Assembly: GCA_947630605.1 (NCBI GenBank)
Contig: CANRIO010000006.1
Span: forward strand, 1-40,663
Direction of reading: 5' to 3'
Length of the DNA stretch: 40,663 nt
Origin: an uncultured Clostridia bacterium
GTDB taxonomy: Bacteria > Bacillota > Clostridia > Christensenellales > Borkfalkiaceae
The notes under the pieces were generated by a model. It was not told the DNA's origin. It worked only from the letters and a program-made list of their open reading frames with translations, and did no database searches. A program made the translations under genes and the position numbers. Positions 1-40,663 of this stretch are shown piece by piece (the stretch's first letter is position 1; each line of letters opens with the position of its first letter).

Positions 1-900
1 CGGGAAGTCAAAGAGTACGAGCGACCGCTCTCCTATAACACGGTTCGCCGTATCCTTTCCAACCGAAAATATATCGGGGAATACAAATTCAGAGATATTG
101 TTATCCCGAACGGCGTTCCCGCCATTGTGGATCAAGAAATCTTCGATAAGGTTCAGCGGCGTTTGGAGATGAACAGGAAAGCGCCCGCCAAGCACAAAGC
201 GGAAGATGACTATTTGCTCACGACACACCTCTTTTGCGGAAAGTGCGGCGGGATGATGGTCGGAGAGTGCGGCACGAGCCATACGGCAAAAACGCACCGT
301 TACTACAAGTGCGCCAACCAAAAGCGGAAGCACAACTGCGACAAAAAGACCGTCAAGAAAGAGTACATAGAAAACGAAGTCATAAAAGCCGTAATGGAAA
401 AAATTATGGACGACGCTCTTATGGACGAACTTTCGGAGAGGCTCTATGCGCTCCAACTTTCGGAAGATACGGCTATTCCACAACTGAAAGAACAGCTTGA
501 AAAGGTAGAAAACGGCATTGAGAATATGCTCAACGCCATACAGCAAGGTATCATTCTCGAATCGACGAAAAAGCGTCTTTCCGACTTGGAAGAACAGAAA
601 AAGACTTTGGAACTCGAACTTATTCAAGAGCAAATAAAAAAGCCCTTCCTTACGAAAGAGCAGATTTTGTACGGGATAACAAGGTTCCGAACGCTCGATC
701 TGAATACCCAAGAAGGCAGACAGCGCCTGATAGATACGTTTGTGAACGCAATTTACCTCTACGACGATTATGCTCTCATCACTTGCAACTACAAGGACGG
801 AACAATTCGAATCTCGTTAGAGGAAATCGAGCGTTCGGATTTGTTATCAAATGGTGTACCAAATGCCCGCCCAAGCCGCTTGGCTTTGGCGGGCATTTGA
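1..900 (+). CDS. Large serine recombinase, C-terminal part (5' end outside window)
   Basis: Reading frame 1 is open from the first base, so the catalytic N-terminal domain lies left of the window. What is visible is the end of the 'recombinase' DNA-binding domain (LSYNTVRRILSNRKYIGEY, encoded at about 28-90), then a zinc ribbon (CGKCGG ... YYKCANQ ... C, about 235-345), then a long coiled-coil stretch rich in E, K and L and a C-terminal beta segment. This order is that of large serine integrases/transposases that move prophages, ICEs and SCC-like elements. The last codons run into a perfect hairpin (861-898), so the tail (NARPSRLALAGI) may be encoded by terminator or attachment-site DNA. It is separated from the minus-strand prophage by bacterial genes and more likely belongs to an element lying to the left. 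Confidence 0.9.
   Translation, partial: REVKEYERPLSYNTVRRILSNRKYIGEYKFRDIVIPNGVPAIVDQEIFDKVQRRLEMNRKAPAKHKAEDDYLLTTHLFCGKCGGMMVGECGTSHTAKTHRYYKCANQKRKHNCDKKTVKKEYIENEVIKAVMEKIMDDALMDELSERLYALQLSEDTAIPQLKEQLEKVENGIENMLNAIQQGIILESTKKRLSDLEEQKKTLELELIQEQIKKPFLTKEQILYGITRFRTLDLNTQEGRQRLIDTFVNAIYLYDDYALITCNYKDGTIRISLEEIERSDLLSNGVPNARPSRLALAGI
861..898 (+). terminator. Terminator-like hairpin overlapping the recombinase stop
   Basis: Inverted repeat AAATGCCCGCC (861-871) / GGCGGGCATTT (888-898) with inner AAGCC/GGCTT. The stem contains the last codons of the recombinase and is followed by ATTTGATTTT. It can act as a terminator in either direction. Confidence 0.6.
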
Positions 901-1090
901 TTTTGACGAGGAAGCGAACCTATCGGGTTCGCCCCGCCCGCACGTTCTATTCGCCGTCGAAGGGCGGCACGAGCGTTCCGCTTAAGCCGTTCTAAAACGT
1001 CATGTTCATAACGCGAAGTATTCCCGTCGGGAGTACCACAAAAGCCTCGCGCCATTTTGGGCACGAGGCTTTTATAGTGCCAATGAGACA
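901..1090. other. Intergenic region between recombinase and ligD
   Basis: No gene seen. It holds a 7-bp hairpin (GCGAACC / GGTTCGC) at about 913-931 and a second hairpin with arms AAAAGCCTCG (1040-1049) and CGAGGCTTTT (1064-1073), which fits as the terminator of the leftward ligD gene. Because it lies immediately 3' of a serine recombinase it is also where an attachment site would be expected, but no att core can be recognised without the other end. Confidence 0.5.
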
Positions 1091-3496
1091 TCAACTGTGC
1101 TTATGCGTGAAAGATCTCTTTGTGAGGCGTTGGGAGGATTTGACGCGGAAAAAATCTTCCCAAGGGTCGGGAGCGGCGAGGCGGCGGGAGATGTTCTTCA
1201 AGGTGAAAGATGCGGGCGAAACGCGGGAAAGCTCCTCCCATGCGATGGGCACAGAGACGGGTGCGCCCGCCCTCGCGCGGACGCTGTAGGGGGCGACATA
1301 GGTGGACCCGACCGTGTTGCGCCGCCAATCGATAAAGATCTTTCCGACACGTGCTGTCTTGGACATGGTAGCGGTGTAACGCGTTGGATAGGCATTTTCG
1401 AGGAGCGAGGCGACCTCTTTTGCGAAGGCGGCGAAGTGTTCCCCGTCCGTCCCCCTTTGGAAGGGGACGACGATGTGATAGCCCTTGCCGCCGCTCGTCT
1501 TTAAGAAGCTTTCAAGCCCGAGCGCGTCGAGGACTTCCTTGACATCCCGCGCTCCCCGCCTTACAGCGGCAAGAGAAAGTCCTTCGTCGGGGTCGAGGTC
1601 GAACACCATGACGTCCGGCTTTTCGGGCGAGGCGATCTTCACGCCCCAGACGTGAAATTCCACGGCATTGTATTGCGCAAGAGATAAGATCCCGTTTGAG
1701 TCTTTGAGGTAAAAGTATTCCTCTTCGCCGCTCCCGAACTTTCCGATCCCCGCAAAGTCTCCCTCGAGATGACGGCGGAAGAAGCTCTCCCCCGCGATCC
1801 CGTTCGGACAGCACACGACGCTCAAAGGGCGCCCTTTGACATATGGCAACATCCGTGTGGAGGCCGAAGCATAGTACTCTGCAAGTTCCCCCTTCGTGAT
1901 ATTCTCCCGCGGAAACATCACTTTTTCGGGATGTGTGACGAAATTTCCCCATACCATGTCCGAGGAAGCGCCTCTTGATTTGCATTCCTTCGGCTTCTCC
2001 GCAACGATTTCTTTTGCCCTCTTATCCACCCTTATCCCGATAAAACTTGCCTGCCGCAGAAGGCCCGCATCCGTCATTTCGGCAAAGTTCAGCTGCACGG
2101 CGAGCACGGGCTTCACCCATACCGCCTCACGTGCGGCCCCCTTCGGCACCTCAAAAAACGGCGTCCTCTCTCGCTCAATTTTATGAAGTGCCCCTGCGAG
2201 TTCGCGGCGGTCCTCTTCGGAGAATCCCGTCCCCACGCGCCCCGCATAAATCAGTTTCTTCCCCTCGAAATATCCCACGAGCAACGCTTTCAGCGTCCCC
2301 GCGCTCGTGACGCTGTACCCGCCCACGACAAATTCCTGCGACTTTCTGAACTTAATTTTCAGCCAATCGCCGCACTTCCCCGCCGTATAGGGGGCGTCTT
2401 TCCTCTTTGCAATTATCCCCTCCGCGCCCCTCTCCTTGAGAATTTCCAGCTCCCTTTTTGTCGGCCTTTTGGTGTGCGCACTGTACTTCAGCCCATCGGG
2501 CGCTTCTTTCAGAAGGCCCTCGAGAAGCTCCTTCCGCCTATGGAGCGGGAGGGGCCGCAGGTCCTCCCCGTCGAGGGCGAGGAGGTCGAAGAGCACATAC
2601 ACAAGCCCCTCCCCGCGCCCGGAGCGCGCATAGCGCCGCAACGCGCCGAAGTCGGCAAGGCCGTCCTTTTTGGCGACGATCATCTCCCCGTCCAAAACGG
2701 CGGCCCGCTCGCCAAGCAGTTTTTCAATTTTTTCTGCCGCAGGGGAATAGATCTTCGTAAGCTCGTTCCCCCTTCTCGAGAAGAGCTTCGCTTCTCCCCC
2801 TTCGACAAAGGCAAGCACGCGGTCTCCGTCGTATTTGAGCTCATACACCCACCCCATGTCCGAAGGAAGTCCTTCGGAAAGCTCGGCGAGCATCACTTTC
2901 GCCTCCGAAAAAGGATTGGATCTGTATGCCGAGCCGATCTCCGCAAACGTCCTTCCAGAGCGCAGAGAGCGGGAAAATTTTCCGATCCCCGCAGTGGGCC
3001 TTGCGAAGGCGTCCTTCTCCTTGATGAGAAGCCACGGTTCTCCCCGCTCCTCCCCCTTCATGCGGACGAGTGCCCAATCCCCCTTGAGCCGCTCGCCGAA
3101 CAGGGTAAATTTGAGCGAGCCGTTTTCAAGCCCCCTTTCGGGATCTGTCTTCGGCAGCCACTCGCCCTCGTCCCACAGCATCACCGTCCCGCCGCCGTAC
3201 TCCCCCTTCGGGATGCTTCCCTCGAATAACATGTAATCGAGCGGATGGTCCTCGACGTGCATCGCGAGCCGTTTGTCCTTTGTATTATAGGAGGGCCCCT
3301 TGGGGATCGCCCAACTTGCCGCAACGCCCCCGATCTCGAGGCGAAGATCGAAGTGGTCGCTCCTCGCCCGATGGTGCTGGACGCAGAACTTCAGTCCCTT
3401 TCGATCTCTCTTCCCGATGCTCCCGCGCGGTTCCCTCGTGACGGAGAAATCCCGCTTCATGCGATATTTTTTTAATTTTTTCTCTTCCATGCACAT
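1091..3496 (-). CDS. ligD: ATP-dependent DNA ligase D (multidomain NHEJ ligase)
   Basis: 801 aa in the order phosphoesterase - ligase - polymerase, the order of Pseudomonas LigD rather than the LIG-POL form of Bacillus. The N-terminal third has the 3'-phosphoesterase signature (HHRARSDHFDLRLE, SIPKGEYGGGTV). The ligase centre has the adenylation motif YELKYDGDRV with the nucleotidyl-accepting Lys, then the OB-fold segment ending in AGRVGTGF. The C-terminal third is an archaeo-eukaryotic primase-like polymerase (VTHPEKVMFP, FDLDPDEG with the metal-binding DxD, TSGGKGYHIVVP). With Ku it repairs double-strand breaks by end joining. The start may be 3496 or the ATG two codons on (3490); neither has a good Shine-Dalgarno. 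It is divergent from ku with only about 30 bp between starts, so promoters must overlap coding sequence. Confidence 0.95.
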   Translation of the reverse strand: MCMEEKKLKKYRMKRDFSVTREPRGSIGKRDRKGLKFCVQHHRARSDHFDLRLEIGGVAASWAIPKGPSYNTKDKRLAMHVEDHPLDYMLFEGSIPKGEYGGGTVMLWDEGEWLPKTDPERGLENGSLKFTLFGERLKGDWALVRMKGEERGEPWLLIKEKDAFARPTAGIGKFSRSLRSGRTFAEIGSAYRSNPFSEAKVMLAELSEGLPSDMGWVYELKYDGDRVLAFVEGGEAKLFSRRGNELTKIYSPAAEKIEKLLGERAAVLDGEMIVAKKDGLADFGALRRYARSGRGEGLVYVLFDLLALDGEDLRPLPLHRRKELLEGLLKEAPDGLKYSAHTKRPTKRELEILKERGAEGIIAKRKDAPYTAGKCGDWLKIKFRKSQEFVVGGYSVTSAGTLKALLVGYFEGKKLIYAGRVGTGFSEEDRRELAGALHKIERERTPFFEVPKGAAREAVWVKPVLAVQLNFAEMTDAGLLRQASFIGIRVDKRAKEIVAEKPKECKSRGASSDMVWGNFVTHPEKVMFPRENITKGELAEYYASASTRMLPYVKGRPLSVVCCPNGIAGESFFRRHLEGDFAGIGKFGSGEEEYFYLKDSNGILSLAQYNAVEFHVWGVKIASPEKPDVMVFDLDPDEGLSLAAVRRGARDVKEVLDALGLESFLKTSGGKGYHIVVPFQRGTDGEHFAAFAKEVASLLENAYPTRYTATMSKTARVGKIFIDWRRNTVGSTYVAPYSVRARAGAPVSVPIAWEELSRVSPASFTLKNISRRLAAPDPWEDFFRVKSSQRLTKRSFTHKHS

Positions 3497-3527
3497 AGAA
3501 TGCGGAAAAATTGTCGATCAATGCAAT

Positions 3528-4343
3528 ATGGCAGTCATGCAAAAGAGCGCGATCTCATTCGGACTTGTCTACATCCCCGTCAGCCTTCACACGGCTACAA
3601 CGGACAGCGACATCTCCTTCAACCAACTTCACAAGGCGGATAAATCGCGCATCCGCTACAAGAAAGTGTGCGCCCACTGCGGAAAGGAAGTGGGGCCACA
3701 AGACATCGTCCGAGGATTCGAATATGCGAAGGACCGCTACGTCATCGTCACCGACGAGGAGATCGAGCGCATCAAGACGGAGAAGGACCGCACGATTGCG
3801 ATCGAGAGCTTCGTCTCCCTCGACGAGATCAGCCCCGTCTATTACGATAAGTCCTACCACGTCCTCCCCCAAAAGGGCGGCGGGAAGGCGTTGGAACTTC
3901 TGCGCCTTGCGATGCTCGAAAAGAAGAAGGCCGCCCTCGGAAGGACGGTGATGGGCAATTCGGAGAAGCTCCTCCTCATCATTCCGCGCCGGGACGGCCT
4001 GCTCATCGAGACGCTCCTCTTTTTCGAGGAGGTAAAAGATCTCCCCGTCGACTACGAAAAACCCGCCCCCTCCCCGGCCGAACTCGGCATGGCGGCGACC
4101 CTCATCGAGAGCATGGAGGCCCCCTTCTCCCCCGAAAAGTACAAGGATGAATTTCAGGAGAAGCTCAAAGCGCTCATCGCGGACAAGATCGCGGGAAGGG
4201 AGATCGTCGAGGCGAAGGAGGAACATGTCGGCAAGGCCCTCGACCTCATGGAGGCATTGAAGGCGAGCGTCAAACATATCGGCGAGAAGAAGGGGCAAAA
4301 GGCGGTGCGCACGCGCACTGCAAGCAGAAAGAAAGAGGCATAG
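3528..4343 (+). CDS. ku: Non-homologous end joining protein Ku
   Basis: About 271 aa, the usual length of bacterial Ku. It starts MAVMQKSAISFGLVYIPVSL, the standard beta-barrel N-terminus, and continues with KVCAHCGKEV and a conserved core (EEIERIKTEKDRTIAIESFV, YYDKSYHVLPQKGG). The C-terminal extension is lysine/arginine-rich, typical for DNA and LigD binding. Ku homodimers thread onto broken ends and recruit LigD. The frame is open further upstream but the family start is at 3528 or 3537. No strong ribosome site is visible, so the start is set by homology. Its partner ligD is divergently transcribed next door. Confidence 0.93.
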   Translation: MAVMQKSAISFGLVYIPVSLHTATTDSDISFNQLHKADKSRIRYKKVCAHCGKEVGPQDIVRGFEYAKDRYVIVTDEEIERIKTEKDRTIAIESFVSLDEISPVYYDKSYHVLPQKGGGKALELLRLAMLEKKKAALGRTVMGNSEKLLLIIPRRDGLLIETLLFFEEVKDLPVDYEKPAPSPAELGMAATLIESMEAPFSPEKYKDEFQEKLKALIADKIAGREIVEAKEEHVGKALDLMEALKASVKHIGEKKGQKAVRTRTASRKKEA

Positions 4344-4419
4344 AAAAACTTTTTCGGCGGCATGGCACAGTGTCGCCCTTTTCACACACTTTTCATCTCG
4401 CGGAGAATGCACTTCCCCC

Positions 4420-4448
4420 TTGCAAAATTTGCCTCAATATGTTATAAT
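4420..4448 (+). promoter_or_regulatory. Sigma-70-type promoter of the CotH lipoprotein gene
   Basis: -35 TTGCAA (4420-4425), 17-bp spacer, -10 TATAAT (4443-4448), followed by a GGGGGA ribosome site and ATG at 4469. The leader is very short (about 14 nt). Confidence 0.75.
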
Positions 4449-4468
4449 GAAAAATAGGGGGAAAGTAT

Positions 4469-6895
4469 ATGAAGAAGTTCTTATCGACGATGCTCGCCCT
4501 TGCGCTCTGCATCCCGCTTGCGGCTTGCGGCACGGGCGCAGGCAATCATAACGGCGGCTCGGGGGATGATAACAAGGATCACTCCCACAACTTTACATGG
4601 ACGGGGAACGACACCGAACATTGGATGGCGTGCAGTGGTTGCACGGAGACGAAGGACCGCGGCGTGCACATCGACGCCAATGCGGACGCCGTCTGCGATA
4701 TCTGCGAAAGACCCGTTATCATACACCCCGATGACGGACATGGTGGCCCCGAAGAGGGTGAAGACGACGATAACGAGGATGTTCAGGACCCCGTCGACCA
4801 CCCCGCCGCCGAGGGTCAGGACGCGAAGAATTACTTTCTCGTCGGCACGCTCGGCGCCTTCGGCATGAATTGGCAACAGGAGTATTGGGAAGATCTCAAA
4901 TTTGCCCGCGCCGAGGATACGGACGAGAACGGCCTCACCGTCTTTACCAAGATCGTCGACTTTCGTGAGGGGGACAAATTCAAGGTCGTCAACGATAAAA
5001 ATGCCTCCGTTCCCGAAGTAAATTCCGATTCCCTTTTATATTACGAAGGTTCCTTCGACTACTCCTTTGTAAGGGGCGGCAACGCCGCAACGAACTTTGT
5101 GGCGTCGACGGGCTCGGGCAGGAGCATCGTCCTCCTTGCCGGACATGCGGGAAAATACAAAGTGACCCTTCACACCCATCCCGAGGACGGCACACAGAGC
5201 TTCCTTACGATCGACTTTGTCGGCCAGAGCGAGGGAACTCCGCACACGCACTCCTTCTCCGAGGAATGGTCGACCGATCCCGCCTTCCACTGGCATGCGG
5301 CGACTTGCGGGCATACCATGTCCAAGGATAAGGCAAAGCATGACTTCTCCGATGGCCTGTGCACGGTGTGCGGGTACGGCAATCCGCCCAAGGAAGACGA
5401 TCCCGTCGAGGGCGGCGGAGATGAAGGCGGCGATATCGGCGATGTGGGCGACTTCGAGTTCGGCGACGACATCAGCTACCAGAACAAAGCATTCTATAAC
5501 GACTACACGGAGGAGGACAAGGAGCTCTATTACACCCTTTGGAAGGAGACCACTTCCGTGGGCATCAAGGTGGACATCACCCCCGAGGAGCTCTACAAGC
5601 TCAACGATCAGGCGAGGGGCTCGCTCGAAGTGCAGGAGACGTACAGAAAGTGCAACCTCACCATCACCGTGAACGGCAAGGACTACTACTATGATGAAGT
5701 GGGCATCCGCATGCGCGGCAACACTTCCCGCACGGAATTCTGCGACCAAAACGGAAATATCTACAACTTCGTCCACTTCCGCTTCTCCCTCTCCGAGACC
5801 TTCGACGGCGACGAATATTCGGCAGGATCTTGGGGGGAAGGGCTCTACCACGATTGGTCAAACGACCCCGAAGGCAGGGCGAAAAGAAAGGACCGCGCCT
5901 TCGCCACCATGGAGAAGTTCTACTATAAGTGGAACAAGAATTACGACCAGACCTACATCCGCGAAGTATACACCAACCGCATGTTCCAGGCCTACGGCAT
6001 CCTCGCCCCGCATATCACCCTCACCCAGCTATCCGTCATGCAGAACGGCAGCATGGAGAGCCTCGGCGTGGGCAACCTCTACGAGACCATCGACAAAGCG
6101 TTCATCAAGCGCAACTTCGACAAGGCGAACAAGGGCGGCGACCTCTATAAATGTTCCTATTTGGGCATGGGTCCCGCCGATCTCAGGAGCATAGACGGCG
6201 CAGGGCTCTACGACGGCTGCACCTACGAACTCAAGACAAACGACGACCCCGAGGACTTCAACAACCACAAGTATCTGAAAGCGTTCGTCGACATGCTTGC
6301 AAGCGATGATGCGACCTTCATGCAAAAGCTCGAGAGCATGATCGACATGGACTATTTCGCCCGCTTCGAGGCGGTGAACTACCTCGTCGGCAACCCCGAC
6401 TGCATCCGCAACAACGCGAACAACTACTATCTCTACTTCACGCCCGCGGGCAAGGCCTACCTCATCCCCTATGACTACGACCGCTGTTTCGGCATCAATA
6501 TGGATTGGAACCCTTGGGACGGCATGGTGCGCGCCGACCCCTACACGGTGGACACCCCCAACGGCGGGTGCAACAATCCCCTCTACACGCGTACGATCTT
6601 AGAGGGCGGCATCAAGAAGTATCAGACGATGTATCAGGGCTGGCTCAAGAAGATTTTGGAAGGAGATTGGTTCACCTACGCCAACTTCAAACCCATCTAT
6701 GAAAATTATAAAAAGACGTACAGCGGCCTCACACAGCCCTCGAATAAATTGAGGCTTGAGCGAGTGGACACCTCCCGCTTCTATTTCAGCGAGAACGGAA
6801 CGAAGGACTACGGAAGCACTTGGGAGAACATCTCCATGCAGGACTACCTGACGGAAAAGCGCAAGACCGCGCTTGCACGCATCGACAAAATATAA
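4469..6895 (+). CDS. CotH-family secreted lipoprotein
   Basis: 808 aa. The signal peptide ends in a lipobox (LAAC at about residues 17-20), so it is anchored outside the membrane. Next come acidic, His/Cys-rich segments (HSHNFTWTG..EHWMAC, later HTHSFSEEWSTDPAFHWHA and CTVCGYG), a motif family common in Clostridia surface proteins, and between them a beta-rich module (YFLVGTLGAFGMNW...) that could be a carbohydrate-binding domain. The C-terminal 450 residues are a CotH kinase-like domain: GIRMRGNTS, NYLVGNPDCIRNNANN and the catalytic-type PYDYDRCFG. CotH proteins phosphorylate secreted or spore-coat partners; the substrate here is unknown. It has its own promoter and a terminator shared with the convergent HxlR gene. 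Confidence 0.85.
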   Translation: MKKFLSTMLALALCIPLAACGTGAGNHNGGSGDDNKDHSHNFTWTGNDTEHWMACSGCTETKDRGVHIDANADAVCDICERPVIIHPDDGHGGPEEGEDDDNEDVQDPVDHPAAEGQDAKNYFLVGTLGAFGMNWQQEYWEDLKFARAEDTDENGLTVFTKIVDFREGDKFKVVNDKNASVPEVNSDSLLYYEGSFDYSFVRGGNAATNFVASTGSGRSIVLLAGHAGKYKVTLHTHPEDGTQSFLTIDFVGQSEGTPHTHSFSEEWSTDPAFHWHAATCGHTMSKDKAKHDFSDGLCTVCGYGNPPKEDDPVEGGGDEGGDIGDVGDFEFGDDISYQNKAFYNDYTEEDKELYYTLWKETTSVGIKVDITPEELYKLNDQARGSLEVQETYRKCNLTITVNGKDYYYDEVGIRMRGNTSRTEFCDQNGNIYNFVHFRFSLSETFDGDEYSAGSWGEGLYHDWSNDPEGRAKRKDRAFATMEKFYYKWNKNYDQTYIREVYTNRMFQAYGILAPHITLTQLSVMQNGSMESLGVGNLYETIDKAFIKRNFDKANKGGDLYKCSYLGMGPADLRSIDGAGLYDGCTYELKTNDDPEDFNNHKYLKAFVDMLASDDATFMQKLESMIDMDYFARFEAVNYLVGNPDCIRNNANNYYLYFTPAGKAYLIPYDYDRCFGINMDWNPWDGMVRADPYTVDTPNGGCNNPLYTRTILEGGIKKYQTMYQGWLKKILEGDWFTYANFKPIYENYKKTYSGLTQPSNKLRLERVDTSRFYFSENGTKDYGSTWENISMQDYLTEKRKTALARIDKI

Positions 6896-6906
6896 GCCTT
6901 CAAGCG

Positions 6907-6947
6907 ACAAAACAGCGGCCGCGTTCATTCGCAGCCGCTGTTTTTGT
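6907..6947. terminator. Bidirectional terminator between CotH and HxlR genes
   Basis: Stem ACAGCGGC (6912-6919) / GCCGCTGT (6934-6941), with A-rich and T-rich flanks giving a T5 tail on the plus strand and an AAAAC flank on the other. It overlaps the last codons of the HxlR gene, which end at 6925. Confidence 0.75.
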
Positions 6948-7257
6948 ACTCCGTTCCCCACTCCGCCATCGCATCGATGATGGGACGGAGCGAATTGCCG
7001 AGCGGAGAGAGCGAATACTCCACCCTCGGCGGCACTTCGGCGAAGACCTCTCTTTCGATCAATCCGTCCTTTTCGAGTGCGCGAAGGTTATCCGTGAGAA
7101 CTTTTTTGCTGATCGCGGGGAGCGTCTTGATAAAATCACTGAAACGCTGTTTGCCGTTGTAGACCAGATTTCTGATCATCAAAAGTTTCCACTTGTTGCC
7201 GATGAGCTGGATGGTCGTCGCAACGGGGCACTCGGGCAGTTCTTCCTTCGTCAACAT
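6925..7257 (-). CDS. HxlR-family winged-helix regulator
   Basis: 110 aa, the normal family size. N-terminal ECPVATTIQLIGNKWKLLMI carries the conserved Cys-Pro (C10) and the GxKW of HxlR/MarR-like factors; the recognition region is ISKKVLTDNLRALEKDGLI and the wing is VPPRVEYSLSPLG. Such proteins are dimeric redox- or electrophile-sensing regulators, usually of the divergent gene. Here that gene is the cupin at 7457, so repression of the cupin and of itself is likely. It has a ribosome site of six G's and a strong promoter (7289-7318). Confidence 0.9.
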   Translation of the reverse strand: MLTKEELPECPVATTIQLIGNKWKLLMIRNLVYNGKQRFSDFIKTLPAISKKVLTDNLRALEKDGLIEREVFAEVPPRVEYSLSPLGNSLRPIIDAMAEWGTEYKNSGCE

Positions 7258-7288
7258 GAACTTTTCCCCCCTTTTGAAATTTGCCCTG

Positions 7289-7318
7289 ATTATAGCACAA
7301 ACGGGAAATACTTGTCAA
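7289..7318 (-). promoter_or_regulatory. Promoter of the HxlR gene
   Basis: On the minus strand, TTGACA (7318-7313), 18-bp spacer, TATAAT (7294-7289). This is a near-consensus sigma-70 promoter about 30 bp upstream of the start codon. Confidence 0.8.
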
Positions 7319-7348
7319 TGGTTCAGATAAAAAACTTAGTAACGAATT

Positions 7349-7363
7349 TATTATCTGATAATA
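7349..7363. promoter_or_regulatory. Palindrome, possible HxlR operator
   Basis: Perfect 15-bp palindrome TATTATC-T-GATAATA between the two divergent promoters, 15 bp upstream of the cupin -35. Position and symmetry suit a dimeric winged-helix regulator. A related half-site (TTATCTGAA read on the minus strand) lies near 7322-7330. Confidence 0.5.
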
Positions 7364-7377
7364 GAAATGTAACATTC

Positions 7378-7406
7378 TTGCTTTTCTTCTTTGCATCTGC
7401 TATGAT
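7378..7406 (+). promoter_or_regulatory. Promoter of the cupin gene
   Basis: -35 TTGCTT (7378-7383), 17-bp spacer, -10 TATGAT (7401-7406). The ribosome site GGAGGAAC is just upstream of the ATG at 7457. Confidence 0.7.
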
Positions 7407-7456
7407 GGTCCTGCGGTCGGAAAGACCGGGAGTATCAATTGTTTCGGAGGAACATC

Positions 7457-7810
7457 ATGGCAAATTTTGAGAAAACAAGTGTAAAAGAGGGAACACGGAC
7501 GGAGCTGCACGACGCCTTGCATCTCACGGGTGCGGAGGTGAGCATCAACACCCTTCCCGCGGGAGCGAGCGTGCCCTTCGTGCATGCACACAAGCAGAAC
7601 GAAGAAATCTACGGCGTGCTCTCGGGCGCGGGGAAAGCGGAGATCGACGGGGAGTGCGTCGCCCTCGCAGCGGGCGATTGGCTGCGCATCTCTCCCGCGG
7701 CGAAGCGCAGATTTTTTGCGGCGGAAAACGGCTCCATTACCTATGTCTGCATTCAGGTGAAGGAGGGATCGCTCGGAGCCTTCACGGCCGCAGACGCCGT
7801 CATCGGATAA
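7457..7810 (+). CDS. Small single-domain cupin protein
   Basis: 117 aa, starting at MANFEKT, where GGAGGAACATC gives correct spacing; an in-frame ATG at 7439 lacks one. Cupin motif 1 is HAHKQNEEIYGVLSGAGKAEIDG, with His, His and Glu as likely metal ligands. The second motif (GDWLRISPAAKRRFFA) has no clear His, so metal binding may rely on motif 1. The enzyme or sensor role is unknown. It faces the HxlR regulator and is probably controlled by it. Confidence 0.85.
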   Translation: MANFEKTSVKEGTRTELHDALHLTGAEVSINTLPAGASVPFVHAHKQNEEIYGVLSGAGKAEIDGECVALAAGDWLRISPAAKRRFFAAENGSITYVCIQVKEGSLGAFTAADAVIG

Positions 7811-7841
7811 GCGGAAAAAACCATCTTTGACGCAAAACGAC

Positions 7842-7866
7842 GGGGGCATGTCCGCAACATGCCCCC
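7842..7866 (+). terminator. Hairpin between cupin and macrodomain genes
   Basis: 10-bp stem GGGGGCATGT (7842-7851) / ACATGCCCCC (7857-7866) with a CCGCA loop, ending 18 bp before the macrodomain ATG. There is no T run, so it could be a weak terminator or an RNA stability element for the next gene. Confidence 0.45.
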
Positions 7867-7884
7867 CATAATTTAACGGTAGAT

Positions 7885-8661
7885 ATGGATCAGAAACAAA
7901 AACGCAAATTTCTCATCGGGTATCTCCTCGCCGAGCAAAATGCGCGGGCGGAAATTCCCGACGACGAATATTCGCAAAAGAGTCTCTTGCGCGCGCTTTT
8001 CAACGTGCGGAAGCCTCAAAAGGCGGGCGAAGATTTTTTGCGCGTGCAGGACGAATATCTCTCGGAAGAGTTGCGGCTCAAAGGCATCACGGACATTGCC
8101 GACCTTTCGCCCATTCAGCCCGACATCTACCTTTGGCAAGGCGACATAACTACGCTATGTTGCGACGGCATCGTCAACGCCGCCAACTCCCAAATGCTCG
8201 GCTGTTTTTGCCCAAACCACGGCTGTATCGACAATGCCATCCACACCTTTGCGGGCGTCGAGCTTCGGCAGGCGTGCGCGGATATTATGAAATCGCAGGG
8301 ACACGATGAACCTACGGGCGAGGCGAAGATCACTCACGCCTATAATTTACCCTGTAAATACATTCTGCACACGGTCGGCCCCATTGTCTATGGAAAGCTC
8401 GCCGAAAAGCACGAGCGGCTCCTCGAAAGCTGTTACCGCTCCTGCCTCGCTCTTGCCGATAAAAACGGGCTCGAAAGCCTTGCCTTTTGCTGTATCTCTA
8501 CGGGTGAATTTCACTTTCCGAACGAGCGTGCCGCCGAGATCGCCGTTCGTTCGGTGCAGAATTATAAGCGGGAAACGGGAAGTAAAATCAAGGTGATTTT
8601 CAATGTATTTAAGGAGCAAGACCATGAGATCTATGCAAGACTTCTCGGCGCAAATGAGTAG
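7885..8661 (+). CDS. Zinc-type macrodomain protein (ADP-ribosyl hydrolase)
   Basis: 258 aa. An N-terminal helical segment of about 85 residues precedes the macrodomain: WQGDITTLCCDGIVNAANSQ (ADP-ribose binding and the catalytic-loop Asn), GCFCPNHGCIDNAIHTFAG (Cys/His cluster matching the zinc-macrodomain subclass), YILHTVGP, and CISTGEFHFPNERAA (diphosphate loop). Zinc macrodomains of this class remove ADP-ribose put on by the neighbouring class M sirtuin in Staphylococcus and Streptococcus. The following sirtuin gene overlaps it by 38 bp, which fits co-translation. The lipoate-carrier partners usual for that operon (GcvH-L, LplA2) are absent here. Confidence 0.9.
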   Translation: MDQKQKRKFLIGYLLAEQNARAEIPDDEYSQKSLLRALFNVRKPQKAGEDFLRVQDEYLSEELRLKGITDIADLSPIQPDIYLWQGDITTLCCDGIVNAANSQMLGCFCPNHGCIDNAIHTFAGVELRQACADIMKSQGHDEPTGEAKITHAYNLPCKYILHTVGPIVYGKLAEKHERLLESCYRSCLALADKNGLESLAFCCISTGEFHFPNERAAEIAVRSVQNYKRETGSKIKVIFNVFKEQDHEIYARLLGANE

Positions 8662-9496
8662 ATTGAAAGAAGAATTACAAAATGCCGACGCGATCGTTAT
8701 CGGCGCGGGCGCGGGACTTTCCACGGCGGCGGGCTTCACCTATTCGGGCGAACGTTTTGAACAGTATTTCTCCGATTTCGGGGAGAAATACGGTTTTCAC
8801 GATATGTATGCGGGCGGGTTTTATCCCTACAAAACGCCCGAGGAGCATTGGGCGTATTGGTCGAGGTATATCCTCGTCAACCGCTACATGGACCCGCCCA
8901 AGCCCGTCTACCGGGAACTTTTCGACCTCGTGAAGGACAGGGACTATTTTGTCATCACCACCAACGTCGATCACTGCTTTCAGAAGGCGGGCTTTGATAA
9001 AAAGCGGCTCTTTTATACGCAGGGCGACTACGGGCTGTTTCAATGCTCCGTGCCCTGCCACGATAAGACGTATGACAACGAGGAAACCATCCGCCGCATG
9101 ATGAAAGAGCAACGGGATATGCGCATTCCGAGCGAGCTCATTCCCCGCTGCCCCGTGTGCGGAAAGCCCATGACGATGAATTTGCGTTCCGACGACAAGT
9201 TCGTTGAGGATGAAGGCTGGGGCATCGCCTGCGAGCGTTACGAAAAATTTATCCGCTCCCACGGACGCGGGAGGGTCCTCTTTCTCGAACTCGGCGTGGG
9301 ATACAATACGCCCGTGATCATCAAATATCCCTTTTGGCGACTTACCGCACAAAACGAGCGGGCATTCTACGCCTGTATCAACTACGGCGAATCCTTCTGC
9401 CCCGAGCAAATACAAAGACGGGCGGTCTGCTTAAACGATGATATCGGGCATGTTCTGTCGGCCATCGGGCACAGCCCCGAGCCCCAAACGCCATAG
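8624..9496 (+). CDS. Class M sirtuin (SirTM), probable protein ADP-ribosyltransferase
   Basis: 290 aa. The start at 8624 has AAGGAG at good spacing, inside the end of the macrodomain gene. The Rossmann part opens with AIVIGAGAGLSTAAGF, followed by the FVITTNVDHCFQKAGF core. Where classical sirtuins have the catalytic His-Gly, this protein has TQGDYG, a change reported for SirTM enzymes, which transfer ADP-ribose rather than deacetylate. A zinc-binding cysteine is visible in the CPVCGKPM segment, with other Cys in FQCSVPC. With the preceding macrodomain it forms a writer/eraser pair, thought to respond to oxidative stress in pathogens. The substrate here is not evident because no lipoyl carrier gene is adjacent. 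Confidence 0.9.
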   Translation: MRSMQDFSAQMSRLKEELQNADAIVIGAGAGLSTAAGFTYSGERFEQYFSDFGEKYGFHDMYAGGFYPYKTPEEHWAYWSRYILVNRYMDPPKPVYRELFDLVKDRDYFVITTNVDHCFQKAGFDKKRLFYTQGDYGLFQCSVPCHDKTYDNEETIRRMMKEQRDMRIPSELIPRCPVCGKPMTMNLRSDDKFVEDEGWGIACERYEKFIRSHGRGRVLFLELGVGYNTPVIIKYPFWRLTAQNERAFYACINYGESFCPEQIQRRAVCLNDDIGHVLSAIGHSPEPQTP

Positions 9497-9577
9497 CCCC
9501 GTCGACCGCCCGCTTCCTCGGCCCATTCCGAACATATCGATCGAAAGTAAAAATCGGCTTGCCCCTCATTTCATCTT

Positions 9578-9621
9578 CCAAGCAAAAAATGAGGGCCCCA
9601 TCTCCCTCATTTTTTGCTTGG
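9578..9621. terminator. Long hairpin terminator between convergent genes
   Basis: 18-bp perfect inverted repeat: CCAAGCAAAAAATGAGGG (9578-9595) and its complement (9604-9621), with an 8-nt loop. The stem contains an A6/T6 run, so it can end transcription of both the sirtuin (plus) and the HNH gene (minus). Confidence 0.75.
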
Positions 9622-9634
9622 GGATTTGGCCCTG

Positions 9635-10465
9635 TCAGAGCTTGTTTCCCTTTTCCACATTGCACTTGTGGCAGAGCGTTTGCAAATTGTCGTAGGTGCT
9701 CTTCCCGCCCTTGGAGACGGGAATGATGTGGTCGATCTCAAGTGCCGCATACCGCTGAGAGGCTCCGCAATTCCGGCAGCGGTAGCCATCCCGCGCATAG
9801 ATGGAAAAGCGCATCCTGTTAGAAACCTTCCCCCGTTCAACACGGCATATGGCATCCCATATCCCACGGTCGCGATAGAATGTCCCGCTTTTATTCCCCA
9901 TCCGCTTCATGAGGGCAAGCACCCTTTCGGCGGAAAAATTCTCTTCCTTCGCCGCATAGATCCTTCCGTTGATCCGTGCGCAATACAGCCTTACCGTGAG
10001 AGAAAATTGCGTGACGGGCTGTGCAAGTTTTGTCTTATGGCAAAGTTCCTTCTCGACTTTTTGCACCTTCTCCCGCTTCAACTTCCCGAGGGGAGAAGAG
10101 AACTCGCCAAGCCGCAACGCCTTGATCTCATCGATATATTTGCAATATTCGCTTCGGTTGTAGGCCACCTTCGCGATCTGTTCCCCTATCTTCTTCGCCT
10201 GATATTGCAGCTGATAGATCAGAAAGTCCTCGCAGCTGATCGTGTCAAAAAAGTTCTCGTTGTCGTAGGTGTGCTTTTGGTCAAAATCGGCTTCGGGGAA
10301 GAAGGTGAACCTCGCATTGATCTCCTTGAGCGCGCGAAGACATGCGCTGTTTTCCGAAACAAACCGCTTGTAGCGCCCTTGGATAAAATATCTTCCAAGA
10401 AAGACCGCGAGCCCCGCCGCAAGGCAACCCAGCAAAACCGATAACGTAACGGTGAGATAGATCAT
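9635..10465 (-). CDS. Membrane-anchored HNH endonuclease-like protein
   Basis: 276 aa. Residues 2-28 form one transmembrane helix (TVTLSVLLGCLAAGLAVFLG). A long charged helical region follows, and the last 60 residues are an HNH domain: RDGYRCRNCG, LEIDHIIPVSKGGKSTYDNL, CHKCNVEKG, with both CxxC zinc knuckles and the catalytic DH intact. The HNH ending is like McrA/Cas9-type nuclease modules. Tethering such a domain to the membrane suggests a role in defence against incoming DNA, but no partner gene proves this. A good -35/-10 (10499-10527) and a GGGAAAAG ribosome site precede it. Confidence 0.8.
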   Translation of the reverse strand: MIYLTVTLSVLLGCLAAGLAVFLGRYFIQGRYKRFVSENSACLRALKEINARFTFFPEADFDQKHTYDNENFFDTISCEDFLIYQLQYQAKKIGEQIAKVAYNRSEYCKYIDEIKALRLGEFSSPLGKLKREKVQKVEKELCHKTKLAQPVTQFSLTVRLYCARINGRIYAAKEENFSAERVLALMKRMGNKSGTFYRDRGIWDAICRVERGKVSNRMRFSIYARDGYRCRNCGASQRYAALEIDHIIPVSKGGKSTYDNLQTLCHKCNVEKGNKL

Positions 10466-10498
10466 GATTGCTTTTCCCGGGAAATAATGGATGACTTT

Positions 10499-10527
10499 AT
10501 TTTATTGGAAACCTCCCATAAAGTCAA
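10499..10527 (-). promoter_or_regulatory. Promoter of the membrane HNH gene
   Basis: Minus strand TTGACT (10527-10522), 17-bp spacer, TAAAAT (10504-10499), giving a leader of about 27 nt. Confidence 0.75.
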
Positions 10528-10545
10528 GCCCTCCGACAAAAAAGA

Positions 10546-10585
10546 GGCGCAGACAAAGCACTTGGAAGAAGTGTTAGTCTACGCC
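10546..10585. terminator. Two-step hairpin downstream of the AT-rich membrane genes
   Basis: Outer arms GGCGCAGAC / GTCTACGCC (10546-10554, 10577-10585; one mismatch) and inner CACTT / AAGTG (10559-10563, 10569-10573). On the minus strand it lies between the end of the 187-aa gene (10644) and the HNH promoter and is followed by a T-rich run (TCTTTTTTGTCGG), which suits a Rho-independent terminator for that operon. Confidence 0.6.
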
Positions 10586-10643
10586 CCCAGTGGGTGTGAA
10601 ATTGTGTAGTGCCTAAAGAAAATAGCCTACGATAAACTTTGTA

Positions 10644-11207
10644 TTACTTCCAATCATTCGGGGCGATGTCGCTATTCTCGCCGAACTTTTTCTTTTTAAT
10701 TTTAAGTTCTTTTACGGTTGTTTCTTTTTCGGTTGCCAGCTTTTTTCTGTGAAGGCCTAATCCGATATTTAATAAAATCAGCACGACGACAAAGGCTACA
10801 AACAAAAGCCAACCGAAAACCGTCAATCCGCTGTGCGTACCTGCCCCAACATAAATGCCACCACCACTTGTAGTATTGCGTTTTACAGACATAATTTCAG
10901 CGGCTATCATCAATACGATCGGCATCGCGAATACCACATCCAAAACGAGCTTGGGGATCAGGTTGCTATTTTTCGTAAAATAACATATCAAATATGTGAT
11001 CATTGTCAAAACAACTATTGCGATAATGACGATATAAATATAATCAAAGTAGCTTAAAAGCGTAAGTTGGCTTGTTCCATCCTTTTTATAAAGCGAACAA
11101 ACGTCTTTGATTTTGACCCACGAATAATCTTGGGTATATACTGTGGGAATAAATATAGAAGCCACACAAATAATAAGCTCTAAAATACATGCAATCAAGA
11201 ATATCAT
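10644..11207 (-). CDS. Multi-pass membrane protein, unknown function
   Basis: 187 aa, not recognised. About four hydrophobic segments are visible: near residues 1-22 (MIFLIACILELIICVASIFI), 55-75, 86-106 and 128-150. A charged cytoplasmic tail (KKLATEKETTVKELKIKKKK) follows. Codon use is AT-rich compared with flanking genes. It starts 15 bp after the 182-aa gene with AGGTGAAA as ribosome site, so the two form an operon. The island looks foreign. A prophage-conversion, exclusion or toxin role is possible but not shown. Confidence 0.75.
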   Translation of the reverse strand: MIFLIACILELIICVASIFIPTVYTQDYSWVKIKDVCSLYKKDGTSQLTLLSYFDYIYIVIIAIVVLTMITYLICYFTKNSNLIPKLVLDVVFAMPIVLMIAAEIMSVKRNTTSGGGIYVGAGTHSGLTVFGWLLFVAFVVVLILLNIGLGLHRKKLATEKETTVKELKIKKKKFGENSDIAPNDWK

Positions 11208-11222
11208 TTCAGTTTCACCTTT

Positions 11223-11771
11223 TTATTTCTTAAAGTCAAATGTGAATTCATCGGAAATGTCGTCACCGCCTAATTTCCAAGAGCCCCTGATTTTAACTTC
11301 CAAATCGGCGATGCCGGACTCATCTAAAAATTTTGATGGGATGAGTACTTCACTATTTATCTGTAATCCGTTTTGCTGTGCGTTTATTTCTTCATCTTTT
11401 TTACTAACGATGTCGATCTCCATATCGCTTGGCGGAGTATTTATTTCATCGCATACTTCTATTTCTTCCCCTGTTTTTCTGTCTTTGCAAAAAATATAAA
11501 TAGTTTTACATCCGTTTGTATTAAAATCAACCAAATCCGAAAAGCCAAGAAAGGGATGTATTGCGACTTTGATTAACTTTCCGTCTTCCCTCTTGAACCC
11601 CTTGATAAGATACAAAAAAGAATACTTCCCCTTTTTTGTCTTAAAGGCATAGTCTGCTGAGTTGCGCAATTTTTTATCGTGCATGCTACGTCTCGTTGAA
11701 AGAATTGCTCCGCATACAATTAAAACAAAAAAAACACCAACTACTGCCACAACTATCCAAAGTACCGACAT
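11223..11771 (-). CDS. Single-pass membrane protein, unknown function
   Basis: 182 aa, not recognised. One N-terminal transmembrane helix (WIVVAVVGVFFVLIVCGAIL) is followed by a basic stop-transfer (STRRSMHDKKLR) and a beta-rich soluble domain that faces the cytoplasm if the positive-inside rule holds. The AAAGGAG ribosome site lies just upstream of the ATG. It is AT-rich like the next gene. The gene follows directly on the terminator hairpin of a structured RNA locus, which may therefore control it. Confidence 0.75.
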   Translation of the reverse strand: MSVLWIVVAVVGVFFVLIVCGAILSTRRSMHDKKLRNSADYAFKTKKGKYSFLYLIKGFKREDGKLIKVAIHPFLGFSDLVDFNTNGCKTIYIFCKDRKTGEEIEVCDEINTPPSDMEIDIVSKKDEEINAQQNGLQINSEVLIPSKFLDESGIADLEVKIRGSWKLGGDDISDEFTFDFKK

Positions 11772-11799
11772 AATAAATCTCCTTTTTCTTTAATAAAAT

Positions 11800-12026
11800 A
11801 AAAAGTGCGCCAACCGAAGTTAAGCGCACTGCAAAACGCAAACTCCGATTGTCGCCAAACAAGTTTATATACGGTACAGTTTCGCAATACCCATATATTG
11901 GAATTTACAATTTTGCCAATTCTAAATATAGGTAATGCGAGGGAAGGCTATACCTCCCCCATTCAAAATAAAATTACATGAAAAAAACTGTACCCCTCCT
12001 TAACTAAAAATATAAACTTGTTTGGC
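11800..12026 (-). ncRNA. Structured RNA (candidate novel ncRNA or attenuating leader)
   Basis: The predicted transcript begins at the outer edge of a perfect 17-bp inverted repeat: GCCAAACAAGTTTATAT on the minus strand at 12026-12010 and its complement at 11870-11854. Inside lie a second perfect 10-bp stem (GGTACAGTTT / AAACTGTACC; 11994-11985 with 11882-11873), a small hairpin (GGGAGG / CCTTCCC, about 11940-11960) and a long imperfect hairpin of about 22-nt arms (11883-11938). A promoter precedes it and a T-tailed terminator follows. No reading frame fits inside. It does not match tRNA or rRNA. The architecture recalls 6S RNA or a retron-type a1/a2 fold, but no retron RT is adjacent. Confidence 0.6.
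11804..11830 (-). terminator. Rho-independent terminator of the structured RNA
   Basis: On the minus strand AGTGCGC (11830-11824) and GCGCACT (11810-11804) form a 7-bp stem with a 13-nt loop, followed by TTTTTATTTTATT. It sits 33 bp upstream of the 182-aa gene start, so it can be an end for the RNA or an attenuator for the operon. Confidence 0.8.
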
Positions 12027-12032
12027 AAAATA

Positions 12033-12061
12033 AATATATCAAAAAATAAGCTGCTTGTCAA
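12033..12061 (-). promoter_or_regulatory. Promoter of the structured RNA / membrane operon
   Basis: Minus strand TTGACA (12061-12056), 17-bp spacer, TATATT (12038-12033). The expected start, 6-7 nt on, is the G at 12026, exactly the first base of the inverted repeat. Confidence 0.8.
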
Positions 12062-12265
12062 GAGAAAATTAAGATCATTGCAAAAATCAACTTTATCATA
12101 TTAAGGGTGTCGTTTGGCGGTGGACTATGAAAGTCAAATACGCACCCCAATTGAGGTGCGTATTCTCTTCTTTTTGGTGGAGCACTGCACACCAAAGACA
12201 AACTACCGCGCGTCTTCGTTCATGCGTCCGGGTTCGTGGCGATCTTCCCTCTTTCGGTTTGATTG
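12062..12265. other. Non-coding junction between AT-rich island and prophage late genes
   Basis: No gene seen. It contains a hairpin AATACGCACC (12137-12146) / GGTGCGTATT (12155-12164), followed on the plus strand by CTCTTCTTTTT, which is terminator-like. The left prophage boundary may fall here or further left, but no repeated attachment core can be identified from one end. Confidence 0.5.
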
Positions 12266-12299
12266 AAAAAGCGGCTGGCAAGTTTGCCAGCCGCTTTTT
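12266..12299. terminator. Terminator at the end of the prophage late operon
   Basis: 16-bp arms AAAAAGCGGCTGGCAA (12266-12281) and TTGCCAGCCGCTTTTT (12284-12299). It is strong in both directions and lies 20 bp past the holin stop codon on the minus strand. Confidence 0.85.
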
Positions 12300-12319
12300 T
12301 CCTTGTTTTCAAAAGGATT

Positions 12320-12652
12320 TTACTCCTTTTTATCTGTCTCTTTCGGCTCTTCCATCTCTTTCTTCGCCGCCGCCTTCGTGAGCTGCTTCCAGATCTGATT
12401 GACCCCTGTTGCGGAAAGCCCCGATGCCATTCCGACAAAAATCGCCACGATTACATTCTCTGCGGGGATGATTGCCGGCGCCGCGAAGAACGCCACGATG
12501 CCAAGGATCGCTCCAAGAAGCGCAGCCCAAAGCGGAATGAGATTTGTCCATATGCCTGCTTTGTCCTTTGTCAAGCTCCGATATATCGCCATAAAGATGT
12601 AGACGATCGCTGCGATTGTCGGCACGCTTACGAGTTCGATAAGATTGTCCAT
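12320..12652 (-). CDS. Phage holin-like protein
   Basis: 110 aa from the ATG with a GGAGG ribosome site (12652). Three hydrophobic segments: VSVPTIAAIVYIFMAIY, LIPLWAALLGAILGIVAFFAA and VIVAIFVGMASGLSATGVNQIW. A short, highly charged tail (KKEMEEPKETDKKE) follows. Size, topology and position at the end of the tail genes fit a Firmicutes phage holin, which forms the membrane lesion for lysis. No endolysin gene follows it. Confidence 0.75.
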   Translation of the reverse strand: MDNLIELVSVPTIAAIVYIFMAIYRSLTKDKAGIWTNLIPLWAALLGAILGIVAFFAAPAIIPAENVIVAIFVGMASGLSATGVNQIWKQLTKAAAKKEMEEPKETDKKE

Positions 12653-12825
12653 GACTTCCTCCTTTTTTGTTTCTCTCAAAAACACGGGTGGAGCTAACCC
12701 CACCCGCGCCCCTTGGAGAAAACCATACGGGGATCGCACCCCTTCAGGCTGTCACCATTTTATCATATCGCTTGCCGTCGCACCATTCGATAAAATTCCG
12801 ATTTTCTCGCCGTGAATTTTCGAAA
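12653..12825 (-). promoter_or_regulatory. Structured leader of the holin gene
   Basis: On the minus strand this leader holds TATGATAAAAT (possible -10), then GGGG..CCCC (arms at 12729-12732 and 12739-12742) and CGGGTGG / CCACCCG (12685-12691, 12700-12706) hairpins, and finally AAAAAAGGAGGAAGTC before the ATG. There is no long frame with coding character. It may be the untranslated leader of a separately started holin transcript. Confidence 0.4.
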
Positions 12826-12860
12826 AAGAAAAACGGCTTTGGATATTGCTATCTAAGCCG
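12826..12860 (-). terminator. Terminator after the 113-aa membrane protein gene
   Basis: CGGCTT (12860-12855) / AAGCCG (12839-12834) on the minus strand, followed by TTTTTCTTTTTC. It separates the DGR block from the holin. Confidence 0.7.
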
Positions 12861-12877
12861 GTCGTTTTTTCAAGATT

Positions 12878-13219
12878 TCATGCCGCAGAGGGCGGCGCTT
12901 CGGGAAGTTCCATCACGTCCTGATAGATCTTTGTGATGATGCCGTTGCCGCCTAACGCGTGATATGCCCTGTACGAGTCGTCAAGTGCTTCCTTCATGTC
13001 GATCGGGCAATATCCGAGTTCAATGAACTCTTTATGTATTTGGATGATGTCATGCCGCAAAAGATTTCGCATCCCCGCGATGAGAGCCTCGTCGCGCTCC
13101 TTCGCCTCTTCATCCCTCTTTTTTCGCATCTTCAGCCTCGTTCCGAAGAATGCCGCCACCGCGCCGAGCGCGGCCGTGATGATCCACTGCAATACGGTCA
13201 ATACAATGCTTTCTGCCAT
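12878..13219 (-). CDS. Phage membrane-anchored helical protein
   Basis: 113 aa. An N-terminal transmembrane helix (VLTVLQWIITAALGAVAAFFG) is followed by a charged coiled coil (KMRKKRDEEAKERDEAL) and a conserved-looking end (SYRAYHALGGNGIITKIYQDVMELP). Proteins of this form occur beside holins in Firmicutes phages and may be accessory lysis or tail-associated proteins. It starts 4 bp after the nucleotidyltransferase gene, with GGGGGAGA as ribosome site. It is not an Avd protein: Avd has no transmembrane helix. Confidence 0.65.
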   Translation of the reverse strand: MAESIVLTVLQWIITAALGAVAAFFGTRLKMRKKRDEEAKERDEALIAGMRNLLRHDIIQIHKEFIELGYCPIDMKEALDDSYRAYHALGGNGIITKIYQDVMELPEAPPSAA

Positions 13220-13222
13220 GCT

Positions 13223-13861
13223 CTATGTCTCCCCCATCTCTTTTTGCAGGCTCTCGAAAAGCGCGCGATGATCCTCGATCGAAGTCTTGAGATCATGCGC
13301 CGCCTGCACCTCGCGCATCTGCTCTGCCGTCAGCCCGAGCGAGCCGTTCATGATCTTGTAAGCGAAGAGCAGGAAATTCCACAGCCGCTTTTGCGGCATT
13401 CTGTATTCCTCCTCGCCACCCCTCGCGCGCACCCTTTCTGGCGGCGCATTGAAAAGGTATCTATCGTAGAAGCCGAGGACCTTTCTCGCGAGATCTCTGT
13501 CCTTTACGACGTCATACCTCTTGAAGCCGTCATCCGTTCCGCAGACGAGGATCATGTCGGGACTTTCGGTGATATAGTAGAAGATCCTCCGCGACTTATC
13601 CACGCTGTTCCATTCGTCGAGCGTGTAGTAGGTGCATTCCACCTTGTAGCCTTTGATGCGGAACGCCTTCCCGATCTCCGCCTTCGGATTGTGCCAAGCG
13701 ACGATGACCTTGAAGTCAATGTCTCCCGGATGGTCGAGATAGAGCGCGCTCCCCTCGATGAAGATGGCGCGGACGGACTTCCGCTCAACACCGATCCTCT
13801 GCATCTCGTCAAGAAGCGTTGCGACAAAGTTCTTGTCTACTATTTCGCCAATGTTCCGCAC
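13223..13861 (-). CDS. Nucleotidyltransferase-fold protein overlapping the DGR reverse transcriptase
   Basis: 212 aa from a GTG at 13861, with a good AGGGAGG ribosome site 9 bp upstream. This start overlaps the 3' end of the RT gene by 53 bp, so the two are probably co-translated. The signature is FIEGSALYLDHPGDIDFKVIV, the Pol-beta/antitoxin-type hG-S...DhDh motif with two metal-binding Asp. A third carboxylate may lie in the YYTLDEW region. The C-terminal half is helical (RLWNFLLFAYKIMNG, and a helix to the end). Known DGR accessory proteins are Avd, HRDC and MutS-like types, none of which is of this fold. Function is unknown: it may act in cDNA synthesis, RNA tailing, or be a passenger phage gene. 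Confidence 0.75.
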   Translation of the reverse strand: MRNIGEIVDKNFVATLLDEMQRIGVERKSVRAIFIEGSALYLDHPGDIDFKVIVAWHNPKAEIGKAFRIKGYKVECTYYTLDEWNSVDKSRRIFYYITESPDMILVCGTDDGFKRYDVVKDRDLARKVLGFYDRYLFNAPPERVRARGGEEEYRMPQKRLWNFLLFAYKIMNGSLGLTAEQMREVQAAHDLKTSIEDHRALFESLQKEMGET

Positions 13862-14879
13862 GTCGCCTTTCCCTCCCTATCTCTCTCGTGATCGTTTTGA
13901 ACTTGATTTTTGTAGGCGCTTCAAGCCGCTTCTTAACAAAGCGCCTATAATTCGTCGTGCGCTTCAGCCAACCCATAAGGGAAACGATGGAGCGTGCGCG
14001 GCGGACCGACATCCTCTTTTTCATGCGATGATACAGCCGCGTGACCTTATAAAGGACTGGCTTGTTCAGCCGCGTAAACCCGCGTGAAACTTTATACCCA
14101 AGCACGTCGATCTCGTCGCCCTTTTCGAGGTTCAAAAGCTGACAGTTCTCCTTCAATGAAAGGTGAAGCTCCTCGGATAGATACTTCGAGATCTGCTTTT
14201 TGTAGTAGTGAAGTTTCCGCTTATTGTTCGCAAAGATCCAAATGTTATCGACATAGCGGATATATGACGGTGCATGAAGCTCCTGCTTGACATAGAAGTC
14301 GAAGCCTTGCAGATAGAAATTCGAGAGCCACTGCGACGAGTTCAATCCAAGCGGCAGCCCGCGACCGCGATTGCCGATCACTTGTCGGTAGAAATTCATG
14401 AAGTCCCTATCCGCCACTTTCCGCGCTACTTGTCTGAACAGGATCGCCTTGTCGATGCGGTCGTAGAACTTCTTGATATCGAGCTGAAGGCAGTACTTGT
14501 ACTCATGCACGGCTCTTTCGCAAAAGCCGAGGCACATGTCAAGCCCGCGCCCCTTTACATTCCCCACGCACCAATGATACATGGATTTGATGATGATCGG
14601 TTTGAGCTGATCCACCAAAAGGTAGTCAAAGGCCTTGTTCGGGAAAAAGCGGGAAATGGTGATCTCCCTCATTTTCTTTCGGTCTGGGACCGTTTTCTTC
14701 GTCACGGGGAACATCGGCGCGCTCATCGCCTCGAGCGCATCGTAGATCGCATCCGTCATCTTGTCGATCTTTTTGCGGACGCGATCCCGATACTTTTTGC
14801 GCGCCGAGACGTCCAAAAGGACCGTTTTGATATGCTCTTTGTCGAGCAGTTTTTTGTAGAGGTTTTTGTAGGTTTTCAT
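13809..14879 (-). CDS. Diversity-generating retroelement reverse transcriptase
   Basis: 356 aa, normal for a DGR RT. Fingers/palm motifs occur in order: LQLDIKKFYDRID (catalytic D134), the DGR-type GLPLGLNSSQ (174-183; retroviral RTs have QG here), and the active-site box RYVDNIWIF (D211, with Asn at 212 in place of the second Asp). LGYKVSRG follows, then a basic thumb (RLYHRMKKRMSVRRARS). It copies the adjacent template repeat RNA with adenine-specific errors and drives replacement of the variable repeat. It starts 122 bp after the template repeat. The ribosome site is weak (ACAGCAAAGAAA). The YVDN box differs from the usual YxDD; whether it keeps activity is untested here. Confidence 0.93.
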   Translation of the reverse strand: MKTYKNLYKKLLDKEHIKTVLLDVSARKKYRDRVRKKIDKMTDAIYDALEAMSAPMFPVTKKTVPDRKKMREITISRFFPNKAFDYLLVDQLKPIIIKSMYHWCVGNVKGRGLDMCLGFCERAVHEYKYCLQLDIKKFYDRIDKAILFRQVARKVADRDFMNFYRQVIGNRGRGLPLGLNSSQWLSNFYLQGFDFYVKQELHAPSYIRYVDNIWIFANNKRKLHYYKKQISKYLSEELHLSLKENCQLLNLEKGDEIDVLGYKVSRGFTRLNKPVLYKVTRLYHRMKKRMSVRRARSIVSLMGWLKRTTNYRRFVKKRLEAPTKIKFKTITREIGRERRRAEHWRNSRQELCRNAS

Positions 14880-15001
14880 TTTCTTTGCTGTCTTATCGGG
14901 TTTTCGATATTTCGCTACTCGCCCGACCCTCTATGACTCATCTTTTCGCCAAGGGGCAGAGCAGCAGTACGGCGGTATCAATATTCATTTTTTCAGACAT
15001 T

Positions 15002-15081
15002 AGACGCAGGGCCCCGCTGTTGTTGTTGTAGTTGTTCCAAGCGTTGTTGAACCTGTTGTTCCAGTTCGAGAAAAACAGCCC
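15002..15081 (-). repeat. DGR template repeat (TR)
   Basis: 80 bp, nearly identical at both ends to the variable repeat 235 bp away, with adenine-rich AAC codons in between. Read on the minus strand it would encode SNWNNRFNNAWNNYNNN before SGALRL, the asparagine-codon pattern typical of DGR templates. It lies between the target gene and the RT gene. Nothing indicates that it is translated. Confidence 0.93.
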
Positions 15082-15217
15082 TATTTTGCCGCACTGCCGC
15101 TTGTTTTAGCGACTTTTCTCTTGTCGTCGATACTTTATCCGAGCTTTATGTTTTCATCGCTCTATCTCCCTTTTTCATGCCTTATTTTCGTAAGGGGAGG
15201 CCCCCTTACCAACCCCC
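15082..15217. other. Spacer between variable-protein gene and TR
   Basis: 136 bp. It contains the post-VR hairpin (15190-15209) and only trivial reading frames on the minus strand. The Avd gene found here in classical DGRs is absent. Confidence 0.7.
15190..15209. promoter_or_regulatory. DGR post-VR hairpin/cruciform
   Basis: 8-bp stem GTAAGGGG / CCCCTTAC with a 4-nt loop (GCCT on the minus strand), starting 27 bp past the 3' end of the VR and just after the stop codon. In the Bordetella phage DGR a hairpin of the same size and position marks the target site for mutagenic homing. The match in geometry is good; function is inferred. Confidence 0.75.
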
Positions 15218-15856
15218 TTAAGAGGGCATTTTGCAAAGACGCAGGGCCCCGCTGTCGTAGTAGTAGCAAGCGTAGAACCCGTAGTACCAGTCCGAGAAAA
15301 ACAGCCCGTCCGACGTGAACAAACCGCCGTCATCCACATACTTTTGGAATACCCATACCTGTCCGCGCTCTGCGGGTTCGCTCCAGTTGCGGTACCGCGA
15401 GCAGTAATACTGTGAGTGGTGCCTTGCTTCGCCCGGATCTTCTTCATACGGGACCTGAAGATTTGCCGCCGGAACGGCAAGTGCTTTTTCCGTGCTGTCT
15501 ACGGAGATCTTTGTTATGGATCCTGCGTACCCTTCGGTATAGGACTCAGGAACGGAAAGGCTCGACTTCTTATAGCCTCCGCTCGTTGCCGCGTCCGTGT
15601 CGATAAGGTGGGTGTAGTAGACATTCCGCTCCTTATCCCAGTAGATCCCGTTGATATTCGTCCCCGCGAATGCGGCATCGAGGCCAAAGAGCTTGAGTTG
15701 CCCCGAGGTCTTATTCATTCCGCTGTGCGTCGTGATCTCGTCCGTCGTCCCTGTCGTGCAGTCCTGCGTCTGTCCATCTCCCAATTCGAGCATATTGTAA
15801 ATATCGGCACGCGCGAAAAAGATCGATGCGAGCTTGACGAGCAGATCCTTATACAT
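15218..15856 (-). CDS. DGR variable protein, C-terminal half of a lectin-like receptor-binding domain
   Basis: 212 aa from the ATG in TGATG at the end of the fibre gene (15856). The frame is open further upstream, to at least 15916, without a better start. It carries SGMNKTSGQLKLFGLDAAF and QVWVFQKYVDDGGLF, typical of the C-type-lectin fold of DGR targets. The variable C-terminus reads SDWYYGFYACYYYDSGALRL, rich in Tyr, Trp, Asp and Ser as in binding surfaces. The first residues (MYKDLLVKLASIFFARADIYNMLELGDGQ) look like the middle of the lectin domain, not a natural N-terminus. The missing N-terminal half is at the end of the 1140-aa fibre, in the other frame. It is made either by reinitiation at TGATG or as a -1 frameshift fusion. 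Confidence 0.88.
   Translation of the reverse strand: MYKDLLVKLASIFFARADIYNMLELGDGQTQDCTTGTTDEITTHSGMNKTSGQLKLFGLDAAFAGTNINGIYWDKERNVYYTHLIDTDAATSGGYKKSSLSVPESYTEGYAGSITKISVDSTEKALAVPAANLQVPYEEDPGEARHHSQYYCSRYRNWSEPAERGQVWVFQKYVDDGGLFTSDGLFFSDWYYGFYACYYYDSGALRLCKMPS
15237..15307 (-). repeat. DGR variable repeat (VR)
   Basis: 71 bp in the last codons of the target gene. Aligned with the TR it has eight substitutions, every one at a template adenine (A to T or G at first codon positions of AAC/AGG), plus 3-bp and 6-bp in-frame gaps. The 3' 17 bp (AGCGGGGCCCTGCGTCT) is GC-rich and identical to the TR, as expected for the initiation-of-homing site. Confidence 0.93.
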
Positions 15857-18800
15857 CAGTGGAGCATGTGATAGGTGGGGTCCGTCGCCTTGATCATCTC
15901 CATTCCCGCTTCCCAATTCACATAGGAAAGGGCATAGTTCACGCCCGAGACGCTCCGCACCTTGATCTCGCCCGGACTGCGGTCTGAAAGGTCGTCCTCT
16001 GCTTCGCTCTCGGAAACCGTGTCATACGGCGATGACATATACTTCGCGATCTGAACGCTTCCATAGCCGTTGTAAGCGGAATTGCTCGTCCACTTCTTAA
16101 ACGCCGGATGAAGCTCGTAGCCGAGGCTCTCGTCCCCATCCTCGTAGAGCTTCACGCTCAACGCCTCGACCTCGCCGTCATGGATTCGGTCGTAGCGGAA
16201 CGCCATCGGGGGGATGATGACGAAGACATTCCCCTTTTCGTCCGTCGTCTCTTGGAAGTGGAAGAAGTCTTGCATCGCGGGATCGCTCAACACAAAATCG
16301 ATGAGGTTTTCGTTGCCGTCCTGCGGAACGAGAGACAGCTCGACGCCGCTCGCGTCGTATGTACGCTTCCATACGGGGTTGACGCTCCCCATGCCGCTGA
16401 CGCCGTAGATCTTGCTTGTAGGACGTTTCCCCATCATATTGAAGATGGGATCGCCCCAGCCGCTCTCTTTTTTATTATAGACGTCGCCCGTCTCGGTGTC
16501 AAGATAATGGTCGCCTTCCTTCCCCGTCTCATCGGTCGGCTCGCCAAAGTCGCTGAGCCATGTCGCGCCGTCCGCCCCGTCTTTGCCATTTTCGCCATCG
16601 GCTCCATTCTCGCCCTGCGCGCGGACGCCCGTGTCTCTCTCTCCGATGAACCAGTTGTCGTTCTCTCCGATATGCGGCATGTTCGCGGCGCGTTCTTTCT
16701 CTGCCGCCGCCCGCTCTTCCTCGGCTCTGACGCGTGCCGCTTCGCTCTCGGCCCGCACGGCTTCGGCGGATGCACGCTTGCCTTCTTCCTCGTCCCGCTC
16801 CGTCTCGGCTTTCGCACGGACTTCCTCGGCATCCTCACGTTTCGTTTCAGCAGTTGATCTCTTCTTCTCCGCCTCGTCCCGTTCTTTCTCCGCAGATACT
16901 CTTGCCGCCTCAGCGGTCACACGGGTGCCTTCGGCGACCGCACGGTCCGTTTCTGCCTTTGCGCGGTCCTTTTCCCCCTGCGCTCTCTCCGCCTCATTCT
17001 GCGCCCGAGTTTCCTCGGCTGTGCCGCGTTTGGCTTCCGCCTTCTCTCTTTCCGTCTCCGCATCCGCCCGTTTCTCTTCGGCTTTGGAGCGGTTCTCTTC
17101 CGCCGCCACCCGAAGGGTCTCTGCCGTGGCACGATCATTCTCGGCTGTCGCACGCAGCTTTTCATTCTCGGCGCGCGCTTTCTCGGCGGTATCACGCAAA
17201 AGCTCTGCCGCGACTCTCGTCTGCTCGGCGGTGCCTCTCTCTTCGTCCGCCTGAGCGCGCTTATCCTCGGCAGATGACCGCGAAGTCTCGGCGGCCTCAC
17301 GTTTCCCTTCGGCGATCGCCCTTTCGCTCTCGGCGGAAGCACGCTCTTTTTCTGCTTTCGCGCGCTCATCTTCGGCTCCCGCACGGGTCCCCTCTGCCGC
17401 CGCCCTTTGAAGCTCTGCCGTCTTTCTCTTTTCCTCTTCGGCGGCGCGCCCTTCCTCGCTCTGCGAACGGGTTTGCTCCGCCGCCACGCGCTCCGTCTCG
17501 GCTTTTGTGCGTTCTTTGTCGGCGGCGATCCTCGCGTCCTCATGCTCGACGCGCTCCGCCTCAGCGGTTACGCGCTTGCCCTCTTCTACGGCACGGTCCG
17601 TTTCCGCCTTCGCCCTCTCCTTCTCGGCGGCATCACGCGCCTTTTCTGCGGTATCGCGCTTCTCTTCGGCGGTTGATCTCTCCGTCTCGGCGGTCACGCG
17701 TTCGCCCTCGGCGGTCTCCCGTAAAGTCTCGGACGCCGCTCTCTTCTCTTCGGCTTTGGAGCGGTTCCCTTCCGCCGCCGCACGGTCCTGCTCTGCGGTA
17801 GCCCTCTGCGCCTCGGCTTCCCCGCGCTTTTCCTCTGCACCCGCACGCTTGTCCTCGGCGGACTCTCTTGCCTTCTCGGAAGTTTCACGGGTACCCTCGG
17901 AGACCGCACGCCCCGTTTCTGCCTTTGCACGGTCCTTCTCTGCCGCGACGCGGTCTGCCTCGGAAGTTTCGCGCGCTTCCTCGGATGCGACTCTGCCCTG
18001 TTCCGCACTCTCGCGCGTCTGCTCCGAAGATGCACGCTCTTCCTCTGCGGCGGATCTTCCCTGTTCAGCGGTTTCGCGTAAGCTCTCGGCTGTGTTACGC
18101 TCCCCCTCGGTTTTCACTCTCTCGCTTTCCGCTTCGGTTCTCTTCCCCTCGGCGGTGTCGCGCTTCGTCTCATCTGCCGCCCGTTGCTTTTCTGCGGTGT
18201 CGCGCTTCCCTTCTTCTACGGCGCGCGCCGATTCGGCGGTAGTTCTCCCCTGCTCCGCCGTCACGCGGCCCGTTTCAGCCTTCTCTCTTTGCGTTTCGGC
18301 AACGGCTCTGCCGCTCTCTGCTTCCTTACGGCTCGCCTCTGCGGATGCACGCTCAAGCTCCGCCGCCGCCCGCCCGCTTTCCTGTCTCTTGCGGGTTTCC
18401 TCGGCGGATGAGCGCTCCGTCTCGGCACTCTCCCGCTCCTCCTCGGCTGTGTTGCGCACGCCCTCTGCGATCGCTCTTTCGCTCTCAGCGGATGCGCGCT
18501 CTTCCTCTGCCGCGACACGGGCCTGTTCTGCTTCCTCGCGCTCGCTCTCCGCGCTCCCACGCGTCTGCTCCGCCACCGTCCGCTCTTCTTCGGCTTTCGC
18601 ACGCTCATTCTCCGCAGCGTCTCTTCCCTGTTCTGCGAGATCGCGGGAGGTCTCGGCCGCGTTACGCTGCCCCTCGGCTTCGACGCGTGTCTCTTCCGCA
18701 GACGCTCTCCCGCTCTCGGCTTCCTCGCGTCTTTTTTCCGCTGCCGCGCGGTTTTCCTCTTCCTCGCCGGCGTTCTTCTCGAACTCGCTAAGATCTTGAA

Positions 18801-19278
18801 GGAGCTTAGAGAGAAGATCGTATGTCTTGCCATCCATTATGTCGGTGTATCTCGCGCCGCTCGACTGCACATAGACGCGGAAGTTCGCCGAGCGGATGAG
18901 ATAGTTCGTGCCGTCCTCTTTCACGCCCCAAACCATCGCGTCGCAAAGGATGAAGTCGTCTGCAATCTCGACTGCCCAAGCGTCCAGCGGAAGCGTGAAT
19001 GTGCCGTCCCCGTTGTCGATGCCGAGGAACGCCTTCGACTGTCCGTCTCCGCGTGCGACGCCGATCCCGACCTTCGTCACCGTGCCGTAGTCGGAATAAG
19101 GGATCTTCTTCCTGTCATCCATCAGGGTCACAAGGAAGAAGCGCGAGTTGAAGTCTTCCTGCTTTGCAAAAATGGGACGGCCCCCAAAGTTTTTTGAGCC
19201 GAATGTTGCTTCCGATTTTCCCCCGCACCCATCCACGGGACTGTCGATCGGAAGTTCCAAGATCGCTTTGTAGTCCAT
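15856..19278 (-). CDS. Long coiled-coil tail fibre with BppU-type head and truncated lectin end
   Basis: 1140 aa. Residues 1-160 resemble the BppU N-terminal baseplate-attachment domain of Firmicutes phages (SRFFLVTLMDDRKKIPYSDYG, FILCDAMVWGVKEDG). Residues about 172-865 form an almost uninterrupted heptad array [xAExxRx], about 99 copies, an extended trimeric coiled coil by inference. A collagen-like run (GENGADGENGKDGADGA) follows. Residues about 950-1140 have the opening half of a DGR-target lectin domain (NPVWKRTYDASG, VFVIIPPMAFRYDRI, YELHPAFKKW, QIAKYMSSPYD). It ends abruptly at TYHMLH. The AAAGGAG ribosome site is 9 bp from the ATG. It should be the shaft that carries the variable tip. 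Confidence 0.85.
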   Translation of the reverse strand: MDYKAILELPIDSPVDGCGGKSEATFGSKNFGGRPIFAKQEDFNSRFFLVTLMDDRKKIPYSDYGTVTKVGIGVARGDGQSKAFLGIDNGDGTFTLPLDAWAVEIADDFILCDAMVWGVKEDGTNYLIRSANFRVYVQSSGARYTDIMDGKTYDLLSKLLQDLSEFEKNAGEEEENRAAAEKRREEAESGRASAEETRVEAEGQRNAAETSRDLAEQGRDAAENERAKAEEERTVAEQTRGSAESEREEAEQARVAAEEERASAESERAIAEGVRNTAEEERESAETERSSAEETRKRQESGRAAAELERASAEASRKEAESGRAVAETQREKAETGRVTAEQGRTTAESARAVEEGKRDTAEKQRAADETKRDTAEGKRTEAESERVKTEGERNTAESLRETAEQGRSAAEEERASSEQTRESAEQGRVASEEARETSEADRVAAEKDRAKAETGRAVSEGTRETSEKARESAEDKRAGAEEKRGEAEAQRATAEQDRAAAEGNRSKAEEKRAASETLRETAEGERVTAETERSTAEEKRDTAEKARDAAEKERAKAETDRAVEEGKRVTAEAERVEHEDARIAADKERTKAETERVAAEQTRSQSEEGRAAEEEKRKTAELQRAAAEGTRAGAEDERAKAEKERASAESERAIAEGKREAAETSRSSAEDKRAQADEERGTAEQTRVAAELLRDTAEKARAENEKLRATAENDRATAETLRVAAEENRSKAEEKRADAETEREKAEAKRGTAEETRAQNEAERAQGEKDRAKAETDRAVAEGTRVTAEAARVSAEKERDEAEKKRSTAETKREDAEEVRAKAETERDEEEGKRASAEAVRAESEAARVRAEEERAAAEKERAANMPHIGENDNWFIGERDTGVRAQGENGADGENGKDGADGATWLSDFGEPTDETGKEGDHYLDTETGDVYNKKESGWGDPIFNMMGKRPTSKIYGVSGMGSVNPVWKRTYDASGVELSLVPQDGNENLIDFVLSDPAMQDFFHFQETTDEKGNVFVIIPPMAFRYDRIHDGEVEALSVKLYEDGDESLGYELHPAFKKWTSNSAYNGYGSVQIAKYMSSPYDTVSESEAEDDLSDRSPGEIKVRSVSGVNYALSYVNWEAGMEMIKATDPTYHMLH
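16680..18765 (-). repeat. 21-bp-period heptad-coding array
   Basis: About 2.1 kb inside the fibre gene in which every 21 bp encodes xAExxRx. Synonymous and x-position changes keep most DNA copies different. This explains the long open antisense frames on the plus strand. Confidence 0.85.
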
Positions 19279-19281
19279 AGT

Positions 19282-19722
19282 TCACTCCTTTTTTTGTTTC
19301 AAAAATTCACGCAGTTCCTCAACTGCCTTTATCGCCTTTTGCAAAACATCTTCCGATGCGGTGGCGACCTTTTTATAGTCCATATGCGTCGCTGCAATCG
19401 GGATCTCCACGGGCATCCACACGATTTTTTCGTTTTCGCTTTCGCTGTAAAATACGATCGTCGTCGTGCCTGCGTATGTCATCGAAGCCGGAAGCGTGAA
19501 GGTTTTTGTTGCTCCGCTTCCGAAAAGCTCCTGCGCTGCATATTCTCCCTTTGCGTTCCTCATGTACGCATAGCGGCGGGCAAGGGGGCTGTCGGCATAT
19601 CCCGGCGGATAGCGCACGCCGATCTCCGTCGCATTGTTCTCGCCCTCGACGATGCTATATCCCTGCTCCCATGTCACCTTTGTTTTTTTGTTCGGAAGAA
19701 GATAAATATCAACTTTCGCCAT
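19282..19722 (-). CDS. Baseplate/fibre-associated structural protein
   Basis: 146 aa, no firm family. It starts MAKVDIYLLPNKKTKVTWEQGYS, continues as a beta-rich domain (FTLPASMTYAGTTTIVFYSESENEK) and ends in a charged helix (ASEDVLQKAIKAVEELREFLKQKKE). The gene ends 3 bp before the fibre gene and starts 3 bp after the preceding paralogue, so it is in the tail-tip operon. It may be an adaptor between baseplate and fibre. Confidence 0.65.
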   Translation of the reverse strand: MAKVDIYLLPNKKTKVTWEQGYSIVEGENNATEIGVRYPPGYADSPLARRYAYMRNAKGEYAAQELFGSGATKTFTLPASMTYAGTTTIVFYSESENEKIVWMPVEIPIAATHMDYKKVATASEDVLQKAIKAVEELREFLKQKKE

Positions 19723-19725
19723 ATG

Positions 19726-20751
19726 TCAAACCTGCCACCACGCGTATATTTTTATCGGGTAATCATCCCCTTGACCTACTCCCTGTCCGCCAATAAATTC
19801 AAGCGTAATCTTTCCCGTTGTGCTATCTATACTGAGAAGATAAAGAACGTAATTTCTCCCGCCCTCTACTTCCCAATATCCATGACGGTCAAACGATGCG
19901 ATAAGAAAATCACCGATCGAGCCTCTGAACCCTTCCGGTATTGTTCCGATTTCCTTCTTCGTTCCATAACTTGTCGTAAAATACGGAATTGTCACATCCA
20001 ATCTCATGTGACAATAGTTCCCTTCCTTGATCAACTTATTTGTTGATGCCGTTCCGTACGATAATTGAACTTCCCCTTCTCTACGTCCGAGTTTTTCGAG
20101 TCTGTCATTGATTGCTTGGAGATGCGCCGCTAATGTTTTGTCGGAATACCCTTCCGCATACTGCGCATATTCGGAATACACGGCATGCCCGCTGTTAATC
20201 GCGTAGAGCGGCTGATATCCATCATAATTACCAAAGCTACCCTCCGTGATTGTAGTGATAGTCCCGTCTTCATTAAATCCAACCTTGGCAAGTATCATCC
20301 GAAAAATTCCGTTTGGGTTGATACACAAATTGTCTTTCCGAAACCACGCCACCCCTTCCGGACTATCAGGGCCATAGTGGATGTCGATTTTTCCGACCGC
20401 CTCGTCAGGATTACTGAGATTCCATTCAAGGTAAATATAGAACATCCCATTAGGATTTGACCGATCCGCCTTGAGATGAATCGTCTCTTCGTTCAAGATA
20501 TCATATCCATATGCCGTCGCCATGCCCGGACCGACCGTGATATCATCAACCGTCTTCCCCTCGATTTTCCAGTTAAAGCTCGGATTGTCGTCTCTCATTT
20601 CCCCAGTCGGATCTGCATCTGAATAAAATGTGTTATGCAGGATTCCCACATCGAACCCTCGGAGAAACCGAAGCGCCTCCGCCTGAAATCTTCCATCGAT
20701 TGGATTGATGTTTTTTTCTGCGTTCCCCGCCGCCGCTACCTTTAATCTCAT
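19726..20751 (-). CDS. Baseplate protein, paralogue B
   Basis: 341 aa from the ATG at 20751; a TTG two codons upstream overlaps the previous stop. Residues 1-200 are clearly homologous to the neighbouring gene: MRLKVAAAGNAEKNINPIDGRFQAE..., GPGMATAYGYDI, LEWNLSNPDEAVGKIDIH. The C-terminal 110 residues differ and are beta-rich (YVLYLLSIDSTTGKITLEFIGG), probably a receptor- or fibre-contacting head. It is a tail-tip structural protein by context. Confidence 0.75.
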   Translation of the reverse strand: MRLKVAAAGNAEKNINPIDGRFQAEALRFLRGFDVGILHNTFYSDADPTGEMRDDNPSFNWKIEGKTVDDITVGPGMATAYGYDILNEETIHLKADRSNPNGMFYIYLEWNLSNPDEAVGKIDIHYGPDSPEGVAWFRKDNLCINPNGIFRMILAKVGFNEDGTITTITEGSFGNYDGYQPLYAINSGHAVYSEYAQYAEGYSDKTLAAHLQAINDRLEKLGRREGEVQLSYGTASTNKLIKEGNYCHMRLDVTIPYFTTSYGTKKEIGTIPEGFRGSIGDFLIASFDRHGYWEVEGGRNYVLYLLSIDSTTGKITLEFIGGQGVGQGDDYPIKIYAWWQV

Positions 20752-20753
20752 AC

Positions 20754-21437
20754 TCAATATCCCAGTTTTTCAAGCTCCGAATAAATTCTACCCAGATGCT
20801 CGCTTATGCTCATTCCATACATGTCGTCCTGCGCTACTTTTGCATTCGTCGCTCGAGCTGCATGGCTACAGTTGTTCACAAAAAGCGGATGCTCGATCGT
20901 AGGTGCCCCGAACACACCCCATCGCGCCGGGCTGTTAAGTGCCCCCTGCGGGTTTATCCTGATGCGCCAAAGGATCATTTGATATACGCCAAGCGGGTTG
21001 TTGATGAGGTTATCCTGCCTCTGCGGCGTCCACTCTCCGTTCGTCCCGTTGTCGTGGATGTCGATCTTCCCGACCGCCTCGTCAGGGTTGCTAAAATCCC
21101 ATTCGAGATATACAAAAATGTATTTCCAACCCGCAGATGGAAGTACTGCAGTTAAATGCACATCTTCCTCGCTGATAATGTCATAGCCGTACGCCGTCGC
21201 CATGCCCGGACGTATGACGACCTGTCCATCTTTTGAATTTATCAGATCGATATCCCAGTTGTCGCGTGGCTTTGCCGTGCGCTTTTCGCCCGTTTGGTCA
21301 TCTTCAGAATAAAACGCATTCCAAAGGACGCCCACGTCATATCCGCGAAGAAAACGCAATGCCTCCGCCTGAAAGCACGGAACGATGACATTGATATTTT
21401 TTTCGGCGTTGCCTTCCGCCGCCACCTTCAGCCTCAT
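20754..21437 (-). CDS. Baseplate protein, paralogue A
   Basis: 227 aa. The ATG at 21437 overlaps the upstream stop as ATGA, with an AGGGGG ribosome site. It shares with paralogue B the opening MRLKVAAEGNAEKNIN, FQAEALRFLRGYDVG, RPGMATAYGYDI and LEWDFSNPDEAVGKIDIH, and ends in a short helix (SISEHLGRIYSELEKLGY). It lacks the extra C-terminal domain of B. It arose by tandem duplication. Confidence 0.75.
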   Translation of the reverse strand: MRLKVAAEGNAEKNINVIVPCFQAEALRFLRGYDVGVLWNAFYSEDDQTGEKRTAKPRDNWDIDLINSKDGQVVIRPGMATAYGYDIISEEDVHLTAVLPSAGWKYIFVYLEWDFSNPDEAVGKIDIHDNGTNGEWTPQRQDNLINNPLGVYQMILWRIRINPQGALNSPARWGVFGAPTIEHPLFVNNCSHAARATNAKVAQDDMYGMSISEHLGRIYSELEKLGY

Positions 21438-22663
21438 GTCCCCCTCACTGCGCGCATGGTCTGCATTTGAATGAGATCGGTATAGTTGATCCTGATCTTC
21501 CCGAAGATGAGCGTCACCTCGCTTGAGTCGCTGCTCTCCTTTCTCCCTGTATAAATCGACTTCCACACGCGCTCGGAATATTCTTCTACGATGGCATCTC
21601 CCGCCATCATGTCGTCCTGCTCCGTGACGACGGTGATGGCATCGCCGATCCTAAGGTTCTTCGGCATCATGGCACAATTCCGATCGATCTTTACGCTAAT
21701 ATAGTGATTGAAGTCGTTGTAGCGAAGCGCGTCCTCTGCGATATCCTGCTCCGTCGCTCCATCGTTGTTGTCGACGTTGAACTCCGCCACGGTGAGCTTA
21801 TACGGCTGAACGCGGTTCGGAGAAGATGCGTCCCGCGTCACCGTGTTGTCCGAAAGGAGATACCATGTCGAGAGCAAGGCTTTTGTCTCTCCATCTATCA
21901 CTTGGCATACTGTCGCGGCAGCCGCGCTGTCCTCCGTGTGCGTCACCGTCATGCCGTGGATATTGTTTTTCAGAATGCGTCCCTCCGTCGTGTTGTGCGT
22001 GATGAACACATCGATATATGCCCTTGATGCCTCAAAAACGAGGCGGAATTGCACGACGACATTGTGCTTGTTGAAGAGATCAACCAGCCATGTTCGCAGG
22101 TTCACCGTGTTCCCCGTGTAGTCCCAAACCGCAGGAACATTATACTTCCCCGCGCCGTCTTTGCCGCCGCCGCTCGTCCTCACGATAATCGGCAGGCGTT
22201 TGTATCTGTCCGTGTTCTGCGATGCGTAATATGCCGCGATGATCCTTCCCGTCCCCTCGACGCCATCATAAAGATAGTTGATCACGGGATCGTCTTCGCC
22301 GCCCGTGCCGTTGTCGCGCGTTGGGTTGAGTTCTGCTCCATCAAAAAGAGATAGGAGCGATTTGTAAAGGATCTTCCTTTTCTCGTTGTCGACGCTCGTG
22401 ATGACGCCGACGTCGTATGTTCCCGCGTCGTCGATAAGCGCGATGATCTGCCCCGCGACCGCCTTCGTCTCTTCCGCGATATACACCGTGCTGTTGTTCG
22501 CGACCGTGTAATCGTTATCGATCTCATATCCGATGGCGACGCCGCCTGCAGCATAGGTGAGGGTGTCGAAATTCCAAAACTCGAATGTCCCCTCATCTTT
22601 TGTCGGAAGATCCCAAGGATATGCCTCTTTCAGCTCCGTGAATTTATAGGCGCGATATTGCAT
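21434..22663 (-). CDS. Tal-like baseplate hub protein
   Basis: 409 aa. It directly follows Dit, with the start overlapping the Dit stop (TGATG). The N-terminus (MQYRAYKFTELKEAYPWD) and the repeated beta segments, including ILKNNIHGMTVTHTED and MPKNLRIGDAITVVTE, suit the gp27-like hub fold of siphophage tail-associated proteins. No lysozyme or peptidase domain is visible, so it is a short structural version. Confidence 0.7.
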   Translation of the reverse strand: MQYRAYKFTELKEAYPWDLPTKDEGTFEFWNFDTLTYAAGGVAIGYEIDNDYTVANNSTVYIAEETKAVAGQIIALIDDAGTYDVGVITSVDNEKRKILYKSLLSLFDGAELNPTRDNGTGGEDDPVINYLYDGVEGTGRIIAAYYASQNTDRYKRLPIIVRTSGGGKDGAGKYNVPAVWDYTGNTVNLRTWLVDLFNKHNVVVQFRLVFEASRAYIDVFITHNTTEGRILKNNIHGMTVTHTEDSAAAATVCQVIDGETKALLSTWYLLSDNTVTRDASSPNRVQPYKLTVAEFNVDNNDGATEQDIAEDALRYNDFNHYISVKIDRNCAMMPKNLRIGDAITVVTEQDDMMAGDAIVEEYSERVWKSIYTGRKESSDSSEVTLIFGKIRINYTDLIQMQTMRAVRGT

Positions 22664-23571
22664 CAGAGAACCCTAACCTGTTCGATGAATGTTACTTCGA
22701 TCTCGACATCCGTCACCGTGCCGAGATTGAAGACGATCTGATTTTCGCCGTGATAGAGTTCGACGAAATTTATATACTGGGGGTTTGGCTCTTGGAAGTC
22801 GCTTACATCCTCAAATTCGTTCGGCGCGATCTCCACGACCGCGCGCTGAGATGACGGATTGCTATCTACGATCAACGTGCGCCCGGATTGAAGCCCATAC
22901 CCCGTCATCCATTTTGCGTATTGCCTATGCTCCCCGCTTGATGCCACCCATTCCAGCCTTTCAAGCGGGACCGTGCCCGTGTTCTTGATGGAAATCACGC
23001 ATCCTATGCGCGCCCCAGTGTTCTCGATGTTCACATAGAACCTACGCTCGGCTTGATAGAAGTAAGGGTATGTGTAAGAGTAGACATGTGCATCGCCCTT
23101 TATCATCGTCACACTGCTTGCCCGCGTCGTATCTCTACGCCACATGACGGAGAACGGAACGAACTCCATCGGGCAGACCCAGTACCCCGTTTTTGCATCC
23201 TGCTCTCCGCTTGACAGCTTCGTGATACGCACTTTTTTGTACCACGGCCGCGCGAGCTGCATCGTGGGTGTGATGCGTCCCTCTGGGTCATAGAAAAGCT
23301 GCAAGACGTTTGAATAGTCACCGACGAAATCCCCGAATGCCGCCATGTGCTTCGGGTCCCTGAAATACATCGTCCCCTTGATGGTGACCTGCTTCGGCTC
23401 GTCTTCCGTGACGATAAAGTCATCTTTTATGCGCGAAAAAGTGAGCTTCGTCTCGAAGCCCGTCCCGTCAAGCGCGGCAAAAAAGGAGGCATCTTTTTCC
23501 CGTAGCAATCTTGACGGTCGAAGATTCCACACCTGTCCGGCGTCGTTTTTGAGCCACAAGGTCGGTCTCAT
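22663..23571 (-). CDS. Distal tail protein (Dit)
   Basis: 302 aa. It has the Dit order of an N-terminal beta domain (LWLKNDAGQVWNL, ATLDGTGF-like ALDGTGFETKLTFSRI) and a galectin-like C-terminal half (VSIKNTGTVPLERLEW-like; ends VFNLGTVTDVEIEVTFIEQ). The segment GYWVCPMEFVPFSVMWRRD is typical of phage_tail family proteins. It forms the hexameric ring connecting tail tube and baseplate. Between tape measure and hub, as expected. Confidence 0.8.
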   Translation of the reverse strand: MRPTLWLKNDAGQVWNLRPSRLLREKDASFFAALDGTGFETKLTFSRIKDDFIVTEDEPKQVTIKGTMYFRDPKHMAAFGDFVGDYSNVLQLFYDPEGRITPTMQLARPWYKKVRITKLSSGEQDAKTGYWVCPMEFVPFSVMWRRDTTRASSVTMIKGDAHVYSYTYPYFYQAERRFYVNIENTGARIGCVISIKNTGTVPLERLEWVASSGEHRQYAKWMTGYGLQSGRTLIVDSNPSSQRAVVEIAPNEFEDVSDFQEPNPQYINFVELYHGENQIVFNLGTVTDVEIEVTFIEQVRVL

Positions 23572-23589
23572 GCTTGCCTCCTCTTTCTT

Positions 23590-25182
23590 TTATCTGACTA
23601 CCCCGCCGAGTTCCTGATTGACGATATCGCGAAGTATTTTTTCATGAATGCTTTCTCCGACGACTTCAGCGTTCTGCTCGTTGATCTGAGTTCCGTCCCC
23701 GGATGCCTCAACATCCACATGGATATTCAAGTCACGCTGGCTGTTCGACTCATATGTCGCCGCCGCGTTATAAGCCGTCTCTCCCGCCATGTCGTTCATC
23801 TTCTCGTCGACACCGTTAAGTTGATCGAGCATGTTCGAAGCGCTCTCGATCGCGGAATTTGACTTTCCCGTGAAAATGCTGATGATGGATATAAGTACCA
23901 ATAGCGCGGCGGATATTGCTAAAATAATCGGAAGGAATGGAGCGGTCGCCGCGTTCAGTCCCATCTGCGCGGCCGTCTGCGCTGTCGTCGCTGCTCTTAC
24001 AAGATGAACTGCCGATGCGATAGCTTTTATAATTGCTATGAGCTTCGGAAGAACGAGGATGATTGCGATCAATGCGAGAAGCATTTTTTGTTGCGCCGGA
24101 GTCATGCTCTTGAACCAGTCCGCCACGCGGTTTATGATCGGAATGACCGTTTCCTTCAGCAGATTGCAAAAAGCCTCAAAAGCGGGCATCGCCGCGACGA
24201 GAAGCTCTGCGCTCGCTGCAGATGCCTGTTCCTTCAATGCGAGTAGGCGGTTTGCCGCCGCATCTGCCGCCGCCGCTTGCTCTGTCGTGATGATCCCATT
24301 CTCCATGAGCGCTTGGTCAAGCTCATCGAGCTTCTCTTGCTGCGTCCCCGCGATGTTCGCGATCTCGAGACCCGTATCGCCGAAGATTCCCTGCGCGATC
24401 GTCGCACGAAGCGTGGCATCCTCTACGCCGCGTAAGCGTTCGTAGATCATATCGAAGACTTCGCCGTTCGATTTCCCGTTGATATCTGCCTGAGCGATCC
24501 CAAGCTGCTTGAGATAGGTCAGATATCGCGCACCCCTTCCTGCCGTGATCGATGTAAGCACCAATCCTACCTTTTCGAGGCTCTTCGTGTAGGCATCCTG
24601 ATCCCTTCCAAGCATTCCGAGTCGGTTGGACCATATCTGCAGATTTTCCGCGGTTGTGCCGAAATGCGTTGCGTCATCAGCGAGCGCATCCCCCGTCTTG
24701 ATCGCCGCCGTCATCAGCGCGACAAGAACCCCCACCACGGCGAGGGTGGCTTTTTGGACCTTCTTCGCCTTTGCCTCCATCTTATCGAAGCCGTTTAGTA
24801 GGTTGTTGAATTTTGCGTCCGCGATCTCCCTGTTTTGCTGTCGCAGTGCCTCGGTGAGTTCCTTCTCTTTCTGCTCGGTCGCCGTGATCTGCGTCCTTAC
24901 CTTCTGAAGCTGTCGATTGTACGCATCCTGCGCGATCGCGCCCGATTTGAAATCCGCGTTAAGCTGCACCTCTTTTTGGTGCAATGTTGCGAGCTTTTGT
25001 GCATTTGTTTGAAGGTTTTGCGAAAGCAAAGAAAATTTCTGCCTGACCGCATCGACATTGCTCGGATCCATTTTAAGACTTTTGTCTAAAGTCTTCACCT
25101 TTGCATCCGTCGTCTTCAGGCTTCCGTTTAACTGTTTTAATTTTTTGTCCAGCTCGTCAAAGCTGCGTCCGATCTTTGCCAT
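23590..25182 (-). CDS. Tape measure protein
   Basis: 530 aa, short for the family. Residues 1-120 are coiled coil (FDELDKKLKQLNGSLKTTDAKVKTLDKSLKMDPSN and following). A phage-TMP core follows (VGLVLTSITAGRGARYLTYLKQLGIAQ). Two hydrophobic stretches occur near 360-390 (MLLALIAIILVLPKLIAIIKAIASA) and 415-445 (FLPIILAISAALLVLISIISIFTG), the membrane-active part used in DNA delivery. If length scales as in other siphophages the tail is under 100 nm. AGGGGGAACG is the ribosome site; a tRNA-like hairpin lies in the leader. Confidence 0.88.
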   Translation of the reverse strand: MAKIGRSFDELDKKLKQLNGSLKTTDAKVKTLDKSLKMDPSNVDAVRQKFSLLSQNLQTNAQKLATLHQKEVQLNADFKSGAIAQDAYNRQLQKVRTQITATEQKEKELTEALRQQNREIADAKFNNLLNGFDKMEAKAKKVQKATLAVVGVLVALMTAAIKTGDALADDATHFGTTAENLQIWSNRLGMLGRDQDAYTKSLEKVGLVLTSITAGRGARYLTYLKQLGIAQADINGKSNGEVFDMIYERLRGVEDATLRATIAQGIFGDTGLEIANIAGTQQEKLDELDQALMENGIITTEQAAAADAAANRLLALKEQASAASAELLVAAMPAFEAFCNLLKETVIPIINRVADWFKSMTPAQQKMLLALIAIILVLPKLIAIIKAIASAVHLVRAATTAQTAAQMGLNAATAPFLPIILAISAALLVLISIISIFTGKSNSAIESASNMLDQLNGVDEKMNDMAGETAYNAAATYESNSQRDLNIHVDVEASGDGTQINEQNAEVVGESIHEKILRDIVNQELGGVVR

Positions 25183-25198
25183 CGTTCCCCCTGCTTTT

Positions 25199-25242
25199 TG
25201 GTGCGGGTCCGGGAGTTGAACCCGGATGATACCCTCTCCGCA
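25199..25242 (-). other. tRNA-like acceptor/T-arm minihelix in the tape-measure leader
   Basis: On the minus strand: TGCGG (25242-25238), about 12 nt, then T-arm CCGGG-TTCAACT-CCCGG (25225-25209), then ACCCGCA (25208-25202) and CCA (25201-25199). TGCGG pairs with CCGCA. The T-loop and the encoded CCA are those of a bacterial tRNA, but no D-arm or anticodon arm can be found, so it is not a complete tRNA gene. Confidence 0.55.
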
Positions 25243-25252
25243 TAATGCGGAC

Positions 25253-25657
25253 TTATGTCCGCTGTGATAGCTCCGCCTCTATTCTCGCCTCGATCCTGTC
25301 GTCCATTCCCTTGAGCTTTCGGACGGCGTTCGAGATGAATTGTGTGCCCGCCATGTGCGGCGTTCCATAATTCAATACGTTTGCGATTTTTTGATACGGC
25401 TGTCCGTTTGGTGCGTTCCCCTCGAAGGAAGCATCATAGCCGTACCAGTTCCTCCCGCGACTCGTATCTCGCTCTACTTTGAACGAGTCGCGCAGGCCTC
25501 CCGTCGCCACCGGCACGCGCTCCGTGACGCGCTCGGAAAAGCTCTGGACTTCACTATCGATCACGCCCTCCGCGATCTTTCGCGCGCCGTTCGCCGCCTT
25601 GCTTACGTCTTCGAGAAAGCCCGCCATCTCCTCTGTGATCCCATCGTTCCACGCCAT
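25253..25657 (-). CDS. HK97 gp10-like neck/tail completion protein
   Basis: 134 aa. It has the gp10 family core: ERVPVATGGLRDSFKVE, NYGTPHMAGTQFISNAV. Members join head connector and tail. It usually lies before the tail tube gene; here it is between the tail chaperone and the tape measure, starting directly after the gpT stop codon. Confidence 0.75.
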   Translation of the reverse strand: MAWNDGITEEMAGFLEDVSKAANGARKIAEGVIDSEVQSFSERVTERVPVATGGLRDSFKVERDTSRGRNWYGYDASFEGNAPNGQPYQKIANVLNYGTPHMAGTQFISNAVRKLKGMDDRIEARIEAELSQRT

Positions 25658-25894
25658 CTATCCCTCCATAAGGTCAACGGCACCGCTGCTTATGTCTACG
25701 ACGTCCTCCTCCGCATCTCCCGCGTGCGCCTCTATCTCGACGGCAAAGTTCACCGTGTCCATGATGACGTTCATGCCGTATTGCATGATATCGACTTTGA
25801 AGCCGAGCCTTGCAAGGGTGTAGAGAAGATAGCTCGTCATTCCATAGCGTTTCAGCTCTGCCGCCGCCCCGCCGCCATCCGAATAAAATCGGAG
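25658..25894 (-). CDS. Frameshift extension of the tail assembly chaperone (gpT part)
   Basis: The -1 frame is open from the slippery site to 25658 and would add 78 aa (LRFYSDGGGAAAELKRYGMTSYLL..., ending GAVDLMEG) to the first 170 residues of gpG. The fusion is about 248 aa, as in lambda gpGT and equivalents. An internal ATG (25840) would give only 60 aa and has no good ribosome site. The fusion binds the tape measure protein while tube subunits are recruited. Confidence 0.8.
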   Translation of the reverse strand, partial: LRFYSDGGGAAAELKRYGMTSYLLYTLARLGFKVDIMQYGMNVIMDTVNFAVEIEAHAGDAEEDVVDISSGAVDLMEG

Positions 25895-26403
25895 TTTTTT
25901 TTTGCGTTGTCCTCGAATTGAACTACGAGCTGCAAGATCTCGAACGCAAAAGAAATATCTTGATAGATCTCGTCGGGAAGCAGTTCAAGCCCTGCGGCAA
26001 GCGCATCTCCCCTTTCGCTCTCCGGGAGCGCGCAGATGTGCGTTGAGATCAAAAGAAGCTCGATCAGCGAAAAGCCAGCCTGCTCGACCGTTGACGCATC
26101 ATGCGCCGCTCGGAGCATGGAGACGATGAGCTTCGGATCTTTCTTTGCGATCTCAAACTTCGCGCCCTCGGTTTCCGCAGCGCAAAATTCCGCGATCATC
26201 TTTGCGCTTTTTTTGTTTACAATCCCGAGGACGCTTTTCTTGTAGTCCGATAAGGCATCCCCCAGCTCCACGCCCGAAAGTGACTTGAAGAGCGGGAAAA
26301 GTGCCCCGTTCGCGACGAAAAGAATATCGTCTTTTTCTCCCGTTTCAGGATCTGTGTATCGATATGTTTTCGCGAGACGGAGCGGGTATCTTTTGACGCC
26401 CAT
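25852..26403 (-). CDS. Tail assembly chaperone, short form (gpG-like)
   Basis: 183 aa, mostly helical: LFKSLSGVELGDALSDYKKSVLG, FSLIELLLISTHICALPESERGD, DISFAFEILQLVVQFEDNAKKN. Position between tail tube and tape measure and the frameshift site at its end identify it as the gpG-type chaperone, which is absent from the virion. It is made in excess over the frameshifted gpGT form. Confidence 0.82.
   Translation of the reverse strand: MGVKRYPLRLAKTYRYTDPETGEKDDILFVANGALFPLFKSLSGVELGDALSDYKKSVLGIVNKKSAKMIAEFCAAETEGAKFEIAKKDPKLIVSMLRAAHDASTVEQAGFSLIELLLISTHICALPESERGDALAAGLELLPDEIYQDISFAFEILQLVVQFEDNAKKNSDFIRMAAGRRQS
25894..25900 (-). promoter_or_regulatory. -1 programmed frameshift site A AAA AAC
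   Basis: On the minus strand zero-frame codons read GCA AAA AAA AAC, giving a canonical in-phase A AAA AAC heptamer in an A9 run. The -1 frame is exactly that of the downstream gpT extension. GC-rich sequence (GGCGGCGGGGCGGCGGCAG) follows about 20 nt on and could form the stimulatory structure. Confidence 0.85.
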
Positions 26404-26406
26404 TTT

Positions 26407-27039
26407 TTAGGCCCCTCCGTCTTCTTTGAACTCCTCGGGGAACGCGATCGCTTCCTTGTTCGCCTCATAGAGCGTTTTGTTTTTGGTGCTGTTCATGACG
26501 CAGTATGTGCGCGATCCAAGCGATCCGTCTTGCTTGGAGAAGAACACCGGATATGCGTGCCCTGTGAGCTTGACATTCTTGACCGCCGTATCATCTTTGG
26601 CGATTGTCTTGACTTCCGTCGCCGGAATGTCGAAGCATACCTTATAGAGGACCATCTTGTTCTTGCTCTGCTTCTTGTCCTCTGTGATGAGCTGATCGAA
26701 TGACAAACCGAGGAACACATCTTCGTCGTCGCTGTCCCCGACACAGAGACCGCTCGCTTCGCTGTATTTTACGCCTAAAATCTCCGGCATCTGATCGATC
26801 GGAAATTCGTAAAGCGTGATCTCCACATCCGCGACCACGGGACCCTTCAGCGTATCCCATGCGGGATCGTTACCGCTCGGCAGCTCCGTCCTCGTCTGCG
26901 AAGGCGTGACCTTGAGGTCTATGTCGCCCTGCCATGACAGCGCATCGCCTTCATATGCGCTGAAGTCTCCGTTCAGTCTTTGTGATAAGATCGTCTGCAG
27001 GCCGCGACTGATGATTTTTTTCATCTTTTTTTTGGGCAT
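26407..27039 (-). CDS. Major tail (tube) protein, phi13-type
   Basis: 210 aa. Beta-rich; VTPSQTRTELPSGNDPAWDT, VADVEITLYEFPIDQMPEILG and FFSKQDGSLGSRTYCVMNS match the phi13/HK97-like tube family. It polymerises as hexamer rings around the tape measure. Strong ribosome site GGAGGCAAAGAA. Confidence 0.85.
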   Translation of the reverse strand: MPKKKMKKIISRGLQTILSQRLNGDFSAYEGDALSWQGDIDLKVTPSQTRTELPSGNDPAWDTLKGPVVADVEITLYEFPIDQMPEILGVKYSEASGLCVGDSDDEDVFLGLSFDQLITEDKKQSKNKMVLYKVCFDIPATEVKTIAKDDTAVKNVKLTGHAYPVFFSKQDGSLGSRTYCVMNSTKNKTLYEANKEAIAFPEEFKEDGGA

Positions 27040-27054
27040 TTCTTTGCCTCCTTC

Positions 27055-27528
27055 TTAATTGAAAAAATTTGTTGCAAAGATCATCTTGCGATAAAGATAT
27101 GCCTGACGATCTTCCGCAGGTGGAATTTGCTGTTCGCCTTCGCTCGCAATGACCCACAGCGCATCGGCAAGCTCTTTCATGAGCCGATCGATGTAGGGAT
27201 TCCCTTCGCTCTTTTCGTGGAAAAGGAATGGGTCTGAATAATAGAACGTGAGGCAAATTGTCACGTCAAACCCATAGGGATGGTTTTCCGCATATTTCGA
27301 CTCCGTCGGGGCAATGTTGTAGATGCAGTAGAGCGTCTGCGCTTTTCCTCCGCTCGCGACACACTGAGCGCGCTCCGCCGCCGCTCCCGTTGCGTTTCGA
27401 TAAAAAAGCGGACTTTGCGAACGCATGACCTCTACGTCATTCATGCCCCATCCGTCTGACCATCCTGCGCGCTTGAAGATTTCCTCGATCGCTTCGATGG
27501 CCTCATTTTCCGCAGCGATGACATTCAT
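27055..27528 (-). CDS. Tail terminator/neck protein
   Basis: 157 aa from the ATG at 27528, which is spaced 6 bp from GAGGAGG; the ATG at 27534 would be too close. NEAIEAIEEIFKRAGWSDGWG, YCIYNIAPTESKYAENHPYGFDVTICLTFYYSD and the ending fit minor capsid/tail-terminator proteins located just before the tube gene. Overlaps the previous gene by 26 bp. Confidence 0.65.
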   Translation of the reverse strand: MNVIAAENEAIEAIEEIFKRAGWSDGWGMNDVEVMRSQSPLFYRNATGAAAERAQCVASGGKAQTLYCIYNIAPTESKYAENHPYGFDVTICLTFYYSDPFLFHEKSEGNPYIDRLMKELADALWVIASEGEQQIPPAEDRQAYLYRKMIFATNFFN

Positions 27529-27901
27529 AGACATCCTCCTCGTAAACGTTCCCATCGTGGAAAGCATAGGCGATGAATTTTATGTCGCCCTTGTCGTAGG
27601 CGTATTCGTCCGGCTTCTCTTTGAGCCGATACGTCCTTCCGCGCTCGTCTATAATGATCATCGACTCCCACATGCGCAGAAACTCTGCGTTATATCCGAT
27701 TTGAACGCTTACGGCGATTTCGTGCCCCACGGCTTCGTTCGCCAGCCGTTCCCGCTGCATCAGATCTCGAATGTGTGCCCACAGCCCGCCGCTGCCTTTG
27801 CTGTGGATGAAATGCCGAACGAGTAGCTTGTTCGGCTTCTCACGGTAGCACTCCACAAAGAAGCACCTGATCTTTTGATTTTTTACGACTGCCTCTGCCA
27901 T
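27503..27901 (-). CDS. Head closure/head-tail adaptor
   Basis: 132 aa. The small beta-barrel pattern (FVECYREKPNKLLVRHFIHSKG, GHEIAVSVQIGYN, IIIDERGRTYRLKEKPDEY, DIKFIAYAFHD) is like SPP1 gp16/HK97 gp7 adaptors that close the connector. Place in the order connector - adaptor - terminator - tube supports it. Confidence 0.7.
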   Translation of the reverse strand: MAEAVVKNQKIRCFFVECYREKPNKLLVRHFIHSKGSGGLWAHIRDLMQRERLANEAVGHEIAVSVQIGYNAEFLRMWESMIIIDERGRTYRLKEKPDEYAYDKGDIKFIAYAFHDGNVYEEDVYECHRCGK

Positions 27902-27924
27902 CGCTTACTCCATGCGCGATATGG

Positions 27925-28221
27925 TCACAGTTGGATGGGCTTAAAAAGCCCCTCCAACTGTACCGAAAGCGTGTCCAAGATTTTGCGATTGTCGACCCGA
28001 TCGATATAAGCACGAACATATTCGATGATATAGCTATTTGAAAGAGCCTCGAAACGATCCTTGTTCTCCGGAGGAATGATATGCGTGCGCCTATCGTAGC
28101 CTGTTTCCGTGTGGATCGCCGCCCTCGCCGCCTTCATCAAACGCTCTATCTCGCGATTGATGTAAGCGTGATCGTCCTTGCGCAGAGCGTCTCTTACCTC
28201 TTCCAGCTTAATATCCATCAA
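27925..28221 (-). CDS. Head-tail connector (gp6/gp15-like)
   Basis: 98 aa, all helical: LEEVRDALRKDDHAYINREIERLMKAARAAIHTETGYDRR, then SYIIEYVRAYIDRVDN. This is the QLRG/gp6 type DNA-packaging connector that follows the capsid gene in HK97-like phages. The start may be the second Met (28218). Confidence 0.78.
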   Translation of the reverse strand: MMDIKLEEVRDALRKDDHAYINREIERLMKAARAAIHTETGYDRRTHIIPPENKDRFEALSNSYIIEYVRAYIDRVDNRKILDTLSVQLEGLFKPIQL

Positions 28222-28239
28222 AATGCCCTCCGCTTATGC

Positions 28240-29475
28240 TCAAACTTTTTCGCCTTTGCAGATGACGAGAAGGCTCGTATCGTCGACGACTTTCCCGTCC
28301 GCAAAGAGTGTCGCCTTGTGAACGGTCTCGTCGGTTTCCTCATCGATATACTTCCTCATCTGAAGCTGCATATTGCTGTTGAAGTAGTACTTGCTGTCGT
28401 TGAAGAAGTACGCGAATGCGGTGTCCTTCGATGCCTCCGCTGCGCCTTCGATCGAGTCGAATGTAGGAAGCCCCTGCTCCTCCAAGATCACAACGTCGCG
28501 CCCGAAGAGACGATAAACGATTTCGCCATCTGCGCCCGGTGTGGCTGTAGCGACAAGGTTGCCCGCCTCGTCTTTCAGCCCCGCAAGGTATTTCTCCCAG
28601 TCGCATTTGTTAATGTGCAGATGGCACCCACTCCTTCCTTTGAGGGGTACTTTTGACCAGATGTCGAGCCACTTTTCGTGACTTTTCATCTCGGATTCCT
28701 TGATGACGATCGCTTTTTTTTCATAGTCAGCCCCAGTTATTATGCCCGTCGGCTTCGCGTCGCCATCCCCGCTGATGATCGCTTCGTCGAAGCCCTCATC
28801 GATGCCGACGCGAATCGCCTCGAGGATGCAGGATTCAAACTGAGCAAGCGTCTTGATCTGTGTCTCGAGCGAAACGGCGACGCGGATCTGCCCCTTGTAT
28901 CCGTTGAATGTGATACTTCCGGTGGTGCCTTTCTGCTTTTTGGCGACCTTATTTTCGGCCACCCACTCGAGCTTCGGATGGAAGTTGGACTTGGGGATTG
29001 CTACGCCCGACGGATAGCTCGACCTATGTACGCGGGCGAAAACTGAACCCGCCTGCCCCCTTTCGATATAGAGCAGATCGGTGATCGTCGTGGGTATGAT
29101 GACGGACTCGGCGTCGCTCTGAACAAAGCCTTCATCGCGCGCCTTTGTGACGGCGCGATCAATCGCCTCCCCACGCGTTCCGCGCATTATGTAGTCCATG
29201 AATGCCTGACGGTATTCAAGCGTTCCGAAGGGGCCGACCCCGCTTCTCTTTTCGGCCACGCCGCCGACTACGGGCGAGAACTCTGTCGGCTCGGTACGCA
29301 GCTCGATTGCCTGCTGCGTAAGCTCCATCCTCTCCTGCGAAAGCGTCGCTGCCTCCGCTTCCAGCTGTTCGAGCCTCTCGTTCGTCACGCCTTGTGCGCG
29401 GGATTCAGTCCTGATGACCGCCATGCGCGCATTGATCTCGTTCATTCTGGCCATGATTTCTGCAAGTTTTTTCAT
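28240..29475 (-). CDS. Major capsid protein, HK97 family
   Basis: 411 aa. Residues 1-60 are a coiled coil (LAEIMARMNEINARMAVIRTESR...) serving as the delta/scaffold domain removed by the protease. The mature shell follows: YRQAFMDYIMRG, VIPTTITDLLYIERGQAGSV, SNFHPKLEWVAENK, GDGDAKPTGIITG, FGRDVVILEEQGLPTFD. These are the HK97-fold E-loop, P- and A-domain landmarks. Confidence 0.93.
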   Translation of the reverse strand: MKKLAEIMARMNEINARMAVIRTESRAQGVTNERLEQLEAEAATLSQERMELTQQAIELRTEPTEFSPVVGGVAEKRSGVGPFGTLEYRQAFMDYIMRGTRGEAIDRAVTKARDEGFVQSDAESVIIPTTITDLLYIERGQAGSVFARVHRSSYPSGVAIPKSNFHPKLEWVAENKVAKKQKGTTGSITFNGYKGQIRVAVSLETQIKTLAQFESCILEAIRVGIDEGFDEAIISGDGDAKPTGIITGADYEKKAIVIKESEMKSHEKWLDIWSKVPLKGRSGCHLHINKCDWEKYLAGLKDEAGNLVATATPGADGEIVYRLFGRDVVILEEQGLPTFDSIEGAAEASKDTAFAYFFNDSKYYFNSNMQLQMRKYIDEETDETVHKATLFADGKVVDDTSLLVICKGEKV

Positions 29476-29490
29476 AGTTGCTTTTTTCTC

Positions 29491-30129
29491 CTATTCGGTT
29501 AAGATTTTGATTTTTTTCAGCAACGCCTGACGTTTCTGCTCGTCCAGCATAGCGGCCCTCTCGTCCAGATCGCCGCGCCGTCTGGCATAAATGCTCGTGT
29601 AGGGATTTGCGCCGAAGTCGACCGCCGAAACGTCGAACACGCGCTGTACTTTTCTGACATAGAAGGTGATGCGCTCTGCATCTTCTTCTATGCGCTCGCT
29701 GTCTGCTTCCTCGGTGAACGCCCAGCTCATTTGTGAGACGGTTCCGCTCGACACTTCGAGATAAAGGTCGCGCCCTCCCGATGTTGGAAGAAGATTCATG
29801 CGAACATCGACGCGGTCGGGAAGCACAGTGATCGTCAGCCTCCCCTGCTCCGTCTTGCTCGTCGTCCGCGCCGGTGTTCCTCTGCTGTCGTTATGATTGT
29901 ATTTGACGGGGACGTCGTGATAGTCCGCCTCGTCAAACGCGCCGCGCTCGATGACCTCGTAGACATCTTTTCCGCGATAGCTGAAGAGCTTATAGGGCTG
30001 GTCGAATATGACAGGCGTCCCGCAAAGGATGAGATCTCCCCCCTCGCTTGTCGGCTCTGCCCGAACCTCCATCAGCCTTCGATAATCGTGATATAAGTCG
30101 CGCAATTTCGCTCCTGCATCGTTATTCAT
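29491..30129 (-). CDS. Prohead protease, HK97 type (U35)
   Basis: 212 aa. Begins with GTPVIFDQPYKLFSYRGKDVYEVIERGAF, has the catalytic His in VPVKYNHNDSRG and Ser in SSGTVSQMSWAFTEE, then FDVSAVDFGANPYTS. It cleaves scaffold segments of the capsid protein during maturation. The start overlaps the portal stop by 8 bp. Confidence 0.93.
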   Translation of the reverse strand: MNNDAGAKLRDLYHDYRRLMEVRAEPTSEGGDLILCGTPVIFDQPYKLFSYRGKDVYEVIERGAFDEADYHDVPVKYNHNDSRGTPARTTSKTEQGRLTITVLPDRVDVRMNLLPTSGGRDLYLEVSSGTVSQMSWAFTEEADSERIEEDAERITFYVRKVQRVFDVSAVDFGANPYTSIYARRRGDLDERAAMLDEQKRQALLKKIKILTE

Positions 30130-31420
30130 TCTTCATATCCTCCTTGCTTTCTTCTTCCGCTTCTTCCGTTTTGCCGCCGCACGCCGATGGCTTTTTCTCC
30201 TGATCCTGTCTGCTCGCATTGTAGTTTTGCGACGTGACAACGATCGAGCGATTGCCCTTTGGAACCGGCAAGCCGAGAATGTCGCCCAAGGTCCCCAGCG
30301 TAAATGCCCCGATCTCCCTCGCGGCATTGAATACCTTAAGCCGCGTGTCCATTGACAAATATGCGAAGCTCCTGTTCCTGAACACGACTCGATTTCCGAC
30401 CTCGCGTTCGCGCTGCGTAAAGATCTTCCGCATCATTTCTTGTGCGACCCGCATGAAGAACGGCTCGAGCGTGCGCTCATAGTACGCCACCATCTCCTCT
30501 TCGGTCGCCGTTCCCGAGATCACTTTCTCGGGGCAGCCCATGTACTTATAGACGGCTTGGTTCCACTGGTTCGCTTCGGGATAGGATGCCGTCTTTTGCG
30601 AAGCATTTGCCGTGACGGGCGTAAGCTTCGTCGTAGGATCCGTGAAGATCACCCCGATCGGATTCTTCGCATTCGGCTTGAGATAGTTTTTCGTGAAATT
30701 CTCCGCTTTTTCTTTCAGTCGCTCCTCGCTCTCTTTTGTAGATGACTCTGCGATATATCGGATGAAGGATGATGTGATGATCGCATTTTCCATTCCCTTG
30801 TAGTTCAGATTGATAAGCGATATGACGCGTTTGATCGCCTCATTCGTTTTGTCGTCTCCAAACATTGGATCGTGCGTTACCATCTTCGGAATGAGAATAA
30901 GCTCATTTTCCAAAGCCGAATACTCGCGTCCGTTGAGCGTGAATTTGAAGAGCATCTCCTCCGTCGAGATTTTCGCGAATGTGACCTCCGATGGATCGAT
31001 GCTCCAAAATGCCACGATGTTCCCGAAGCGGTCCGTTTCTTTGTATATCACGGAATTATTGTACTTGAAGTAGAAGTACGCCACCCGCTCCCAAAAAACC
31101 GATGCCGTCATCGTTGAATTGGGACTTATTTGCAGGAGATAGTCGAGGTATTTGTTGTCATGAATCTGCTCGCCATCTTCCTTGATGCGAACGCATGAAA
31201 ATTCCGCCTTGCTGCAATAAGTTGCATTTGTCTGCAGACACGATGCAAAGGCTTCGTTAAATTCCAGCTCGGGATTGATGCCCGCGTAAAATCTCGGCGT
31301 GATCCCGGAGTCGGCTCCGAGCTGTACGAGCAGAAAGCCCGAGTTTTCCGTCTGCCTCGCTCGTTCTTTTTCCGCCGCCCGTTCCGAGCGGCCTTCGCGC
31401 CATTTTGCAAAAATTCCCAT
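30122..31420 (-). CDS. Portal protein, HK97 family
   Basis: 432 aa. NPELEFNEAFASCLQTNATYCSKAEFSCV, ISPNSTMTASVFWERVAYFYFKYNN, GVIFTDPTTKLTPV and YERTLEPFFMRVAQEM are portal signatures. It forms the dodecameric DNA gate and binds the terminase. The long charged C-terminus is usual. Confidence 0.92.
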   Translation of the reverse strand: MGIFAKWREGRSERAAEKERARQTENSGFLLVQLGADSGITPRFYAGINPELEFNEAFASCLQTNATYCSKAEFSCVRIKEDGEQIHDNKYLDYLLQISPNSTMTASVFWERVAYFYFKYNNSVIYKETDRFGNIVAFWSIDPSEVTFAKISTEEMLFKFTLNGREYSALENELILIPKMVTHDPMFGDDKTNEAIKRVISLINLNYKGMENAIITSSFIRYIAESSTKESEERLKEKAENFTKNYLKPNAKNPIGVIFTDPTTKLTPVTANASQKTASYPEANQWNQAVYKYMGCPEKVISGTATEEEMVAYYERTLEPFFMRVAQEMMRKIFTQREREVGNRVVFRNRSFAYLSMDTRLKVFNAAREIGAFTLGTLGDILGLPVPKGNRSIVVTSQNYNASRQDQEKKPSACGGKTEEAEEESKEDMKNE

Positions 31421-31436
31421 CGAACGCTCCCGAAAT

Positions 31437-33095
31437 CTACCCGACGAACTCGCTGTAATGCTCGATCACACCCACAAAGGAGTCGAGCATCGTCGCGAAT
31501 CCGTCAATCTTTCTATCGTTGTTATGCCCCGCTTTGCACGGGAGCAGGTTTTTGTTTCTCGTATCTTCTTCGACGGCTACGTTGGTAAGGCACCACTTTA
31601 CGACGGGGTTGTTTCGGTAGTTCACCTTCTTTTCCCGTAGCCATGCTTCGAGCTTTTGGAACGGGACTGAAAGCGTCTTGCTCCCCTGCGGGCATCGTAT
31701 CAGGCATTCGCCTTCTCGGAAGCCCTCGTTGTGCAGCGCGCTCACGAGATAGCGCGCCGAATAGGGATCGTAATATATCCACCGATATCTGATGTCGTAT
31801 TGCTCGACCATCCGGCACGCATAGCGCACGATCTCGGTGTAGTCGATGCTGTCCTTCCCCGCGATGCGGATGAAGCCCTGCTCCACCCAAATTCGCCACA
31901 CATTCCCCATCCTCTCGTCTTTCGACACCTTGTCGAAAAAGTTCTGCGACATCCAAAACATTGTCTCAACGCAAAACTCGCCTTCGCGCTCGTCCCAAAA
32001 CGTCGTCGAGAAGCTCGTAAGGTCGTTCGTAAGCGAGAGGTCGAAGCCGCCGATCGCGTCATAGTGGCGAAATCTATTGAGGTCGAATGTCCGCTCATTG
32101 TTGATATCGTCGTATTCAAAGTAGGCATCTCCGCTTACGCCGCCGATGTTGAAATGCTTGACCTTTACGGCGTTCAAGCTCTGCGTCTTTGACTGCGCCT
32201 CTTGTACGATCTGCCGCAGACGCTCGTATGTGAAGATGGTTCCGAGGCTCGGATTCGCCTGCTGCCAGTTGTCTTCGTTCAGCCAGTCTTTCGGATCGTC
32301 AAGTTCATACAAAAGGGAGAACTTCCGATCATCCGGAATGATGCCATCGATGATGTCGCAGCTGTTTTTATATTCAGAATCGAAAAGCCCCTCTCGCACA
32401 TATCCCTTTGTCGTCAGCATGATGAGGAGCGGGTCCGCGACGGCGATCTGCCCGTTGTGCAGAATGTCATAAAGTGCCTGCGTGAGTTCGTGGACCTCGT
32501 CGAGGATGACGACTTTCGGGATCTTTCCGTCCAGCACCTCCGGCGTATTCGCTAACGGCATGAACATTGAAAAACCGTTTTGCCGAATGTTTTGAATGGC
32601 GAACTGCCTCTTCCGCAACATCGTCTGAAGTTGCGGCGATTGTGCCAGCATGTTCGCCGCCTCCTGCCAAACGATGCGCGACTGCTGCAAAGCGTTTGCC
32701 GCGGAATATACCTCGTTGCCCTTTTTGGCCGTCTCGTAAAGAGCGATCGGCGACACCATCGTTGTCTTTCCGTTCTTCTTTCCGACGAGGATGAAATTGT
32801 TCTGATGCTTTCTTCGATCGCTTCCGCGCTCGACGAAACCATATATCGATGAAAGTGCCGCCTTTTGCCATAGGAGATATTGAAGCGGTTGCCCGATCCA
32901 TTCGTCCTTACTTTGCCGGCAGAATTTTTCACCAAATTCGATGGGCCTTGATGCGAGCTTTGCGTTGTAATACCATCTCGAGTCGTGCCCGTCCAAAATC
33001 GGTATCAGGTTGAGATATTGCTTTTTTACGCGCTTGGGAATATTGACCTTCCCATGTTCCCCCGCGTTTAAGTACTCCTCGATCCATACAGGCAT
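31437..33095 (-). CDS. terL: Terminase large subunit
   Basis: 552 aa. ATPase: Walker A-type FILVGKKNGKTTMVS (about residues 100-112), Walker B KVVILDEVHEL, coupling motif MLTTKGYV. The nuclease half has GGFDLSLTNDLTSF with metal-binding Asp, and YRWIYYDPYSARYL. Belongs to the P27-associated/Terminase_1-like large subunits. It starts 2 bp after terS. Confidence 0.94.
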   Translation of the reverse strand: MPVWIEEYLNAGEHGKVNIPKRVKKQYLNLIPILDGHDSRWYYNAKLASRPIEFGEKFCRQSKDEWIGQPLQYLLWQKAALSSIYGFVERGSDRRKHQNNFILVGKKNGKTTMVSPIALYETAKKGNEVYSAANALQQSRIVWQEAANMLAQSPQLQTMLRKRQFAIQNIRQNGFSMFMPLANTPEVLDGKIPKVVILDEVHELTQALYDILHNGQIAVADPLLIMLTTKGYVREGLFDSEYKNSCDIIDGIIPDDRKFSLLYELDDPKDWLNEDNWQQANPSLGTIFTYERLRQIVQEAQSKTQSLNAVKVKHFNIGGVSGDAYFEYDDINNERTFDLNRFRHYDAIGGFDLSLTNDLTSFSTTFWDEREGEFCVETMFWMSQNFFDKVSKDERMGNVWRIWVEQGFIRIAGKDSIDYTEIVRYACRMVEQYDIRYRWIYYDPYSARYLVSALHNEGFREGECLIRCPQGSKTLSVPFQKLEAWLREKKVNYRNNPVVKWCLTNVAVEEDTRNKNLLPCKAGHNNDRKIDGFATMLDSFVGVIEHYSEFVG

Positions 33096-33097
33096 AT

Positions 33098-33649
33098 CTA
33101 TTCATCGTCCATGAATTGTTCTGCTGCGGAGCGGTTACTCTTTTCTCTGCGAACGGCGATCGCCGCGCGTCCCGTAGGCGTCAGTGCGAGCTGCTCCGCG
33201 AGAACGCGGATCGTGGCATTATGTTTGTTGATCTCCCGCAGAATGGGGTTGACGATTTCTCGTTCGCTCTGCCCTCCGATTTGCTGCGAGATCTGCCCGG
33301 AGCCTGTCTTGAATACCGAAGCCGACTTTGTCTGATCGACCACGAGGACCTTCGCTTTTTGTTCCTGCGTCCACTGCTTATACAGGCGATCCCTTATGTC
33401 CACCTCCATGCAATAGCTCGCAAGGGTTTGTTTGTCGAGATCGTTCAAAATCTCTATGTTGAGTTCTTTGTAGAGCTTGACGATCCGCCGCCACTCTTTT
33501 TGGGCGTCTTTCGTCAATAAGCTCGGCGGCGTCAGCTTCGCACTTTTGATCTTCGGTGTCTCCTCTTTCTGCCGCTCTATGACTCCCGCATCTTTGTATA
33601 TCGAATTGTCCTTCAGCTCAGGCGGAATTGCCTTCCTTCCCGCTCCCAT
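33098..33649 (-). CDS. terS: Terminase small subunit, P27 family
   Basis: 183 aa from the ATG at 33649 (MGAGRKAIPPELK); a TTG 12 codons upstream is less likely. LTKDAQKEWRRIVKLYKELNIEILNDLDKQTLASYC is the P27 family core, and the end is a charged helix. It binds pac/cos DNA and hands it to TerL. Overlaps the HNH gene by 32 bp. Confidence 0.88.
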   Translation of the reverse strand: MGAGRKAIPPELKDNSIYKDAGVIERQKEETPKIKSAKLTPPSLLTKDAQKEWRRIVKLYKELNIEILNDLDKQTLASYCMEVDIRDRLYKQWTQEQKAKVLVVDQTKSASVFKTGSGQISQQIGGQSEREIVNPILREINKHNATIRVLAEQLALTPTGRAAIAVRREKSNRSAAEQFMDDE

Positions 33650-33980
33650 TGATTTTTCGCACCATGCCGTTCTCGTCGAACTCAAGCCCCGGTGCGAGAA
33701 CCTCCCCTTGCTTTCTCGCTGCGTTGTGGCAATGAAGGCACAAAAGCATGAAGTTTTCCTCGTTCAACGATATGTCTGGATCGCCGACGTTCTCTGCCGT
33801 CAGTTCGATCTTATGATGGACGTGGAACTGCTTCATGAACGGCTTGATCGCGGGATCTGCGTACTTATTCCCGCAGATCTCGCAGATGTACCCCCTGCTT
33901 GCCGCATATGCGTCTCGCGCTTTTCTCCATGCCTTGCTGTTATAAAATCGCGTTAAGATCGGATTTCTCTCATATTGCAT
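33618..33980 (-). CDS. Phage HNH endonuclease next to terminase
   Basis: 120 aa. ICEICGNKY, FHVHHKIELTAENVGDPDISLNEENFMLLCLHCHN is a full HNH-ME motif with two CxxC knuckles. HNH proteins beside terminase assist DNA cleavage at packaging in HK97-like phages. Ribosome site AAAGGTGAGCG. Confidence 0.9.
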   Translation of the reverse strand: MQYERNPILTRFYNSKAWRKARDAYAASRGYICEICGNKYADPAIKPFMKQFHVHHKIELTAENVGDPDISLNEENFMLLCLHCHNAARKQGEVLAPGLEFDENGMVRKINGSGKEGNSA

Positions 33981-35259
33981 CGCTCACCTTTACGGCTCTG
34001 CGCCCTGTAAAAGTCTCCCATCGGTCGATGATCGCGCTGGCATATCTTTCATCCAGTTCGATCATTCGGCATTGACGCCCGAGCTGTTCGCAGGCAATCA
34101 TTGTCGAACCGCTTCCCCCGAAGGGATCGAATACTATATCGTCGCGCCTGCTGCTATTTGCGATCAGACGCGCCATCAGGCGCACCGGCTTCATCGTTGG
34201 ATGCTGTTCGCTCGCGTTCGGTTTGTCCTCGCGGAGAACCGTGCTTGCCGCCCCATCCGCCGCCCGATACATCGCCTCACAGAGCTGTATCAGCTCCTCC
34301 TTCTTCATCCTTCGGAAGTTCTTCGGCGCATCGCTTTCCTGCACGGTCGTTTGCGTGCGATCGTCTACGAAATAGTGCGGCGCACCGCCTTTCCAGCCGT
34401 ATAGGCACGGCTCATGCCGCCATTGGTAGTCCTTCCGCCCAAGCACCAGCGCATTTTTCACCCATATGAGTTGCTGATTGGGCACAAGGCCTGCGGCGCG
34501 TAGAGCCATCTCAAAGTCGACATGCCGAAGCCCAGCATACCAAACGTAAAATGCAGCCCCTGGTTCGCTGTATCTCTCAATGAGCTTGAAGGCTTCCGTA
34601 AGAAACTTTTGGAATGCCTCGCTGCTCATATGGTCATTCGCGACCTTGAGCTTCTTCCCCGTTCCACCGGTGTAGTCGACATTGTATGGCGGATCGGTGA
34701 CGGTGAGGTTAGCCCTAAAATGCGCCCCCCCCCCGTTTTGTAAGACATGCTTAACTATCACTTCATCCGTGCTGTCTCCGCAGACAAGCCTATGTCTGCC
34801 GAGTTCCCACATCTCGCCCTTCTTTACGCGTGGCTTTTCTTCATCGTTCGGTGTGTAGTTGTCTTCGCTGACATTCGCCGTCTCGTCCGAATCGACCACG
34901 ACGCCGAAAAGCGATAGATCGAAATCTGCAAGCTCCGCGACCGCCTTTGCAAGAAGCACTTCGTCAAAGCCGCTCGCCATGTTCGTCGCGTTGTGTGCGA
35001 TGGCGTATGCCCTGCGCTCTTCATTTGACGCGAAATCAAGGCGGATGCACTCCGCCTCGGTGTACCCGAGCTGCTTCAACGCGAGATACCTTCCGTGTCC
35101 TTCCACGATCAGGTTGTTCTCGCCCCATACGCCGATTGGATCGCAATATCCAAAGCGTTTGATGCTCTCGACGATCTGCTGAATTTGGCTCTCCGGATGC
35201 AGCTTCGCATTCTCCGGGTCCATCGTCAGCCGAGATAGCTCTATCTTCTCAATTCTCAT
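33970..35259 (-). CDS. ParB-domain/DNA methyltransferase fusion
   Basis: 429 aa from MRIEKIELSRLT (35259). Residues 1-100 are ParB/Srx-like (DPENAKLHPESQIQQIVESIKRFG, IVEGHGRYLALKQLGYTE). The C-terminal part is a beta-class DNA methylase: motif IV DPPYNVDY near residue 190 precedes motif I DPFGGSGSTMIACEQ near 390; HPTMKPVRL is typical. It may methylate N6-adenine or N4-cytosine to protect phage DNA or control packaging. A G10 tract (34725-34734) lies in codons just before DPPY; a one-base slip would leave only the ParB half. Confidence 0.9.
   Translation of the reverse strand: MRIEKIELSRLTMDPENAKLHPESQIQQIVESIKRFGYCDPIGVWGENNLIVEGHGRYLALKQLGYTEAECIRLDFASNEERRAYAIAHNATNMASGFDEVLLAKAVAELADFDLSLFGVVVDSDETANVSEDNYTPNDEEKPRVKKGEMWELGRHRLVCGDSTDEVIVKHVLQNGGGAHFRANLTVTDPPYNVDYTGGTGKKLKVANDHMSSEAFQKFLTEAFKLIERYSEPGAAFYVWYAGLRHVDFEMALRAAGLVPNQQLIWVKNALVLGRKDYQWRHEPCLYGWKGGAPHYFVDDRTQTTVQESDAPKNFRRMKKEELIQLCEAMYRAADGAASTVLREDKPNASEQHPTMKPVRLMARLIANSSRRDDIVFDPFGGSGSTMIACEQLGRQCRMIELDERYASAIIDRWETFTGRRAVKVSDAI
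34725..34734 (-). repeat. G10 homopolymer in the methyltransferase gene
   Basis: Ten C's on the plus strand (10 G's in coding sense) encode Gly-Gly-Gly plus the first base of an Ala codon, 15 residues or so before the catalytic DPPY. Tracts of this length are prone to slipped-strand change. Confidence 0.9.
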
Positions 35260-35443
35260 GCAAGATTTTTGCTCTTTTTGGCAAATTTTCGATTTTCCGT
35301 TAAAAAAATGTGTTCGACTCCATGCGCCGTTGTCCGCCCGGATGACCGTCCCGCGCATCCCCCCCCTATGGGGGGAACCGCGAACTCCACTGAGCGACAA
35401 TATCATTCTAAATCTCGAGCGCAAGAAAAACCATGCAGAAAAA
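35260..35443. other. Non-coding gap upstream of the methyltransferase
   Basis: 184 bp between the regulator stop and the methylase start. It contains a run of 8 C's (35359-35366) facing 6 G's (35370-35375), a 6-bp G/C stem with a 3-nt loop, and an AT-rich stretch before the start codon. No gene is seen. Confidence 0.5.
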
Positions 35444-35905
35444 TTACGATTTTTTCGCGACCTTTTTCGCGATTTTTTCGTCAATTTGTCTGCCCCAATA
35501 GAGGTATGCGAACCAAGCGATCGCCTTCTTCCTTTTCACATAAACCGTTCCGATGCTCCACACGTCAAGCACTTCGGCAATCTTCTCCTTCGTCATTCGC
35601 TTGAAGTACCAGCATGAGAGCAGGGTGCGGAGCTGTGCATCGTCGATCGCATCGACCGCGCCATGTATCTCTTCAAGCTCTGCCGTCGCATCGTCGATGC
35701 TCCTTATCAGCTCGGCGAGTTCTGCCGCGTCGTTCAAGATCTCTTGCCCGTCCGATCTTTCGCTCCCCTCGCTTTCGTATGCGTATTGAAGCCTTGGGGC
35801 TACCTTCTTCGTGAGCCTCTCCCGCCTCTTTGTCATTTGTGTGATCGCCGCTTCTTTTTTCGGCACGGAGTATAGGATCTGCTCCGCTTCTTTGAAATAA
35901 TTCAT
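35444..35905 (-). CDS. ArpU/sigma-like phage transcription regulator
   Basis: 153 aa from the ATG with an AGGGGG ribosome site (35905). Helical N-terminus, then a sigma region-4-like helix-turn-helix: CWYFKRMTKEKIAEVLDVWSIGTVYVKRKKAI. Such DUF1492/ArpU proteins just upstream of terminase activate phage late genes. Consistent with the position here. Confidence 0.75.
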   Translation of the reverse strand: MNYFKEAEQILYSVPKKEAAITQMTKRRERLTKKVAPRLQYAYESEGSERSDGQEILNDAAELAELIRSIDDATAELEEIHGAVDAIDDAQLRTLLSCWYFKRMTKEKIAEVLDVWSIGTVYVKRKKAIAWFAYLYWGRQIDEKIAKKVAKKS

Positions 35906-35916
35906 ATCGACCCCCT

Positions 35917-36693
35917 TCAGCCTGTTCGGCACATCCTCCTCATGAACCTTGCATCTTTCCGATATAGCCGCACGAGAAGATGATATCCGCCATCCTCATC
36001 GGAAAAGTAGGCATCTGCCTCCGCGAAGTAATATCCATCGAAGAGCCGCTCGTATGGCGCACGATCCTCAGTGTCTCTCCAAAGCTCTTCGACCGTCTTG
36101 TGTGATAATCTTCCGTTCCTTACATGGGGCTGCGGATGCACCAAGTTCTTTGATGCGTTGAATGATTTGAAATATAAATTTTGCTTGACCATGTATTTCC
36201 CCTTCCCGACGAGGCCCGTCTCGTTGAAGTGGAGCGGCGAAGCCTTTATGTACCCTTTCCCCCACAGGATTTCCAGCACGCCTATGTCAACCCCTCCCGA
36301 TATGACGAGATGGTGATGGAAGCGTCCTTTTTTCGTTCCCTTCTCGATCACGCCGATGTATTTCAATTCCGGCAGTCCATTCTTCTTTCGATATCGCTTG
36401 AGCCGTCGAAGGAAGTTCTGCTGGTCCTTCTTTGCCTGCATATCGTCTTTTGGATGGCTTGCCTCGTCGTATGTCAGATCGAGAGACAGGTCCTCTTTTG
36501 TGAAGTTCGCATTGAGTAGGCGGATCAATCTATTTTCGCTGTTTTTTTTGTTGACCCTTTTCTGCGCCTCCGGCGTCGGCTTTGCCTTTCTCTTCCGCCC
36601 TCCGCAACGTCTCCCCTCCGAATAGCAGGGGAATATGTAGATTTCTTTGTAGTCGCCGCAGTCGTACTCTTTTTCCCGATAGATCCTTCGCAT
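35917..36693 (-). CDS. HUH rolling-circle replication initiator-like protein
   Basis: 258 aa from the ATG at 36693 (ribosome site GGAGAAAATC). GRFHHHLVISGGV is the metal-binding HUH motif, and KGKYMVKQNLYF supplies the nucleophilic Tyr with Lys (YxxK). This is the ORF2/G2P-type Rep of rolling-circle replicons, here in a tailed phage. It would nick one strand at a nearby origin. A purine-rich G4-like tract lies directly upstream. Confidence 0.8.
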   Translation of the reverse strand: MRRIYREKEYDCGDYKEIYIFPCYSEGRRCGGRKRKAKPTPEAQKRVNKKNSENRLIRLLNANFTKEDLSLDLTYDEASHPKDDMQAKKDQQNFLRRLKRYRKKNGLPELKYIGVIEKGTKKGRFHHHLVISGGVDIGVLEILWGKGYIKASPLHFNETGLVGKGKYMVKQNLYFKSFNASKNLVHPQPHVRNGRLSHKTVEELWRDTEDRAPYERLFDGYYFAEADAYFSDEDGGYHLLVRLYRKDARFMRRMCRTG

Positions 36694-36943
36694 GATTTTC
36701 TCCAATCGCTCTTGACTTCCCTGGGGGGACGGGCGAGCTTTCCCCTCTCCCTTCCCCCCGCCCCTTCCCTCTTCCCATCTCACCCCATCCGTGGTCGTTA
36801 TGTTAATACCTATTACGAGCCTCACAACGGGGCGTCGGCCCGTATATTTTTTGACGCGGATGTGATGATCGGCTTTTGCCTTATATATAATAGGAAAGGA
36901 GTTCCACCGCCCGGTGCGCGGACGGCTTTACTCCTTCATCAAT
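36694..36943. other. Non-coding region upstream of the Rep gene, possible origin
   Basis: 250 bp. It contains a polypyrimidine tract on the plus strand (36738-36776, one interruption) and an AT island with TTATATATAATA near 36881-36893. No reading frame of gene quality was seen. It could carry the Rep nick site or promoter. Confidence 0.45.
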
Positions 36944-37243
36944 TCAATCTCTCATGTCCCATCTTTTTGCCTCCCTCTTCGGAGCGAACGCATGAAGCGG
37001 CACATCCTTCTTTGAGTCGTTTACCGCTTTTGCATCTTCCCAGTACTGGTTGTCCTCTGCCGCCGTCTTTGCCGCGATGAGCGACCCCGATGGCGGCATA
37101 TTGAAGTTCTTCCCCCCGACTTTCTTCGAGCGGTACTTCACCCAAAACCGACGCAGACCGCCACGCCGCGATTCTTGGATATAAAAGGTGCCCGCTTCCC
37201 CTTCGGCGACATGCAGGGTGCTTTTGCGCTTCTCCCAAACCAT
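36944..37243 (-). CDS. Small phage protein, unknown
   Basis: 99 aa if it starts at MVWEKRKS (37243), just past the upstream stop and behind GAGGGG; longer starts exist (37288). TFYIQESRRGGLRRFWVKYRSKKVGGKNFNM is basic, and the end is charged. Not recognised. Possibly DNA-binding, given its charge and its place before the Rep gene. Confidence 0.55.
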   Translation of the reverse strand: MVWEKRKSTLHVAEGEAGTFYIQESRRGGLRRFWVKYRSKKVGGKNFNMPPSGSLIAAKTAAEDNQYWEDAKAVNDSKKDVPLHAFAPKREAKRWDMRD

Positions 37244-37250
37244 CCCCGAT

Positions 37251-37559
37251 TCACTTCCCCTCTTCATCTTCTTTTCCATTGCCCGCATCCTCTCCTTCTC
37301 CGCCGCCCGCGCCGGTGTTCTCCCCGCTGAGGTATTTTCCCATTTGTTTGATGATCGCCTTTGCGCGTGTTCCCCCGATGTCGTATGTCGATTTGAGGAC
37401 GGCTTCAAGCACGGCCGGAAAGGCCTCTACCGAAGTCACGGATGCCCTGCCCGCCTTCACGCCTTTTGCGTATATTTCCGCCGCCCACTCCGCCATCTCC
37501 TCGTAGTTCATTTTCTTGATATCGCTGTATGCCGATAACGATAATGTATAGTTTTTCAT
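37251..37559 (-). CDS. Small helical phage protein, unknown
   Basis: 102 aa, ATGA overlap with the previous stop and a GAGGAGGGAG ribosome site. MKNYTLSLSAYSDIKKMNYEEMAEWAAEIYAKGVKAG is helical, and the C-terminus is a low-complexity acidic tail (GENTGAGGGEGEDAGNGKEDEEG). No family recognised. Confidence 0.65.
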   Translation of the reverse strand: MKNYTLSLSAYSDIKKMNYEEMAEWAAEIYAKGVKAGRASVTSVEAFPAVLEAVLKSTYDIGGTRAKAIIKQMGKYLSGENTGAGGGEGEDAGNGKEDEEGK

Positions 37560-37798
37560 GGCTCCCTCCTCATTGCTCCGCTTAAACGGCTGCAAGCCGC
37601 TTTTTCATAATTTCGAGATAGATAGGTTTTTACTTTCCAGCGACACCCACATTCAATGCAACAATAAATATTCGTCCAAATGCCATCGGCCACAAGGTTT
37701 CCCATCTTGTTTCTGCAAGTTGGGCACGTCTCAGCCTCTGCATAGTACTTCTGTTCGTCCCTATATTCCTGTGCGGACTTTATGATTTTCTTTTCCAT
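37556..37798 (-). CDS. Zinc-ribbon phage protein
   Basis: 80 aa from MEKKIIKSAQEYRDE (37798). CPTCRNKM and CCIECGCRW form a zinc ribbon with four or more Cys. Such small zinc proteins are frequent in early phage regions and may bind nucleic acid. Ribosome site GGGG before TTTTCAT. Confidence 0.7.
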   Translation of the reverse strand: MEKKIIKSAQEYRDEQKYYAEAETCPTCRNKMGNLVADGIWTNIYCCIECGCRWKVKTYLSRNYEKAACSRLSGAMRREP

Positions 37799-37809
37799 AT
37801 GAAAACCCC

Positions 37810-38424
37810 TTATATCCACCCTATCGTGGGTTCGCCTTGAAAGCCTTTTTCCCAAACGAACCATGCGTATGCGACCGCAGAGCCGCCGCCCTCGCGTACC
37901 TTCTCAAAGTCGCCGTTTTTCGCACAAAGGACGCGTTCTGAAAAAACATAGATCCTGCGCGGTGGTGTGCGCCTGAAAAGATCTGCATACCGCGCCTTCC
38001 CCTCCAAAAATGTCAATTTCAGGAACATGTAGCAACGGCATCTGTTCGGAAGGAGATCCAACGCTTTCGCCACGAACTCTTTTGCGCTCTTATATGGCGG
38101 ATTTGTGAATATGTCGAAGTCGCCAGCGAACGGCACCATCTGCGCCGCCAAGAAGTCAAGCTCTCCGTCGAAATGCTCGTAGCCTCTATCCTGAATGTCG
38201 GTGCTATGTACTTTGAAGCCGTACTCCGTCAACCGCCGTGATAAATGCCCCTCTCCGCAGGCGCATTCCCATACCTGTCGATGGGGACGTTCCACCGCAA
38301 AGAGCTTGTCCACGGCGATTGGATCCGTCGCGTAGTAGTCATCCTGCTCGCGCTCCTTGTCCGTGTGGTTACTCGCTCCGATGATCCGCCATATCGCGTT
38401 TCCGTCACCGCTCCAATCTTTCAT
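37810..38424 (-). CDS. SAM-dependent DNA methyltransferase-like protein
   Basis: 204 aa from MKDWSGDGNA (38424). Motif I WECACGEGHLSRRL precedes the catalytic-type motif IV FDIFTNPPYKSAKEF; this order suits an adenine-specific methylase. No target-recognition domain is visible, so specificity is unknown. Overlaps the small ORF upstream by 20 bp. A second methylase in the same phage points to anti-restriction. Confidence 0.8.
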   Translation of the reverse strand: MKDWSGDGNAIWRIIGASNHTDKEREQDDYYATDPIAVDKLFAVERPHRQVWECACGEGHLSRRLTEYGFKVHSTDIQDRGYEHFDGELDFLAAQMVPFAGDFDIFTNPPYKSAKEFVAKALDLLPNRCRCYMFLKLTFLEGKARYADLFRRTPPRRIYVFSERVLCAKNGDFEKVREGGGSAVAYAWFVWEKGFQGEPTIGWI

Positions 38425-38575
38425 CCGCCTTCCTCTCTGCACTTTCGATCAATTCGATCAGGCACGCGCATTCTTCCCGTTCGCTCTTATCCGCCCGCTC
38501 TGCATATTCGCGGAGAGCTTTCTTGAGAATTTTGCTGTCCTTTTTCGTCCCGATGATCTTTATGTTGACCGTCAT
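38405..38575 (-). CDS. Small charged helical protein (56 aa)
   Basis: MTVNIKIIGTKKDSKILKKA and then a helix with many Glu, Lys and Arg (REYAERADKSEREECACL), ending ADERLER. The start overlaps the ASCH stop (ATGA) and the end overlaps the methylase start; tight overlaps at both ends support it as a real gene. Function unknown. Confidence 0.6.
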   Translation of the reverse strand: MTVNIKIIGTKKDSKILKKALREYAERADKSEREECACLIELIESAERKADERLER

Positions 38576-39153
38576 CCCGCGTCAACCTCCACATAGCACC
38601 AACTCTGCGGCGGGTGGATTTTGAACTCTCGCAGCTCTCTCTGCTTGTCGTAGATTTTGAGGTCGGAAATGTGCCAGCCGTAGAAAACGTGGTCGCCCTT
38701 GCCGAGATACTCCCGAAGTTCTTCCCACGTCAAGCAAGACTGCTTGAAGAAAGGAACATCCTTGTAGTTCTCCTGTTCGTTGTCGGCGATCGTCTCGTAT
38801 TCGTATTCGCCGTATTCCTCGAAGTCGTCGGGTTCGTAGCGTTCCCTCACGGCTTCGTATGTTTCATCGTCCCAAAACTCACCTTCGTAAAGCGTGATTT
38901 CGTCGCACACAAATTCGCCGATGACCTTTCCGAGAAGCTGTGCCATAAGTGGCTGATATTCTTTCGGTATGCGGTTGAACGACCGCCTGTCCCGACTGCA
39001 ATAGATGAGCGACTTCCTGTCCCAATCGGAGGCTTGCGGGAAGCTCTTGCGAACTTCCACCGTCTTTCCCTGCTCGACCTTCCACCCCATAGCGCGGGCG
39101 ATGATGAGGAAAACGTAGTAGGGCTGAATAGATGTCAAAATTGATCTTCTCAC
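38572..39153 (-). CDS. ASCH/PUA-like domain phage protein
   Basis: 193 aa from a GTG (39153) in a GTGA overlap, with GGAGGT 6 bp upstream. RRSILTSIQPYYVFLIIARAMGWKVEQGKTVEVRKSFP is the ASCH-type opening that binds modified bases or RNA; DLKIYDKQRELREFKI lies near the end. Common in early regions of Firmicutes phages. The role is unclear. Confidence 0.72.
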   Translation of the reverse strand: MRRSILTSIQPYYVFLIIARAMGWKVEQGKTVEVRKSFPQASDWDRKSLIYCSRDRRSFNRIPKEYQPLMAQLLGKVIGEFVCDEITLYEGEFWDDETYEAVRERYEPDDFEEYGEYEYETIADNEQENYKDVPFFKQSCLTWEELREYLGKGDHVFYGWHISDLKIYDKQRELREFKIHPPQSWCYVEVDAG

Positions 39154-39335
39154 TTCTTTACCTCCACAACATCCGCATCCAATTCCGCGACCAAAACCAC
39201 TTCCCAGCACATTTTGTTCGCTTCTTTTTGGCTCTCGTATCGTTTCGCTTCGTTCTTTTCCCGAACTATTTCTTCGCGATCGTTGATGTAGCCTGTGACT
39301 TTCCTTCCATCCTTGATCCTTACAATGAAGCTCAT
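39150..39335 (-). CDS. Small phage protein, unknown (61 aa)
   Basis: MSFIVRIKDGRKVTGYINDREEIVREKNEAKRYESQKEAN and a short beta end. Ends in the GTGA overlap with the ASCH gene. Unrecognised. Confidence 0.55.
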   Translation of the reverse strand: MSFIVRIKDGRKVTGYINDREEIVREKNEAKRYESQKEANKMCWEVVLVAELDADVVEVKK

Positions 39336-39350
39336 CTCGCCTCCGTTTTT

Positions 39351-39590
39351 TCATCGCCTTAAAGCATTTCTTTGAATATCGCTTCGATCACCGCTTTTTC
39401 CATCTTGCTTGCAGTCCTTCGCGTTCTCCGCGCTTTTCATGTTGTGAAATACCGTCTTTTGGCATTCCTCTTCATACCTCGCCCGTGCTTCCCCCTTCGA
39501 ATAGCCATAGTACTGCCGCACGCCGAGCGCTCCATAGACCGCCCATGCGCCGCGTGCATTTTTTTCGATGAGGAAGATGTTGTCGCTCAT
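39351..39590 (-). CDS. Small phage protein, unknown (79 aa)
   Basis: MSDNIFLIEKNARGAWAVYGALGVRQYYGYSKGEARARYEEEC is a compact beta-beta-alpha pattern; the end is basic and disordered. Start overlaps the upstream stop (ATGA). Unrecognised. Confidence 0.55.
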   Translation of the reverse strand: MSDNIFLIEKNARGAWAVYGALGVRQYYGYSKGEARARYEEECQKTVFHNMKSAENAKDCKQDGKSGDRSDIQRNALRR

Positions 39591-39919
39591 AGCTTCCCTC
39601 GCGCTTCATATTTCGCCCATATGCCGCGGAAACAGACCGTGTCGTCCATTCCGCCGTCGGGGAGAATTGCCGCACATAATTCCGTCTTGCTCCCATAGGC
39701 GCAGTTCTTTGTGCAGTTGTCCTCTCCGCTATTGAGGAGCAGGAGGAGCAGATACCGCTCAAAGCCCTTGAAACTTCCTTCCTCGACCAGTCGCCCGTCC
39801 TCTATCAGATTTTCAATCCGCCACAGCTCATGATAGGCGGGATCGTTCGGCTCTTCTTCGCGATATGTAAGCCTCTTCCTCTTTCCGCTCTCTCGGAGTT
39901 CATCGTACTTCGTTCTCAT
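39587..39919 (-). CDS. Small phage protein, unknown (110 aa)
   Basis: Charged N-terminus, a helix FKGFERYLLLLLLNSGED, and Cys-containing segments (NCTKNCAYG, AAILPDGGMDD). Overlaps neighbours by 4 bp on both sides. Unrecognised. Confidence 0.55.
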   Translation of the reverse strand: MRTKYDELRESGKRKRLTYREEEPNDPAYHELWRIENLIEDGRLVEEGSFKGFERYLLLLLLNSGEDNCTKNCAYGSKTELCAAILPDGGMDDTVCFRGIWAKYEARGKL

Positions 39920-40344
39920 TGTCCCCTCCCGTCGCTAATGAGCGGCAGATCGCCGCCCGAGTAGAGCTGATAGACCGTCGTTCCCGTCTTGTCTGCCATG
40001 TACGGCAAGAAAATCTCGTCGAATGTCACCATCGCCGTTTCGAGGAGCGCCATTTGCGCGGCGACCCAATCCTTGATATTCCTCCACGCGACTTTCGTCG
40101 CCTGTTCTCGGTCGCACTTGACTTTCTGCCTTTGCAGGACCGCTTGAAATGCCTCGATGTTCGCGGGGAGTTTGAAAAGCCTATCCCCGAGCGGCGTCTC
40201 CGCAATGAACATCACCGCGCACGGCTCCCGCCGCTCGTCGTAGTTCATCATCACGCTCTTTGCGCCGTGGGCGGCAAGGATGCCCTGTATCTCTCCGACA
40301 GTCTGCACCGCCGAGATCGTTGTCGAATAGTTCTTAATTGCCAT
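39916..40344 (-). CDS. Conserved-type phage early protein (142 aa)
   Basis: MAIKNYSTTISAVQTVGEIQGILAAHGAKSVMMNYD, then VAWRNIKDWVAAQMALLETAMVTFDEIFLPYMADKTGTTVYQ. This is like conserved phage early proteins of unknown role. Ribosome site AAGGAGAAAATC. Confidence 0.65.
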   Translation of the reverse strand: MAIKNYSTTISAVQTVGEIQGILAAHGAKSVMMNYDERREPCAVMFIAETPLGDRLFKLPANIEAFQAVLQRQKVKCDREQATKVAWRNIKDWVAAQMALLETAMVTFDEIFLPYMADKTGTTVYQLYSGGDLPLISDGRGQ

Positions 40345-40366
40345 GATTTTCTCCTTGTTCGATTTT

Positions 40367-40663
40367 TTATGCGTCAGGAGCTGATAACCAATAAGCCCGC
40401 CGCGAGGTGTAGTCCTCGTCGAGGACGAGTCCCCAATTTTCTACCTCCTCGTCGGTGAGTTCTCGATTGTACGTTGCCTCGCCGATGTAGCGGTTGCCGC
40501 GGGCGTATGACTCGAAGGACACCGCGCCCTCGGGTATGCAACCGAGCGACGGCGGGCGGTGGGTGCAAAAATATCGGTATTCGCCTTTTGCCTCCATTTG
40601 CTTGCGCATAAAGTCGGCGTGGTTCGTCGCGGTGATCTTTTTGCCGCCTATGGTCGCCGTGTA
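40367..40663 (-). CDS. Phage protein, partial (5' end beyond window)
   Basis: The frame is open to the last base (YTATIGGKKITATNHADFMRKQM...), so the true start is outside; an internal Met at 40609 is not the start by necessity. Contains TNHADFMRKQMEAKGEYRYF and ELTDEEVENWGLVLDED. Unrecognised. Confidence 0.55.
   Translation of the reverse strand, partial: YTATIGGKKITATNHADFMRKQMEAKGEYRYFCTHRPPSLGCIPEGAVSFESYARGNRYIGEATYNRELTDEEVENWGLVLDEDYTSRRAYWLSAPDA

What the first reader, a model, noticed from the sequence alone, without database searches (positions are those of the whole stretch)
13223..15856. Complete DGR in a prophage, without avd
TR (15002-15081), VR (15237-15307), DGR-type RT, GC-rich homing end and post-VR hairpin are all present, in the order target - hairpin - TR - RT. 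All eight TR/VR substitutions are at template adenines. There is no avd-sized helical gene between target and TR or after the RT.
Basis: partly seen in the sequence, partly recalled or inferred. Interest (0 to 1): 0.75.

Follow-up and report, generated by a model that had tools for sequence, protein, structure and literature searches.

The report
Phage gene mutator with altered active site
A gut-bacterial prophage carries a real, recently active mutation machine (a diversity-generating retroelement) that rewrites the end of a tail gene; lacking the usual helper gene is common, but its reverse transcriptase has a change at a normally near-invariant catalytic residue that has arisen repeatedly in apparently working systems of this kind.

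Summary
The DGR is real. Two same-genus prophages (G057, G135) carry the same cassette. Their 23 TR/VR differences, and the 8 here once 3- and 6-nt gaps are allowed, all fall on template adenines (31 of 31). Only its own TR explains each VR without non-adenine changes, so homing continued after these lineages split.

Lack of avd is ordinary: 0 of 80 best-scoring IMG/VR relatives matched an Avd profile.

A pattern scan of IMG/VR found 19 more YxDN RT ORFs (16 distinct); the tree needs at least 7 changes of the trait. Of these 22 loci, 16 have adenine-type TR/VR pairs. YxDN goes with loss of a lysine near the motif-A catalytic Asp (K in 133 of 148 YxDD rows, 1 of 19 YxDN rows). My searches of the held papers found no mention.

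Also: the VR-bearing gene is split here but whole in both relatives; a nucleotidyltransferase-like gene follows the RT but is separable. New variant of a known kind.

The parts
15237..15307 (-). VR, 71 nt, at the 3' end of the target ORF, ending in the GC-rich GGGGCCCTGCGTCT shared with TR
15002..15081 (-). TR, 80 nt, AAC-rich, between target and RT
   Evidence: one strong TR place and one strong VR place in each of three genomes
15190..15209 (-). hairpin after the target stop, 8-bp stem, kept in two relatives with loop changes
15218..15856 (-). VR-bearing C-terminal ORF (212 aa) of the tail protein; its start overlaps the stop of the upstream ORF
15856..19278 (-). tail-fibre-like ORF (1140 aa) with long charged repeats; in G057 and G135 one ORF runs through to the VR
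13809..14879 (-). DGR reverse transcriptase, 356 aa
   Evidence: RVT_1, phrog_1423, model pLDDT 91.2 with top PDB hit 8ub7 BPP-1 DGR RT, TM 0.82 by query length
14244..14246 (-). codon for Asn212 at the second Asp position of YxDD (YVDN)
14484..14486 (-). codon for Gln132, two residues before catalytic Asp134; Lys in most YxDD DGR RTs
15088..15101 (-). arm 5' of TR, able to pair over 14 bp with the arm 3' of TR
14960..14973 (-). arm 3' of TR, partner of 15088-15101
13223..13861 (-). nucleotidyltransferase-like ORF (212 aa, GSALY...DIDF), overlaps the RT end; under purifying selection; role unknown
   Evidence: no match in Pfam, PADLOC, PHROGs, NCBIfam or PDB

Best explanation
A prophage-borne diversity-generating retroelement that has diversified the end of a tail protein by mutagenic retrohoming. 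A TR-containing RNA, probably held in a stem formed by arms on either side of TR, is copied by the RT, which misincorporates opposite template adenines; the cDNA replaces VR, guided by the shared GC-rich end and the hairpin behind the stop. The RT acts without Avd, alone or with an unidentified partner. Its active site carries Asn in place of the second Asp of YxDD, together with loss of a motif-A lysine, and has still supported adenine mutagenesis. The 9-nt shortening of this VR fits slippage in AAC repeats. Shown here: anatomy, adenine restriction, each VR tracking its own TR, purifying selection, recurrence of YxDN. Inferred: that the YVDN enzyme made the changes, the biochemical steps, the RNA clamp, the Lys-Asp contact and the absence of any helper.
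For: 31 of 31 TR/VR substitutions at A in three genomes; each VR needs 0 non-A changes from its own TR and 1 to 10 from the others. RT dN/dS 0.10-0.12, ratios. One strong TR and one strong VR per genome; one RT match in each of G057 and G135 in the profile search. Fold closest to the BPP-1 DGR RT. YxDN: 19 RT ORFs among 22 IMG/VR pattern hits; 10 label changes on a FastTree tree, at least 7 forced by supported branches; adenine-type pairs in 16 of 22 DN loci (window clade included) and 107 of 162 DD loci, similar spectra. Lys132 in 133 of 148 DD rows and 1 of 19 DN rows. AAC-repeat indels in multiples of three are mentioned in PMC12875486 (passages read).
Against: No reads or time series, so present activity is not shown. 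The target gene is split in this assembly. The adenine test here depends on a two-gap alignment. The pair finder used for DN and DD loci prefers adenine mismatches, and it did not find the window's own gapped pair. The arm covariation rests on three sequences (60 of 500 shuffles as good), and TR flank pairing is only slightly above control across 115 DGRs. The Lys132 link reaches only median p 0.0625 on independent pairs. Absence of a helper rests on profile searches.
Confidence: 0.85

Rival explanations
1. The YVDN enzyme is dead or dying and the VR differences were made earlier by a YxDD ancestor, or by another RT in trans.
For: The target gene is split here. The second Asp is rarely replaced: 84 of 86 relatives aligned have xDD.
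Against: All three genomes share YVDN, yet each VR tracks its own diverged TR; RT dN/dS is about 0.1; the profile search found one RT match in each of G057 and G135; other YxDN lineages also have adenine-type pairs.
Confidence: 0.08
2. The nucleotidyltransferase-like gene behind the RT replaces Avd as a dedicated DGR accessory.
For: Adjacent, overlapping the RT end, and conserved in three genomes at dN/dS 0.13-0.16.
Against: G142 has a distant homologue between the tail gene and the small phrog_4105-like gene (one ORF in between), and G142 is not among the 16 of 103 genomes with an RT match; G009 has the RT and then that small gene without it (likeness of the small genes judged by eye). No match in the 184-locus RT set beyond the three sister loci (best other hit E 0.26).
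Confidence: 0.15
3. The VR-bearing ORF is a separate gene made by translational coupling rather than a broken tail gene.
For: Stop and start overlap at 15854-15858.
Against: In both sister loci one ORF runs through (1242 and 1425 codons, stop to stop). A consensus error in a metagenome assembly is equally possible.
Confidence: 0.2

Closest known systems
Bordetella phage BPP-1 DGR (bRT, PDB 8ub7)
   Same: RT fold (TM 0.82), TR/VR adenine logic, hairpin behind the VR (BPP-1 anatomy from passages of PMC12875486 and PMC6642488)
   Different: No avd; YVDN where bRT has YMDD; Gln where bRT has Lys before the motif-A Asp (alignment); TR starts 226 nt after VR with no gene between
Avd-less phage DGRs such as Butyrivibrio phage Arawn and Faecalibacterium phage FP_Epona
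   Same: Adenine-type TR/VR pair with short spacing before the RT; no Avd profile match in the fetched stretches
   Different: Both have YMDD and Lys at position 132
YxDN DGR RTs of IMG/VR (for example L125, L134, L136, L138)
   Same: YxDN with an adenine-type TR/VR pair
   Different: Distant: 21-31% identity to the window RT for the six in alignment A7; 7 of 22 DN loci have an Avd match
Mononegavirales and Birnaviridae RNA polymerases with Asn in motif C
   Same: Asn at the second motif-C Asp in a working polymerase (PMC4634563, passages read)
   Different: RNA-dependent RNA polymerases; no kinship claimed

Membership tests
Diversity-generating retroelement | TR and VR with differences confined to template adenines | tested here: met
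   8 of 8 here with two gaps (12 of 13 with one gap), 10 of 10 and 13 of 13 in relatives
Diversity-generating retroelement | RT of the DGR clade with (I/V/L)GxxxSQ in domain 4 | tested here: met
   LGLNSSQ; fold and profile closest to BPP-1 bRT; motif definition from passages of PMC4244168
Diversity-generating retroelement | YxDD active site | tested here: not met
   YVDN. Y(V/M)DD is given as a feature of DGR RTs (PMC4244168), but I do not treat it as a requirement, since 14 of the 19 IMG/VR YxDN RT loci carry adenine-type pairs
Diversity-generating retroelement | VR at the 3' end of a target gene, with GC-rich end and hairpin | tested here: met
   the target gene itself is split in this assembly
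Diversity-generating retroelement | accessory gene avd, HRDC or MSL | tested here: not met
   No match (only 115 had ringing controls); MutS_I only on other contigs. Not required: Avd_like is near 62% of DGR RTs in complete genomes (PMC8934634)
Diversity-generating retroelement | mutagenic reverse transcription and homing in vivo | not testable with these tools
   only evolutionary evidence
DNA polymerase beta-like nucleotidyltransferase (ORF 13223-13861) | GS...DxD motif and fold | tested here: inconclusive
   GSALYL..DIDF seen by eye (motif recalled); no family match; model pLDDT 43.8

The most novel reading that the evidence does not exclude
DGR reverse transcriptases have repeatedly exchanged the second catalytic Asp of YxDD for Asn, in step with loss of a lysine beside the motif-A Asp, without losing adenine mutagenesis. 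The two residues may form a Lys-Asp contact that is dismantled as a unit, giving a natural class of reverse transcriptases with altered metal use or speed and an active site otherwise described in some viral RNA polymerases.
Probability: 0.5. Interest if true: 0.72.

Novelty: new variant of a known kind. Interest (0 to 1): 0.55.

Why it matters
The second Asp of the YxDD box is treated as part of the RT catalytic core, and DGR RTs are described with Y(V/M)DD (PMC4244168, passages). Natural enzymes that do without it and still mutagenise adenines make the role of that residue, and of the lysine that leaves with it, directly testable, and may bear on why these RTs err at adenine. The three sister cassettes, each VR tracking its own TR, also give a clean natural example of a DGR without a recognisable Avd that has stayed active.

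Tried and rejected
Window RT alone and NTase profile A1 in IMG/VR: no relatives. NTase against phage records: 8 records, all Arthrobacter phage tail proteins at E 0.3, taken as chance. Sister copies of the NTase gave only sub-threshold Pfam hits (best E 0.12 and 0.093). NTase structure: poor model, no fold search made. DN against DD mutation spectra: similar, no sign that Asn changes the spectrum. Association of residue 214 with YxDN: strong by Fisher test but not supported by independent pairs (median p 0.25). Independent pairs for Lys132: 6 pairs, median p 0.0625. The first DN pattern was mis-spaced and missed the window itself; remade. Wu et al., cited as PMC5758913, is not held, so its accessory-gene counts were not read. 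DGR with nucleotidyltransferase: 6 papers hold both terms, seen only as a listing.

Dropped rows and limits: L127, L139 and L133 of the 22 DN pattern hits are not RTs; identical rows were merged, 184 to 167. The DD pattern scan stopped at 120 rows, of which 80 were listed and used, so DD is undercounted. DN rows were collected by their motif, so their share in the tree is not a frequency. Among the 30 best-scoring loci of 291 genomes of the class, 24 looked DGR-like by a motif rule (window included) and 0 of the other 23 had DN.
Full report
What is there. The cassette lies on the minus strand in a prophage: terminase 31437-33095, portal 30122-31420, major head protein 28240-29475 and tape measure 23590-25182, a tail-fibre-like ORF 15856-19278 (best matches unknown function and virion structural protein, weaker tail fibre), a Hol44-family holin at 12320-12652. 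Order: tail ORF, overlapping VR-bearing ORF 15218-15856, hairpin 15190-15209, TR 15002-15081, RT 13809-14879, a 212-aa nucleotidyltransferase-like ORF 13223-13861 overlapping the RT end, and a small phrog_4105 gene with a weak holin match, 12878-13219. The window is contig C6 of a 1.34-Mb, 74%-complete genome. The two sister contigs are titled as MAGs of uncultured Clostridia, isolates Lapin-008 and Lapin-024.

TR and VR. The repeat is far above chance (45.5 against at most 18.0 in 200 shuffles). TR is 80 nt and VR 71 nt. With a 3-nt and a 6-nt gap 8 of 8 substitutions are at A; one 9-nt gap gives 13 substitutions with 1 non-A. In-frame loss inside AAC repeats fits slippage in multiples of three, mentioned for DGR RTs in PMC12875486 (passages read).

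Relatives show homing after divergence. G057 (RT 84% identical) and G135 (RT 94%) carry the same cassette. Their TR and VR are all 80 nt; substitutions are 10 of 10 and 13 of 13 at A. VR of G057 needs 0 non-A changes from its own TR but 3 or 10 from the others; VR of G135 needs 0 against 6 or 8; VR of the window 0 against 1 or 7. So VR was rewritten from TR after the lineages parted. Each genome has one strong TR place and one strong VR place, and the profile search found one RT match in each of G057 and G135. dN/dS, computed from the dN and dS, is 0.10-0.12 for the RT and 0.13-0.16 for the nucleotidyltransferase-like gene.

Avd. A profile from six Avd proteins of other loci matched 7 of 22 YxDN loci, 28 of 162 YxDD loci, 0 of the 80 best-scoring IMG/VR relatives, and not the window or the two sister loci; it matched none of the three genomes (no control). 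NF033474 recognises two of these Avd proteins but nothing in the own genome (no control). HRDC gave no match in the own genome while 8 of 14 control genomes rang; MutS_I is on other contigs only. PMC8934634 gives Avd_like beside 62% of DGR RTs in complete genomes (passages). Many IMG/VR loci are truncated, so 0 of 80 may undercount. TR starts less than 300 nt after VR in 64 of the 101 unique YxDD pairs. The missing avd is therefore not the surprise.

The active site. The RT model (pLDDT 91.2) is closest in the PDB to the BPP-1 DGR RT 8ub7 (TM 0.82 by query length), whose RYMDDIV aligns with RYVDNIW here. Of 86 relatives in the alignment, 84 have xDD and the other two are G057 and G135. A pattern scan of IMG/VR for an RT stretch ending in RYxDN gave 22 loci, 19 of them RT ORFs, 16 distinct; the matching DD scan stopped at 120 rows. 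Among 167 distinct RTs, 19 DN rows need 10 changes on a FastTree tree, at least 7 forced by supported branches; that tree has long branches, flagged by the tool. Adenine-type TR/VR pairs were found in 16 of 22 DN loci (14 of the 19 from IMG/VR plus G057 and G135; the window's gapped pair is not found by this ungapped finder) and 107 of 162 DD loci. Spectra A>G/A>T/A>C are 0.565/0.282/0.153 (216 of 368 TR adenines, 14 unique pairs) and 0.522/0.265/0.212 (1451 of 2590, 101 unique pairs). The finder favours adenine mismatches; the same run with other bases gave C 0, T 0, G 5 of 22 in DN loci and C 3, T 2, G 20 of 162 in DD loci; I read the G cases as A>G seen backwards. Of the 30 best-scoring loci in 291 genomes of the class, 0 of 23 other DGR-like RTs had DN, and 0 of five named phages. 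So YxDN looks rare but recurrent.

A partner residue. Scanning columns for association with DN, the strongest besides 212 is residue 132, two before catalytic Asp134: Lys in 133 of 148 DD rows, 1 of 19 DN rows (Gln in the window clade; Glu, Ser, His, Cys, Val, Met or Leu elsewhere; the exception is L137). In 6 independent pairs on supported branches it goes the same way in 4.8 on average and the other way in 0.0; sign test median p 0.0625. Outside that sample Lys is present in 22 of 23 DGR-like DD RTs and 5 of 5 named phages. A Lys-Asp contact that is lost as a unit is my inference. PMC4634563 (passages read) says that some viral RNA polymerases have Asn at this place, with effects on activity and on the use of manganese.

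RNA. Arms 15088-15101 and 14960-14973 can pair over 14 bp across TR; 13 or 14 pairs hold in each of three sequences with 2 two-sided changes, but 60 of 500 shuffles do as well, so this is suggestive. The whole 281-nt stretch folds only slightly better than shuffles (z -1.29). Pairing of TR flanks is slightly stronger than cross-locus controls over 115 DGRs (mean z -0.82; 16 of 115 below -2).

Nucleotidyltransferase-like gene. GSALYL...DIDF resembles GS..DxD (motif recalled). No library recognised it and its model failed (pLDDT 43.8). A distant homologue lies between the tail gene and the small phrog_4105-like gene in G142, with one ORF in between, and G142 is not among the genomes with an RT match (E 5.9e-6); G009 has the RT without it. 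It is separable from the DGR.

Split target. In G057 and G135 the VR ends one ORF of 1242 and 1425 codons (stop to stop); in the window the frame is broken where the stop and start overlap at 15854-15858. Intact copies exist; whether this is biology or assembly error is open.

Literature. Searches of the held library for YxDN with DGR or RT, YMDN with RT and YMDN/YVDN/YADN/YXDN with diversity-generating found no paper. A wider search on catalytic aspartate, asparagine, RT and DGR listed 8 of 27 papers; I read passages of three of them and saw no DGR RT with DN. The library lacks most subscription papers, so this is not proof of absence in print. PMC4244168 (passages) gives Y(V/M)DD as a feature of DGR RTs.

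Verdict. Observation right; the missing avd is ordinary; the YVDN site, its recurrence and its partner residue are the interesting part: a new variant of a known kind.

Noticed in passing
window 13223-13861: Unrecognised nucleotidyltransferase-like gene under purifying selection, overlapping the RT end; homologue in a prophage whose genome shows no RT match (G142).
   Followed up: partly
window 15854-15858: VR-bearing tail gene split by overlapping stop and start; one ORF in two sister prophages.
   Followed up: partly
window 19726-21566: Two neighbouring ORFs (19726-20757, 20754-21566) look by eye like diverged tandem copies (shared RLKVAA.GNAEKNIN...FQAEALRFLRG).
   Followed up: no
window 33970-35484: ParB-like domain joined to a DNA methyltransferase (phrog_498, phrog_620).
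   Followed up: no
window 35917-36825: Replication initiation protein with weaker rolling-circle initiator matches (phrog_3584, phrog_3419) inside the tailed prophage.
   Followed up: no
window 9635-10465: HNH endonuclease domain behind an N-terminal hydrophobic stretch seen by eye.
   Followed up: no
L281 (G216:C122): DGR-like RT match with five in-frame stops (4 TGA, 1 TAA) beside an adenine-type TR/VR pair: a decayed RT or another code.
   Followed up: no
window 15856-19278: Tail-fibre-like ORF with hundreds of residues of AE..R-type charged repeats.
   Followed up: no
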